From Arenicola marina (Eukaryota; Annelida; Polychaeta; Arenicolidae), in the NCBI GenBank assembly GCA_964019135.1, contig OZ025248.1, forward strand, positions 76,204,119 to 76,268,118: a stretch of DNA of 64,000 nt, in the 5' to 3' direction. A model generated the notes under the pieces. It saw nothing but the letters and a program-made list of their open reading frames with translations. It searched no databases and was not told the origin of the DNA. Within the stretch, counting starts at the first letter, position 1; each line of letters starts with the position of its first letter. The translations under genes were made by a program, and so were the position numbers. Positions 1 to 64,000 of this stretch are shown in pieces.

Positions 1-2690
1 CGTCACTCCGCCAATGAGTCATCGCTGGCACGTGGCTGTGTGTGACGCCACTCCGCCAATGAGTCCTCGCTGGCACGTGGCGGTGTGTGACGCCACTCCG
101 CCAATGAGTCCTCGCTGGCACGTGGCGGTGTGTGACGTCACTCCGCCAATGAGTCCTCGCTGGCACGTGGCGGTGTGTGACGTCACTTCGCCAATGAGTC
201 CTCGCTGGCACATGGCGGTGTGTGACGCCACTCCGCCATTGAGTCCTCGCTGGCACGTGGCGGTGTGTGTGACGTGACTCCGCCAATGAGTCCTCGCTGG
301 CACGTGGCGGTGTGTGACGTCACTCCGCCAATGAATCCTCGCTGGCACGTGGCGGTGTGTGACGCCACTCCGCCAATGAGTCCTCGCTGGCACGTGGCGG
401 TGTGTGACGCCACTCCGCCAATGAGTCCTCGCTGGCACGTGGCGGTGTGTGACGCCAATCCGCGAATGATTCCTAGCTGGCACGTGGCGGTGTGTGACGT
501 CACTCCGCCAATGAGTCCTCGCTGGCACGTGGCGGTGTGTGACGTCACTCCGCCAATGAGTCATCGCTGGCACGTGGCGGTGTGTGACGCCACTTCGCCA
601 ATGAGTCCTCGCTGGCACGTGGCGGTGTGTGACGTCACTCCGCCAATGAGTCCTCGCTGGCACGTGGCGGTGTGTGACGTCACTCCGCCAATGAGTCCTC
701 GCTGGCACGTGGCGGTGTGTGACGCCACTCCGCCAACGAGTCCTTGCTGGCACGTGGCGGTGTGTGACGCCACTCCGCCAATGAGTCCTCGCTGGCACGT
801 GGCGGTGTGTGACGTCACTCCGCCAATGAGTCATCGCTGGCACGTGGCGGTGTGTGACGTCACTCCGCCAATGAGTCATCGCTGGCACGTGGCGGTGTGT
901 GACGCCACTTCGCCAATGAGTCCTCGCTGGCACGTGGCGGTGTGTGACGCCACCCCGCCAATGAGTCCTCGCTGACACGTGGCGGTGTGTGACGCCACTC
1001 CGCCAATGAGTCCTCGCTGGCACGTGGCGGTGTGTGACGTCACTCCGCCAACGAGTCCTCGCTGGCACGTGGCGGTGTGTGACGTCACTCCGCCAATGAG
1101 TCCTCGCTGGCACGTGGCGGTGTGTGACGTCACTCCGCCAATGAGTCATCGCTGGCACGTGGCGGTGTGTGACGCCACTCCGCCAATGAGTCCTCGCTGG
1201 CACGTGGCGGTGTGTGACGCCACTCCGCCAATGAGTCCTCGCTGGCACGTGGCGGTGCGTGACGTCACTGCGCCAACGAGTCCTCGCTGGCACGTGGCGG
1301 TGTGTGACGCCACTCCGCCAATGAGTCCTCGCTGGCACGTGGCGGTGTGTGACGTCACTCCGCCAACGAGTCCTCGCTGGCACGTGGCGGTGTGTGACGT
1401 CACTCCGCCAATGAGTCCTCGCTGGCACGTGGCGGTGTGTGACGCCACTTCGCCAATGAGTCCTCGCTGGCACGTGGCGGTGTGTGACGTCACTCCGCCA
1501 ACGAGTCCTCGCTGGCACGTGGCGGTGTGTGACGTCACTCCGCCAATGAGTCCTCGCTGGCACGTGGCGGTGTGTGACGCCACTCCGCCAATGAGTCCTC
1601 GCTGGCACGTGGCGGTGTGTGACGCCACTCCGCCAATGAGTCCTCGCTGGCACGTGGCGGTGCGTGACGTCACTGCGCCAACGAGTCCTCGCTGGCACGT
1701 GGCGGTGTGTGACGCCACTCCGCCAATGAGTCCTCGCTGGCACGTGGCGGTGTGTGACGTCACTCCGCCAACGAGTCCTCGCTGGCACGTGGCGGTGTGT
1801 GACGTCACTCCGCCAATGAGTCCTCGCTGGCACGTGGCGGTGTGTGACGCCACTTCGCCAATGAGTCCTCGCTGGCACGTGGCGGTGTGTGACGTCACTC
1901 CGCCAACGAGTCCTCGCTGGCACGTGGCGGTGTGTGACGTCACTCCGCCAACGAGTCCTCGCTGGCACGTGGCGGTGTGTGACGCCACTCCGCTAATGAG
2001 TCCTCGCTGGCACGTGGCGGTGTGTGACGCCACTCCGCCAATGAGTCCTCGCTGGCACGTCGCGGTGTGTGACGTCACCCCGCCAACGAGTCCTCGCTGG
2101 CACGTCGCGGTGTGTGACGCCACTCCGCCAATGAGTCGTCGCTGGCACGTGGCGGTGTGTGACGTCACTCCGCCAACGAGTCCTCGCTGGCACGTGGGCG
2201 GTGTGTGACGTCACTCCGCCAATGAGTCCTCGCTGGCACGTGGCGGTGTGTGACGTCACTCCGCCAATGAGTCCTCGCTGGCACGTGGCGGTGTGTGACG
2301 CCACTTCGCCAATGAGTCCTCGCTGGCACGTGGCGGTGTGTGACGTCACTCCGCCAACGAGTCCTCGCTGGCACGTGGCGGTGTGTGACGTCACTCCGCC
2401 AATGAGTCCTCGCTGGCACGTGGCGGTGTGTGACGCCACTCCGCCAATGAATCCTCGCTGGCACGTGGCGGTGTGTGACGCCACTCCGCCAGTGAGTCCT
2501 CGCTGGCACGTGGCGGTGTGTGACTCCACTCCGCCGATGAGTCCTCGCTGGCACGTGGCGGTGTGTGACGTCACTCCGCCAATGAGTCCTTGATGTCACG
2601 TGGCGGCGTGTAATGTCACTCAGCCCACGACTTTTTGCTGGCACGTGGCGGTGTGTGACGCCACGCGGCCTACGAGTCCTTGCTGCCATC
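1..2690. repeat. 45-bp minisatellite, about 59 copies, abutting the MRPL19 stop
   Basis: A head-to-tail array of a 45-bp unit fills the left edge and continues out of the window. Each unit carries CACGTG (E-box core), and roughly half carry TGACGTCA (CRE/ATF core) about 10 bases downstream; the rest have TGACGCCA. Because 45 is a multiple of three and the unit lacks stops in several frames, long open frames appear on both strands; these are artefacts. A 9-unit (405 bp) higher-order duplication is visible: the variant segment at 1261 recurs at 1666. The last degenerate copies (about 2590-2690) overlap the end of the MRPL19 coding region. Confidence 0.97.
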
Positions 2691-3590
2691 TGGTGGCGTC
2701 CGCTTGCTGGCCTGCGTCTTTGCGACCTCCCGTTGGGCCTCCCCCAAGATCTGGCCAGCCTCGTCGCCGTTGATGCTCCCCCGGTACTGCTTCATGAGGT
2801 CGTGCTGCTCCCAGGGCTTCGCAACCTCGCGGGCACGGCGGTAAAAGCGCTCGGCAAGCCCCAGATGCTCGACACCCTTCAGGTCCCGTCTCTCCCACCG
2901 CTCCAGCCAAGGCCGGGGACCCAAGCGTACCTGTAACGGGGCACGCCATAATCTCATGATCCCATCCTTGATAATAATCTGTGAAGTGACCTTTAGGAAC
3001 AGATTTTAACTGTAATTAGGTATTATAACTATGTTGTGTTGTGCTCGGTCACAGGGCGTGACCCCTGACCTCTGACCTACCTTGACCTGGTTGACCGGGA
3101 TCTGAGCCCCGGGTGGGTGGGTCACGGGCTCAAGGTCGAAAGGCACCGTGCTGTAGTCGGTTACAGGGTGTGACCCCTGACCTACCTTGACCTGGTTGAC
3201 CGGGATCTGAGCCCCGGGTGGGTGGGCCACGGGCTCAAGGTCGAAAGGCACCGTGCTGTACTCGGTCACAGGGTGTGACCCCTGACCCCTGACCTATCTT
3301 GACCTGGTTGACCGGGATCTGAGCCCCGGGTGGGTGGGCCACGGGCTCCATGTTGAAAGGCACCGTGCTGTACTCGGTCACAGGGTGTGACCCCTGACCT
3401 ACCTTGACCTGGTTGACCGGGATCTGAGCCCCGGGTGGGTGGGCCACGGGCTCCATGTCGAAAGGCACCGTGCTGTACTCAGCCGGGGCGTCTCGCAGGT
3501 AAGTCAGGTCGTCGACAAGGCGTTTCTCCAGCTTGAGGACCTCAATCTTCTGGACGGTCGGGTTGTAGAGCTCGTAGCAAATCTCAAGGC
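2670..3590 (-). CDS. MRPL19: Mitochondrial ribosomal protein bL19m, last two coding exons (partial)
   Basis: This encodes the C-terminal part of mitochondrial large-subunit ribosomal protein L19. The penultimate exon is 3590-3403: it follows an AG at 3592-3591, starts after the first base of a Gly codon, and adds 62 codons beginning LEICYELYNP and ending IPVNQVK. The last exon is 2930-2670: AG acceptor at 2932-2931, phase 0, 86 codons beginning VRLGPRPWLERWERRD, then TAG at 2672-2670. Joined, VNQVK|VRLGPRPW matches the vertebrate MRPL19 pattern VNELKVKMKPKPW. EICYELYNP, KLEKRL and YLRDA also match that family. The spliced frame is intact. Upstream exons (N-terminus, presumably targeting peptide and the IPEFYVGS core) were not found; the adjacent intron holds the LINE. 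The stop codon lies inside a diverged copy of the 45-bp minisatellite unit, so any 3'UTR would be that array. Confidence 0.93.
3039..3480 (-). repeat. 105/112-bp tandem repeat duplicating an MRPL19 exon end and splice donor
   Basis: The 3' part of the penultimate MRPL19 exon (EYSTVPF to VNQVK) plus the first ~30 bases of the intron are present four times, with a fifth partial copy. Copy starts are near 3473, 3368, 3256, 3151 and 3039, so spacing is 105, 112, 105, 112; the longer period has an extra 7 bases (ACCCCTG class). The donor AAG|GTAGGT is intact in copies 1, 3 and 4 (exon ends 3403, 3186, 3081). In copy 2 it is AAG|ATAGGT (3298), without GT. The 105-bp step keeps reading frame; the 112-bp step does not. 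Confidence 0.92.
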
Positions 3591-3815
3591 CTGTCGCATT
3601 TATCAATAGTACAGTACGTCAAATGAATGAATTGATAAAGTTTGAGTGTGCTGTCCAACTAGTCGATCAGTTGTGTTATATAGGGCATAATTTAGGATAA
3701 AATCAAATACGTGACTAATAGTGATAATCATAACGTCTTTATCACATACAAACATAATGTTGTTCTCGGTAACGAAATGGCACTAACTTCATAACAATTA
3801 TGACATTTAAATTAG
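3591..3815. other. MRPL19 intron sequence left of the LINE
   Basis: AT-rich intron on the acceptor side of the MRPL19 penultimate exon. No further exon is seen. It ends with the 5' copy of the LINE target duplication (3803-3815). Confidence 0.6.
3803..3815. repeat. 5' target-site duplication of the LINE
   Basis: ACATTTAAATTAG at 3803-3815 is repeated exactly at 18926-18938, directly after the A-rich tail of the LINE. The AC at the start of the 3' copy could belong to the tail, so the duplication is 11 to 13 bp. It fixes the element boundaries and shows insertion by target-primed reverse transcription. Confidence 0.88.
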
Positions 3816-4090
3816 TTAACGTTACAAAATGGCCACGGAGAGTAGGACGTGTGATTTGGGCAGCGTCCTCGAGTGTAAAATAACCCAGTAAACGGGCTTT
3901 CAGTGCCCCGACACTATGGATTAGAAACTGTGTAAGGATATCGGGATCACCGACCAAAGAATCTGTCCTGATAACTATTGCTGACGACATCATTATTTGG
4001 AATATATCTAAACCACAATATTGATTGTGCGGAGCTTGACAGGCGGCATAGCACCATTCGACATGCCTGCCTAGGTTGGGGGCCGTCTCA

Positions 4091-7000
4091 ATGGGCAGGA
4101 GGAAGAGTGAGAAGCGCCGGCGACACAGCAGTGGGGCCACGACCCCCGTTAAAGCGGACGATAAGAGACAACGTACTCTGTCAGATTGCTTTCAACACTT
4201 GGATTCTCTGTCGGAGGCCCCCATTGCAGTACAGAATATGGCCGATGGACTTGTTGTGGATGTGCAGGGTATAAAAGATACCTTGCGCGATATATTAGAC
4301 AATGTGTCTTGTCTACCGAGCATGCAATCGGCATTGCAAGAAATGAATAAATAAGTAGAATCTCTCAAACAATCGGCCGAATTCAACAGCAAGAAGCTGT
4401 TGGCATTAGAAAAGGAGAATAAGGAGCTCCGACAGGAAAAAAACGCTTTGAAGAAAAGCGACCCATCGAAGCAATTCTCATCTCTGGTTGACCAGACATC
4501 TAAGTTAAAGAAAGACCTTGTAGCCATGGAAACATACAGCAGGAAAGAAAATCTTGTGTTCCATGGCATCGGCGAGTCAACGTCGGGTGAAGAGGATTGT
4601 GCAAGACTGATCCAGGAGATTGTCCAGAACAAGCTCGACCTACCAGGTGACATGAAGCTCCAGAGATGCCACAGACTGAGCCAGAAGCCCAACTCGGGCT
4701 CCCCTCGGGACAGGCAGCGACCCATCATTGCCCGCTTCGCCTTCTACGCAGACAGAGAGTCCGTGTGGAAGGCTAGGCCGAAGCCACGTGGGAGTAAAGT
4801 GTACATCGAAGAGGACTTTCCTCGAGAGGTACAGGATCGCCGCCGGATCCTGATTCCCGTCATGAGAGCGTCACGCCGAGACGGACATCGGGCTACAGTG
4901 CAAGGTGATCGCCTGATTCCCGTCATGAGAGCGTCACGCCGAGACGGACATCGGGCTACAGTGCAAGGTGACCGCCTGATTCCCGTCATGAGAGCGTCAC
5001 GCCGAGACGGACATCGGGCTACAGTGCAAGGTGACCGCCTGATTCCCGTCATGAGAGCGTCACGCCGAGACGGACATCGGGCTACAGTGCAAGGTGACCG
5101 CCTGATTCCCGTCATGAGAGCGTCACGCCGAGACGGACATCGGGCTACAGTGCAAGGTGACCGCCTGATTCCCGTCATGAGAGCGTCACGCCGAGACGGA
5201 CATCGGGCTACAGTGCAAGGTGATCGCCTGATTCCCGTCATGAGAGCGTCACGCCGAGACGGACATCGGGCTACAGTGCAAGGTGACCGCCTGATTCCCG
5301 TCATGAGAGCGTCACGCCGAGACGGACATCGGGCTACAGTGCAAGGTGACCGCCTGATTCCCGTCATGAGAGCGTCACGCCGAGACGGACATCGGGCTAC
5401 AGTGCAAGGTGACCGCCTGATTCCCGTCATGAGAGCGTCACGCCGAGACGGACATCGGGCTACAGTGCAAGGTGACCGCCTGATTCCCGTCATGAGAGCG
5501 TCACGCCGAGACGGACATCGGGCTACAGTGCAAGGTGATCGCCTGATTCCCGTCATGAGAGCGTCACGCCGAGACGGACATCGGGCTACAGTGCAAGGTG
5601 ACCGCCTGATTCCCGTCATGAGAGCGTCACGCCGAGACGGACATCGGGCTACAGTGCAAGGTGACCGCCTGATTCCCGTCATGAGAGCGTCACGCCGAGA
5701 CGGACATCGGGCTACAGTGCAAGGTGATCGCCTGATTCCCGTCATGAGAGCGTCACGCCGAGACGGACATCGGGCTACAGTGCAAGGTGACCGCCTGATT
5801 CCCGTCATGAGAGCGTCACGCCGAGACGGACATCGGGCTACAGTGCAAGGTGATCGCCTGATTCCCGTCATGAGAGCGTCACGCCGAGACGGACATCGGG
5901 CTACAGTGCAAGGTGATCGCCTGATTCCCGTCATGAGAGCGTCACGCCGAGACGGACATCGGGCTACAGTGCAAGGTGACCGCCTGATTCCCGTCATGAG
6001 AGCGTCACGCCGAGACGGACATCGGGCTACAGTGCAAGGTGATCGCCTGATTCCCGTCATGAGAGCGTCACGCCGAGACGGACATCGGGCTACAGTGCAA
6101 GGTGACCGCCTGATTCCCGTCATGAGAGCGTCACGCCGAGACGGACATCGGGCTACAGTGCAAGGTGACCGCCTGATTCCCGTCATGAGAGCGTCACGCC
6201 GAGACGGACATCGGGCTACAGTGCAAGGTGATCGCCTGATTCCCGTCATGAGAGCGTCACGCCGAGACGGACATCGGGCTACAGTGCAAGGTGATCGCCT
6301 GATTCCCGTCATGAGAGCGTCACGCCGAGACGGACATCGGGCTACAGTGCAAGGTGATCGCCTGATTCCCGTCATGAGAGCGTCACGCCGAGACGGACAT
6401 CGGGCTACAGTGCAAGGTGACCGCCTGATTCCCGTCATGAGAGCGTCACGCCGAGACGGACATCGGGCTACAGTGCAAGGTGATCGCCTGATTCCCGTCA
6501 TGAGAGCGTCACGCCGAGACGGACATCGGGCTACAGTGCAAGGTGACCGCCTGATTCCCGTCATGAGAGCGTCACGCCGAGACGGACATCGGGCTACAGT
6601 GCAAGGTGACCGCCTGATTCCCGTCATGAGAGCGTCACGCCGAGACGGACATCGGGCTACAGTGCAAGGTGACCGCCTGATTCCCGTCATGAGAGCGTCA
6701 CGCCGAGACGGACATCGGGCTACAGTGCAAGGTGATCGCCTGATTCCCGTCATGAGAGCGTCACGCCGAGACGGACATCGGGCTACAGTGCAAGGTGATC
6801 GCCTGATTACCGTCATGAGAGCGTCACGCCGAGACGGAAATCGGGCTACAGTGCAAGGTGACCGCCTGATTCCCGTCATGAGAGCGTCACGCCGAGACGG
6901 AAATCGGGCTACAGTGCAAGGTGACCGCCTGATTCCCGTCATGAGAGCGTCACGCCGAGACGGACATCGGGCTACAGTGCAAGGTGACCGCCTGATTCCC

Positions 7001-10000
7001 GTCATGAGAGCGTCACGCCGAGACGGACATCGGGCTACAGTGCAAGGTGATCGCCTGATTCCCGTCATGAGAGCGTCACGCCGAGACGGACATCGGGCTA
7101 CAGTGCAAGGTGACCGCCTGATTCCCGTCATGAGAGCGTCACGCCGAGACGGAAATCGGGCTACAGTGCAAGGTGACCGCCTGATTCCCGTCATGAGAGC
7201 GTCACGCCGAGACGGACATCGGGCTACAGTGCAAGGTGACCGCCTGATTCCCGTCATGAGAGCGTCACGCCGAGACGGACATCGGGCTACAGTGCAAGGT
7301 GACCGCCTGATTCCCGTCATGAGAGCGTCACGCCGAGACGGAAATCGGGCTACAGTGCAAGGTGACCGCCTGATTCCCGTCATGAGAGCGTCACGCCGAG
7401 ACGGAAATCGGGCTACAGTGCAAGGTGACCGCCTGATTCCCGTCATGAGAGCGTCACGCCGAGACGGACATCGGGCTACAGTGCAAGGTGACCGCCTGAT
7501 TCCCGTCATGAGAGCGTCACGCCGAGACGGAAATCGGGCTACAGTGCAAGGTGACCGCCTGATTCCCGTCATGAGAGCGTCACGCCGAGACGGACATCGG
7601 GCTACAGTGCAAGGTGACCGCCTGATTCCCGTCATGAGAGCGTCACGCCGAGACGGACATCGGGCTACAGTGCAAGGTGATCGCCTGATTCCCGTCATGA
7701 GAGCGTCACGCCGAGACGGAAATCGGGCTACAGTGCAAGGTGACCGCCTGATTCCCGTCATGAGAGCGTCACGCCGAGACGGAAATCGGGCTACAGTGCA
7801 AGGTGACCGCCTGATTCCCGTCATGAGAGCGTCACGCCGAGACGGACATCGGGCTACAGTGCAAGGTGACCGCCTGATTCCCGTCATGAGAGCGTCACGC
7901 CGAGACGGACATCGGGCTACAGTGCAAGGTGATCGCCTGATTCCCGTCATGAGAGCGTCACGCCGAGACGGAAATCGGGCTACAGTGCAAGGTGACCGCC
8001 TGATTCCCGTCATGAGAGCGTCACGCCGAGACGGACATCGGGCTACAGTGCAAGGTGATCGCCTGATTCCCGTCATGAGAGCGTCACGCCGAGACGGACA
8101 TCGGGCTACAGTGCAAGGTGACCGCCTGATTCCCGTCATGAGAGCGTCACGCCGAGACGGACATCGGGCTACAGTGCAAGGTGACCGCCTGATTCCCGTC
8201 ATGAGAGCGTCACGCCGAGACGGACATCGGGCTACAGTGCAAGGTGACCGCCTGATTCCCGTCATGAGAGCGTCACGCCGAGACGGACATCGGGCTACAG
8301 TGCAAGGTGACCGCCTGATTCCCGTCATGAGAGCGTCACGCCGAGACGGACATCGGGCTACAGTGCAAGGTGACCGCCTGATTCCCGTCATGAGAGCGTC
8401 ACGCCGAGACGGACATCGGGCTACAGTGCAAGGTGATCGCCTGATTCCCGTCATGCGAGCGTCACGCCGAGACGGACATCGGGCTACAGTGCAAGGTGAC
8501 CGCCTGATTCCCGTCATGAGAGCGTCACGCCGAGACGGACATCGGGCTACAGTGCAAGGTGACCGCCTGATTCCCGTCATGCGAGCGTCACGCCGAGACG
8601 GACATCGGGCTACAGTGCAAGGTGACCGCCTGATTCCCGTCATGCGAGCGTCACGCCGAGACGGACATCGGGCTACAGTGCAAGGTGACCGCCTGATTCC
8701 CGTCATGAGAGCGTCACGCCGAGACGGAAATCGGGCTACAGTGCAAGGTGACCGCCTGATTCCCGTCATGAGAGCGTCACGCCGAGACGGAAATCGGGCT
8801 ACAGTGCAAGGTGACCGCCTGATTCCCGTCATGAGAGCGTCACGCCGAGACGGAAATCGGGCTACAGTGCAAGGTGACCGCCTGATTCCCGTCATGAGAG
8901 CGTCACGCCGAGACGGACATCGGGCTACAGTGCAAGGTGACCGCCTGATTCCCGTCATGAGAGCGTCACGCCGAGACGGAAATCGGGCTACAGTGCAAGG
9001 TGACCGCCTGATTCCCGTCATGAGAGCGTCACGCCGAGACGGACATCGGGCTACAGTGCAAGGTGACCGCCTGATTCCCGTCATGAGAGCGTCACGCCGA
9101 GACGGACATCGGGCTACAGTGCAAGGTGATCGCCTGATTCCCGTCATGAGAGCGTCACGCCGAGACGGAAATCGGGCTACAGTGCAAGGTGACCGCCTGA
9201 TTCCCGTCATGAGAGCGTCACGCCGAGACGGAAATCGGGCTACAGTGCAAGGTGACCGCCTGATTCCCGTCATGAGAGCGTCACGCCGAGACGGACATCG
9301 GGCTACAGTGCAAGGTGACCGCCTGATTCCCGTCATGAGAGCGTCACGCCGAGACGGACATCGGGCTACAGTGCAAGGTGATCGCCTGATTCCCGTCATG
9401 AGAGCGTCACGCCGAGACGGAAATCGGGCTACAGTGCAAGGTGACCGCCTGATTCCCGTCATGAGAGCGTCACGCCGAGACGGACATCGGGCTACAGTGC
9501 AAGGTGATCGCCTGATTCCCGTCATGAGAGCGTCACGCCGAGACGGAAATCGGGCTACAGTGCAAGGTGACCGCCTGATTCCCGTCATGAGAGCGTCACG
9601 CCGAGACGGACATCGGGCTACAGTGCAAGGTGACCGCCTGATTCCCGTCATGAGAGCGTCACGCCGAGACGGACATCGGGCTACAGTGCAAGGTGACCGC
9701 CTGATTCCCGTCATGAGAGCGTCACGCCGAGACGGACATCGGGCTACAGTGCAAGGTGACCGCCTGATTCCCGTCATGAGAGCGTCACGCCGAGACGGAC
9801 ATCGGGCTACAGTGCAAGGTGACCGCCTGATTCCCGTCATGAGAGCGTCACGCCGAGACGGACATCGGGCTACAGTGCAAGGTGACCGCCTGATTCCCGT
9901 CATGAGAGCGTCACGCCGAGACGGACATCGGGCTACAGTGCAAGGTGACCGCCTGATTCCCGTCATGAGAGCGTCACGCCGAGACGGACATCGGGCTACA

Positions 10001-11470
10001 GTGCAAGGTGACCGCCTGATTCCCGTCATGAGAGCGTCACGCCGAGACGGACATCGGGCTACAGTGCAAGGTGACCGCCTGATTCCCGTCATGAGAGCGT
10101 CACGCCGAGACGGACATCGGGCTACAGTGCAAGGTGACCGCCTGATTCCCGTCATGAGAGCGTCACGCCGAGACGGACATCGGGCTACAGTGCAAGGTGA
10201 TCGCCTGATTCCCGTCATGAGAGCGTCACGCCGAGACGGACATCGGGCTACAGTGCAAGGTGACCGCCTGATTCCCGTCATGAGAGCGTCACGCCGAGAC
10301 GGACATCGGGCTACAGTGCAAGGTGACCGCCTGATTCCCGTCATGAGAGCGTCACGCCGAGACGGACATCGGGCTACAGTGCAAGGTGACCGCCTGATTC
10401 CCGTCATGAGAGCGTCACGCCGAGACGGACATCGGGCTACAGTGCAAGGTGACCGCCTGATTCCCGTCATGAGAGCGTCACGCCGAGACGGACATCGGGC
10501 TACAGTGCAAGGTGACCGCCTGATTCCCGTCATGAGAGCGTCACGCCGAGACGGACATCGGGCTACAGTGCAAGGTGATCGCCTGATTCCCGTCATGAGA
10601 GCGTCACGCCGAGACGGACATCGGGCTACAGTGCAAGGTGATCGCCTGATTCCCGTCATGAGAGCGTCACGCCGAGACGGACATCGGGCTACAGTGCAAG
10701 GTGACCGCCTGATTCCCGTCATGAGAGCGTCACGCCGAGACGGACATCGGGCTACAGTGCAAGGTGACCGCCTGATTCCCGTCATGAGAGCGTCACGCCG
10801 AGACGGACATCGGGCTACAGTGCAAGGTGACCGCCTGATTCCCGTCATGAGAGCGTCACGCCGAGACGGACATCGGGCTACAGTGCAAGGTGACCGCCTG
10901 ATTCCCGTCATGAGAGCGTCACGCCGAGACGGACATCGGGCTACAGTGCAAGGTGACCGCCTGATTCCCGTCATGAGAGCGTCACGCCGAGACGGACATC
11001 GGGCTACAGTGCAAGGTGACCGCCTGATTCCCGTCATGAGAGCGTCACGCCGAGACGGACATCGGGCTACAGTGCAAGGTGATCGCCTGATTCCCGTCAT
11101 GAGAGCGTCACGCCGAGACGGACATCGGGCTACAGTGCAAGGTGACCGCCTGATTCCCGTCATGAGAGCGTCACGCCGAGACGGACATCGGGCTACAGTG
11201 CAAGGTGACCGCCTGATTCCCGTCATGCGAGCGTCACGCCGAGACGGACATCGGGCTACAGTGCAAGGTGACCGCCTGATTCCCGTCATGAGAGCGTCAC
11301 GCCGAGACGGACATCGGGCTACAGTGCAAGGTGATCGCCTGATTCCCGTCATGAGAGCGTCACGCCGAGACGGACATCGGGCTACAGTGCAAGGTGATCG
11401 CCTGAGAATCGACGGAAAACTTTACTCCGTGGACACTCTTAATTTGCTCCCTGAAAACTGGATAAAGTAG
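4091..11470 (+). pseudogene. LINE ORF1 (L1 ORF1p-like) with a 104-copy internal repeat
   Basis: ORF1 encodes the RNA-binding nucleic-acid chaperone of the LINE. ATG is at 4091 (MGRRKSEKRRR, basic). A heptad-rich, Lys/Glu-rich stretch (about 4270-4490) suggests the coiled coil. An RRM-like segment follows, with ETYSRKENLVFHGI (from about 4529) and RPIIARFAFYADRESVWK (about 4720-4775). The C-terminal domain begins DFPREVQDRRR, is interrupted by the array, and resumes with RIDGKLYSVDTLNLLPENW before the TAG at 11468-11470. TAA at 4352-4354 (after QEMNK) is an in-frame nonsense codon in otherwise continuous frame, probably from CAA. With one repeat copy the protein would be about 296 residues, normal for the family. 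With 104 copies it is about 2459 codons. Confidence 0.88.
4850..11401 (+). repeat. 63-bp in-frame array, exactly 104 units
   Basis: From 4850 to 11401 is 6552 bases, which is exactly 104 x 63. Each unit encodes 21 residues: LIPVMRASRRDG, then H or N, then RATVQGDR. Identity is extremely high. Recurrent variants are CAT/AAT (His/Asn), GAT/GAC, ATGAGA/ATGCGA (8451, 8580, 8643, 11226) and one ATTACC (near 6807). Asn units occur only between about 6838 and 9546. The Asn spacing at 7340, 7403, 7529, 7718, 7781, 7970 recurs at 8789, 8852, 8978, 9167, 9230, 9419, an offset of 1449 bp = 23 units. No unit breaks the frame. The antisense strand is also open across the array, which I treat as a by-product. 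Confidence 0.97.
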
Positions 11471-12397
11471 CGGATAAAATACAGGGATTGGCTATGTAAG
11501 TACCCGATGGCATTGGTTGTTAAAATATTGTTTATTGATATGGTAATTATTTTGTGACTTTATTGTCTGGCATTAATGTTCGCCACTTTTTAATTTTTAT
11601 ACGGCCCCGTGTCTATTCAGGCATGGCGAAAGTAAACACTGAGTGGAAGAGCTGCACGTGTTGTGCCTGACGTATAAAATGCCATCGGCGTGCTTGGTGT
11701 CAAACGCTGTTTATTTCCTTGCTCATTACCATTTGTCGAACACGGCCTGCCACTGTGAGCGGACCTTGATGTTTTGTTCTACTCCTGTTTTTGACCCGTG
11801 GTTTGTTTTTCTATTGTATTGTTGGTATAAATGAGCATACCACGCATTGTGTTGTAGCCCGGGCGTAAGAACGGGGATAGGCTTAGGCAAAATGAGTTTG
11901 AGAACTTGTGTAGAAAGTGCCTCTTGAGGCAATGCGCTATGGACCATAAGAATTACTCGATGTTTTTACCTGATCGGAGTGAATTTTGTCTTGTCGGTCT
12001 ATTACGCTAATGCGGCCTGCAGTTTGCTTATTGTGTGGTTGTACAGTATTGATGCACGTGTCCGCCGTAGATGTTAGCTCATTCCGTTTGGTATGTGCTG
12101 GTTGGAATATGTATATGCGTGGTCCCCGGGGACATAATGTGTCAGCGCGAGTCGAGTAAATGTTTTTGATCGCAGAAGTTGTGACTAAGGTTCTTCAATC
12201 AATAAGAGTTAATACTGCTCGGGAACACTGTACTCTTCGCTGGCTGATTGTAAAGTTTATATTCCTTTATATCTCGTTTTATATTATGATTTATAACATA
12301 TATTTGCGTACCCCGCTATTTCGCCTAAAATCCATAACAGATGCAAACAGGAATCTACATGTAAAATGTGTGATTACGAGTATGAGTAAATGTCGTT
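11471..12397 (+). other. LINE inter-ORF region
   Basis: About 930 bases between ORF1 and ORF2 with no coding signal. Long for this type of LINE, so it may include remnants of a further insertion or a decayed ORF2 start. Short open frames here have no recognisable content. Confidence 0.55.
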
Positions 12398-14925
12398 ATG
12401 ACTCACATAACCGTATGTAGTATGAACGTGAGAGGGCTCGGATCTTCAACTAAGAGAACCGACGTCACGAGCTGGCTCGAGGGAAAGCGCGCTTCCATCT
12501 ATTGTTTGCGAGATGTCCATTTCAACGCTTTTGTAGAACTCCAGTTAGAAAGGGAGTTTGACGGAAAATACTATGTTAACTCGCCATCCTCTCAAGCAAG
12601 AGGAGTGGCCATTCTCTTAAAAAATACATTCGAATTTAATGTACACAATGTGAAAAGAGATGATAAAGGAAATTTATTGGTACTGGACGTAACGATGTGT
12701 GGCAATAGATTGTCTTTAGTTAACGTGTATGGACCTAATCGAGACGAGCCTGATTTTTATTGTAATATGCACAAGGTAATTGAGAATTTAGATAACCCCA
12801 GTATGATTATTTGTGGCGACTGGAACCTTGTCCTCGACTTTGAGCTAGATACAATTGGCTATAAACGTGAGAATAATACTATGGCAAGGAAAACCGTCGA
12901 TACAATGATAGACAAATTGGAACTTATTGACTCATGGAGGGTTAACTCCCCACACACAAGGCGCTTCACCTGGACTAATCAGCAGAGAAAGAGCCAGAGA
13001 GCAAGATTAGATTTTTTTCTGTTATCCTCAGACATACATGCTGCTGTGCAGAGGGCAGATATTAGATCAGGGTAGAGAACAGATCACTCCTTAGTTAGCG
13101 TTAACGTTGATTTTTATCGGGCAGATAGAGGTAAAGGATTTTGGAAATTTAACACATCGCTTTTGAGAGATTCTGAATATGGACAGCTGGTAGACGAATG
13201 TATTTTACATACAATTAAAATGTACCAAGTTTCGGCTGAGAATAATAGTACTGGCAGCACTAATTTGATAATTAATGATCAGTTGTTTGAAATGCTAAAT
13301 TTGGAAATCAGGGAAAAAACAATAAGCTACAGTAGTCATAAGAAAAGGGTTTTGCAGCAAGAAGAGATTAGTTTAGAGCAACAAATCAATGAACTTGAAA
13401 CATGCAATGAAGATAGCCAATCGGGTCAGGAACGATTAGATGAACTCAAATTTAAACTGGAACAGGTAAGACTGCCGCGCATGAAAGGTGTGTTTCTGAG
13501 ATCCAAATCACGGTATTATGAAGAAGGGGAAAAGGCTAGTAGTTTTTTTTGTAATTTAGAGAAGCAAAATTATGTGAATAAGCTTATTAAGGTATATATT
13601 CGGTTATATGTAAATGGAAAAGAAATCAAGCAAGAAGAAATATTGAAGGAACAAATGCACTGCTATGAATCTTTGTACAGAAAGCAAGATGAGAAAAAAG
13701 CTGACTGTCATGTGGCATCTTTCTTAAATAATGAAAATGTGAAAAAATTAAGCGTTGCACAAAGCGAGTTGTGTGAAGGGGATATTGAGATGAACAAAAT
13801 GGCAGATGTTGTGATGCATATGAAAAATGATAAGTCACCTGGCAGTGATGGGTTTCCCGTTGAGTTTTTATAAATTCTTTTGGAAAGATATAGGACCGTT
13901 TCTATTAAAAAGCCTCCAGTATGCATTGGACTCTCAGACCCTCTCCGTAACACAAAGACAGGGGGTGATTACGTGTCTACCAAGGGAGATAAGCCAAGAG
14001 CTTTTATGAAGAATTGGCGCCCAATCTCACTGCTAAATACTGACTACAAAATATTGTCTGGTGTATTAGCGCGTCGTATTAATAATAGTGTTGCCAGATA
14101 TAGTAAGTTCAGACCAAAAAGGCTTCTTGAAAGGTAGATATATAGGTGAAAACACCAGGATGGTGTATGACATCATGCATTATTTAATAGACAAAAAAAG
14201 GTCTGGAATGTTACTTCTAATAGATTTCGAAAAGGCTTTTGATACTTTAAGTTGGAAGTATGTAAATCAGGTGCTTCATTCATATGGTTTCGGAAGGGGT
14301 TTCTCCAGGTTCGTTAATATTCTGTACAATGGTGCGTCTGGTTGTGTTATCAACAATGGTTTTTTCTCACGTTTTTTCTCCTTGGGCAGAGGTTTCCGAC
14401 AGGGCGACCCGTTGTCACCTTACCTTTTTATACTCTGTATTGAACCGCTCGCGATGGCGCTAAAACGTGACAAATGGGAGTATAAAATTGGACAATATGC
14501 TGATGATACGTTTCTGTTATCATTAGATAACAGATAACAGAGCTGTCTGTTAGAAATGCTTTACACCTGTTGGATAAGTTTGGCATATGTTCGGGTTTAA
14601 AGGTTAATGTAGAACAAACTAAAGCTGTCTGGCTGGGGAAAAGAGATCCAGAAAGAAAAGCTATATGTTCGGAGCTGCCAATTTCTTGGGGGGAAGAGTT
14701 TACCTTGCTGGGTATTAAATTTTGTGTAAATCTACAAGATATGATTAGCATTAATTATAGCCACAAGGTAGCGGAATTTGAAAAAGTTTTAACGATATAT
14801 GGCAAGAGAAATCTCTCTCTACGAGGGAGAGTGACTGTTGTTAATGTGATCGCCTTGCTAAAACTTATCCATGTCTTAACCGTACTTCCAACGCCCGGAA
14901 AACAATATATTGATAGAATAAACAA
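12398..14925 (+). pseudogene. LINE ORF2 5' part: APE endonuclease and reverse transcriptase
   Basis: Encodes the target-cleaving endonuclease and reverse transcriptase. ATG is at 12398 (MTHITVCSMNVRGLG). Endonuclease motifs: NVRGL, CLRDVHF (LQE/DTH-type position), VNVYGPN, IICGDWN, RLDFFLL and TDHSLV. An in-frame TAG at 13073-13075 precedes the TDHSLV motif. RT motifs: KNDKSPGSDG (13825), NWRPISLLNTDYK (14012), QKGFLKGRYIGENTR (14118), LLIDFEKAFD (14215), FRQGDPLSPYLF (14395) and the catalytic YADD (14497). Frameshifts fall near 13860, 13970 and 14115, and the frame breaks again just after 14530. The element could not make an intact ORF2 protein from this copy. It is split at about 14925 after DRINK by the insertion, and the C-terminal part resumes at about 17610. 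Confidence 0.92.
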
Positions 14926-17610
14926 GAGATATTCGACCATAGGTCGAGGACGAAAATACATAAGTACATTTAGGAGCTGTATTAATGGCGACGTTACGAG
15001 TCGTCAGGGCCAATTTTAGCTAAAGGGCCTTATAGGGGCAATTTGGGATAAATGCTGCCTTCGACAGGCAGTGTGGCACTGTAGGCGGAGCTTAATTGAA
15101 CATCCAGTTTGAAGCCCAGGCGCTTCTCTTGAAGCAATATTAACGGTACTTTCGTATCTTTTATTTATTATGTCTTCGTGACTTCACGAACTTCATTTGA
15201 CGACCACGACAATATTCGCGATGGCTTCTATTTTGTTAAGTATACCTACTTACGAAATCATGGGTGAACTCATGAACTTGTGGGTGATGGTAGCTATTGC
15301 CAAATTAGCTGAACATCAAGCAGGCCCAAACTTTCGTAGGAGCACGTAAGCTATGACGTTGACGCACACTTAGCCCCCTCGCCATAGGTGTCTCTGAAGA
15401 CGACGTGTTTAAGTGAACATGAAATTTTGTTCTTAAGAGCGATTGCTTGACTCATTATGAATGGCGCTACGAATTTTACTTTTTATCTAATAATACGTCA
15501 TCGTGACGTGACATGACGTCATTTGACGTTGGCGCAAATGCTCAAGATGGCTTCTAATTCTTTAATATATCTACTTATCAACTCGGGTTATGACAGCTAT
15601 TGCCAAAGTGGCTAAAAGTAAAACAAACCCAACATTTCGCAGGGGCACGTTAGCTATGACGTCATTTTTGACGCATACTTATCCCCTGCGCCAAAACAGT
15701 TACACACGGCACAAACTGTCCCTGAACACGACCTGCAACGTAAAGCGACCCGAAAGTCGCCATACCTTATGATAGCTGAGTAATAGCTTACGTACAATGT
15801 GTGACGTCGTGACGTCATAGTGACGTTATGACGTGACGCACGACAACGTCCAAGTGGCAATACGCCAAGGTTTACTGCCACAACTTATTCGATTGAAGAG
15901 CTAGGCAATAGAAAGAATAGTCCTTCAGCTATGGCTTGACGAAATGGCCAAAAGTTGCATTAGTTCATCATTGCGGAGACACGGAGACCTAGGATAAGAA
16001 CAAAGAACCCTGCATGCCAAGTGATATAGCAACTAATTTGTTTCTTTTACTAGTTCTCTGCCGATCGCTGGTCCCTACCATTTGGCGTAAAGATCACAGC
16101 TCTGGCATGTTTTTCTTAATTTTGACGTTGTTTTAAAGATAGACACAATCTCCATTCACTCCTCAATGGTGTCCCCGCAAAGGTGTCGTCCCACTTTGAA
16201 GCACTCTTGCGCCATAACTGAGCAACATCCGCCTGATTGAAGCATTAAGTGATCTGTAGATGCTTATTGGCAACTAGTGGGCGAAAAGAATGCAATTTTA
16301 GCATTTTTATCTGATTTTTGACGATTTTTCTTTCAATGGCAAGAATCTGTATGTTTATCATTAGGCCAGTGGCTTCGTTGCCATGGAAACAAAAGGTAAT
16401 ACAGATATCGCCGTGTTTTTCTTATAACTTGCTTACAGATAATATTACCTCACTGTGTGGCGAAGGAGACTGAAATAACTTGAGTGGAAGTAGGTCATAT
16501 TCGATCAAGGTCATTTTTCCCCATAGGATCCCATGTTAAACGATTTCGACTATATACCGAAAAGTAATGTGGCTATGGAACCATGTTGACAGATTATGAC
16601 TCAGCTTAGTATTATCCATCCACAGCTGCAAGCATTGAGTGATGACTTGAATAGGACACCCGTGGGAGCCTCTGCTAACACCCAAAAGCCGTATCTTTCA
16701 CCATTGGCCAAATTTCAAAAAAATCCTGTGACGTCACTATTTGCTCCAATCGCATGCGATAAGCACTGAGGCTACTATGTATCATGTTTAACTAAGAAAA
16801 AAATGCCGGTGTCGCTTGATGGAGGCACTTGTGAAATACACGACAAAACATTTTTCCCAGCCTAAAGATACAGCGCTTTAACATGGGAAGTCCCATAGAG
16901 AACTGCCGTCGGCCCTGGAACCGGAAGTAAGATAGGAACATATTGTTTTTAGTTTGCAGCTATACGAGGAACTACGTTTCCTACAATATGATGCTACTCA
17001 CTCATTTTTGGGATTTTTTCCTGATTTTTGACGATTTTTTTTAAGTACTAAAAGTGACGTCATCGTGACGTCACGTGACGCATCGGAGAGCTCTAAGATT
17101 TCACACAACTCATCTCAATTCATATTTCTATGGCATATTAGAACATCATAGCGATAGCTTGATGGCAAATGTGCCCAAAAGCGAGAAAACTGACAAAGGT
17201 CATTTAGTGCGTTTTCCGCAAAACGTACGACCTCATTTTACTCGAAATGACTATTACGCATCAAAAAGTGAACAATACCCGAAAACTGCGCCTTAAAGTG
17301 TAGCACATTTTACAACTCACCCGGAATCTCTATCTTTAATATAAACGGAGATATATGCATTCTAATTTTGTTTTCAAAAAATCGCTGTGACCTTGACCTT
17401 TGACCTTTTGACCTGGGTGACGAGTACGTTCTAGCCCTACTCCGTAGCTATAAGGTACTAAAGACTGCGAACCGATGCATGCAGTTGTTAGGCCATAAGA
17501 AGACTTTCCGTTTTTGCGTGAAACAGACATACATATATATATACATATATAGAAACAGACAAACTCACACGACCAACCGACATATGACGAAAATTGAAAA
17601 TTTTCGTCAT
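14925..17610. mobile_element. ~2.7 kb non-coding insertion within LINE ORF2
   Basis: LINE coding sequence stops after YIDRINK and resumes with VIRRFVWNNKKPRIS, so the block between is a later insertion. It has no convincing gene. It contains many TGACGTCA-like words. A ~330-bp tandem duplication is visible: the segment near 15130-15400, with GCTATTGCCAAA and AGCTATGACGT, recurs near 15480-15700. The phrase CTGATTTTTGACGATTTTT occurs near 16310 and 17025. A short palindrome of ACGAAAATT/AATTTTCGT lies at about 17587-17609, near the right junction. No clear terminal inverted repeat or target duplication could be assigned, so the ends are approximate. Confidence 0.7.
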
Positions 17611-18840
17611 AACAATGTCATTCGTAGGTTTGTGTGGAACAACAAAAAGCCCAGAATATCTCTGAATAGAATGGCCCAATCTGTCGAAAATGGCGGAGTA
17701 AACCTGCCTCTAATACAACTGAAGATACAAGCTCTTAAGATAACATGGATACAAAGACTAATATCCAACGAAGGTTCATGGCAAGAACTCTTCTGTGAGA
17801 CTATATGTAGTGAACGTCGAATGTGCTGGGAATTGGATCTCCTTTCTTTAAAACAGTTTACAACGGTATCAAATCCTTTCTGGGCCGAAGTCTTTATGGC
17901 ATTGTATAAATACAGATCGAGCTTAAATGAGGTGCAAACGGTTTTTGAATATCCACTTTGGAACTCGTTCTTTATAAAAAACGATAATCTTCGAAAGCGA
18001 AAACACGAGCTTATTAGATGTGGCGTTATGTTTATTAATGATCTTGTTGATGACAACGGAAATTTATTCGGTTGGGAAACGTTTGTACAGAAACATCATG
18101 CAGATCTAAATTTCGTAGACTGTTATAGTTTGATTCATTGTATACCCCGCGAATGGAAAGAGGCGTGTAGAAATGCAAATGTAAAACTATCACATGTACC
18201 TTGCAGCTGGACAGCATCTATTTTAAATTCACAACATCTATGCAAATATGTTTATAGAAAACTGGTTGGGTCCTTGGATTATCATGTAAAGAATGAAGAA
18301 AAGTGGGCAGCAGTGTTTAACGAGCAAATAGATAGCGGCAAATGGAATCAAATATATAATTTACCATTGCACTGTACCATTAAACAGTACGAGAAGTTTC
18401 CAGTATTTAATCTTACATCGAGCACTTGTGACGAATATTTTTCTTCATAAATGTAAGTTAAAACCCAATGATAGATGTGATTTTTGCGGAAGCGAACCAG
18501 AAACTATAGAACATTTGTTGTTTAGTTGCCGGCATATAAAGCCTTTGTAGTCTCTTTTGGTACTATGGTTAAATGAGTCATACAATATATCCTTACCAGT
18601 CGATTTTCAGTCATGTATATTGGGTGAACGTAAGACCTTATACAGCCAACTCATTAATCATGTATTTTTAATAACTAAGAAGTATATATATATAGATGTA
18701 AATGGATGAATATAGCTCCGAATTTTATCGGTATTAAAAACACTATTATATATCATTATAAATTAGAAAAGTACACGTCCAAAATCTCCAACTTTGCAAA
18801 GAAATGGAAACCTCTCTCAAGCTCTTTAAAATGTAACTAA
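17610..18840 (+). pseudogene. LINE ORF2 3' part with CCHC-type zinc knuckle
   Basis: C-terminal continuation of the LINE ORF2. It starts FVWNNKKPRISL, then GGVNLPLIQLKIQALKITW, the conserved segment after the RT thumb in L1/Tx1 LINEs. A frameshift near 18447-18452 moves the frame into CDFCGSEPETIEHLLFSC, a zinc-knuckle-like Cys/His cluster (18475-18530). An in-frame TAG at 18548 and a slip in the (TA)n tract near 18690 follow. The final frame runs NFAKKWKPLSS to TAA at 18838-18840. KKW near the end is typical of the family. The mutation load is similar to that of the 5' part, as expected for one old copy. Confidence 0.88.
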
Positions 18841-18925
18841 ATATTGTGATATAAATTGACGAACTTGTTGTATATCTGCATTTTGGTTATGGAAAAAAAA
18901 CAAAAAAACAAAAAACAAAAAAAAA

Positions 18926-18938
18926 ACATTTAAATTAG
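18926..18938. repeat. 3' target-site duplication of the LINE
   Basis: ACATTTAAATTAG directly follows the A-rich tail and equals 3803-3815. Confidence 0.88.
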
Positions 18939-19129
18939 CCAGCCTCAAAGCTGCAGTGTGTTTTCTCTTTATATTTGGCTATGTATACAAACTCCTTCTA
19001 GTCTATTTGTGAGAAGTGTCCTGGTACCTCTTTCCGAGCCAATCAAACATTACCCCCTGATTGGTCACACCAGCCCCGGATGATCGAGGAGATATATTAA
19101 CCTTGTCCATCAATAACATTCCGGAGCGT

Positions 19130-19960
19130 AAAGTTCGTCCCCGAACTGATTCTGGAACATTTAGAGTGATTTATACAACATGGCGGCCATTTTCCAAGAT
19201 GGCGGCTAATTTTTAACCTTTTTTCCAAAATCATAATGGAAATCATTGTCTCAGCTGAACAACTTTATCAGATATACACCCACGTCATACACCATTTTAA
19301 AGATAATTGTCCCAGTAACAAGAATAACCCTGATTTTGGGATCAATCTGGTGCAGTTATCCGTCAATAGACGAAAATCCAACATAACCACCATTTTTCAG
19401 ATGTTTTTACTATTTTTTGTATTAATCATAATTACAGATCAAATACACCTTTTTTCATGATGTAAATGAGTATTTCTGTGGTATCCGCTGTACTCTATCC
19501 AATTTGGGGATATTTAGAGTGATTTATATAACATGGCGGCCATTTTCCAAGATGGCGACTAATTTTAAGACTTTTTGGTACATATGTTTTTATCTCATTT
19601 ATTTCAAGTTCACCCATTAACAGATATACAGTCTCGTTATACATCATTGTAAAGGTCATATTCTCAGGATTATTACGAGGTGTGAGGTATCGCTCTACGA
19701 CGGTGCAGTGTGAAGTAACTGGCGAGAAAGCCACATGGCAGTTAATTTCTCGCGCGGAAATCGGACCCTTTTTTGTAGAATTCTGCAGGGGCAGAGGACT
19801 TTTCGTCACAATTTTTATGTTTTTCACTGCACTTAAGCGGACATTCTGCAAATGGACGAAACAATGGCGGCCATTATCAAAGATGGCGGCGTTTTTTAGA
19901 ATATGTTTTCATTTACTTGGGTGCATAATGTCAGCTGAATCCGAATAACAGAAAGAAGGC
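19130..19960. repeat. Left inverted-repeat arm of the nuclease-encoding transposon
   Basis: Two related modules in tandem (about 19150-19510 and 19510-19960), each starting with AGAGTGATTTATA and GGCGGCCATTTTCCAAGATG. The first is the inverted match of 24450-24826. A 74-codon open frame at 19236-19460 is mirrored on the other arm and is only a consequence of the inverted repeat. Confidence 0.8.
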
Positions 19961-20159
19961 TGATACAACGTTAGCAACTGTAGTCTAAAATATAATAGCA
20001 AAGAGTGACATGATACGGGGACAGTTGAAACGCCCCCCCCCCAAAAAAAAACGAACTCGTGTGAAATTGAAGCTAATATATTTGTGACAGTTCATAACAG
20101 AGTTAGACATGAATTACTTACAGCGAGTTCATCGCTTGCAGCGGAAATTTTATAGCACG

Positions 20160-23100
20160 TTAGGCATTATCGCAAGTTGGACTCGCACTGCAAGTACACA
20201 GAACAGTACATGAAAGATTATTTTGGACACATGAGCAACTTGCAGAGCACCGGCTGCGAGCCTTGCATGAACAAACGAGATCCTTAAGTAGTTCAGATGC
20301 TGTTGGCCCTTCGAACAGAATCGGGAGAAGACGGCCACAGCTGTCTCTTTTCCATCCACATCTCTCGGGAGACCCGATGTCTGGTCGCGTTTGGTGAGAG
20401 GACAACCATATCTTGGTCTGCCACGATGCCCTCTCGACGTGCTGCTTGAAACTGTCCTCGCAGGGTGGCAACTGAAACAGCGACTTATCCTTGGTTTTGG
20501 CAAGCTTTACTCTAAGTTCGTTGAGATCCCCATGACTACTGCATAGTTTGCCTCCCTGGTCGTACAAGTAGGAAACGAGCTTCCTTGCAGCGAGTACATC
20601 TTCATCGTTTGATCCCAAACACGCGAGGTCACCGAAGTGCCTTCCACCTTTTCCAGTCAAGACCTTGTAAAGGGACTTCTTTCCTATCCCGAAGAATGAT
20701 GAGACGGAGTCACAGCCTGTTAACGCATGTGCCGCAGGAAGCATCTGGCACACGTCACGAGGAAGAGCATGACAGATTTGATGAACGGGTACAAATCTGC
20801 GAGAGTCAATTGTAGCGGTGATCCCTCCTGTTTGAATCCACACCTCATCAATGTGATCCATTTGTGGGAAGTAGTGGAGGGCAAGAACTAGAACATCTGT
20901 GTCTGCAGAGTTAATCACAATGGTTCCCGTGATGCGGCGTGCACGAAAAGTTGTGTTTGCATGCATTGCATGCATAATCATGCGAGTGTCTGCTTCCTCG
21001 TGGTTACAGAAGAGGTTTAACGCATCAGCCACACCGGCAACAGTGATCGACTTTGTAACCTCTCCGTCAGTGAATCCTCCTGCCAGAAACAAGGCCTGCG
21101 TGGGACGAGAAATCTTTGGTGCGGCATGGAGCGTGATACACTGGCACAAAAAGTGGGACAGCGACGCTTTGTTGGCATCAACATTCAGGAACTTCCTCCA
21201 CGGCGGGACAGGGCGACCACCGATTACCTCATACTGTCTGCTCCCGATTACTGCTTCAGCGCGTCTTTCTCTCTCACAGGTCTTCACTAAGTTTGGATTA
21301 TCATACCCGTCAAAGACGCCAATAACAGTATCAGCTTTGTCAAAGCATGCAAGAAGCTGCCTCATATATGCGGTAGCAAGGTCGTCGAAGGTTGAGTAAT
21401 TGTCGCCATTCATAGCTTGCACAACAGCCATGGCGTCTCTGATATATATCGTTGTAGCAGCGCTGGCATGAATCATTTTCTGTGACGAAGCCAGTGACTG
21501 CAACTGATGCGCGAGATCTGCCTTGTTGGTTGTTCGTTGTGATCCATCTTCATGGAAAAGGGATGTTGGGACGGACCCTATCGGGTGACTGAAGACTGTT
21601 TCGATACTGACATCTTCTCGACATCTTGCTAAGGTCAAGGCATGCCGAAAAGTTGCTTCGGGACTCACGACAGCAGCGACAATGCCCCGTTTGCCCGCTT
21701 GAAATTTAGTTTTCTTCATCATGTCCTCAAACGTCTTAAGCCCAGACTGACTAATGGGGCTGTAGAAGCTGTGGTCCTCGCCGGTACTCAAGGTCCGTTT
21801 GATGAACGTTTGCATCTGCTTTTGGCCCATTTTAGTGGCGTTTAGTAGAGAGACTTGTACATCCTGGCTAGCATCGAGACCAGTGGAGATGTTTACCAAC
21901 ACATCAGGATGACTGTCTACGTCAAAGGGGTTTGTCATGTTGGTTCTGATATGACTGGTCAGGTCAGTTACACGTTGCTCATCTCTTTTCATTGCGGAAG
22001 ACAAGGTCTCAGCGTGTGCATTGTGAATGTCATCCTTTGTATCGACATAGCCGATTCGCTCGTTCATGGCTCGTGCATACTGTCCCATGATATCTCTTGT
22101 GAGTGTCCATCTCACGAGAGCTGCTTTCTTGCGCGTCAATCCAACGATTCCGCTACTACTTTTAGAGTCTCTTATGACAATCTTCTCCGTACCCATGTCG
22201 CTCCATATCCCATTGAATGAGCCCGCAGTCTGACGGAATGCAAACTGACCTGCCTGGAATGCGGCTTTGACGTCGTCTGGTAGATTCATCATGTCCTGCA
22301 AATATACGGTTGACCACCTTGCATAGTTGGTCCTGTTGGTGCAGAAGAAGTACGGGATCATCAGGTACACAGAACGCAAGTGTAGGTCCCACACCCCATC
22401 GCGTTCTGCACGTACATTGAGGAGGAGTACATTTACAGCTTGAAGAAATTGGTACCAAAACTGAAACGTTGGAGATCTGGCATTGCCCCAGTCCAGGAAT
22501 TCTTGGAAGAGTGGCAGCAGATGTTCTTGAAGTACATCATCTAACTCATTCAGATCGGCTTGCAATCCTGGCTGATCCTTCTCCCGAGCTGCTTTCTGGG
22601 TTTCCGTGAGATGTCGCCAGATATACTCGGGAATGCTATCCAGCTTCTTGTTCAGGTTACACCATTTGAAGAATGATGAAAGCCACACTTCCATGAGCGC
22701 CTCATAAGCCAAGGTCAGACCGCGAACGCCGCGCTGGGATTGCTTACCGGCTAACATTTGATCTGTTGTGAGAGCGGCATAAACATCAGAATCAACAAGT
22801 AAGTCACGAAGTCCGGCACCCCCCCCCCCCACACCTTGCCAATGGATGCTATGAAGCAACAAAGCATGTGGAATCCCCCTAGTCGCAGTATTGTTAACCG
22901 GAATTCATCCGACATATGCCACTTTGACTTGCTGCGCAACGGCATAAAGCTGTTGGTCCATAGTTTGAATGGCATACGGTTACCCTAGTCGTTCGCACAT
23001 CTGCTTGCTTTTCAACATGGTGGTGTAGACAGTAGCCATGTCAGCCGGCTTGGCATTTATAATTGGTGCATATGAAAAGGCCGTGTATGAATGCCGCTGC

Positions 23101-24448
23101 TTGGCCGTTAAGTGGTTAAACCCTGTCCAAAAAGGAATAACCTGATCTGCAGGGTAGCCCAATCCTTTTGGTATTGGGAGGATCGCTCTGGATATCACTC
23201 GAAGCATACACCAAGCTATTTCACGAATCCCAGCTCCTGTGTCGGCCAGCTGGTTCATTCTGTCATAAGCGTTGTCGTCACGAGGTGGTTCTGATCGTTG
23301 TTGAGGCTTCGCAAATACAGCACACCGCATGAGAGATTCTGTCTCCTCACTGATGACGAGGGATTTCTCCTTTACTGGTTTGATAGGGCATGGATGATGT
23401 CCTGGGTCGCCGCTTTGTTGTTGGAACACGACACGTGCCATGGCATGAAAGGTGTTTGTACCATTTACGGTTTCGACATTGATATCTATGTTATCATCAC
23501 CTTCATGAATCAGGTTTCCTCCCGAGTGCACCGGTAGGATCGCACTGGGCATGTAGACTCCATCCTCAATTCTTTCCGTTTCTGCTTTGGCAGTACTGGT
23601 CAGAAACCGTCGCAGTTCGTCATAGCTGACGCAAAACCCATGGTGGTAGAGAATATCTATGAGCCTTTTAGATCCAAACTCATGATGCAGCTGAGCGGCT
23701 AAGCCCATATGTAGGGGCGTTAGTATGTGTTTACCATTAAACAGTATGCATTCTGAAAGGGCAAGACATTTTCTTCGAATCTCTTCTGATGTGGTGTACT
23801 TTGTTTCCTTTGAATTGAAGGCCCCATCATCCAAGAGATATAGAAGAAATTGCGCTAAAGCGGCTGGTACAAGTTTTTCTGATGCATCTAATGTGACACC
23901 ATTTGGTGTTGGGTACTCAACGGGCACAGTTGCAACAATTTTTTGTCTGATAATAGCAGCAGCTTGATGCAAGATGGATTCGTTCGAAGTCGATTGAGCA
24001 GCAGCAAAATCCTTCTCAATATCCGATGCGTTAAGGTCATTCTTCAGCTTATTGGCGGCCCCCACTGCTGCTCCTAGTGTGATCGCACTGCTCACAATAA
24101 TATTGGATTTTTCTTGACCATGTTGCTGAAGTACAACAATAGCCTCCCCGTAGTGTTTTGCTAGCCTAGTTTGTAGCTTGTGTGTTGTGTACTTCTGCGA
24201 GTGCATTCCTCTGGTAGCAATGCTTGGTATCTCTCCAAGATGTTGATCAAAAGAAAAGCCTTCTTGTGAACCATGAGGTCGTTCTCTATTTCTTTTATCA
24301 GGTGGTCAAAAGCCAAATTGTGTATCGACTGAGGTGTGATCTGAACAGAAGACCGGTCAACGCGCATTTTCAGGTATGATGCTAGACACGACGAATGATA
24401 ATGTGCTTCTTTAGCAATCAGATCCTCTCCGTTGATCCTGTGCAACAT
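20160..24448 (-). pseudogene. Transposon protein with FEN1/XPG-type nuclease core and Cys-rich tail
   Basis: A large protein in three main frames. 24448-24161 is an N-terminal piece with EAHYHSSC, a possible zinc site. 24206-22980 is a central 408-codon piece ending in a TAA after CERLG. 22862-20160 is 900 codons. Frameshifts join them near 24180, near 22910 and at a C-run (22820-22833). In the 900-codon part the region from about residue 470 resembles FEN1/XPG nucleases: IYIRDAM (~476), GVFDGYDNPNLVK with RERRAEA (~516-537), HEEADTRM (~621), NSADTDVLVLAL (~651), and ALTGCDSVSSFFGIGKKSLYK (~713), which fits the helix-3-turn-helix LxGxD..GIG pattern. These cover all the acidic metal-site positions of FEN1. 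The tail CSCKARSRCSASCSC resembles CXC/tesmin Cys clusters. Related proteins are common in cnidarian and molluscan genomes (from memory). Stops and shifts make this copy inactive. Confidence 0.82.
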
Positions 24449-24449
24449 T

Positions 24450-25640
24450 ATATGTTATATAAATCACTCTAAATATCCCCAAATTGGGTAGGGTACAGCG
24501 GATACCACAGAAATACTCATTTACATCATGAAAAAAGGTGTATTTGATCTGTAATTATGATTAATACAACAAATAGTAAAAACATCTGAATAATGGTGGT
24601 TATGTTGGATTTTCGTCTATTGACGGATAACTGCACCAGATTGATCCCAAAATCAGGGTTATTCTTGTTACTGGGACAATTACGTTTAAAATGGTGTATG
24701 ACGTGGGTGTATATCTGATAAAGTTGTTCAGCTGAGACAAGGATTTCCATTACGATTTTTGAAAAAAGGCTGAAAACTAGCCGCCACCTTGGAAAATGGC
24801 CGCCATGCTGTATAAATCACTCTAAAGGTTACACACCAATAGAAACCATCCCCATGTTAAGTAATGCAAAAACCCAAATTTTCAACTCCATGCTAGAAAA
24901 AAATCGGTAACCATGTTTGACTATATGGGCCATAGGAAAGTATAGAGCAAGTACCAAACTTTATTTTGAAAACAAATAGAATATAGGTTCACGTGCGATA
25001 TTTTTAGCTACAGCCCATAGTATGACACCCCGCCTAGCGCGCCCCCCCGACTTAGACAAAAATAAAAAAAAAACGAAATTAGACACCCAGCGAATCAGCA
25101 TGTGATGAGCTCGACCGAACCACGCACCCGCAACATCCGCAATCATGATTAAATACGCCACAGATTAATCCGACCGGCAGTAATCTGGCCAAACATTAGT
25201 AAAAGAAACAATATACACAAAGAAAGAAATAACCAGTAGCCATATAACCCTGATATACCATCATATTTTACGCACTACTTGACGGTATATACTTTTCTAC
25301 GCACGACCTATTGGTGTGTAACCTAAATGTTCCAGAATCGGTTCGGGCACGATGGAAATCCTAGGAATATACATTTACATCATGATTATAGGTCAACATT
25401 ATGCGTAATAATCATGATTTTAGAAATTAGCAATTTACGAAGAAAATCGGCGGCCATCTTTTATTTTTGTCCATTTCCGGCAAACTGCACCACTTTTGAG
25501 CTCCACATCAGGTCTAATATTATTTCTGAGACAATTACCTTTAAAATGATGTATGATGTGGGTGTGTGCCCTTTGGGGAGATTAAAGTCGAAAAATAAGC
25601 CACTTTTGGGCTGCCAACCGCTCCTCTATCTGCAGGACTG
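24450..25640. repeat. Right inverted-repeat arm, split by a MITE
   Basis: 24450-24826 is the reverse complement of 19150-19535 with few changes. After the MITE (24827-25323) the arm continues with TGTTCCAGAATCGGTTCGGG. It then enters a diverged second module containing GGCGGCCATC, ACTGCACCA and AAAATGATGTATGATGTGGG. Confidence 0.78.
24827..25323 (-). mobile_element. TTAA-type MITE, 497 bp, inserted in the transposon arm
   Basis: The element begins GGTTACACACCAATAG and ends with its exact inverse CTATTGGTGTGTAACC (16-bp TIR). TAAA flanks it on both sides (24823-24826, 25324-25327). A related copy at 53242-53713 in the opposite orientation is flanked by TTAA on both sides. A 4-bp T/A duplication fits the piggyBac or Kolobok superfamilies; the internal sequence has no coding capacity. 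Confidence 0.88.
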
Positions 25641-25728
25641 GGCGAAATAATATTTGCATTTATGTATTGCGTTTTTATCTCTGTATGGTAGCAAGTGACT
25701 ATAATAAACGAATATATGTCTACCTAGT

Positions 25729-26096
25729 GACCCTTGATCACCGAGCCTAACAATAATCTGGGGAGTGAAACGGCGATGAGGGACCCTGAGGACACATAAG
25801 GCCCCCACAGACGTAGGGGTCAGGGATTCGGGATTTGGGTTCAGGGATTCGGGATTAGAGGTTAGGCATTTGGGATTAGGCGTCAGGGATTAAGAATCAG
25901 GGCTCAACTATTTGAGATTAGGGCTCACTGATTAATAGTAAGGGATTGGGGATTAGGGGTCAGGGATTGGGAGGAGGGTTAGGGGTAAGGGCCTATGGAT
26001 AGGGCCTATGCTTAAGGATATGTATTCGGTTTAAAGTGTCCCTCATAACCGTTCCACTCTCCAGATTATTGTTAGGATCGGGGATTAAGGGTCAGG
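25729..26096. mobile_element. Small fold-back element with a telomere-like degenerate core
   Basis: Arms of about 58 bp at 25729-25786 and 26036-26096 are inverted copies sharing CCTAACAATAATCTGG and ATGAGGG. The ~250 bp between (and some sequence beyond, to about 26160) is a degenerate short repeat of GGGATTAGG, GGGATTCGGG and GGGTCAGGG words. No coding sequence. Confidence 0.72.
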
Positions 26097-26159
26097 GGTC
26101 GGGGGATTGGGGATGTGGTCAGCGATTGTGGCTCAGGGATTTGATTAGGGGTCATGCCG

Positions 26160-27185
26160 AGAAAACCTCGATATTTTAGCGACCGCACGCCCCCCACTAT
26201 GAATAGGGTCCCCCCTCTCAGCACCCCATTAATTATCTGCTGCCACAGTGTCGGTGTAGCATGATAATCTGTCCGGTGTGATAAAGTGTCCTGGGGCCGA
26301 ATGCTCGTGCGCCGCGCATGCGCATCCGGTGCAAATATCACATGCTGTGATTACACGGCCGGGTATCTTTCATCATTAGGTGCTCCAATATATTACTTCT
26401 ACAGCCGGAGCCATGCAGACCACGAATGTGGTAAGACCTCATTTGAAGCCACCGGAACTACTTAACTTGTATGTGCCAATCCAGACTCTGAATAGCAGAA
26501 AGTCATCAACCTATTACACTAAAAAATAATATCAGGCATATTTGTTCATCGCTATATACAATAGTGAGAATAATTAGAATTTTGAATAGGCTCACTTAAT
26601 TATTTTGCTGCGTTAATTCCAGCGTATTCTTCCCCAACCGCAGCACAGAACGATTCACTGCACGCCGCTATAGTTGGAGTCACTCTTGATCGCCTTCAAC
26701 CACAGTGCACACCGGTAGATGGAGCCACTGTCGAGTTTCCTAGGGTAAATTACCATGGTGGACTTGAAAGCGATATAGATCTACTATTTGAATGTGGTAA
26801 ATAGGATTTATTTAGTTTGATGACCATACGTGGCGTGTGACCAATTATAATTGACTCGTATACTCGTGCCCATCACACCAGTAAAAGTCGTTTACATTAC
26901 GGGGCATGTGTTCCCACCTTTTACCCCCATCCTTCCCCTATTCCTTCGCCGTTGCTCTCCATTTCGCGACCCTCAAAGAACATACAACCAGCGTATGTGA
27001 AAGGGACTTCTACATGGCAATACAATACGTATTTTTTTTATTTTTTGTTTTATTTTATTGAAGAATTTTCTAAACATACACTTTCGTCATGTATCCGTTG
27101 TTGACTTTGGAATGAATAAACACAAATACCAACATTTTGGTTATTAGTTATCTAGATCTAGGAGAAAAAATTGGGTCTCCATTTG
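26160..27185. other. No recognised feature
   Basis: AT-rich unique-looking DNA. No exon-like segment, tRNA or repeat structure that I can support. Confidence 0.5.
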
Positions 27186-27189
27186 TTAT

Positions 27190-27610
27190 CTAATACATGT
27201 CCCTTTTTAAAATAATGATAATACCGCTCTTTTGGGAGGTGGACAACTGCCTCGATTCAAAGACATAATGGTAATGTACGTAGAGGCCTTGAAGATACCA
27301 GAATGTTTTATTAAACTGGAAGGTTAGCCCGTCAAGCCTGGGGGATTTATTAGTCTTAAACATCTTTAGTGCCCATCTCTCTTCCATAAAGGTACATTCC
27401 TCCTCGCAGGAGTCCATCTGAGAGGTGTTCAGTTTAACTTCTAAGTTATATAAATACATTTTGAGCGATTGGACTAGTGTCTTCTCGTGTGTAAAGTTGT
27501 TTATAAAATGTCCCCTTCATTTAATATGTCTGAGGCTGAAGACGCTGTGCGCCCAGTCTTTGTCTTTAAAGCCGCAATATTTCGTTTGTTCCCGCTTTGT
27601 CCAGACCAAT
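27190..27610 (-). pseudogene. LINE reverse-transcriptase fragment
   Basis: A truncated RT relic. The translated minus strand shows ALKMFKTNKSPRLDGLTFQF followed by FNKTFWYL and LSTSQKSGIIIILK. This matches the KNxKSPGxDG..EFYKxFW...SQKxGIIxLIPK block of L1/Tx1-like RTs. A frame break lies near 27500. Neither the endonuclease nor the YADD motif is present. It is a different copy from the LINE at 3816-18925. Confidence 0.75.
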
Positions 27611-27964
27611 AAAATAGCAGGTGCCTTTGATTTTTACTCCCTTCAGGATATATTTAAGACGATATCTAGTTATGACTCCTTTCCTTCTGTTTGTTTCTAT
27701 TGTGTTTATTTTTGCCGGTTCTGTCTGTAACGCAACGCATTATCTTTCGAATGCCTTAAGATATGGACTTCCAAATCCACAAAAAGGTGCGGAATGGCCC
27801 TTGTCAGGCTAAGTTCCTAGATGGGCCATGTAGGTCAAAGTCAAAGTCACAGGAATTTGTTAACCCATTGAAATATAGGACAAAATCTCGTTCACATCAT
27901 AAGGGCAACAAGACCGACAATAAAACATTGCACAGAGTATACCTTCAGTATTTCCGTGTAGGGT

Positions 27965-28770
27965 TTGACGGGAGGGAGTGATTGGTCCTTTGTGGGTCTG
28001 AGGCGGGGTGGGGGGGGCGTCCGGGATATGTGTGAGGGGGATGGGGTGGGGTTTCCTCCGGGTGCGTGTGTGAAGGGAGGGGGGTGTTCGCCCTGGGTGT
28101 GTGTGAGGTGAGGGGGAGGGGGGTCCGCTCAGGGTGTGTGTGAAGAAGAGGTTGTCCGGGAGGGGGTCCGTCCGGGGTGTGTCAACGTGGGAGGGCGTGC
28201 TTGTTGTATGCGAGGGGTGGGGGGGAGGGGGGGCGGCGGAGGTTCGTCTAGGGTGTGTAGTATGGGGAAAGAGGGGATTGCATCCTTGGTGTACCGTGAG
28301 GGGGGGGGGTCTGCCCCGGGTGTTAATATATTTCTTGACATTGTATGCCACGTAAGAGGGGTCCGTTGCTTGATCCTTGCTTGAGGAAAGGGCGCACTGG
28401 TTGTATGAGACGGCGGGGCGGGAGCGGAGGGGAGGGGGGGGGGGGTCCGACAAGGGGGTGTGTGAACGGGGAGAGGGTGGTTGTCCTTGGGGTGCGTGAG
28501 GGGAAGGCGTGCTGGTTTTAAGGAGAAGGGGGTCCGTTCTGAGTGTAAAGGGCTGCGGGTGGTTGTCCTGGTTGGGTGGGGGGAGGGTGGTTGTCCTGGG
28601 TGTGGGTGGGGGGGTCCTTTGTGTGGGTGAGGGGGGACGGGGGGAGTCCTGGGTGTGGGTGAGGGGGGACGGGGGTGGGGAGAGTCCTGGGCGTTTGATG
28701 GGGTTGGATCAGTCCCGGGTGTGTGAAGAGTAGGGGGTGATTGCCCTGGGTTGTGGGTGAGGGGAAGACG
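27965..28770. repeat. G-rich low-complexity tract (plus strand)
   Basis: Irregular repeats of GGGTGTGTGTGAGGGG, GGGGGTCCG and GGTTGTCCTGGG words with long G-runs. The proline-rich frames seen on the minus strand are composition artefacts. Confidence 0.9.
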
Positions 28771-28779
28771 TTTTTTCGA

Positions 28780-29490
28780 CATGACCCAATAATGCACGGT
28801 TGACATTTCTTAATTTTAATTCTTCTCAGAAACGGTTTCGTGTAAGTTTGTAACTTCACTTCATTTATTACAATCAAGGCTTCCGCCGTGTATCAGATAA
28901 TGTGAACCTACTACAATGCGGTTGTCAGTTGTTGCCGATTTCGCATGAAGTGTCTACGAGACATGTCGGTTCTTGCAGTCAATGTTTTATTCGACTAGCC
29001 AACTATCATTCCCACTGCAATGTTGGCGCAGTTTCAACAGTTCGATTGCCGGTATTTCTTCTGCGCTCAGAAAGCGATTGTTTCTGCATTTTACGTTGCA
29101 GCGTTGTAACAGGTCTGGCTATTATTATTGCCACCACGACAGAGGAAAGGATGCCTCATCCTGCTGTAGCGGTTGATTCATAGAACCCGTTGACAGGAGT
29201 GGTGGTGGACGCCAGGAAGACCAGATGCAGCTCGGAATAATCCGAAAACACCTTTCATCCGCTGTATATGAAAAGAATGTGGAACATTTTCATTCAAAAC
29301 CAATTTTCAAGCAATATTTAAATTTAAATGCGGGTAAATGCAACACCGTATTAAGTATATAACTAAATCAGATGTGTTAAGCAAGCATAGCCATAGATGC
29401 GATAATAACACATAACCTTAAGTTTCGATACGTCTTATGACTGAGTGGTCTCTTCAACGGTCTTATGAACCGCCATTCCACAAGCTTGGT
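28780..29490. other. No recognised feature
   Basis: Mixed-composition DNA without a supported gene. Short open frames around 28900-29180 overlap in different phases and show no conserved motif. Confidence 0.5.
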
Positions 29491-29575
29491 TATGGTTAAG
29501 GCAAGGGGTTTGGGGATTAGAGGTTAGGGGTTAGCGGATTATGGGTTTGGGTCAGGGACAAGGGTAAAATGTTAG
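29490..29575 (+). repeat. Degenerate GGGTTAG-like stretch
   Basis: Words such as GGGGATTAGAGGTTAGGGGTTAG resemble the core of the fold-back element at 25.8-26.1 kb. Too short and irregular to be called telomeric. Confidence 0.6.
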
Positions 29576-29959
29576 GGTACGCAGAGCGAAGTAACAAAGC
29601 AAGTGGAATGGCGATGAGAGAAAATGAGACACAGACATACGTCTGCTCTAAACTTGCGGACACAATTAAGGTATACATTGCCCTTATCTCATTCGGTTTT
29701 TCACCGGCAACGGCAAAAAACAAGCAGCGTAGACTGTCAATATGCAACGATTCTGAATTATTTAAATTCAATTAATATTTACTTGATAAATACTTTCACA
29801 CCACACATCTCGTATTTATAAAGGATTTACGAGGACTAGTTTCGAAAGTAGTCAAATTATACTCCCCTTTTTGTGCTTCTCCCTCCGGAAACCCGCAGCT
29901 CCTGGTTTTCTATGACCGCAAGCAGCTGCGATACAAGGGGATCAATACCAAAATTAAAC

Positions 29960-32900
29960 CACATTCGTCGAGTCTTTACGGAGAACTTCCTTCGGTGTCT
30001 CGATCGTTATGGGGATCATACCATTAAGATTATAAGCTCGTAAACGATAGCAGGATTCATTACTCCGTGCCATATATAAAATACACTACAGTATGATCCA
30101 TTACTTCATACCGTCTATCCGAGAGTACAGCATGATATTCTTACTGTCATGATGAATCTCATGGAAAAATGGTCTACGAGCTCTATTTACGACTTTATAT
30201 TAAAAGGATCCCCTGTAAGGCCTACCACGGCCGCAATGTTCCAGGTCCTGGTCACCTTTGGCCCGTATCATCTGTAATAGAGAAAAGCACCATTCGAAGA
30301 TTAGTTCACATACCACCAATTTTAACCGAGACATTCCTTCACTGTCTCGATCGTGATGGGGATCATAACATTAAGATTATAAGCTCGTAAACGATAGTAG
30401 GATTCATTACTCCGTGTCATGTATAAAATACGCTACAGCATGATCCAGTACTTCATACCGTCTATCCGAGAGTACAGCATGATATTCTTACTGTCATGAT
30501 GAATCTCATGGAAAAATGGTCTACGAGCTCTATTTACGACTTTATATTAAAAGGATCCCCTGTAAGGCCTACCACGGCCGCAATGTTCCAGGTCCTGGTC
30601 ACCTTTGGCCCGTATCATCTGTAATAGAGAAAAGCACCATTCGAAGATTAGTTCACATACCACCAATCTTAACCGAGACATTCCTTCACTGTCTCGATCG
30701 TGATGGGGATCATAACATTAAGATTATAAGCTCGTAAACGATAGCAGGATTCATTACTCCGTGCCATATATAAAATACACTACAGCATGATCAATTACTT
30801 CATACCGTCTATCCGAGAGTACAGCATCATATTCTTACTGTCATAATGAATCTCATGGAAAAATGGTTTACGAGCTCTATATAAGACGTGATATTAAAAT
30901 GATCCCCTGTAAGGCCTACCACCGCCGCAATGTTCCAGGTCCTGGTCGCCTTTGGCCCCTATCATCTGTAATAATGAAAGCACAATTCGAAGACTAGTTC
31001 ACATTCCACCAGTCTTTACCGAGACATTCCTTCACTGTCTCGATCGTTATGGGGATCATACCATTAAGATTATAAGCTCGTAACCGATAGCAGGATTCAT
31101 TACTCCGTGCCATATATAAAATACACTACAGCATGTTCCATTATTTCATACCGTCTATCAGAGAGTACAGCATGATATTCTTACTGTCATGATGAATCTC
31201 ATGGAAAAATAGTCTACGAGCTCTATTTACGACTTGATATTAAAAGGATCCCCTGTAAGGGGTACCACCACCGCAATGTTCCAGATCCTGGTCGCCTTTG
31301 GCCCCTATCATCGGTAATAATGAAAGCAAACTTCGAAGATTAGTTCACATGCCACCAGTCTTTAGCGAGACATTCCTTCACTGTCTCGATCGTTATGGGG
31401 ATCATACCCCTTAAGATTATAAGCTCGTAAACGATAGCAGGATTCATTACTCCGTGTCATGTATAAAATACGCTACAGCATGATCCAGTACTTCATACCG
31501 TCTATCCGAGAGTACAGCATGATATTCTTACTGTCATGATGAATCTCATGGAAAAATAGTCTACGAGCTCTATTTACGACTTGATATTAAAAGGATCCCC
31601 TGTAAGGCCTACCACCGCCGCAATGTTCCAGGTCCTGGTCGCCTTTGGCCCCTATCATCTGTAATAATGAAAGCACAATTCGATGATTAGTTCACATTCC
31701 ATCAGTCTTTACCGAGACATTCCTTCACTGTCTCGATCGTTATGGGGATCATACCATTAAGATTATAAGCTCGTAAACGATAGCAGGATTTATTACTCCG
31801 TGCCCTGTATAAAATACACTACAGCATGATAAATTGCTTCATACCGTCTATCCGAGAGTACAGCATGATATTCTTACTGTCATGATGAATCTCATGGAAA
31901 AATGGTCTACGAGCTCTATTTACGACTTTATATTAAAAGGATCCCCTGTAAGGCCTACCACGGCCGCAATGTTCCAGGTCCTGGTCACCTTTGGCCCGTA
32001 TCATCTGTAATAGAGAAAAGCACCATTCGAAGATTAGTTCACATACCACCAATTTTAACCGAGACATTCCTTCACTGTCTCGATCGTGATGGGGATCATA
32101 ACATTAAGATTATAAGCTCGTAAACGATAGTAGGATTCATTACTCCGTGTCATGTATAAAATACGCTACAGCATGATCCAGTACTTCATACCGTCTATCC
32201 GAGAGTACAGCATGATATTCTTACTGTCATGATGAATCTCATGGAAAAATGGTCTACGAGCTCTATTTACGACTTTATATTAAAAGGATCCCCTGTAAGG
32301 CCTACCACGGCCGCAATGTTCCAGGTCCTGGTCACCTTTGGCCCGTATCATCTGTAATAGAGAAAAGCACCATTCGAAGATTAGTTCACATACCACCAAT
32401 CTTAACCGAGACATTCCTTCACTGTCTCGATCGTGATGGGGATCATAACATTAAGATTATAAGCTCGTAAACGATAGCAGGATTCATTACTCCGTGCCAT
32501 ATATAAAATACACTACAGCATGATCAATTACTTCATACCGTCTATCCGAGAGTACAGCATCATATTCTTACTGTCATAATGAATCTCATGGAAAAATGGT
32601 TTACGAGCTCTATATAAGACGTGATATTAAAATGATCCCCTGTAAGGCCTACCACCGCCGCAATGTTCCAGGTCCTGGTCGCCTTTGGCCCCTATCATCT
32701 GTAATAATGAAAGCACAATTCGAAGACTAGTTCACATTCCACCAGTCTTTACCGAGACATTCCTTCACTGTCTCGATCGTTATGGGGATCATACCATTAA
32801 GATTATAAGCTCGTAACCGATAGCAGGATTCATTACTCCGTGCCATATATAAAATACACTACAGCATGTTCCATTATTTCATACCGTCTATCAGAGAGTA

Positions 32901-35093
32901 CAGCATGATATTCTTACTGTCATGATGAATCTCATGGAAAAATAGTCTACGAGCTCTATTTACGACTTGATATTAAAAGGATCCCCTGTAAGGCCTACCA
33001 CCACCGCAATGTTCCAGATCCTGGTCGCCTTTGGCCCCTATCATCGGTAATAATGAAAGCAAACTTCGAAGATTAGTTCACATGCCACCAGTCTTTAGCG
33101 AGACATTCCTTCACTGTCTCGATCGTTATGGGGATCATACCCCTTAAGATTATAAGCTCGTAAACGATAGCAGGATTCATTACTCCGTGTCATGTATAAA
33201 ATACGCTACAGCATGATCCAGTACTTCATACCGTCTATCCGAGAGTACAGCATGATATTCTTACTGTCATGATGAATCTCATGGAAAAATAGTCTACGAG
33301 CTCTATTTACGACTTGATATTAAAAGGATCCCCTGTAAGGCCTACCACCGCCGCAATGTTCCAGGTCCTGGTCGCCTTTGGCCCCTATCATCTGTAATAA
33401 TGAAAGCACAATTCGATGATTAGTTCACATTCCATCAGTCTTTACCGAGACATTCCTTCACTGTCTCGATCGTTATGGGGATCATACCATTAAGATTATA
33501 AGCTCGTAAACGATAGCAGGATTTATTACTCCGTGCCCTGTATAAAATACACTACAGCATGATAAATTGCTTCATACCGTCTATCCGAGAGTACAGCATG
33601 ATATTCTTACTTTCATGATGAATCTCATGGAAAAATGGTCTACGAGCTCTATTTTCAACTTTATATTAAGAGGATCCCCTGTAAGGCCTACCACCGCCGT
33701 AATGTTCCAGGTACTGGTCGCCTTTGGCCCCTATCATCTGTAATAATGAAAGCACAATTCGAAGACTAGTTCACATTCCACCAGTCTTTAGCGAGACATT
33801 CCTTCACTGTCTCGATCGTTATGGAGATCATACCATTAAGATTATAAGCTCGTAAACGATAGTAGGATTCATTACTCCGTGCCATATATACAATACACTA
33901 CAGTATGATCCATTACTTCATACCGTCTATCCGAGAGTACAGCATGATATTCTTACTGTCATGATGAATCTCATGGAAAAATGGTCTACGAGCTCTATTT
34001 ACGACTTGATATTAAAAGGATCCCCTGTAAGGCCTACCACCGCCGCAATGTTTCAGGTCCTGGTCGCCTTTGGCCCCTATCATCTGTAATAATGAAAGCA
34101 CAATTCGAAGATTAGTTCACATTCCACCAGTCCTTACCGAGACATTCCTTCACTGTCTCGATCGTTATGGGGATCATACCATTAAGATTATAAGCTCGTA
34201 AACGATAGCCAGATTCATTACTCCGTGCCATATATACAATACACTACAGCATGATCCATTACTTCATACCGTCTATCTGAGAGTACAGCATGATATTCTT
34301 ACTGTCATGATGAATCTCATGGAAAAATGGTCTACGAGCTCTATTTACGACTTTATATTAAAAGGATCCCCTGTAAGGCCTACCACGGCCGCAATGTTCC
34401 AGGTCCTGGTCACCTTTGGCCGGTATCATCTGTAATAGAGAAAAGCACCATTCGAAGATTAGTTCACATTCCACCAGTCTTTAGCAAGACATTCCTTCAC
34501 TGTCTCGATCGTTATGGGGATCATACCATTAAGATTATAAGCTCGTAAACGATAGCAGGATTCATTACTCCGTGCCATATATAAAATACACTACAGCATG
34601 ATCCACTACTTCATACCGTCTATCCGAGAGTACAGCATGATATTCCTACTGTCATGATGAATCTCATGGCAAGATGGTCTACGAGCTCTATTTACGACTT
34701 TATATTAAAAGGATCCCCTGCAAGGCCTACCACCGCCGCAATGTTCCAGGTCCTGGTCGCCTTTGGCCCCTATCATCTGTAATAATGAAAGCACAATTCG
34801 AAGATTAGTTCACATTCCACCAGTCTTTAGCGAGACATTCCTTCACTGTCTCGATCGTTAAGGGGGATCATACCATTAAGATTATAAGCTTTTAAACGAT
34901 AGCAGGATTCATTACTCCGTGCCATATATAAAATACGCTACAGCATGATCCATTAATTCACACCGTCTATCCGAGAGTACAGTATGATATTCTTACTGTC
35001 ATGATAAATCTAATGGAAAAATGGTCTACGAGCTCTTTTTACGACTTGATATTAAAAGGATCCCTTGTAAGGCCTACCACCGCCGCAATGTTC
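29960..35093. repeat. 346-bp satellite, 15 full copies, with a 5-unit higher-order repeat
   Basis: The same word ATGGTCTACGAGCTC (or ATAGTCTACG variant) recurs at about 30169, 30516, 30862, 31208, 31555, 31902, 32249, 32595, 32941, 33288, 33635, 33981, 34327, 34674 and 35021, a period of 346-347 bp. Block 30169-31901 is repeated nearly exactly from 31902; variant positions 30865 and 31208 match 32598 and 32941, an offset of 1733 bp = 5 units. The left edge is a diverged partial unit from about 29960. Repeated 73-codon open frames on the plus strand are satellite artefacts. On the minus strand each unit has a pyrimidine-rich stretch followed by TTACAG|ATGAT and a possible donor GTAGGC 46 bases on. 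Confidence 0.96.
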
Positions 35094-35835
35094 CAGTACA
35101 TCCGTGCCAGGACATCCGTGCCAGTACATCCGTGCCAGTACATCCGTGCCAGTACATCCGTGCCAGTACATCCGTGCCAGTGCATCCGTGCCAGTGCATC
35201 CGTGCCAGTACATCCGTGCCAGTACATCCGTGCCAGGACATCCGTGCCAGGACATCCGTGCCAGTACATCCGTGCCAGTACATCCGTGCCCGGACATCCA
35301 TGCGAGGACATCCGTGCCAGTGCATCCGTGCCAGTAGATCCGTGCCAGGACATCCGTGCCCGGACATCCATGCGAGGACATCCGTGCCAGTACATCCGTG
35401 CCAGTACATCCGTGCCAGTACATCCGTGCCAGGACATCCGTGCCAGGACATCCGTGCCAGTACATCCGTGCCAGGACATCCGTGCCAGGACATCCGTGCC
35501 AGTACATCCGTGCCAGGACATCCGTGCCAGTACATCCGTGCCAGGACATCCGTGCCAGGACATCCGTGCCAGTACATCCGTGTCAGGAAATCCGTGACAG
35601 AACATCCGTGCCAGGATATCCGCGCCAGGACATCCGTGCCAGGACATCCGTGCCAGGACATCCGTGCCAGGACATCCGTGCCAAGACATCCGTGCCAAGA
35701 CATCCTTGCCAAGACATCCGTGCCAGGACATCCGTGCCAGGACATCCGTGCCAGGACATCCGTGCCAGGACATCCGTGCCAGGACATCCGTGCCAGGACA
35801 TCCGTGCCAGGACATCCGTGCTTCAGAGACATCCG
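35094..35835. repeat. 14-bp minisatellite, about 53 copies
   Basis: Unit CATCCGTGCCAGGA or CATCCGTGCCAGTA. It starts inside the last 346-bp satellite monomer, right after ATGTTCCAG, and ends by merging into the CTCCAGAGTCAGTG start of the next repeat family. Because the unit lacks stops in several frames there are long open frames on both strands; none is a gene. Confidence 0.96.
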
Positions 35836-35840
35836 TACTC

Positions 35841-38160
35841 CAGAGTCAGTGACATCGGCAATATTGCTTGGTATCGAATATCAGTAGATTAAGCTTGGAA
35901 AATGATCAACACTGACCCATTCCAGGATGTGTCATCATGTCCACGCAGGCACCGGCCGCTGCAGTCGTCCTCGTTCCCGGTCAGGACAGGATCTGGAACA
36001 AGGAAAACTAAACACACATAAATGGTGGGTGCACCAAATACATTACCTGGGCAACTGGCGTGACGTCTTGTCCTTTCCGGGTCGTCCTTTCCCCTTGGGT
36101 CGTCGGGATCTGAGCGTAAAAAAGGCAAAGATTAGTTGAAGGGAGTGGATTGCTGCGCATATAGGCAAAAAGCAATGGATATTTAGCCTCATTGGCATAG
36201 ATTCATTACATATTACAACTGAGTACACTCCAGAGTCAGTGACATCGGCAATATTGCTTGGTTTCGAATATCAGTAGATTAAGCTTGGAAAGTGACCAAC
36301 ACTCACCCATTCCAGGATGTGTCGCCATGTCCACGCAGGCACCGGCGGCTGCAGTCGTCCTCGTTACCGGTCAGGACAGGATCTGGAACAAGGGAAACTA
36401 AACACACATAGAATGGTGGGTGCACCCAATACATTACCTGGGCAACTGGCGTGACGTCTTTTTCCTATCCGGGTCGTCTTTTCTCCTTGGGTCGTCGGGA
36501 TCTGAGCGTAAAAAAGCAAAGATTAGTTTAAGGGAATGGATTGCTGCGCATATAGGCAAAAAGCAATGAATATTTAGCCTCATTGGCACAGATTAATTAC
36601 ATATTACAACTGAGTATACTCCAGAGTTAGCCCCGAAGGACCCAGGAGTCTCAGGCTCCTCCCCAGGGTCCCGAAACATCCCATTGACACTGCCGCCAAA
36701 ATAAAACAGATTATTAAAAATAAATAAATTTAAATTACTTTCTGGGAGTATCATGCGTATATCTTAATAGTTCCTTATTCTATGCAACTTAATCTGTTAC
36801 TTAACCTTTTAGTTGACGTCTTTACTCGTATTATAAAGGTATCCGAGGCGATTTAGTCCGCTGCTTCAACTTTCACGCTGTGCGCAATGATAAACAAATA
36901 TGGCGGTTAGCTCATGTGCGAATGTACTTGAAGTGGCGCCATCTGGCGGTGAATGTTAGCGCCATATATTGCGTATACGCGCCTCGGTGCTCATTTCCTT
37001 TGAATGCTCATTCGATACGGCATGGTGAGCAAACATTAATACGCTTGAAAATAACACCAAAAATACCGATTGCTTCACAACATAAGAAAGGAATGAGCAC
37101 CGAGGCGTGTATGCGCAATATAGCGCTAACATTCACCGCCAGATGGCGCCAGTTCAAGTACATTCGCACATGAGCTAACCGCCATATTTGTTTATCATTG
37201 CGCACAGCGTGAAAGTTGAAGCAGCAGACTAAATCGCCTCGGATACCTTTATAATATGAGTAAAGAGGTCAACTAAAAGGTTAGGTAATAGATTAAGTTT
37301 GCATAGAATAAAGAAATATTAAGATATACGCATGATACTCCCAGAAAGTAATTTAAATTTATTTATTTTTAATAATCTGTTTGATTTTGGCGGCAGCGTC
37401 AATGCGCTGCTTCGGGACCCTAGGGAGGAGCCTGTGACTCCTGGGTCTCTCGGGGCTAACTCCAGAGTCAGTGACATCGGCAATATTGCTTGGTTTCGAA
37501 TATCAGTAGATTAAGCTTGGAAAGTGACCAACACTCACCCATTCCATGATGTGTTGCCATGTCCACGCAGGCACTGGCGGCTGCAGTCGTCCTCGTTCCC
37601 GGTCAGGACAGGATCTGGAACCAGGGAAACTAAACACACATAAATGGTGGGTGCACCAAATACATTACCTGTGCAACTGGCGTGACGTCTTGTCCTATCC
37701 GGGTCGTCCTTTCTCCTTGGGTTGTGGGGATATGAGCGTAAAAAGGCAAAGATCAGTTGAAGGGAGTGGATTGCTGCACATATAGGCAAAAAGCAATGGA
37801 TATTTAGCCTCATTGGCATAGATTCATTACATATTACAACTGAGTACACTCCAGACTCAGTGACATCGGCAATATTGCTTGGTTTCGAATATCAGTAGAT
37901 TAAAAGCTTGGAAAGTGACCAACACTCACCCATTCCAGGATGTGTCGCCATGGCCACGCAGGCACCGGCGGCTGCAGTCGTCCTCGTTACCGGTCAGGAC
38001 AGGATCTGGAACAAGGGAAACTAAACATACATAAATGGTGGGTGCACCAAATACATTACCTGGCCAACTGGCGTGACGTCTTGTCCTATCCGGGTCGTCC
38101 TTTCTCATTGGGTCGTCGGGATCTGAACGTAAAAAAAGCAAAGATTAGTTTTGGGGAATG
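35841..38160 (-). repeat. Four tandem ~390-bp units, each with a two-exon-like cassette
   Basis: Units start near 35841, 36228, 37460 and 37851 with CTCCAGAGTCAGTGACATCG (CAGACTCAG in the last). The second unit is followed by the MITE at 36627-37459. Each unit contains, on the minus strand, exon-like segment A (63 nt) and B (76 nt) separated by an intron-like gap of ~54 bp. Details are in the candidate-gene entry. Confidence 0.92.
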
Positions 38161-39912
38161 GATTGCTGCTCAAATGAGTGGTGCCGGTGAGTGGTGCCGG
38201 TGAGTGGTGCCGGTGAGTGTTGCCGGTGAGTGTTGCCGGTGAGTGGTGCAGGTGAGTGGTGCAGGTGAGTGGTGCCGCTGAGTGGTGCCGCTGAGTGGTG
38301 CCGGTGAGTGGTGCCGGTGAGTGGTGCCGGTGAGTGGTGCCGGTGAGTGGTGCCGGTGAGTGGTGCCGGTGAGTGGTGCCGGTGAGTGGTGCCGGTTAGT
38401 AGTGCCAGTGAATGGTGCCAGTGAGTGGTGCCAGTGAGTGGTGCCAATGAGTGGTGCCAGTGAGTGGTGCCAATGAGTGGTGCCAGTGAGTGGTGCCAGT
38501 GAGTGGTGCCAGTGAGTGGTGCAAGTGAGTGGTGCCAGTGAGTGGTGCCGGTGAGTGGTGTCGGTGAGTGGTGCCGGTGAGTGGTGTCGGTGAGTGGTGC
38601 CGGTGAGTGGTGCCGGTGAGTGGTGCCGGTGAGTGGTGCCGGTGAGTGGTGCCAGTGAGTGGTGCCAATGAATGGTGCCAGTGAGTGGTGCCAATGAGTG
38701 GTGCCGGTGAGTGGTGCCGGTGAGTGTTGCCGGTGAGTGGTGCCGGTGAGTGGTGCCGGTGAGTGGTGCCGGGGAGTGGTTCCGGTGAGTGGTGCCGCTG
38801 AGTGGTGCCGGTGAGTGGTGCCGGTGAGTGGTGCCGGTGAGTGGTGCCGGTGAGTGGTGCCGGTGAGTGGTGCCGGTGAGTGGTGCCGGTGAGTGGTGCC
38901 GGTGAGTGGTGCGGGTGAGTGGTGCCGGTGAGTGGTGCCGGTGAGTGGTGCCGGTTAGTGGTGCCGGTGAGTGGTGCCGGTGAGTGGTGCCGGTGAGTGG
39001 TGCCGGTGAGTGGTGCGGGTGAGTGGTGCCGGCGAGTGGTGCCGCTGAGTGGTGCCGCTGAGTGGTGCCGCTGAGTGGTGCCGCTGAGTGGTGCCGGTGA
39101 GTGGTGCCGGTGAGTGGTGCCAGTGAGTGGTGCCGGTGAGTGGTGCCGGTGAGTGGTGCCGGTGAGTGGTGCCGGTGAGTGGTGCCGGTGAGTGGTGCCG
39201 GTGAGTGGTGCGGGTGAGTGGTGCCGGCGAGTGGTGCCACTGAGTGGTGCCGCTGAGTGGTGCCGCTGAGTGGTGCCGATGAGTGGTGCCGGTGAGTGGT
39301 GCCGGTGAGTGGTGCCGGTTAGTGGTGCCGGTGAGTGGTGCCGGTGAGTGGTGCCGGTGAGTGGTGCCGGTTAGTGGTGCCGCTGAGTGGTGCCGCTGAG
39401 TGGTGCCGCTGAGTGGTGCCGGTGAGTGGTGCCGGTGAGTGGTGCCGGTGAGTGGTGCCGGTGAGTGGTTCCGGTGAGTGGTGCCGGTGAGTGGTGCCAG
39501 TGAGTGGTGCCGGTGAGTGGTGCCGGTGAGTGGTGCCGGTGAGTGGTGCCGGTGAGTGGTGCCGGTGAGTGGTGCCAGTGAATGGTGCCAGTGAGTGGTG
39601 CCAGTGAGTGGTGCCAATGAGTGGTGCCAGTGAGTGGTGCCAGTGAGTGGTGCCTGTGAGTGGTGCCAGTGAATGGTGCCAGTGAGTGATGCAAGTGAGT
39701 GGTGCCGGTGAGTGGTGCCAGTGAGTGGTGCCAGTGAGTGGTGCCAGTGAGTGGTGCCGGTGAGTGGTGCCGGTGAGTGGTGCCGGTGAGTGGTGCCGGT
39801 GAGTGGTGCCGGTGAGTGGTGCCAGTGAGAGTTAGAGTGAGACTTCCCTGTACGTCCTTCCACCTCCAGGTTGCGACCTCTCCGGCCCTATGTCTGCTAT
39901 GATCGTGAACAT
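35917..39912 (-). CDS. Candidate spliced gene with tandemly repeated exon pairs (unrecognised)
   Basis: I do not recognise the product. Segment A lies at 36109-36047, 36501-36438, 37731-37669 and 38122-38060. Segment B lies at 35992-35917, 36382-36307, 37614-37539 and 38005-37930. A is preceded by CGCTCAG or CGTTCAG and ends CCCAG|GTAATG; B follows CTTGTTCCAG and ends GAATGG|GTGAGT (GTCAGT in copy 1). A and B join in one open frame: DPDDPRRKDDPDRTRRHASC then PDPVLTGNEDDCSRRCLRG and HGDTSWNG, acidic/basic with three Cys. Copy 2 A has one extra base and copy 3 A has lost its AG, so only copies 1 and 4 are intact. A+B is 139 nt, so chaining pairs would shift frame. A further exon-like start (TATTCCAG|ATG) is at 39912. 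This may be real exons or decayed duplicates. Confidence 0.4.
36627..37459. mobile_element. hAT-type fold-back MITE, 833 bp, with 8-bp target duplication
   Basis: Termini are TTAGCCCCGA and TCGGGGCTAA; arms of ~375 bp are near-perfect inverse copies separated by a loop of ~90 bp. CTCCAGAG flanks both sides (36619-36626 and 37460-37467). That 8-bp duplication has T at position 2 and A at position 7, as hAT targets do. The near-identical open frames read on both strands (for example 36880-37173) are two readings of one palindrome. No transposase. Confidence 0.92.
38164..39832. repeat. 13-bp minisatellite, about 128 copies
   Basis: Unit GAGTGGTGCCGGT with frequent variants GCCAGT, GCCGCT and GCCAAT, which occur in local clusters. 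Plus-strand units contain GGTGAGT, the ideal 5' splice donor core. Three units make 39 bp, so 13-residue frames (HHSPAPLTGTTHR) stay open on the minus strand; not considered coding. Confidence 0.96.
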
Positions 39913-40075
39913 CTGGAATATAAAAAACAATAATAACCATGGATTCAATAAAATATACTGATAAAAACAATTTCTAGTCAGGAGAAAAATGGATATCTTT
40001 AGTACACTGGAAGCGTTGTGTTAATGCTAATATGAATCTGTAGTTATATCCAACCTCAAAGGCACCAGATCACGG
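39833..40075. other. Unique DNA between minisatellite and repeat family A
   Basis: Contains the exon-like start at 39912 (minus strand). Otherwise nothing recognised. Confidence 0.5.
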
Positions 40076-40079
40076 TTAG

Positions 40080-40960
40080 GTGAGGGGGGGAGGGGGACAT
40101 ATGGTCATGCACTGAATATAGCTACGACCAACTATCCCCTTACCTTAGCATTAGATCACCGATCTAGGTATGTTAAAATAATTAAGCGACATTGGGAGGA
40201 GGGACATGATGTCACGGGTTAAAAACAACCATGACCAAGTCTCCTCTTAGCTTAGCATGGGATTACCGATCCACGTGGTTTAAAGGACCTTGGGAGGGTG
40301 GGGCGGGGGGGGGGGCATGCTGTCGCGAGTTAAATACAGCCGTGACCAAGTTCCCTCTTAGCTTAGCATGGAATTAACGATCCACGTGGTTTAAAGGACA
40401 TTGGGAAGCGGGGATATGTTGTCATGGGATGAATATAGCTATGACCAGGGTGTCCCATTAGCTCAGCTTCGGATTACCGATCCAGGTGGGTTAAGGGACA
40501 TGGGGAGAGAGGGACACATTGCCATGGCTGTATTTAAACCGTGACAGCATGCCCCCCCCCCCTCTCCAAGTCCCTTAAGCCACGTGGATCGGCAATCGGA
40601 GGCTAAGCTAAGGAGACACCTCTTCCTAGCTATATGCAGCTTATGAAAATGTGTGCCCCCCCCCCTCGCCAATGTGTGCCCCCCCCCCCTCGCCATGTCC
40701 CTTAACCCACCTAAATCGTTGATTCCGTGCTAAGCTAAGGTGACCCCTGGTCATAGCTATATTCAGCCCATGACAACATGCCCCCCCCCCATCCACCTCC
40801 CAATGTCCCTTAAACCACGTGGATCGGTAATTCCATGCTAAGCTAAGATGACACTTGGTCATAGCTATATTCAGCCCATGACAATTTGTCCCCCCATAAA
40901 TAGTGCCCTCCACCGCGTATGCCCGAACTGGAGGGGGACACGCTCTCATGACACCGGACA
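40080..40960. repeat. Repeat family A: ~120-bp units in head-to-head arrangement
   Basis: Plus-oriented units (about 40120-40530) carry TTAGCTTAGCATGG, ACCGATCCACGTGG and TTAAAGGACATTGGG, then a G-run. From about 40550 to 40900 the same unit runs in reverse (CCACGTGGATCGG and GCTAAGCTAAGG). The centre of symmetry is near 40545. The same family returns at 47090-47290 and 49680-50105. C- and G-runs of 8-12 bases mark each unit junction. Confidence 0.88.
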
Positions 40961-41284
40961 AACTTTCACCGACGCGGCGACAATTTAAGCGGCCTACATA
41001 TATGCAAAAGGGAACGATAGACCCCCACCCATTGTGCCTGTAAGATCATCCCGGGTGTATAGTCGGCTTCGAAGAGAGATATTTGGCTATGTTGCATGAA
41101 ATTAGCGAGTCGTGAAAAAATAGAGCCAGCCCGACTCGCTTTTTTCACGCAGTTTTTTTTTTCGGACTCGGCTTTTTAACGGCGACAAACGGTTGGGTAA
41201 ACCATGCCGCCGACAAACACTGTCCTAGTGCAGTTGCAAAGAAATTTGTCTACAGTACAAACCTTAGCTGGGCAAATATGGAAA

Positions 41285-41560
41285 TGTCCAACTTTGCCTA
41301 GGGCACAGGGCTCTTAGTGGGGTGGGAATGGATGGGGGAGAGCGGTAATAACCATTGTTATGTGTCCCTTTTTCTGACGGGTTCTGCTGCCCCCCCCTCC
41401 CCCCCCCCCCGGCACAGGGTCTTAGTGGGGTGGGGATGGATGGGGGAGAGTGGTAATAACCATTTTTATATGTCCCTTTTTCTGACAGGTTCTGCCGCCC
41501 CCCCCGCCCACCACCCCCCGGCCACCCGCCAACGAGTCTACTTTGCTTAGTGGCACAGCT
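41285..41560 (+). repeat. Two ~110-bp direct repeats
   Basis: GCACAGGG(C)TCTTAGTGGGGTGGG, GGTAATAACCATT and TGTCCCTTTTTCTGAC occur in the same order twice, ending in C-rich runs. No gene. Confidence 0.85.
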
Positions 41561-41799
41561 AGGAAGCTAATTCGGTTGGGGGAGCTGATCTGTCCCTTTA
41601 TCAAATAGTTGGGTACCCCCGCCCGCCCGCTCTTACCCCCACCCCCGCCATCGACCCTCGAAGCCCTTGCGAAGCGAGCGAGTGTACATGGTGCGAGAAG
41701 CGTGCATTTAGGCAGTGGCAGAGGCGTGACAGAGGCGACAGAAAGCCTGGGACTTGTCAATCCATCGCTGTGCTCTATTTCTCCACGAACTTCCCCCTA

Positions 41800-43235
41800 C
41801 ACAGTGTAGTGGTCTCGCCCGGGACTTTCACGCTCACTCGTCGTGAAGAAGGCGAGTTCAACTCCCTCTCTACAGTGCAGGGGTCTCGCATATGTCACGG
41901 CTTGCTTGCCGTGAAAACCCCGGGACACCCTACCCAATGACTGTGCTCCATTTCTCCACGCTCGCCCCCCCGTTGTAAATGCGAGTCCGTGCTCTCTCTA
42001 TACCACATAGTGCAGCGGTCTCGCTTATTTCACGGCTTGCCTGCCGTGAAAAGCCCGAGACACCCTACCCAATGACTGTGCTCCATTTCTCCACGCTCGC
42101 CCCCCCCCCGTTGTAAATACGAGTCCGTGCTCTCTCTATACCACATAGTGCAGCGGTCTCGCTTATTTCACGGCTTGCCTGCCGTGAAAAGCCCGAGACA
42201 TCCTACCCAATGACTGTGCTCTATTTCTCCACGCTCGCCCCCCGTTGTAAATGCGAGTCCGTGCTTTCTCTATACCACACAGTGCAGCGGTCTCGCTTAT
42301 TTCACGGCTTGTCTGCCGTGAAAACCCCGGGACACCCTACCTAATGATTGTGCTCTATTTCTCCACACTCGCCCCCCGTTGTAAATGCGAGTCCGTGCTC
42401 TCTCTATACCAAATAGTGCAGCGGCCTCGCATATTCCACGGCTTGCCTGCCGTGAAGACCCAGGGACACTTCATCGCATGGCTGTGCCCTATATCTCCAC
42501 GCACGTTCACCGTGGAAAATTAGGGTCCATCTCTCTATACTACATGATGCATTGGTCTCGCATATGTCACGGCTTGCTTGCGTGAAGAACCCGGGACACC
42601 TCATCGCATGGCTGTGCCCTATTTCTCCACGCACGTTCACCGTGGAGAATTAGGTTCTCCATAATTCATGATGCATTGGTCTCGCATATTTCACGGCTTG
42701 CTTGCGTGAAAAGCCCGGGACACCTCATCGCATGGCTGTGTCCTATTTCTCCACGCACGTTCACCGTGGAGAATTAGGTTCTCTATAATTCATGATGCAT
42801 TGGTCTCGCATATTTCACGGTTTGCTTGCGTGAAAAGCCCGGGACATCTCATCGCATGGCTGTGCCCTATTTCTCCACGCACGTACACCGTGGAGAATTA
42901 GGTTCTCTATACTACATGATGCATTGGTCTCGCATATTTCACGGCTTGCTTGCGTGACAAGCCCGGGACACCTCATCGCATGGCTGTGCCCTATTTCTCC
43001 ACGCACGTTCACCGTGGAGAATTAGGTTCTCTATACTACATGATGCATTGGTCTCGCATATTTCACGGCTTGGTTGCGTGAAAAGCCCGGGACACCTCAT
43101 CGCATGGCTGTGCTCTACTTCTCCACGCACGTTCACCGTGGAGAATTAGGGTACATCTCTCTATACTACATGATGCATCTAAATGACTGCCCTATTTCTC
43201 CACGCTCGCCCCCGTTGTAAATGCGAGTCCTATGG
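41800..43235 (+). repeat. Repeat family B, ~124-bp units, plus orientation
   Basis: About eleven units with TCTCGCATATTTCACGG, GCTTGC, GGGACACC, CATCGCATGGCTGTG, TTTCTCCACGC and a spacer ATACTACATGATGCATTGG. Each unit holds two short dyads: CACGGCTTGC..GCGTGAA and TCTCCACG..CGTGGAGA. 41800-42420 is a diverged subfamily. The inverse array is at 45380-47070. Confidence 0.92.
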
Positions 43236-43254
43236 CAAGCCAAATTGGAATTTA

Positions 43255-43690
43255 ATAGAGTATTTGCACATATGTTAGACTATTTGCTCATATGTCCAAA
43301 TGAATTATGCATGTGTAATTCAATTGTACATATGTCCAAATGAATTTAACATATGTTCAATTCAATTAAAGATATTTTTAAAGACCCCTATTTAGACATA
43401 TGTCCTAATGAATTGTACATATGTGCTAATGAATTGTACATATGTGCGAATGAATTGTACATATATGCTAATGAATTGTACATATGTGCTAATGAATTGT
43501 ACATATGTGCAATTCATTTGGACATATGTGCAATACATTTGGACATGTGCAATTCATTTGGACTCATGTGCAAATCATTTGCACATGATTTGCACATATG
43601 TCCCAATGAATTGCACATATGTCCAATTCCAAATTAATGTTCTCATTTATTCCAATTAATGATATAATTATTCCCATTAATGATATCATT
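43255..43690. repeat. AT-rich 21-bp CATATGTG repeats (left of core)
   Basis: Unit of about 21 bp, GAATTGTACATATGTGCTAAT and variants, preceded by GGCAAGCC and ending in ATTAATGATAT words. Orientation-inverted relatives lie at 44425-44700. Confidence 0.88.
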
Positions 43691-43694
43691 AATT

Positions 43695-44420
43695 CAAATT
43701 CATCAGGTCCCTAGCCGCGGCCATCAGGTCCCCTAGCCGCGGCCATCAGGCCACCTAGACGCGGCCATCTGGTCCATAGCCGCGGCCATTAGGCTCCCTA
43801 GCCGCGGCCATTAGGTCCCTAGCCGCGGCCATAGCCCCGGCCCTCAGGTCCCAAGCCGAGGCCATCAGGCCCCCTAGCCGCGGCCCTTAGGCCTCCTAGC
43901 CCCGGTGATCAGGCCCCTAGCCCCGGCCATCAGGTCCCTAGCCGCGGCCATCAGGTCCCCTAGCCGCGGCCATCAGGCCACCTAGACGCGGCCATCAGGT
44001 CCATAGCCGCGGCCATCAGGTCCCTAGCCGCGGCCATAGCCCCGGCCATCAGGTTCCAAGCCGAGGCCATCAGGCCCCCGAGCCGCGGCCATCAGGCCCC
44101 CTAGCCCCGGCCATTAGGTCCCTAGCCGCGGCCATCAGGCCCCCTACCCCCATCTTTGAGGCCCCCTAGTCCCGGTCATCAGGCCCCCTAGACGCGGCCA
44201 TCAGGTTTATAGCCGCGGCCATCAGGTCCCTAGCCGCGGCCATCAGGCCCCCGAGCCGCGGCCATCAGGCCCCCTAGCCCCGGCCATTAGGTCCCTAGCC
44301 GCGGCCATCAGGCCCCCTACCCCCTTCTCTGAGGCCCCTAGTCCCGGTCATCAGGTCCCTGGCCGCGGCCATCAGGTCCCTAGCCGCGGCCCTCAGGCCC
44401 AATAGCACCGGCCAACAGGT
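43695..44420. repeat. GC-rich ~21-bp repeat with CCGCGG, core of the palindrome
   Basis: About 34 copies of TCAGGTCCCTAGCCGCGGCC with variants (AGCCCCGG, AGACGCGG). It is sharply bounded by AT-rich CATATG repeats on both sides. Longer sub-blocks are themselves duplicated: the order at 43700-43870 recurs at 43935-44075. Confidence 0.92.
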
Positions 44421-44424
44421 CAAC

Positions 44425-44700
44425 ATTTGAACATATTATTATGTGCAAATGATTTGGACATATGTGCAAATGATTGACCATATGTGCAAATGATTTGGAC
44501 ATATGTGCAAATGATTTGGACATATGTGCAAATGATTTGGACATATGTGCAAATGATTTGGACATATGTGCAATTGAATTAAACATATATACTAATTATT
44601 TGAACATATGTGCATGTGCAAATATTTGAACATATGTGCATGTGCAAGTATTTGAACATACGTGCAAATTATTTGCACATTTGTACAATTCATTATTTTA
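44425..44700. repeat. AT-rich 21-bp CATATGTG repeats (right of core)
   Basis: Unit GATTTGGACATATGTGCAAAT, about ten copies, ending at TTTGGCTTGCCATA, the inverse of TATGGCAAGCCAAA at 43228. Confidence 0.88.
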
Positions 44701-44704
44701 CTTT

Positions 44705-45375
44705 GGCTTGCCATACGCTTTCCGTGCTTGGTGAGCAAACACTAACATTGAGTAGTAAAAAATCACTTTCTAACCACCCCGGGCTCCCCCCCCCCCCCCC
44801 CCCAACCCCCTCCTTCTCATGCGCTATGCCACCCCCACACCTATCCACAGTCTCCCCTCTTGGGCCCAACGTCATAACATCACACGCCACATGCCGAGTT
44901 TCAGGACTGGGTCATATGAGCCCCTTTGATCTTGGCCCAATGAGTTCAAAAACAACTCACTGCCCGTCTTTCCTGTCAATCATATTTCTCATGGACAAAG
45001 GGCGAGTCTAATTCTGCCGAGAAAGGCAGAGTATGGTTGTCATACGTTAAAACTTGTATAATTTACTGATGAAATGTGCCTAATTTATTAGCACTGTGCA
45101 TTCAGGTACTAGAAGTTTAATTGATATCTCTGAAACATTGCAAAGGAAAGGAGAATTATCTTAAGATAAGTTGACATGTTACGTCTTCACGGACGCCGCC
45201 ACCCCTACCGATACTGGGTAGGGGTAGTAACAATGGGACAACCCGGCGAGTGACTAAACGCGTAAGAATATCGCGTAACCAACCATTTTGCCTAATTAGG
45301 CCAGGTCATGCTCTGACCTATATTTCCAATTTGGATAATCCAATTTGTGCAATTTAAATGCTGGGTCTCGTAGTA
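44705..45375. other. Unique DNA inside the compound palindrome
   Basis: Contains a C-run near 44790. No gene or mirrored partner recognised. Confidence 0.5.
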
Positions 45376-45379
45376 GACT

Positions 45380-47075
45380 GGCTGCACTGCGTAATATTGA
45401 GAGAACCGTGCTTGCGTCCACCACGGGCACAGCCATGCGATGAACTGTCTCGGCCTTTTCACGGCAACCTAGCCATGAAATATGCGAGACCAATGCATCA
45501 TGTAGTATAGAGAGATGGACCCTAATTCTCTACGGTGAACGTGCGTGGAGAAATAGGGCACAGCCATGCGATGAGCTGTCCCGGCCTTTTCACGGCAACC
45601 TAGCCGTGAAATATGCGAGCATGAATTCATCATGTGGTATAAAGAGATGGAACCTAATTCTCCACGGTGACCGGGCGTGGAGAAATAGGGCACAGCCATG
45701 TGATGATGTGTCCCGGGCTTTTTACGCAACCAAGCCGTGAAATATGCGAGACCAATGCATCATGTAGTATAGAGAACCTAATTCTCCACGGTGACCGGGC
45801 GTGGAGAAATAGGGCACAGCCATGCGATGAGGTGTCCCGGGCTTTTCACGCAACCAAGCCGTGAAATATGCGAGACCAATGCATCATGTAGTATAGAGAA
45901 CCTAATTCTCCACGGTGAACGTGCGTGGAGAAATAGGGCACAGCCATGCGATGAGGTGTCCCGGGCTTTTCACGCAAGCAAGCCGTGAAATATGCGAGAC
46001 CAATGCATCATGTAGTATAGAGAACCTAATTCTCCACGGTGACCGGGCGTGGAGAAATAGGGCACAGCCATGCGATGAGGTGTCCCGGGCTTTTCACGCA
46101 AGCAAGCCGTGAAATATGCGAGACCAATGCATCATGTAGTATAGAGAACCTAATTCTCCACGGTGACCGGGCGTGGAGAAATAGGGCACAGCCATGCGAT
46201 GAGGTGTCCCGGGCTTTTCACGCAAGCAAGCCGTGAAATATGCGAGACCAATGCATCATGTAGTATAGAGAACCTAATTCTCCACGGTGACCGGGCGTGG
46301 AGAAATAGGGCACAGCCATGCGATGAGGTGTCCCGGGCTTTTCACGCAAGCAAGTCGTGAAATATGCGAGACCAATGCATCATGTAGTATAGAGAACCTA
46401 ATTCTCCACGGTGAACGTGCGTGGAGAAATAGGGCACAGCCATGCGATGAGGTGTCCCGGGCTTTTCACGCAAGCAAGCCGTGAAATATGCGAGACCAAT
46501 GCATCATGTAGTATAGAGAACCTAATTCTCCACGGTGAACATGCGTGGAGAAATAGGGCACAGCCATGCGATGAGATGTCCCTGGCTTTTCACGCAACGA
46601 AGCCGTGAAATATGCGAGACCAATGCATCATGTAGTATAGAGAACCTAATTCTCCACGGTGAACGTGCGTGGAGAAATAGGGCACAGCCATGCGATGAGG
46701 TGTCCCGGGCTTATCACGCAAGTAAGCCGTGAAATATGCGAGAGTGTGGTACAGAGATAGCACGGACTCGCATTTACAACGGGGGGCGAGCGTGGAGGAA
46801 TAGAGCACAGTCATTGGGTAGGGTGTCCCGGTTTTCCTGACAGGCAAGCCGTGAAATATGCGAGACCACTGCACTATATGGTACAGAGAGAGAACGGACT
46901 CGCCTTTACAACGGGGGGCGAGCGTGGAGAAATGGAGCACAGTCAGTGGGTATAGGGTGTCTCGGGCTTTTCACGGCAAGCAAGCCCGTAAAATATGCGA
47001 GACCATTCACTGTGTACTGAGAGGGAGCAGGACTCGCCTTCTCCACGGGGAGCGAGCGTGAAAAAATAAAGCACA
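45380..47075 (-). repeat. Repeat family B, ~124-bp units, minus orientation
   Basis: About thirteen units, inverse of those at 41800-43235. The most regular ones (45667-46740) are spaced exactly 124 bp, producing a recurring 65-codon open frame that is an artefact. Diverged units continue to 47070. Confidence 0.93.
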
Positions 47076-47079
47076 GCCA

Positions 47080-47290
47080 TGTGGTGGGCTCTACCGATCC
47101 ATGTGGGTTAAGGGACCTGGGGGGTGGGGCCGGGGGGGGGGGGAGAGGATCAAGATAGCCATGACCAAATTTCCCCCATTGCTTAGCATGAGAGACAGCG
47201 TGAGCGACAGGATCATCGCCATATTCAGTCTATGACAATCTGTCCCCCCCCCATCCCCATGTCCCTAAACCCACGTGGATATCATGTACA
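47080..47290. repeat. Repeat family A, second locus (inverted pair)
   Basis: One plus-oriented unit (ACCGATCCATGTGGGTTAAGG) and one minus-oriented unit (CCTAAACCCACGTGG) around a short loop. Confidence 0.85.
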
Positions 47291-47479
47291 CCCATGCCAA
47301 GCCGCAATGATCTCTTTCAGATTCCTTGTTCTCCGAGCCAAATTTGTACTATAGGTGTCAATGGCGTGCAACGAATATGTTACTTCCGATTTCTTTATTC
47401 ACAGGCGATAATATGGACTTTTGAGGCATTGTGGGCGATAACAGATGAAGCTTCTGATTTTTACGTGAGAAACTCGGGT

Positions 47480-47775
47480 TTTTTACGTTAAGAACTCGGG
47501 ACTTTCACAAGCGGTAGCATTGTAATCCCGGTATTTTCACGAGGAGTATCGTGAAAATATATTTTCACACGCTCTCTGTCTCTACGTTTTCACGCGACCC
47601 TCGCGTGAAAAAATGAAGTCCGTGGAAACAGCGAGACGGCACTCAGAACTCGCCTTTTTCACGTGAAGAACTCGGGTTCTCCACGGACTCGCGTTTTTAA
47701 CGCAGTAAATTTGGGTGGTCTCGCACTTTTCACGTGAAAGTCCCGGGCTTTTCACGGACTCGCGATTTTCATGCA
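47480..47775. repeat. Cluster of TTTTCACG / CGTGAAAA short dyads
   Basis: Repeated words TTTTCACG, CGTGAAAA, ACTCGGG and GGACTCGCG. Similar words lie at 41095-41180 on the other side of the compound palindrome. Confidence 0.7.
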
Positions 47776-47779
47776 ACAG

Positions 47780-48285
47780 CTACACAATACATTTAGACAT
47801 CATTTACAATAGAAACCATCTAAGATTTCTAGTCAATGCCAATTGTCTGTTCGCGTCAGTGTCAAGATTTCGTAATTATACGTTGCAAATTTGACGTTAT
47901 TATTATATAGGCCTACATGCATTTGTAGAAAATTGCGAACCATGCATACATACAATAAATATTTGTACTGACCTCACTCGTGGCACTGTCTCACTTCATT
48001 TAGTCCGTCCACCTTGGTTGAAGGACTTGCAAAGTTTGAATTCTGCCGCGAAGTGCAGGTGTTAACAGCTTAGCGACAGCCGGGTTTTACTGGTTGTATT
48101 CATCAAGTTCGTCTCGGAAGGTTGAACAGGTCCGACTTTTGGCGGGAAATTATAGTTCAGCTCTGCGCAAACGGTCCTTCGGTGTGCTCATGTACCAATG
48201 CTTTCGAATAGCTCACGTGTTATTCGCGCTGTGAGTCAAACGACACCGCACCAAAACATTGGTATTTGGGTGCTGATGACGATAT
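47780..48285. other. No recognised feature
   Basis: No supported gene or repeat. Confidence 0.5.
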
Positions 48286-48289
48286 TGAT

Positions 48290-48845
48290 CAAGGTCAAGT
48301 GGCCAGTATCAAATCTGGATCTACAGTATCAAATTTGGATCTACAGGATCAAATCGGGATCTTCGGGTTCCGGATCTGATTGGTCAATCAGGATTTTAGT
48401 GGTAACAGCTGGATCCTAAGGGTCAATCCGGATCTTAAGGATCAATTGTGGATCCTAGGAGTCCATTCCTGATCTTAGGGGTCGGCTCAAATCGGAGGGG
48501 TTGAATCAGGTTCTGATGTGTTAATCTGGGTCTCATGGGTAAAATCGGGATACTACAGGTCCAATCCGGATCTTAAAAAGGGGTAAAAGTGCGATCAAAT
48601 TGGGATACTAAGGATCGAATTCGGATTCTAGATGTCTAATCCGGATGTGGGGGATATATTCAAGATCTGAGGGATCAAGCTGGATCCTAAGGGTCAATCC
48701 CGATTCTAAGAGTCAAATCCGGATCATAAGGTTCAATCGGGATACTAGGGGTCGAATACAGACTCTAAGGGTCAAATTCAGATTCTAGGTGTTTACTCTG
48801 GACCTGAGAGTTCAAATATGGATCAGAATGGTCAAATCGGGATCT
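48290..48845 (+). repeat. Degenerate ~19-bp minisatellite rich in GATC
   Basis: About 27 loose copies of GGTCAATCCGGATCTTAAG (GGATCCTAA, GGGATACTA variants). Divergence between copies is much higher than in the other arrays, so it is probably older. Confidence 0.85.
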
Positions 48846-48849
48846 GCGT

Positions 48850-49675
48850 GAAGCGACGTTTCGGGCCTATAACTCGGTGGATACTGTACGTCGTCGTCGG
48901 TCTTGTTCAAAGTTCAAATTGGACGCTTGACGGTCTCGTTCAGACGAAAATCTACGATTTGAAACATAGGACCAAAAATTAGATTTTTTTTACTACTGTC
49001 ACAGTTTTAATTTCATCAAGCTGTAACTTATTTTCACGTATTGGGCCTAGAGGTACCTTGTATATAGTGTTTAAATTTTGCAAATCGCTAACTTTTTTTG
49101 CAAACAAATCCCAAATTTTAACATGGGACCATGAGAGAGTATTTTGGCGGAAAAATGACCCCAATTTCTCCATGAAGGGGGCAAGTCAGACAAACGACAC
49201 TTTGCGTAACTAAGACATTACATTAGTATTTGGACTGTATTGATCAAGGTCAGGCATTCAATGTCAAGGTTACAGCACGGTCAAGGTCATAAAACCTGTT
49301 TTCCCGTAACACCGTTAATATTCGGTTCGGAGAGTTATTGTTTATTCGAGAGTATTCTTGCAGAGACAGCCGAAAAAGGGACATTGGCTCACACAACTGG
49401 ATTTCTGGATACCGAAAGTTTTTCGAGTACTGGGCCAATGAAAGTTTAGTGTTGACAAAATTGTGAAAATTCGCCGTGACAACAAGAATGCAGGTAGCAT
49501 ACCCATATGCGGTGGAGTATGTACCAATGTTAGTGACATCATGGGTGCCAATGGCATCGAAATCGAACCAGTAGTTTGGACGCAAAAAAAAAAATGATAA
49601 TCACACTTTAACATGGTCAATCCCATTATAAAGCCTCGATACGCCACGTCACTGACGGCGCGGCGACGTTTTGGC
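48850..49675. other. No recognised feature
   Basis: Mixed DNA. The word GGCCTATAA near an end-like CGGTG occurs at 48868 and 49670 and may mark repeat-family boundaries. No gene supported. Confidence 0.45.
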
Positions 49676-49679
49676 CTAT

Positions 49680-50105
49680 AAACCGGTGTAACAGGACCAG
49701 CCGTCCCCTCATGACAGTGTGTCCCCCCTGCAGTTCGGGTATGCGCAAGGAGGAGGGGACTAGTTATGGGGGGGGGATACATTGTCATGGGCTAAATATA
49801 TGACCAGGTGTCCCTTTAGCTTAGCACGGGATCACTGATCCAGGTGGGTTAAGGGAGGCGGGGGGGGGGGGCACATTTTCATAGGCTGAATATAGCCATG
49901 ACCAATTGTCCCCTTAGTTCACTATTATATCATTGATCCAGGTGGTTTAGAGGGCATGGAGAGGGGGGGGGGCATGTTGTCATGGCTGAATATAGTTATG
50001 ACCAGGTGTCCCCTTAGCTTAGCACAGGATTACCGATCTATGTGGGTTAAGGGACATGTGGAGGGGGGTGGGGGAGGGCACGCTGTTGGCAGTTAAATGC
50101 AGTGA
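49680..50105 (+). repeat. Repeat family A, third locus (three units)
   Basis: Units with CCTTTAGCTTAGCACGG, TGATCCAGGTGGGTTAAGG and G-runs. The start (CCCCTGCAGTTCGGGTATGCG) is the inverse of 40915-40945 (GTATGCCCGAACTGGAGG), so this locus and 40.1-40.96 kb share the same family end. Confidence 0.87.
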
Positions 50106-50108
50106 AAT

Positions 50109-50546
50109 GGGTCCCGGGGGGGCGGGGTACCTAATGCATTGCTAACTTTGTGGAGGTTCTGCGATAAAGCTCCACAATTTTCACCGCCAAAATCCGCTCG
50201 GTCGTGGCGTTTTACCGCCCAAATTTGCTGTCGTGGCGTTTCACCGCAAAAATCCGGGGCTGTGTGGATGCCTTGATGCCTGAGAGAGCGGATATTTGTG
50301 ATGCGAAATAGATACCCCTACAGAACGGATATTTAGAAACTTGCGCCCTGAGGGACGGGGGGGGGGGGGACTAACACTGCGTTCATAGAACGGTTGCCGC
50401 AAAAAAAATGTCACTTTTGAGCGGATTTTGGCGGTAAAACGCCCCGACCGAGCGGATTTTGGCGGTAAAAATTGGGGGGCTTTACCCCAAACACAGCAAT
50501 GTATTAACTACCCCCCCCCCCCCCCCCCACCGTATACACGGGACCC
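50109..50546. mobile_element. MITE-like inverted-repeat element, ~438 bp
   Basis: Begins GGGTCCC and ends GGGACCC. Imperfect terminal inverted repeats of ~110 bp share ATTGCT, CCGCCAAAATCCGCTCGGTC and GGCGTTTTACCGCC. No coding capacity. No clear target duplication seen. Confidence 0.72.
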
Positions 50547-50549
50547 ACA

Positions 50550-51975
50550 GTGTTTTTGCATTTGCGCCGCTGCGTGTGTCGCACGAAGGGCATGACGCTG
50601 GCTTGCTCGCTCGCTTTCGAATAATTACGGGCAGTCGAAGGAAGTCACACGAGCAGCAAAGTTGACCCTTCAGACGTTCTACTAGATCTGTCCAGAGCTG
50701 GTGTCCACAATGGCTGACCTACAAGAGCGGTGGACCGAATAGCAGAGGAAGTTTCTAAGGATTGAAACCTATTTGCGTCGTGGTTGTGGCTACGTTTCAT
50801 AACGTCACTTAAATATGCATATGCTGACTTATAATACGGTGGTCTGACCTCGAAACCATGGAAAGCCAAAGTGGAATTTAATCGACTGATGAATGCAACT
50901 GATCGGGAGACCGTACGGAGAGGAGACTGTATGAACATGATCAAGTTTGAGATTGCGGGTAGGTGTCAGACGCCTTACCACGTGTTTTAAATTATGAAAA
51001 AGAAGGAAAACAGTTACATACGTTTGTACGTGCGTGCGCGTCCGTCTTCCCTCCTTTGCAATACTACATTTCAATAATGAACGTGTGTTTAAATCTTTTC
51101 TAGCTGACCATTAAACACATGGAGTATTACCGAATTGTCATTTTGTGGTAAAAGGATGAAATTTGGCTCACATGTTAGAAATTCATGTCTAATCGAATTT
51201 AGTTAGATGTCGAGATAGATTTGATCCCTGACGGCCATGGCGGCCATGTTTTTAAATGGTGGACAATGTCACCAATTAGAAGCGATATCTTGGACTCGCA
51301 ATAAGAAGGATAAAATTGTTATTTTGATGTCTGTCCATAGGTTTTTGTGTAAGCAAAGGTAAAATAAGTCCTCACTGGATATTCAAAAACAACGCATCAG
51401 CCATTTCCCTATATAGGGACCCTGCGCCAAGAGGAGATTTGCAAGATATTGAGCTTTTTTAGGGTAGTTTTGCCCGTCCAAAGCCGCCATGGGTAAAGTC
51501 GACTTGACATTAGCTAAATTTAAATACAAGGATATTAAGGACAAGTGTGCTTTCATGCTTTTACCACCAAATGCACAACTCGACCTAATTTGTCGTTTAG
51601 CCGCTGAACTATCACGGAATATAGGCAATGTTTCCCTTTCGTCACCACAATTATAACCAGTAATGACGACGAGGACGACATCAGCTTCGTATAATATTTG
51701 CCAAAATATCCTCCTCCCGGCAAACAAATTCAATGTCTCTCTATTTCTAATCTCTATGTTTCATATGCTATGTGAAATCCAAATTATTATCCAATTTACT
51801 TCATATTGTAATATGTTTTTAAATAATAGGACATATGTCCAACTCATGTAAAGACATGTATACAACAATTTTACGGTTAATTTTTTGAAGATATGAAAAT
51901 TAATTTTGGCTTGCCATAGCATCTGCACGACCACTGGCGCTCGACCAATCACGGAGGCTTGAAAATTACTAGTTA
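50550..51975. other. No recognised gene
   Basis: AT-rich DNA. GGAAAGCCAAAGTGGAATTTAA (50858-50879) resembles the sequence at 43232-43256, and TTTTGGCTTGCCATA at 51905 its inverse, so pieces of a dispersed repeat are present. Confidence 0.5.
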
Positions 51976-51982
51976 CCTAGTA

Positions 51983-52944
51983 TAGGGCTATACAGTTCTC
52001 GCGATCGGGCCGCGAGACTTCAGTTTTGAGGACAAACAAACACACGTGCTCCATGTTGAAGTATAGGCAGCTATAAGTCAATTTCTTTCCAGGTTTATTC
52101 TAAAGACTATGAGTACCATTTCACTAAACATGGCTATGGGAGATATACGCTAAAATATTTGGAGGCGATGAAGCGCAGAACTTTGGGAATATACAAGGAA
52201 AAATCCGTCTTCAAAACACTCGAAAGCTAAAAATAACGTTCTAAATTTAGCCCTGCACCCGGGCTTTCGCAAGTTCCTCAAACAGCGAGTGACATCACAG
52301 ACGTTCGCGTGCCTCCGCGGTAACAAAAATGGCGAGAGCAAGTGATCGACTTAACGATACCGCTGTCAAAATGTGCAGTACATGGAGTAACAGCACACGG
52401 ATGCGTCATTAAACTACATGGTAAAGATAAAATAAGACCAGTTGGATGTTTTCGTATCATTTTTGGATCACAAAAAGACCAAGTATCTTCATTTTTGTAA
52501 GTTTTCTGTTTGAAGCGTAGCGCCAACGTTGTCACCGGGGAGAATCCGTGTGACGTCATAATGCCTCGTTTTCGTAGGAAATGCAAAAAAACGTTAATTT
52601 CTCAGTCGTATTGTCCCGTCGTAACAAATATTCGTCATTGTGATGGCGCAAACGAATAAAAAATATGTCGTCTATCCGTCTTGTGAAGCTATATTTCTTA
52701 AATATTCTTAATCATATCGCTAGGCCTTCCGCAATGGACCCACCCCTCAGCGCCTGGCTTTTGCGCAGGTAGTCTGGTTCCCAGTCTCTCTCTTTGCGTA
52801 CCATACACGTCACACCTACGTCACAGATAGTCAGGATACCAGTGTGCGCAGAGATTCTAAACTCGTTCCGAACACGTGCTTCGTTTGTTTGTCCCCAAAA
52901 TGAGTAAACCGGAAGTCTAAGCGAACGAGACTTTATAGCCCTAT
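51983..52944. mobile_element. Inverted-repeat element, ~960 bp, no coding capacity
   Basis: Imperfect inverted ends of ~80 bp: TAGGGCTATA, GAGACTTC, GGACAAACAAAC and CACGTG words run inward from 51983 and, inverted, from 52944. The interior has two TGACGTCAT/TGACATCAC words and no gene. Confidence 0.6.
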
Positions 52945-52971
52945 GATGCTGCTCTGATGCGAGCAGCTCTA

Positions 52972-53713
52972 GGTTACACACCAATAGGTCGTGCCTTTAG
53001 GTCGTGCGTAGAAAAGTATATGGCGTCAAGTAGTGCCTAAAATATGATCGTATATCAGGGTTATATGGTTACTGGTTACTTCTTTTTTTGTATATATTGT
53101 TTCTTTTACTAATGTTTGGCCAGATTACTGCCTGTGGCATTAATCTGTGGCGTATTTAATCATGTTTGCGGACGTTACGGGTGCGTGGTTCGGTCGACCT
53201 CATCACATGCTGATTCGCTGGGTGTTTAATTTTAACCTTAAGGTTACACACCAATAGGTCGTGCGTAGAAAAGTAAATGGCGTCAAGTAGTGCCTAAAAT
53301 ATGATCGTATATCAGGGTTATATGGTTACTGGTTACTTCTTTCTTTGTATATATTGTTTCTTTTACTAATGTTTGGCCAGATTACTGCCTGTGGCATTAA
53401 TCTGTGGCGTATTTAATCATGTTTGCGGACGTTACGGGTGCGTGGTTCGGTCGACCTCATTACATGCTGATTCGCTAGGTGTTTAATTTTCGGCGGGTCG
53501 CGCTAGGGGGGGTGTCATACTATGGGCTGTAGCTAAAAATATCGCACGTGAACCTATGTTCTGTTTGTTGTTAAAATAAAGTTGGATACTTTCTCTATAA
53601 TTTCCTATGGCCCATATAGTCAAACATGGTTACCGATTTTTTTCTAGCATGGGGTTGAAAATTTGGGTTTTTGCATTACTTAACCTGGGGATGGTTTCTA
53701 TTGGTGTGTAACC
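52972..53713 (+). mobile_element. Two copies of the TTAA-type MITE (one truncated, one complete)
   Basis: The complete copy is 53242-53713 (472 bp): GGTTACACACCAATAG at the start, CTATTGGTGTGTAACC at the end, TTAA at 53238-53241 and 53714-53717. A shortened copy, 52972-53237, with the same left end but no right TIR, sits directly upstream. Internal sequence matches the element at 24827-25323 in inverse orientation. Confidence 0.9.
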
Positions 53714-53717
53714 TTAA

Positions 53718-55970
53718 CTCCGCTAGGGGGAGCTCCGTAAATAGTTTTTTGGGTCTCTGCCTAAACGCTAGATGGTGTAGCGGGTTGGCTTGTGCAAAGA
53801 TAGTACAGTTTCTTGTGCTCTCTAAACTTCGGGCGTCGTTGTGTTTGATTATATACACTTGTTGGGAGCCTGTTGGGCGGGGACGTCGAAGGGTAGATGA
53901 ATCTATTGTACGACAAAATGTATCTGATAAAACATGGAAAGACTGCAGGCCTATGCTAACTAATTATGATAATGTTGTGTTTTATAATCGACCATTGTGT
54001 TTTATTAACGTAAGTGTGCGTTATTTAAATAAAGAAAGACAAAACAGTGCATTATTTTAATAACGAACCGAAAAATTGTCCATTTTCTTGATAATGACCG
54101 CGGGACATTTTGACTGCTAGACGGGGGAGGGGGGTGGGGGGTGGCAGGGGCCGGGGTGTGGAGCGGGGAGAGGTCTGCGTTGGTGCCGGGGGTATGGTGT
54201 GGGGGTTTGGTGGTCAGCGTTTGAAGGGGTGGAGGCATGCCCCGGTGGCGGCGGGATTACGACAAACGACGGCTAGGTGTTATTCACAACGGCGCTATAT
54301 CAATGTCAAAACCGCGTGGATATGCTTGTAAAATACGGATTGACAAGTGTACCGTCTGACACTCATGCTTTGGGCTAAATTTTCCGACTTGGTATTGTAT
54401 ATGCCCCAACGTAAATTTACATTTATTTAGTAAGATATAAAGCAGTAAATACCCTAACGCAAGCCATGACTGTGATCTCAGACATGTTGCTCGCGATCAT
54501 TCCCGACACAAAAACGCATTTATGTGACGTCATACTTCTTGTATGCAAATTACATTGCTGGCTGTTTAATTTATTGCCCTCCCGCCTCATGCACTCGCAT
54601 CGGCCAACATGTAGTGAGCGTGCTTGCAGGGTGAGATGCGGCATCAGAATAAGTAGCGCTCATACAGCCGTAGTTCCTTCACCGTGGCTATCTTGTTTGA
54701 TGTCGCCTCAGTCGCCTCAGCCGTAAATAACTCAGTTATACTTTATCATAATATTTAGCATTGGGCCGGCTGTCCGTTTTGCTGTATGTGCTGTTCTCGT
54801 TTCGTCGTCATTTTCCGATACCAGCCCAAAAAAAGAACAGATTTACGCATACACGGTGCGCGTATCGGGTGTCCAACCAATTTGCCTGAAACAACACAAT
54901 AACCGTTTGATTAATTCACACAACGGTTTGCCCTTCAGCCTCCACTTAATCCCTAGGCCTAATCCCCTCCTCCTCCTGTCCCGCGGCCGAAACATCCTTC
55001 GGTCCACTTGGGCATACACCGGCGAGGTGAGATAACTTCCAGTTATGACGTAAGGCGGCGCCACATGAAGGGTCACAATATACGTCACTTGCGCCGGCAA
55101 AATGACGCGCTGGGGGCGGGTTGCCTTAATTTTTGTCTCCTTACCAGTCGGCCGAAACGAAAACATTAACACTAGCCAATTAATTTTAAGATGTAAACTT
55201 TTGGTTCAGATTACGATTAGATTAGGTTGGAAACCCGCTTTAAAATAAGCTTATATGGTGTGGAACTAGCGGATACGAGAAGTGGAATGCCCTTACCTGG
55301 TGACGTCATTGTGGGAGGTTTCCTCGTTGCACGACTTCTTAGAACTTTCAGGGTCAGTTCCTGAAGACGGAAGGAAGGTTTGCTTTGAGTCGTTTGGCGA
55401 CCTTTGCCTTTAGCTTTGGAGTGTGAGGTCTACTTTCGTTTCTGCATCTAAATGGACAATAGAGCCGAACAAAGAGTTTTGAGACGGTAAGGGGTGAATT
55501 TGCCGCGATCGCTCTGAAAATCACTGTCGAGTCTTGGCGCAAGTGCCCCCAGGCAAGCCGGCTTCACTAGGGTAGGGTTTACCAGGCCTGCCTCTAGCCC
55601 TGTTGCATGCCCCTCCCTGGCTTATCCGCTCTGGGGAGCGGGCCGGAGGGCCATGAAGTAAATATTCAAATTTAGCGTTGATTAAAAAATGTGCACTCTT
55701 CGGGCGGCGACTACAGAAAAGTAGACAGATAAACGGTCCTTATCGATGTGTAAAGTTGTTCTTCATACCTTTATAGTTCCGTCGGCAAAGTGAATGAATA
55801 CACACAAATGTGATCACTTGTCGTACTTGCAAAACTTTCCAACAAAAATTTTTTACAACTTCTCCTCACGGCCCTGTTGCTGTTACGTCACAGTTCTCGT
55901 CGATCTCCCGGCAGACAGAGCTCATTCCTCACATCACACTTTTCCCTAGGACTATGGCATAAGCGTAACG
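53718..55970. other. No recognised gene; short G-rich tract
   Basis: A G-rich tract is at 54122-54240. Other open frames show no conserved content. Near 55545 the word AAGTGCCCCCAGGCAAGCC matches the arms of the fold-back element at 56.4-57.1 kb. Confidence 0.5.
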
Positions 55971-55974
55971 CCCT

Positions 55975-57200
55975 TACGTATACTATATACCTTGTTCTAT
56001 CATCTGACATCAATAAAGTGTGTCGACACTAGGTTGTTTTGGTTATATTTTCGTGAAGAAATATTGGAGTATACAACTGTTCCTGACCAGCCGTCTGCCA
56101 TATTTGTTTTGGGCGGATGCCGGTACCTGTGAATGCGACTTGGTTCCTCCTCTCCATTAGCATATGACTCTTCGCTAGAGGGCCTTGTCAGTTGCTCACT
56201 TTGAACTTAAAGACAACAGCAGCGCCCTCTTTCACAGGTCATTGACTGTTACAAAGTTTGGGACCCAGGCTACCAATAGTTCAAATGGTGGCGGGAATCG
56301 CCAGGTGGCGCTGCATACGCATGGTGGTTGGTAGGGAAAAGTCGCATGCTCCAACATTTGCTCGCGAAAATATGACTGCAACAATCTAGTGTTGACATAC
56401 TTTCATGATGTCAGAAGATAGAACAAGGTATATAGAATACGTTAGCATTATTATTATACGCGTCCACATTATAATAAAAGCTACAGTCGATTCCCTACTA
56501 ACGTTAAAGGATTTTAACATTGTTACCGTTGTGCCCCTAGAGAAGCGGGCTTGCCTGGGGGCACTTGCGCTAATGTTGAGTCCAGTGTGTCGTGAATAAG
56601 CAACTGTCTGAGCTAGCTCTGACATCAAAACCACCACCAAGTCCAAGGTGAATGGTTTGAACAGCACAACACTGTTCTGTGTAGAGTTCTTTCAAAAGCT
56701 CCCGGCGCTAAATGTGTCAAATTTTTGTTTAAATATTGGCATTTTTGCAATCTACAAACTTTATTCTTACTTCTGGCGCCTTTACTAAAGTTGAAAGCCA
56801 GCAAAATATCTGAAATATAAGCCATTTAAGAGTTCAGTGTGCACACGCGGCCATGCTTGTTTTCTACATCAAAAAGTGTTGTGCTATACAAAACCTTCAC
56901 CTTGGTGGCGGTTTTGATGTCAGAGCTACTGTCTGAGCATGCTGAGTGCATACTGAGACTTTGGCGCAAGTGTCCCCAGGCAAGCCCGCTTCTCTAGGGG
57001 CACAACGGTAACAATGTTAAAATCCTTCGACGTTAGTAGGGAATCGACTGTAGCTTTTATTATAATGTGTGCTCAAACAATCATAGTGTTTACATATTCT
57101 ATATACCTTGTTCTATCATCTGACATCAATAAAGTGTGTCGACACTTTAGGTTGTTTCGGTTATATTTTCGTGAAGAAATCTTGGAGTACACAACTGTTC
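55975..57200. mobile_element. Fold-back element with an outer direct repeat
   Basis: Arms 56395-56670 and 56870-57135 are inverse copies (GAACAAGGTATATAGAATA; TTAAAGGATTTTAACATTG; GAGAAGCGGGCTTGCCTGG). The ~115-bp segment at 55975-56090 (TCATCTGACATCAATAAAG to TACAACTGTTCC) recurs in direct orientation at 57090-57205. No coding capacity. Confidence 0.82.
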
Positions 57201-57209
57201 CCTGCAGGG

Positions 57210-58821
57210 AACAGTTGTGCTTGTCCGCTTGTCGGGACAAGTGAATTTACCTGTTGGACAAGTTTACAATAAGTTCACAACTTCCCTATACTTCTCGATC
57301 TAGTCTGATAGGACAAGTGCTTGCTGGAAAAAAAGGTTCCAAACTTTTGTAACTGAGTTCTTTTTGTCTGCTTTAGCTGGTTAATTATTAATTAATATTT
57401 GTCTCATTTGCCTCTCATTTTTTTATCTGTAAGTGTAATCATTGCAAACGAATTCTTTAGGAAGCAACAATCAGATGGGAATGACCCCTCCATCACATAC
57501 ATACATACATCTAGGACCACACACCCTATCCACCCAGGACAGACCCCTTCCCCCTCACATATACCCAGGGTAGACCCTCCCTCCCCCCGGCCCTCATAAA
57601 CCTGGGAATGGAATGGGATTTATTAACTGACCACTTGGCGTGTGTTGTCTCTCCTGGGATATGTTGGAAAGGAATGGCTGGCCTGTGATTTGCCCCTCAC
57701 AAAAAAATCTGGATAGAATAGGGCTACTGTGACCAAAAAAGTAAAGAAAGGTAGGGACTCCAGGAACGAAAGTACAGCATTGTGATGAAATTAGCCAATC
57801 CATTTCAGTATATTTACTTACAGAGATGACTTTTACCCTTACCACATCACTTGTCACTTTGAGACCAGGCCAGATAACATACATTCCAGTACCACAGAGT
57901 AGGTAATATAAATCATAATATTTAGTTAAACCTACTCTGTGCAAGTATCCCGTATCATGGCTCATCGGCCATCAATCAAACACATATGTGGCCTGATCCT
58001 GATGTACTCAAATTCCTTCAAACAATGGATTTCTTGCACCTGGTCAAATCTTATATTGGCCCACCTATGAAATTCTAATCTTCCAAATTTCGCCAAAATA
58101 TTAGAATTTCATAGATGGGCCAATATAAGTCATCGGTCACAGGAAATTTTCGAAATTCACTCAACCATTGAAAGGTAAACCATTGAAAATAGTCAAACAA
58201 TTTAATTCTTGTCTCATCTTGTTTTCTATTTTGATGGTATAATTGACAACATATGGATTATATGGAGGATAACCAACAATTTTAATATGGTTGCTTTGTC
58301 AATTATGTATTTATGTTTTTTTCATTTGCAAAATCTGACTATGTACTATACTTACCGGTAGTAATTAAACCTCTTTTAAAATTTATAATTAGAATGAATT
58401 ATACATATTTCCAGAATCTGTTTTACTGACCCAATATGATCACTTCTGTAGTATTTGTACTTTGCCATCAGCTGCTGCCTATACAAAATTAGTCAACTGC
58501 ATTTTCCAGTTCTATTATTGAGTAGCATGAAACAACTGCATCCAAATAAAATCATCTGACTGATATTTATCCTAAGGAAAATAAGCAAAAAAAAAATGGG
58601 ATGGCACTTATAGACTTGGTCAATCAGCCTGATAAAATGGACCCTATGTTAATTTATTTGTCTGCCTAGAATAGGTAAGTTTCAAGCACACAAGAATCAG
58701 AAAGAGTGCACATGCATGCAACCCCTGAAACACCATTAATGTTGTTTATGTGTGCCCATGTATTTAACTAGCAGTACCAGGTAATACTAGTTCCTTTTCT
58801 TTATTTTTCCCTTCCTTCCAG
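57210..58821. other. Upstream of BCL2L13 exon; includes a hairpin
   Basis: Probably an intron or upstream region of BCL2L13. At 58050-58128 the arms TATATTGGCCCACCTATGAA and its inverse form a near-perfect hairpin around ~25 bases. No first (5'UTR) exon or promoter could be identified. Confidence 0.5.
58820..58821 (+). promoter_or_regulatory. Splice acceptor before the BCL2L13 start exon
   Basis: A pyrimidine tract (TTTTTCCCTTCCTTCCAG) ends at 58821, 30 bases before the ATG, so the start codon is not in the first exon. Confidence 0.7.
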
Positions 58822-58851
58822 GTTCCGACACTAGAATTTGTATAAGGCAAT

Positions 58852-61800
58852 ATGGAAAACAAGGAGGAATTCGAGTTTGAGACTCGACTGGTGGTGTTGA
58901 ACTTCATGGGTCTCATCCCGTCTCCTCAAGCCACGCTGAGTGGCTCTGGCAGCTCCTCTGGGTCCTCCACCCTGGAGCGCCGGCGGGTGCAGCCGCAGGC
59001 CTCCCTGGGGTCGCAGTCCTCCGACGGGGGCGCCACGGCGGCGGCGGCGGGGGCGGGGGTGGTTGTTACGGACTCCGGCTTCAGCTCGTGGCAGCAGACG
59101 CTGCCGACGCTGCCGGAAGCCACGCTGATAGAGCGCTTCATGCACCAGCAGGCCGGCCAGGGCGACGCCCCGCCGCCGGGAGGGCCGCTGGGGGGGCTAG
59201 GACCACTGGATGGGCCAATGTTTGACGAGCCGGACAGCGCCAGGAGACCCTCGTCCCTGATCATCCAGAACAGCGTCGGGGAGGTCGTTGCCCAAGCCTG
59301 GGAGGATTCTGAATCAGTCAAGGCGGTAAACGTTGCCAACGGAGAGGGCGAGGACACGGTGAACTCCTCGCCGTCCAAGTCGCACGTGTCGCCAGTGGAG
59401 CGCCAGGTGAGCGAGGTGTCGCTGGGCAGTGACGGCACGAGCGTGTCGCTGGCGGACTCCTTCCTTCAGACCAGCAGCCGGAGCGGCGTCTCCTCCCGCT
59501 GCTCCTACATCGACGTGCTCCAGGTGGACGTGGCGACCATGGTCCGGAGCGGCGCCCTGCCCCCCCAGTTCCTGCCCCTCAAGGACGAACTCAACTCGGA
59601 ATTTCACAGGATGATGAAGGATAAGAGCAAGCACGATTCTGGTAATAAAGCCGTGTCGCCGACGAGGAAAAGTAATATCTAATCTGGCTTAAATTATGAT
59701 ATGCAATTGTGAAATATGTTCTCGTTATTCTATTAATTTTGTCGCGGTGTTTTTTGTGGTAAGGCCATATATGAGTTATTTGCCATTATAACATAGATCT
59801 CAAACCTATAATTCTTATATTTGTTACAATATTATGTTTGGGGGGAAAGTAAGTTCTATATTTTACTGTTTACCACAACATGTCCATGGATTACAATATC
59901 GATGAGGTGTCCGCCTGAGTGACATTTACATGGTCACCATCAGGGCGAGTGGACTGATGGGGCCTTCACTCTCGTGGCTCTGCTCTAAAGTAGATTGTTA
60001 CAGGATGTCATAACAGTAGATCACGCACACCGCCTTCATTAAGAATAACACATGAACTGGTGGCAGTGAAATACAGACGTACATTACCACTTCACAATGA
60101 CCGGGGTGCACTCTAGGAAATGACGCAGCTCAGTTTAGAGGGGACCAAGTTGTCTGAGGTGGTCTGATGTCCTGCATGACACTTATATCGGTAGTAATTC
60201 AGTGGACAATACGAAATAGCCGCCAAACTGACAATATGCACAATATGCCTTCCCGATATGTAGTCACCTCGGGCAAGTAGATGAGTGGGTAATCGGGACC
60301 CGGAGAGCTAAACAGTAGTTTTTAAGGTCTAGATCTACTTTTTGTCTCCAGCTAATATCAATGCCGTTGTATTGTGTTAAGATATTTTTTCACATGATGC
60401 TGTCAAATATTGAGGTACTGACTGTGGATGAGCTCACCTTGTCTCTAATCACTTTAATGTCGTTGCAATATTCATTCGTTGTTTGGTGAGCATCGTCTAT
60501 CGACGTTAGATGAGCGATTTGCAGCTTAGCTTGATGTCCGTTAAGCATTACGATATAGGGCTGAACAGTAACTACGAGATGTGATCGAGACGAGGAAACT
60601 TACACTATAAGTCAATGAATTAGAGCCAGCATCGTAGGTTTATGTAATATATCAAGCCGTATCCTTTTGCGCGACCCGATAGTTGCGTGCAAGCTACGGC
60701 TGACGCCGCTCTCGCTGACGTCACAAGTCAGCGTCTCGCCGCGTGGCCCGTCACGTGCCCAGTCCGTGATGACGCCCGAGACTGAGGTGGCCGACTACCT
60801 TCGTCTGATCGGCGACGACGTGCAGGCCAAGTACGGGGCCCAGCTGGAGGAGGCGGTGGCGCAGGTGCTGCAGCACTCACAGGACGAGGTCGACTACTCC
60901 ATCCTGCAGCCCATCGCCTTGGAGCTCATCAGCCACACCAGCGTCAGCGGCTGGTCCAAGGTCCGAGTCAAAAGAGCCAGTGTTCAGTGACTACCACACA
61001 TGTGTGACCCGTCCCGCTGGGCTCGTAGCTTGCCTATCTTTTATACATTTGTTATATGATCCCAAATACTTGTTCGAATTCCTTTTTTTCCTGTAGTTAT
61101 GTATCCAAACTTGGATGGGAGATTCACCACATGACACGTAGTCTGGTTTAATTTTGACCAACTGATTCAAAATCAATATTTACGTTTCACGCGATCTACT
61201 TAATGCGCCTCTCCAGCTTTCTAGCATTTTTCTCTGTATTAAATGCTTGTAATTTGTACGGTGCCATCGATATTGACCTGACTTTTGGTTTCCTTTACAG
61301 GCCGCGATGTTAGTCTTATTGTCTCAAAAGCTGGCCATGTCCGTGATCAAATCTGGTCGAGGTCACATCAGCCCGCTGGTAGACTCGGCGGTACGCCTTA
61401 TTGAGGACCACGCGGCACAGTTCATCGTCAAGAAGGGGGGATGGGTACGCTAGACTCTTGTCCTATGTCATGAGGTGACCCCGTGGCCTAGTGTACTCTT
61501 GTTCAATGTCATTGGGTCACCCCGTGGCCTAGTTTACTCTTGTTCCATATCATTGGGTCACCCCGTGGCCTAGTTTACTCTTGTCCAATGTCATGGGGTC
61601 ACCCCGTGGCCTAGTTTACTTTTGTCCAATGTCATGTGGTCACCCCGTGGCCTAGTTTACTTTTGTCCAATGTCATGGGGTCACCCCGTGGCCTAGTTTA
61701 CTCTTGTCCAATATCATGGGGTCACCCCGTGGCCTAGCAGGTGACGCGCTCGGTTTTTCGAGGCTTTTTGCTCCGGTCGGTCCAAGCGGTCGGTTTTTAT

Positions 61801-62796
61801 GTCTTTTTTTCGCAAAGCGTAGGGTTTTTGTTATTCCCGGAGAAAACATGGTTTCTGTCCAACTTCTCCGTTTTCATTGTCGTGATATTTCCTGCTGAAG
61901 TTAAAGCGTTTGACCAAAACACCCCACATCATGTTATAGCCTAGAAGGGTACTCTTAAGTTTCATACAGAATACCGTTAGCATGAATTCGCTGCGTCACA
62001 CGCTATGGGCCGGTGAGTTTTTACTAATGTTCGCTGCCCCCTGCTAAGAATTTCCCGCTTTTTATTGCAGCACTCCATCACAGCCCTGGAGGATGAACCG
62101 ATCTCCCCTAGCGACATCCAGGCCAACTTTCCTACCCCGACCGAAGAGCAGGTCGAGGTGGGTCTTAACGTACCCCTCCCCTCCACGGCCACCGAGACCT
62201 CGACCCTGGTGGGTGACAACGACTCGCAGGCTGGGTCCGTGTTCTCCCAGGGCACCGCCTCCCCCAAGGGCACCGTCCCCGGAGGGCATACCGTCGGCCC
62301 CGGTCGGTCCAGGGACATCAGCCTCGAAAGCGTGTCCAGCGCCGCCTCGGCCGAGAGTGTCGTCGGGCGCGACATGGTGGACCACCGGTCACCGGCCTCC
62401 CCCCGGGGCGGCGCGGGGGCCTCGCCCTGGGGCGGCGCGGTGGCATGCCCCGCCACCTCCCAGTCGGTGGACCACCAGGAGGAGTACGTGGTCTCCCCCT
62501 CGGCGGGGGCGCGGGCCACCATCACGGCGCCACCTGGCGAATGCTCCAGCGGCAACGGTCACGTGACTTTTGACGACTCTGCGGCGGCTGGCGGTGTCCG
62601 GTCACCGTCCGTGGAGAACGTGCGCAAGGAGATCGGACTGCTGCGGCAGTACAGCTCCGAGCTGGGGTGGCAGGCGGGGGAGAGGCGGCGCCGGAGAGAC
62701 GCCTGGTGGCCCCCGCGCTGGGAGACTGTGGCCCTGACCTCCTCCTTTATCGCCTTGGTGGCCGCGGTCTGCCTCTACCAGCGGCGGAGGACGTGA
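58852..62796 (+). CDS. BCL2L13: BCL2L13 (Bcl-rambo) homologue, four coding exons
   Basis: Mitochondrial outer-membrane BCL2-family protein, linked in vertebrates to apoptosis and mitophagy. Exons: 58822-59641 (ATG 58852; acceptor CTTCCAG at 58821), about 60728-60960, 61301-61444, 62071-62796 (TGA). Phases 1, 0, 0 agree; the model gives 630 residues (human 485). Residues 7-22 (FEFETRLVVLNFMGLI) match the human N-terminal YETKYVVLSYLGLL. Exon 2 has a BH3-type LRLIGDD (288-294) and the BH1-like SGWSK. Exon 3, to QFIVKKGGW (389), matches human YIIQQGGW (BH2-like). Exon 4 is low-complexity, Ser/Pro/Gly-rich, and ends in a tail anchor: RWETVALTSSFIALVAAV, then CLYQRRRT (~605-630). Exon 2's start is least certain (60763, after GCCCAG, is possible but out of phase with the 59642 donor); its donor is a weak AAG|GTCCGA. 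Confidence 0.88.
59642..60727 (+). other. BCL2L13 intron 1 (coding)
   Basis: Begins GTAATA after GATTCTG. No repeat or second gene seen. The acceptor at 60726-60727 (CACAAG) is chosen for phase agreement and is moderately certain. Confidence 0.55.
61466..61740 (+). repeat. 41-bp minisatellite in BCL2L13 intron 3
   Basis: About six to seven copies of a unit with GTCACCCCGTGGCCTAGTTT and ACTCTTGTCCAATGTCATGG. It starts 22 bases after the exon 3 donor (TGG|GTACGC at 61445). Entirely intronic. Confidence 0.92.
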
Positions 62797-64000
62797 AATA
62801 ATGCCTTCCACCAGAACGCCACGTGCCGCCCAAGGCCTAATTACACGTGAGGTTAGGTGTCCACAAGGCGTGTATGTGTAGGTATACATGTCTAAAGGCG
62901 GCCTAAAGACATGTTAGAGAATACATTTATGGAGGAATTGTCAGGATGTGTTCACAATTTGTGTGCGTTTACATCGTTTTGGCATCTTTATTTATCGTAT
63001 ATATGCTCAGAAGCGATCGTTAAGCCAGCTGGGTAGGACTGTCGTGGCTTGCTAGAGAACAGCTCTCGCGGGTCAATCCTGCTTTTAATTCCCTTCCCGT
63101 GTACGCCAAACAATAAAAGACACGGTAAGTACGACCGGTGTGAATATTTAGTAAGGCTATTTTTACATTGAGGTATAGCTGGGGGCTACGGGGAGGTAAT
63201 TTCACTGACTAGACGAACTCAATGCCGTTTATTGAAATTTTAGAGACCACGTATGAAACGTGCACGGAAGGGCATGGGTAGTTTTTTCACCGCATAATAG
63301 AAATGGGAAAACTGTTCTAAAAGAGGAAGGTTACGAATTATGTTTTTATTTGAGATGCTGGGAGCCATAACGTGTTGTGACGTTTCATTTATGTTGCGTG
63401 TACGTAAGACTGGTCACTGAGTAAGGACAAGCGATGCTGCATTCAGTGTCACGTTGTGAAATGGTCATTGACGTTGTCGGACGTAGCAATCGTTTGATCG
63501 ATATGATGCGACTCGAAATCTAGGTAGACGCCACGACATGTAAAATACATATGATGTCACGCACGCACGAATCTATAACTCAAACTTTGAAGACACGGGA
63601 TCCAATGAATACACCACGGTACGAGTTGGATCATAGATAAGTGAGCGTTTTCACGGTTTGCCATGCAGTTTACTGGCGAATGGCGTGATCGGGAGTACCA
63701 GGCGTTTCATCGGATGCATCTTTATATTAAGTAAACTGTGGACGTGATTTGGTTGTCTCGTGTCGTGAGCATGGGTCACGTGTTCACAAGATACATCTGT
63801 ACCAGTCAAACTGAGGTGTAACGGATGAGTAGTGTGTTAAACCCAGTAACGCGGCGTCTATTCGGACCACGTGCTGTAACGTATCGTAAGTCTGTAAGGT
63901 CTGTAAGTAAATCACTAGTGAGCTTTAGCAAATGACGTTCGTCAGTGTCTTTCGCGTAATCTAAGATTAATTTCAATTTAATCACTTTTCCAATCGTACA
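62797..64000 (+). other. BCL2L13 3'UTR and downstream DNA
   Basis: AATAAA at 63112-63117 is a candidate polyadenylation signal about 320 bases after the stop. Nothing else recognised to the window end. Confidence 0.55.
63112..63117 (+). terminator. Candidate polyadenylation signal of BCL2L13
   Basis: First canonical AATAAA found after the TGA at 62796. Confidence 0.5.

Follow-up and report, generated by a model that had tools for sequence, protein, structure and literature searches.

A 63-bp segment of a LINE ORF1 in long in-frame arrays at two loci of Arenicola marina: a probable young satellite in decayed elements

How satellites originate and how they spread to other chromosomes is an old open question. 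The minisatellites of soybean are reportedly arrays that lie inside LTR elements and have expanded locally. In Lathyrus sativus, LTR retrotransposons are described whose internal short tandem arrays gave rise to satellites (PMC7004042). LINEs are also named as a source, both through their untranslated regions (PMC12628747) and through their coding sequence, PROsat and Pvc20 being attributed to LINE-1 ORF2 and chicken HinfI to the 3' UTR and part of ORF2 of CR1 (PMC9659126). On a smaller scale, the length polymorphism region of mouse L1 ORF1 is reported to contain in-frame repeats of 66 bp and 42 bp (PMC3600994).

The locus analysed here resembles each of these systems in part. As with the Lathyrus satellites, a tandem array sits in a dispersed retrotransposon and has expanded at some loci; the elements in that account are LTR elements with pre-existing short arrays, whereas here the source is a stretch of LINE coding sequence of which the other copies found have just one. 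The derivation of tandem DNA from a LINE coding region is shared with PROsat, Pvc20 and HinfI, but their description points to ORF2, and here it is ORF1 that is amplified, in an array that has kept its original position, register and frame. An in-frame tandem duplication inside L1 ORF1 is likewise what is described in mouse; there the coiled coil of L1 families holds two to four units, whereas here a dead copy has 104, and they lie in its C-terminal domain. An array of such size in a LINE ORF1 was not found in the open-access literature, which is limited evidence. We read the array as a young transposon-born satellite (a long minisatellite) of a 63-bp piece of LINE coding sequence that has moved between LINE fossils by DNA recombination, and give this reading a probability of roughly 0.7.

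The array and the element that carries it

The window is the whole 64,000-nucleotide stretch analysed (C1:76204119-76268118), and genome-wide statements refer to the 867-Mb assembly in 762 contigs. A unit scan, TRF and a mismatch search place the array at 4850..11401 on the plus strand, where 104 consecutive units of exactly 63 bp (21 codons, LIPVMRASRRDGHRATVQGDR) follow one another without a single indel. TRF reports a period of 63 and 104.1 copies (4849-11405), the overhang being the 5-bp CCTGA common to both ends, a motif that stands at the unit start and again after the unit end. Allowing up to 3 mismatches, the window has 104 matches to the unit and its 100 shuffles have none. The initial annotation had described exactly 104 x 63 bp, nearly homogeneous and unbroken in frame, and these searches bear it out, copy number and homogeneity being those of the arrays as assembled. 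There are five distinct unit sequences and four variable positions: position 7 (7A, P to T, 1 copy), position 16 (16C, synonymous, 4 copies), position 37 (37A, H to N, 17 copies) and position 60 (synonymous, 77 C versus 27 T). In the order of the unit types a block of 12 units is met again 23 units further on, 9 of its units being informative, where 200 shuffles never exceeded 6; exchange of many units at once is a natural cause of such a recurrence. The open frame through the array runs for 2356 codons from a TTG (4400-11470), and on the minus strand one frame is also open across it, for 2202 aa. Other arrays of the window have long open runs too. At its start (1-2685), for example, lies a 45-bp minisatellite of about 60 copies in which one frame is open for up to 657 codons, an internal control for open frames where the repeat unit is divisible by three.

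The array is carried, together with a nested insertion, by a full-length L1-type LINE copy (3816..18925, plus strand), as delimited by sibling alignments and by a target-site duplication. The latter is an exact 13-bp repeat, ACATTTAAATTAG, at 3803..3815 and 18926..18938; homology to the siblings begins at 3824-3827 and the longest sibling alignments span about 3824 to about 18925. In the two siblings tried the duplication is weak, at 8 and 9 bp. All coding parts lie on the plus strand. ORF1 begins with its own ATG at 4091, and frame analysis and sibling comparison show its N-terminal part (4091..4354) to end at an in-frame TAA (4352-4354) between this ATG and the array. The remainder of ORF1 5' of the array (4355..4849), recognised with a family profile compared with LINE-1 ORF1p (2yko), is what we take to be the end of the coiled coil and the RRM-like domain; 3' of the array, open-frame analysis places the ORF1 C terminus, stop codon included, at 11402..11470. 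The endonuclease part of ORF2 (12398..13072; Pfam Exo_endo_phos, E 9.7e-9; LINE-1 endonuclease 2v0r, E 7e-21) is followed by an in-frame TAG, and the linker and reverse transcriptase (13163..14925) are spread over several frames, with RVT_1 at 14088-14534 (E 5e-17) and LINE-1 ORF2p 8c8j (E 2e-14) as the best solved-structure match. A nested insertion of 2.7 kb (14926..17610) is missing from the aligned siblings, whose alignments jump from 14925 to 17611, and the C-terminal part of ORF2 (17611..18450) is an open frame that in siblings is uninterrupted with the rest of ORF2.

Membership of the L1 type is indicated by the APE-type endonuclease and the reverse transcriptase, both of which are nearest to LINE-1 among solved structures, and the 13-bp duplication around the copy agrees with target-primed insertion. 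For ORF1, a family profile of 12 sequences matches human LINE-1 ORF1p (2yko) at E 2e-13; the L1 ORF1 domain was not found when Pfam was scanned with the window piece alone. The profile match stops about ten residues into the unit, which presumably places the unit at the start of the ORF1p C-terminal domain. Both earlier proposals, that the host is an L1-type ORF1 and that the unit lies inside its C-terminal domain, are in agreement with this, the second more precisely at the domain start.

Elsewhere in the window, a 347-bp satellite (29960-35836; 14.8 copies, 93%) directly adjoins a 14-bp array of about 53 copies, and two inverted 124-bp arrays (41874-46952), with arms of up to 647 bp and 95% complementarity, surround other tandem repeats and may be a foldback-type DNA element. 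On the minus strand, two adjacent long open frames of 900 and 408 aa (20160-24206) match nothing in Pfam at E 1. The window gave no hit in scans for Rfam families and tRNAs.

Single-unit siblings and the decay of the window copy

Seventeen single-unit loci (L012-L028) and three pieces from the C9 chromosome were fetched. The unit is matched once in each of 16 of the 17 (L012-L027), that of L027 being cut, and L028 has a partial match below threshold. The flanks had been said to join perfectly with one copy (DRRR + unit + RIDGKLY), and the single-unit siblings show this same join; of the one-copy and n-copy forms looked for among the siblings, the first is present in L012-L027 and the second at C9. 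An uninterrupted ORF1 of 296 codons with the same start motif and one unit is found in L018, L020 and L021, three of the nine siblings translated. Even in old copies the unit is fairly conserved, with 3 differences in L019 and 7 in L026, a point against the reading given above. Among 67 database relatives, a profile of the segment matched 45 and left 22 unmatched; 44 of the 45 have a single match, and the second match in P0008 appears only at E 11. The relatives P0001 and P0002 carry one unit each, and in a protein search with 12 units P0001 was the sole match among 7995 candidates scored. A scan of viral contigs for relatives found none. The unit is therefore single-copy in relatives of the element (L012-L027, P0001, P0002), as is characteristic of a satellite derived from a transposable element.

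Many of the same database relatives have a further feature: 26 of the 67, within P0003-P0057, carry a precomputed NADAR domain (PF08719), which a Pfam scan confirmed in P0005 and weakly in P0009. The combination of an ORF1-like protein with NADAR thus recurs in public data.

The window copy is dead. The TAA at 4352 is absent, by alignment, from siblings L014, L018, L019 and L020 and from the C9 copy, and it is because of this codon that the long frame through the array begins after a stop. In ORF2, the TAG past the endonuclease is accompanied by further frame changes and by 9 private indels over its two parts. Outside the array, 5303 columns were compared; they gave 68 substitutions private to this copy, alongside 14 private indels, using ten of the 17 siblings offered (4, 10, 10, 9 and 7 siblings in five pieces, with sibling coverage of more than 93% of the piece). 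At this rate 6552 bp would be expected to hold about 84 substitutions and 17 indels, rough figures in that some private changes may predate the insertion, and the array has 4 variable sites and no indels. An array with 4 variable sites where some 84 are expected is either younger than the copy or has been homogenised since; on these rough figures it has grown, or last been homogenised, well after the decay of the copy began.

A second array and the meaning of the open frame

A genome-wide search for unit-to-unit junctions with up to 2 mismatches gave a count of 189. Local counts put 103 in the window and 86 at C9, which accounts for all 189, and L011-L028 contain none. The second array (C9:14429884-14435301), on a different chromosome, has 86 units of exactly 63 bp followed by a decayed 87th with one inserted base, and shares flanking motifs and register with the array on C1. 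Its host is an old, decayed LINE relative, with 77% and 85% identity to the window over two upstream stretches. The 400 codons upstream contain 15 stops, the array is directly preceded by 31 open codons, and a match to ORF2 at E 1e-10 is lacking from the 10 kb downstream. The C9 array is nevertheless as open as that of the window, so that an open array needs no live ORF1.

A free satellite unrelated to LINEs was rejected, as the junction search found none outside the two LINE copies. According to the initial annotation, other arrays lacking LINE flanks would speak against a birth inside the element; one other array does exist, but it has LINE flanks of its own. The related proposal of a satellite born in a LINE coding frame holds for the birth inside a LINE, although the birthplace may have been the C9 copy rather than that of the window. 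We also rejected a segmental duplication from C1 to C9, the matches outside the LINE (window against L009 and L011) being only scattered. A stretch of 97% identity over 110 bp beside the C9 array (the 47 bp of flank nearest the array plus its first unit) was considered as a transfer tract and dropped, old single-unit copies being equally similar: the 47-bp flank has one difference at C9 and none in the decayed L023, L024 and L026. Near both array loci there is a dispersed repeat of about 95% identity (window 36631-37455; L011 924-1426), which is probably an unrelated element.

With two arrays at hand it can be asked whether the assembly has collapsed or inflated a repeat, or placed one array twice. 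The high uniformity of a 6.5-kb array would fit such an artefact, but each array has private variants (37A only at C1, 24C only at C9), the flanks of the two differ and there is no N in the window or the fetched loci, and we consider an artefact very improbable.

The initial annotation had further envisaged an expressed ORF1 protein with an Arg-rich, solenoid-like tail of ~2200 residues. The run of 104 units without stop or indel speaks for such a functional protein; an ATG at 4526, 3' of the TAA, could open a frame through the array, and an AlphaFold2 model of nine units is a beta-solenoid (pLDDT 76.5, pTM 0.71). The variants lean slightly in the same direction, since the two arrays together have five distinct ones, 3 synonymous and 2 missense, where the possible changes number 53 and 130; the chance of this is 0.15, and protein-level selection is neither shown nor excluded by it. 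Against a live coding frame, the frame that opens at the ORF1 start is cut by the TAA at 4352 before it reaches the array and ORF2 is broken as well, the array is younger than the decay of the copy, and the equally open array in the wrecked C9 copy serves as a control. Among the ORF1 matches listed (152, with 150 of 1462 candidates scored) open frames reach at most 362 aa, the window with 2371 being the exception. The solenoid-like tail likewise falls back on the AlphaFold2 model, and such solenoids of perfect repeats are reported to be unrealistic (PMC11795689). The AlphaFold2 model of a relative with one unit was poor (pLDDT 48.7). On account of the stop before the array, the broken ORF2 and the C9 control, we rejected a functional solenoid ORF1, to which we attach hardly any probability at all; a truncated product begun at ATG 4526 would be compatible with the sequence.

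Shared variants and transfer between LINE copies

The variants within the units bear on how the two arrays are related. A genome-wide search for exit junctions, from unit to the following flank, gave 16, namely the two array ends and 14 single units, and all 14 of the latter have T60; together with L023 and L024, all 16 informative single-unit copies have T60. In the arrays most units have C60, at C9 (61/86) as at C1 (77/104). The variant 16C occurs in 15 units at C9 in addition to the four at C1, and 7A in one unit of each array, on different backgrounds. Among full single units, of which there are 15 (L012-L026), none has 7A, 24C or 37A and one has 16C (L020). The commonest unit is identical at the two loci, and their upstream element flanks differ by 15-23%. 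Three of four variants would be common to both arrays with a chance of 1.4e-5 under uniform draws, an optimistic figure because L020 has 16C and the 7A units stand on different backgrounds; the sharing of 16C and 7A may reflect parallel changes, and C60 carries most weight.

If one slippage-prone site had expanded independently in each of two LINE copies, with parallel variants, this would account for the shared start and end motifs of the arrays and their CCTGA microhomology, and the presence of 16C in L020 fits such parallelism. Against this, C60 prevails in both arrays and is found in none of the 16 informative single-unit copies, and three variants, that at position 60 among them, are shared; we regard independent expansion as unlikely. 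The satellite reading is common to this explanation and to the one we prefer, and the two differ only in the transfer step. That an array-bearing LINE RNA was retrotransposed, both arrays deriving from a mobile element that carried the array, seems more doubtful still. The window copy is indeed a full-length insertion with a 13-bp duplication, and variants are common to the two arrays; but the identity of the commonest unit contrasts with flanks that are 15-23% different, the close siblings found have one unit, and the genome-wide junction search gives two array loci only. We hold it more probable that the two LINE copies exchanged units as DNA than that the arrays were born separately or spread by retrotransposition of array RNA; this step rests on few variable sites.

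The variant 24C, private to C9, is concentrated towards the edges of its array. Of the 11 units with 24C at C9, 7, 8 and 8 lie within the outer 6, 10 and 15 units of both ends (Fisher p 4e-5, 0.00025 and 0.014, with cut-offs picked after seeing the order). The direction of a transfer is hinted at, short of proof, by position 60 in the end units. At C1 the array both begins and ends with a unit of the ancestral T60 type; at C9 C60 is found in the first unit and in the decayed final one, but the 86th has T60. This would suit C9 as the older home of the array.

On the satellite reading, the first duplication could have come about when replication slipped, or switched template, from one to the other of the CCTGA motifs on either side of the unit, and growth and homogenisation by unequal exchange, of which the repeated 12-unit block would be a trace. 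Units would then have passed from one LINE copy to the other as DNA, whether as a circle recombining into a resident single unit, through conversion or through break-induced copying, and the dispersed single units would have been the places of entry. The open frame is explained by the origin of the unit, 21 codons taken from a coding frame, and by the youth of the copies, which have not had time to decay. Long homogenised arrays are present at two loci, and it is the broken frames of their hosts that suggest the absence of a coding role implied by the term satellite, or minisatellite; a protein function of the array is not expected.

A more tentative proposal, at somewhat less than even odds, is that fossil LINE copies, each with its one unit, are pre-placed landing sites, through which an array can enter the copy on another chromosome in register, by way of the unit and without retrotransposition. 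At least 19 copies bear the unit (17 single and 2 arrays), and two of these would have been so changed, perhaps from the older C9 to the younger C1.

For the interpretation of other genomes, the locus is a warning: where a repeat unit is a multiple of three, even a very long open frame is no evidence for a protein. For the origin of satellites, this genome holds the stages side by side, with single-unit copies, a young array in a datable insertion and a second array in an old copy, and there are only a few loci to follow for the stages of satellite birth.
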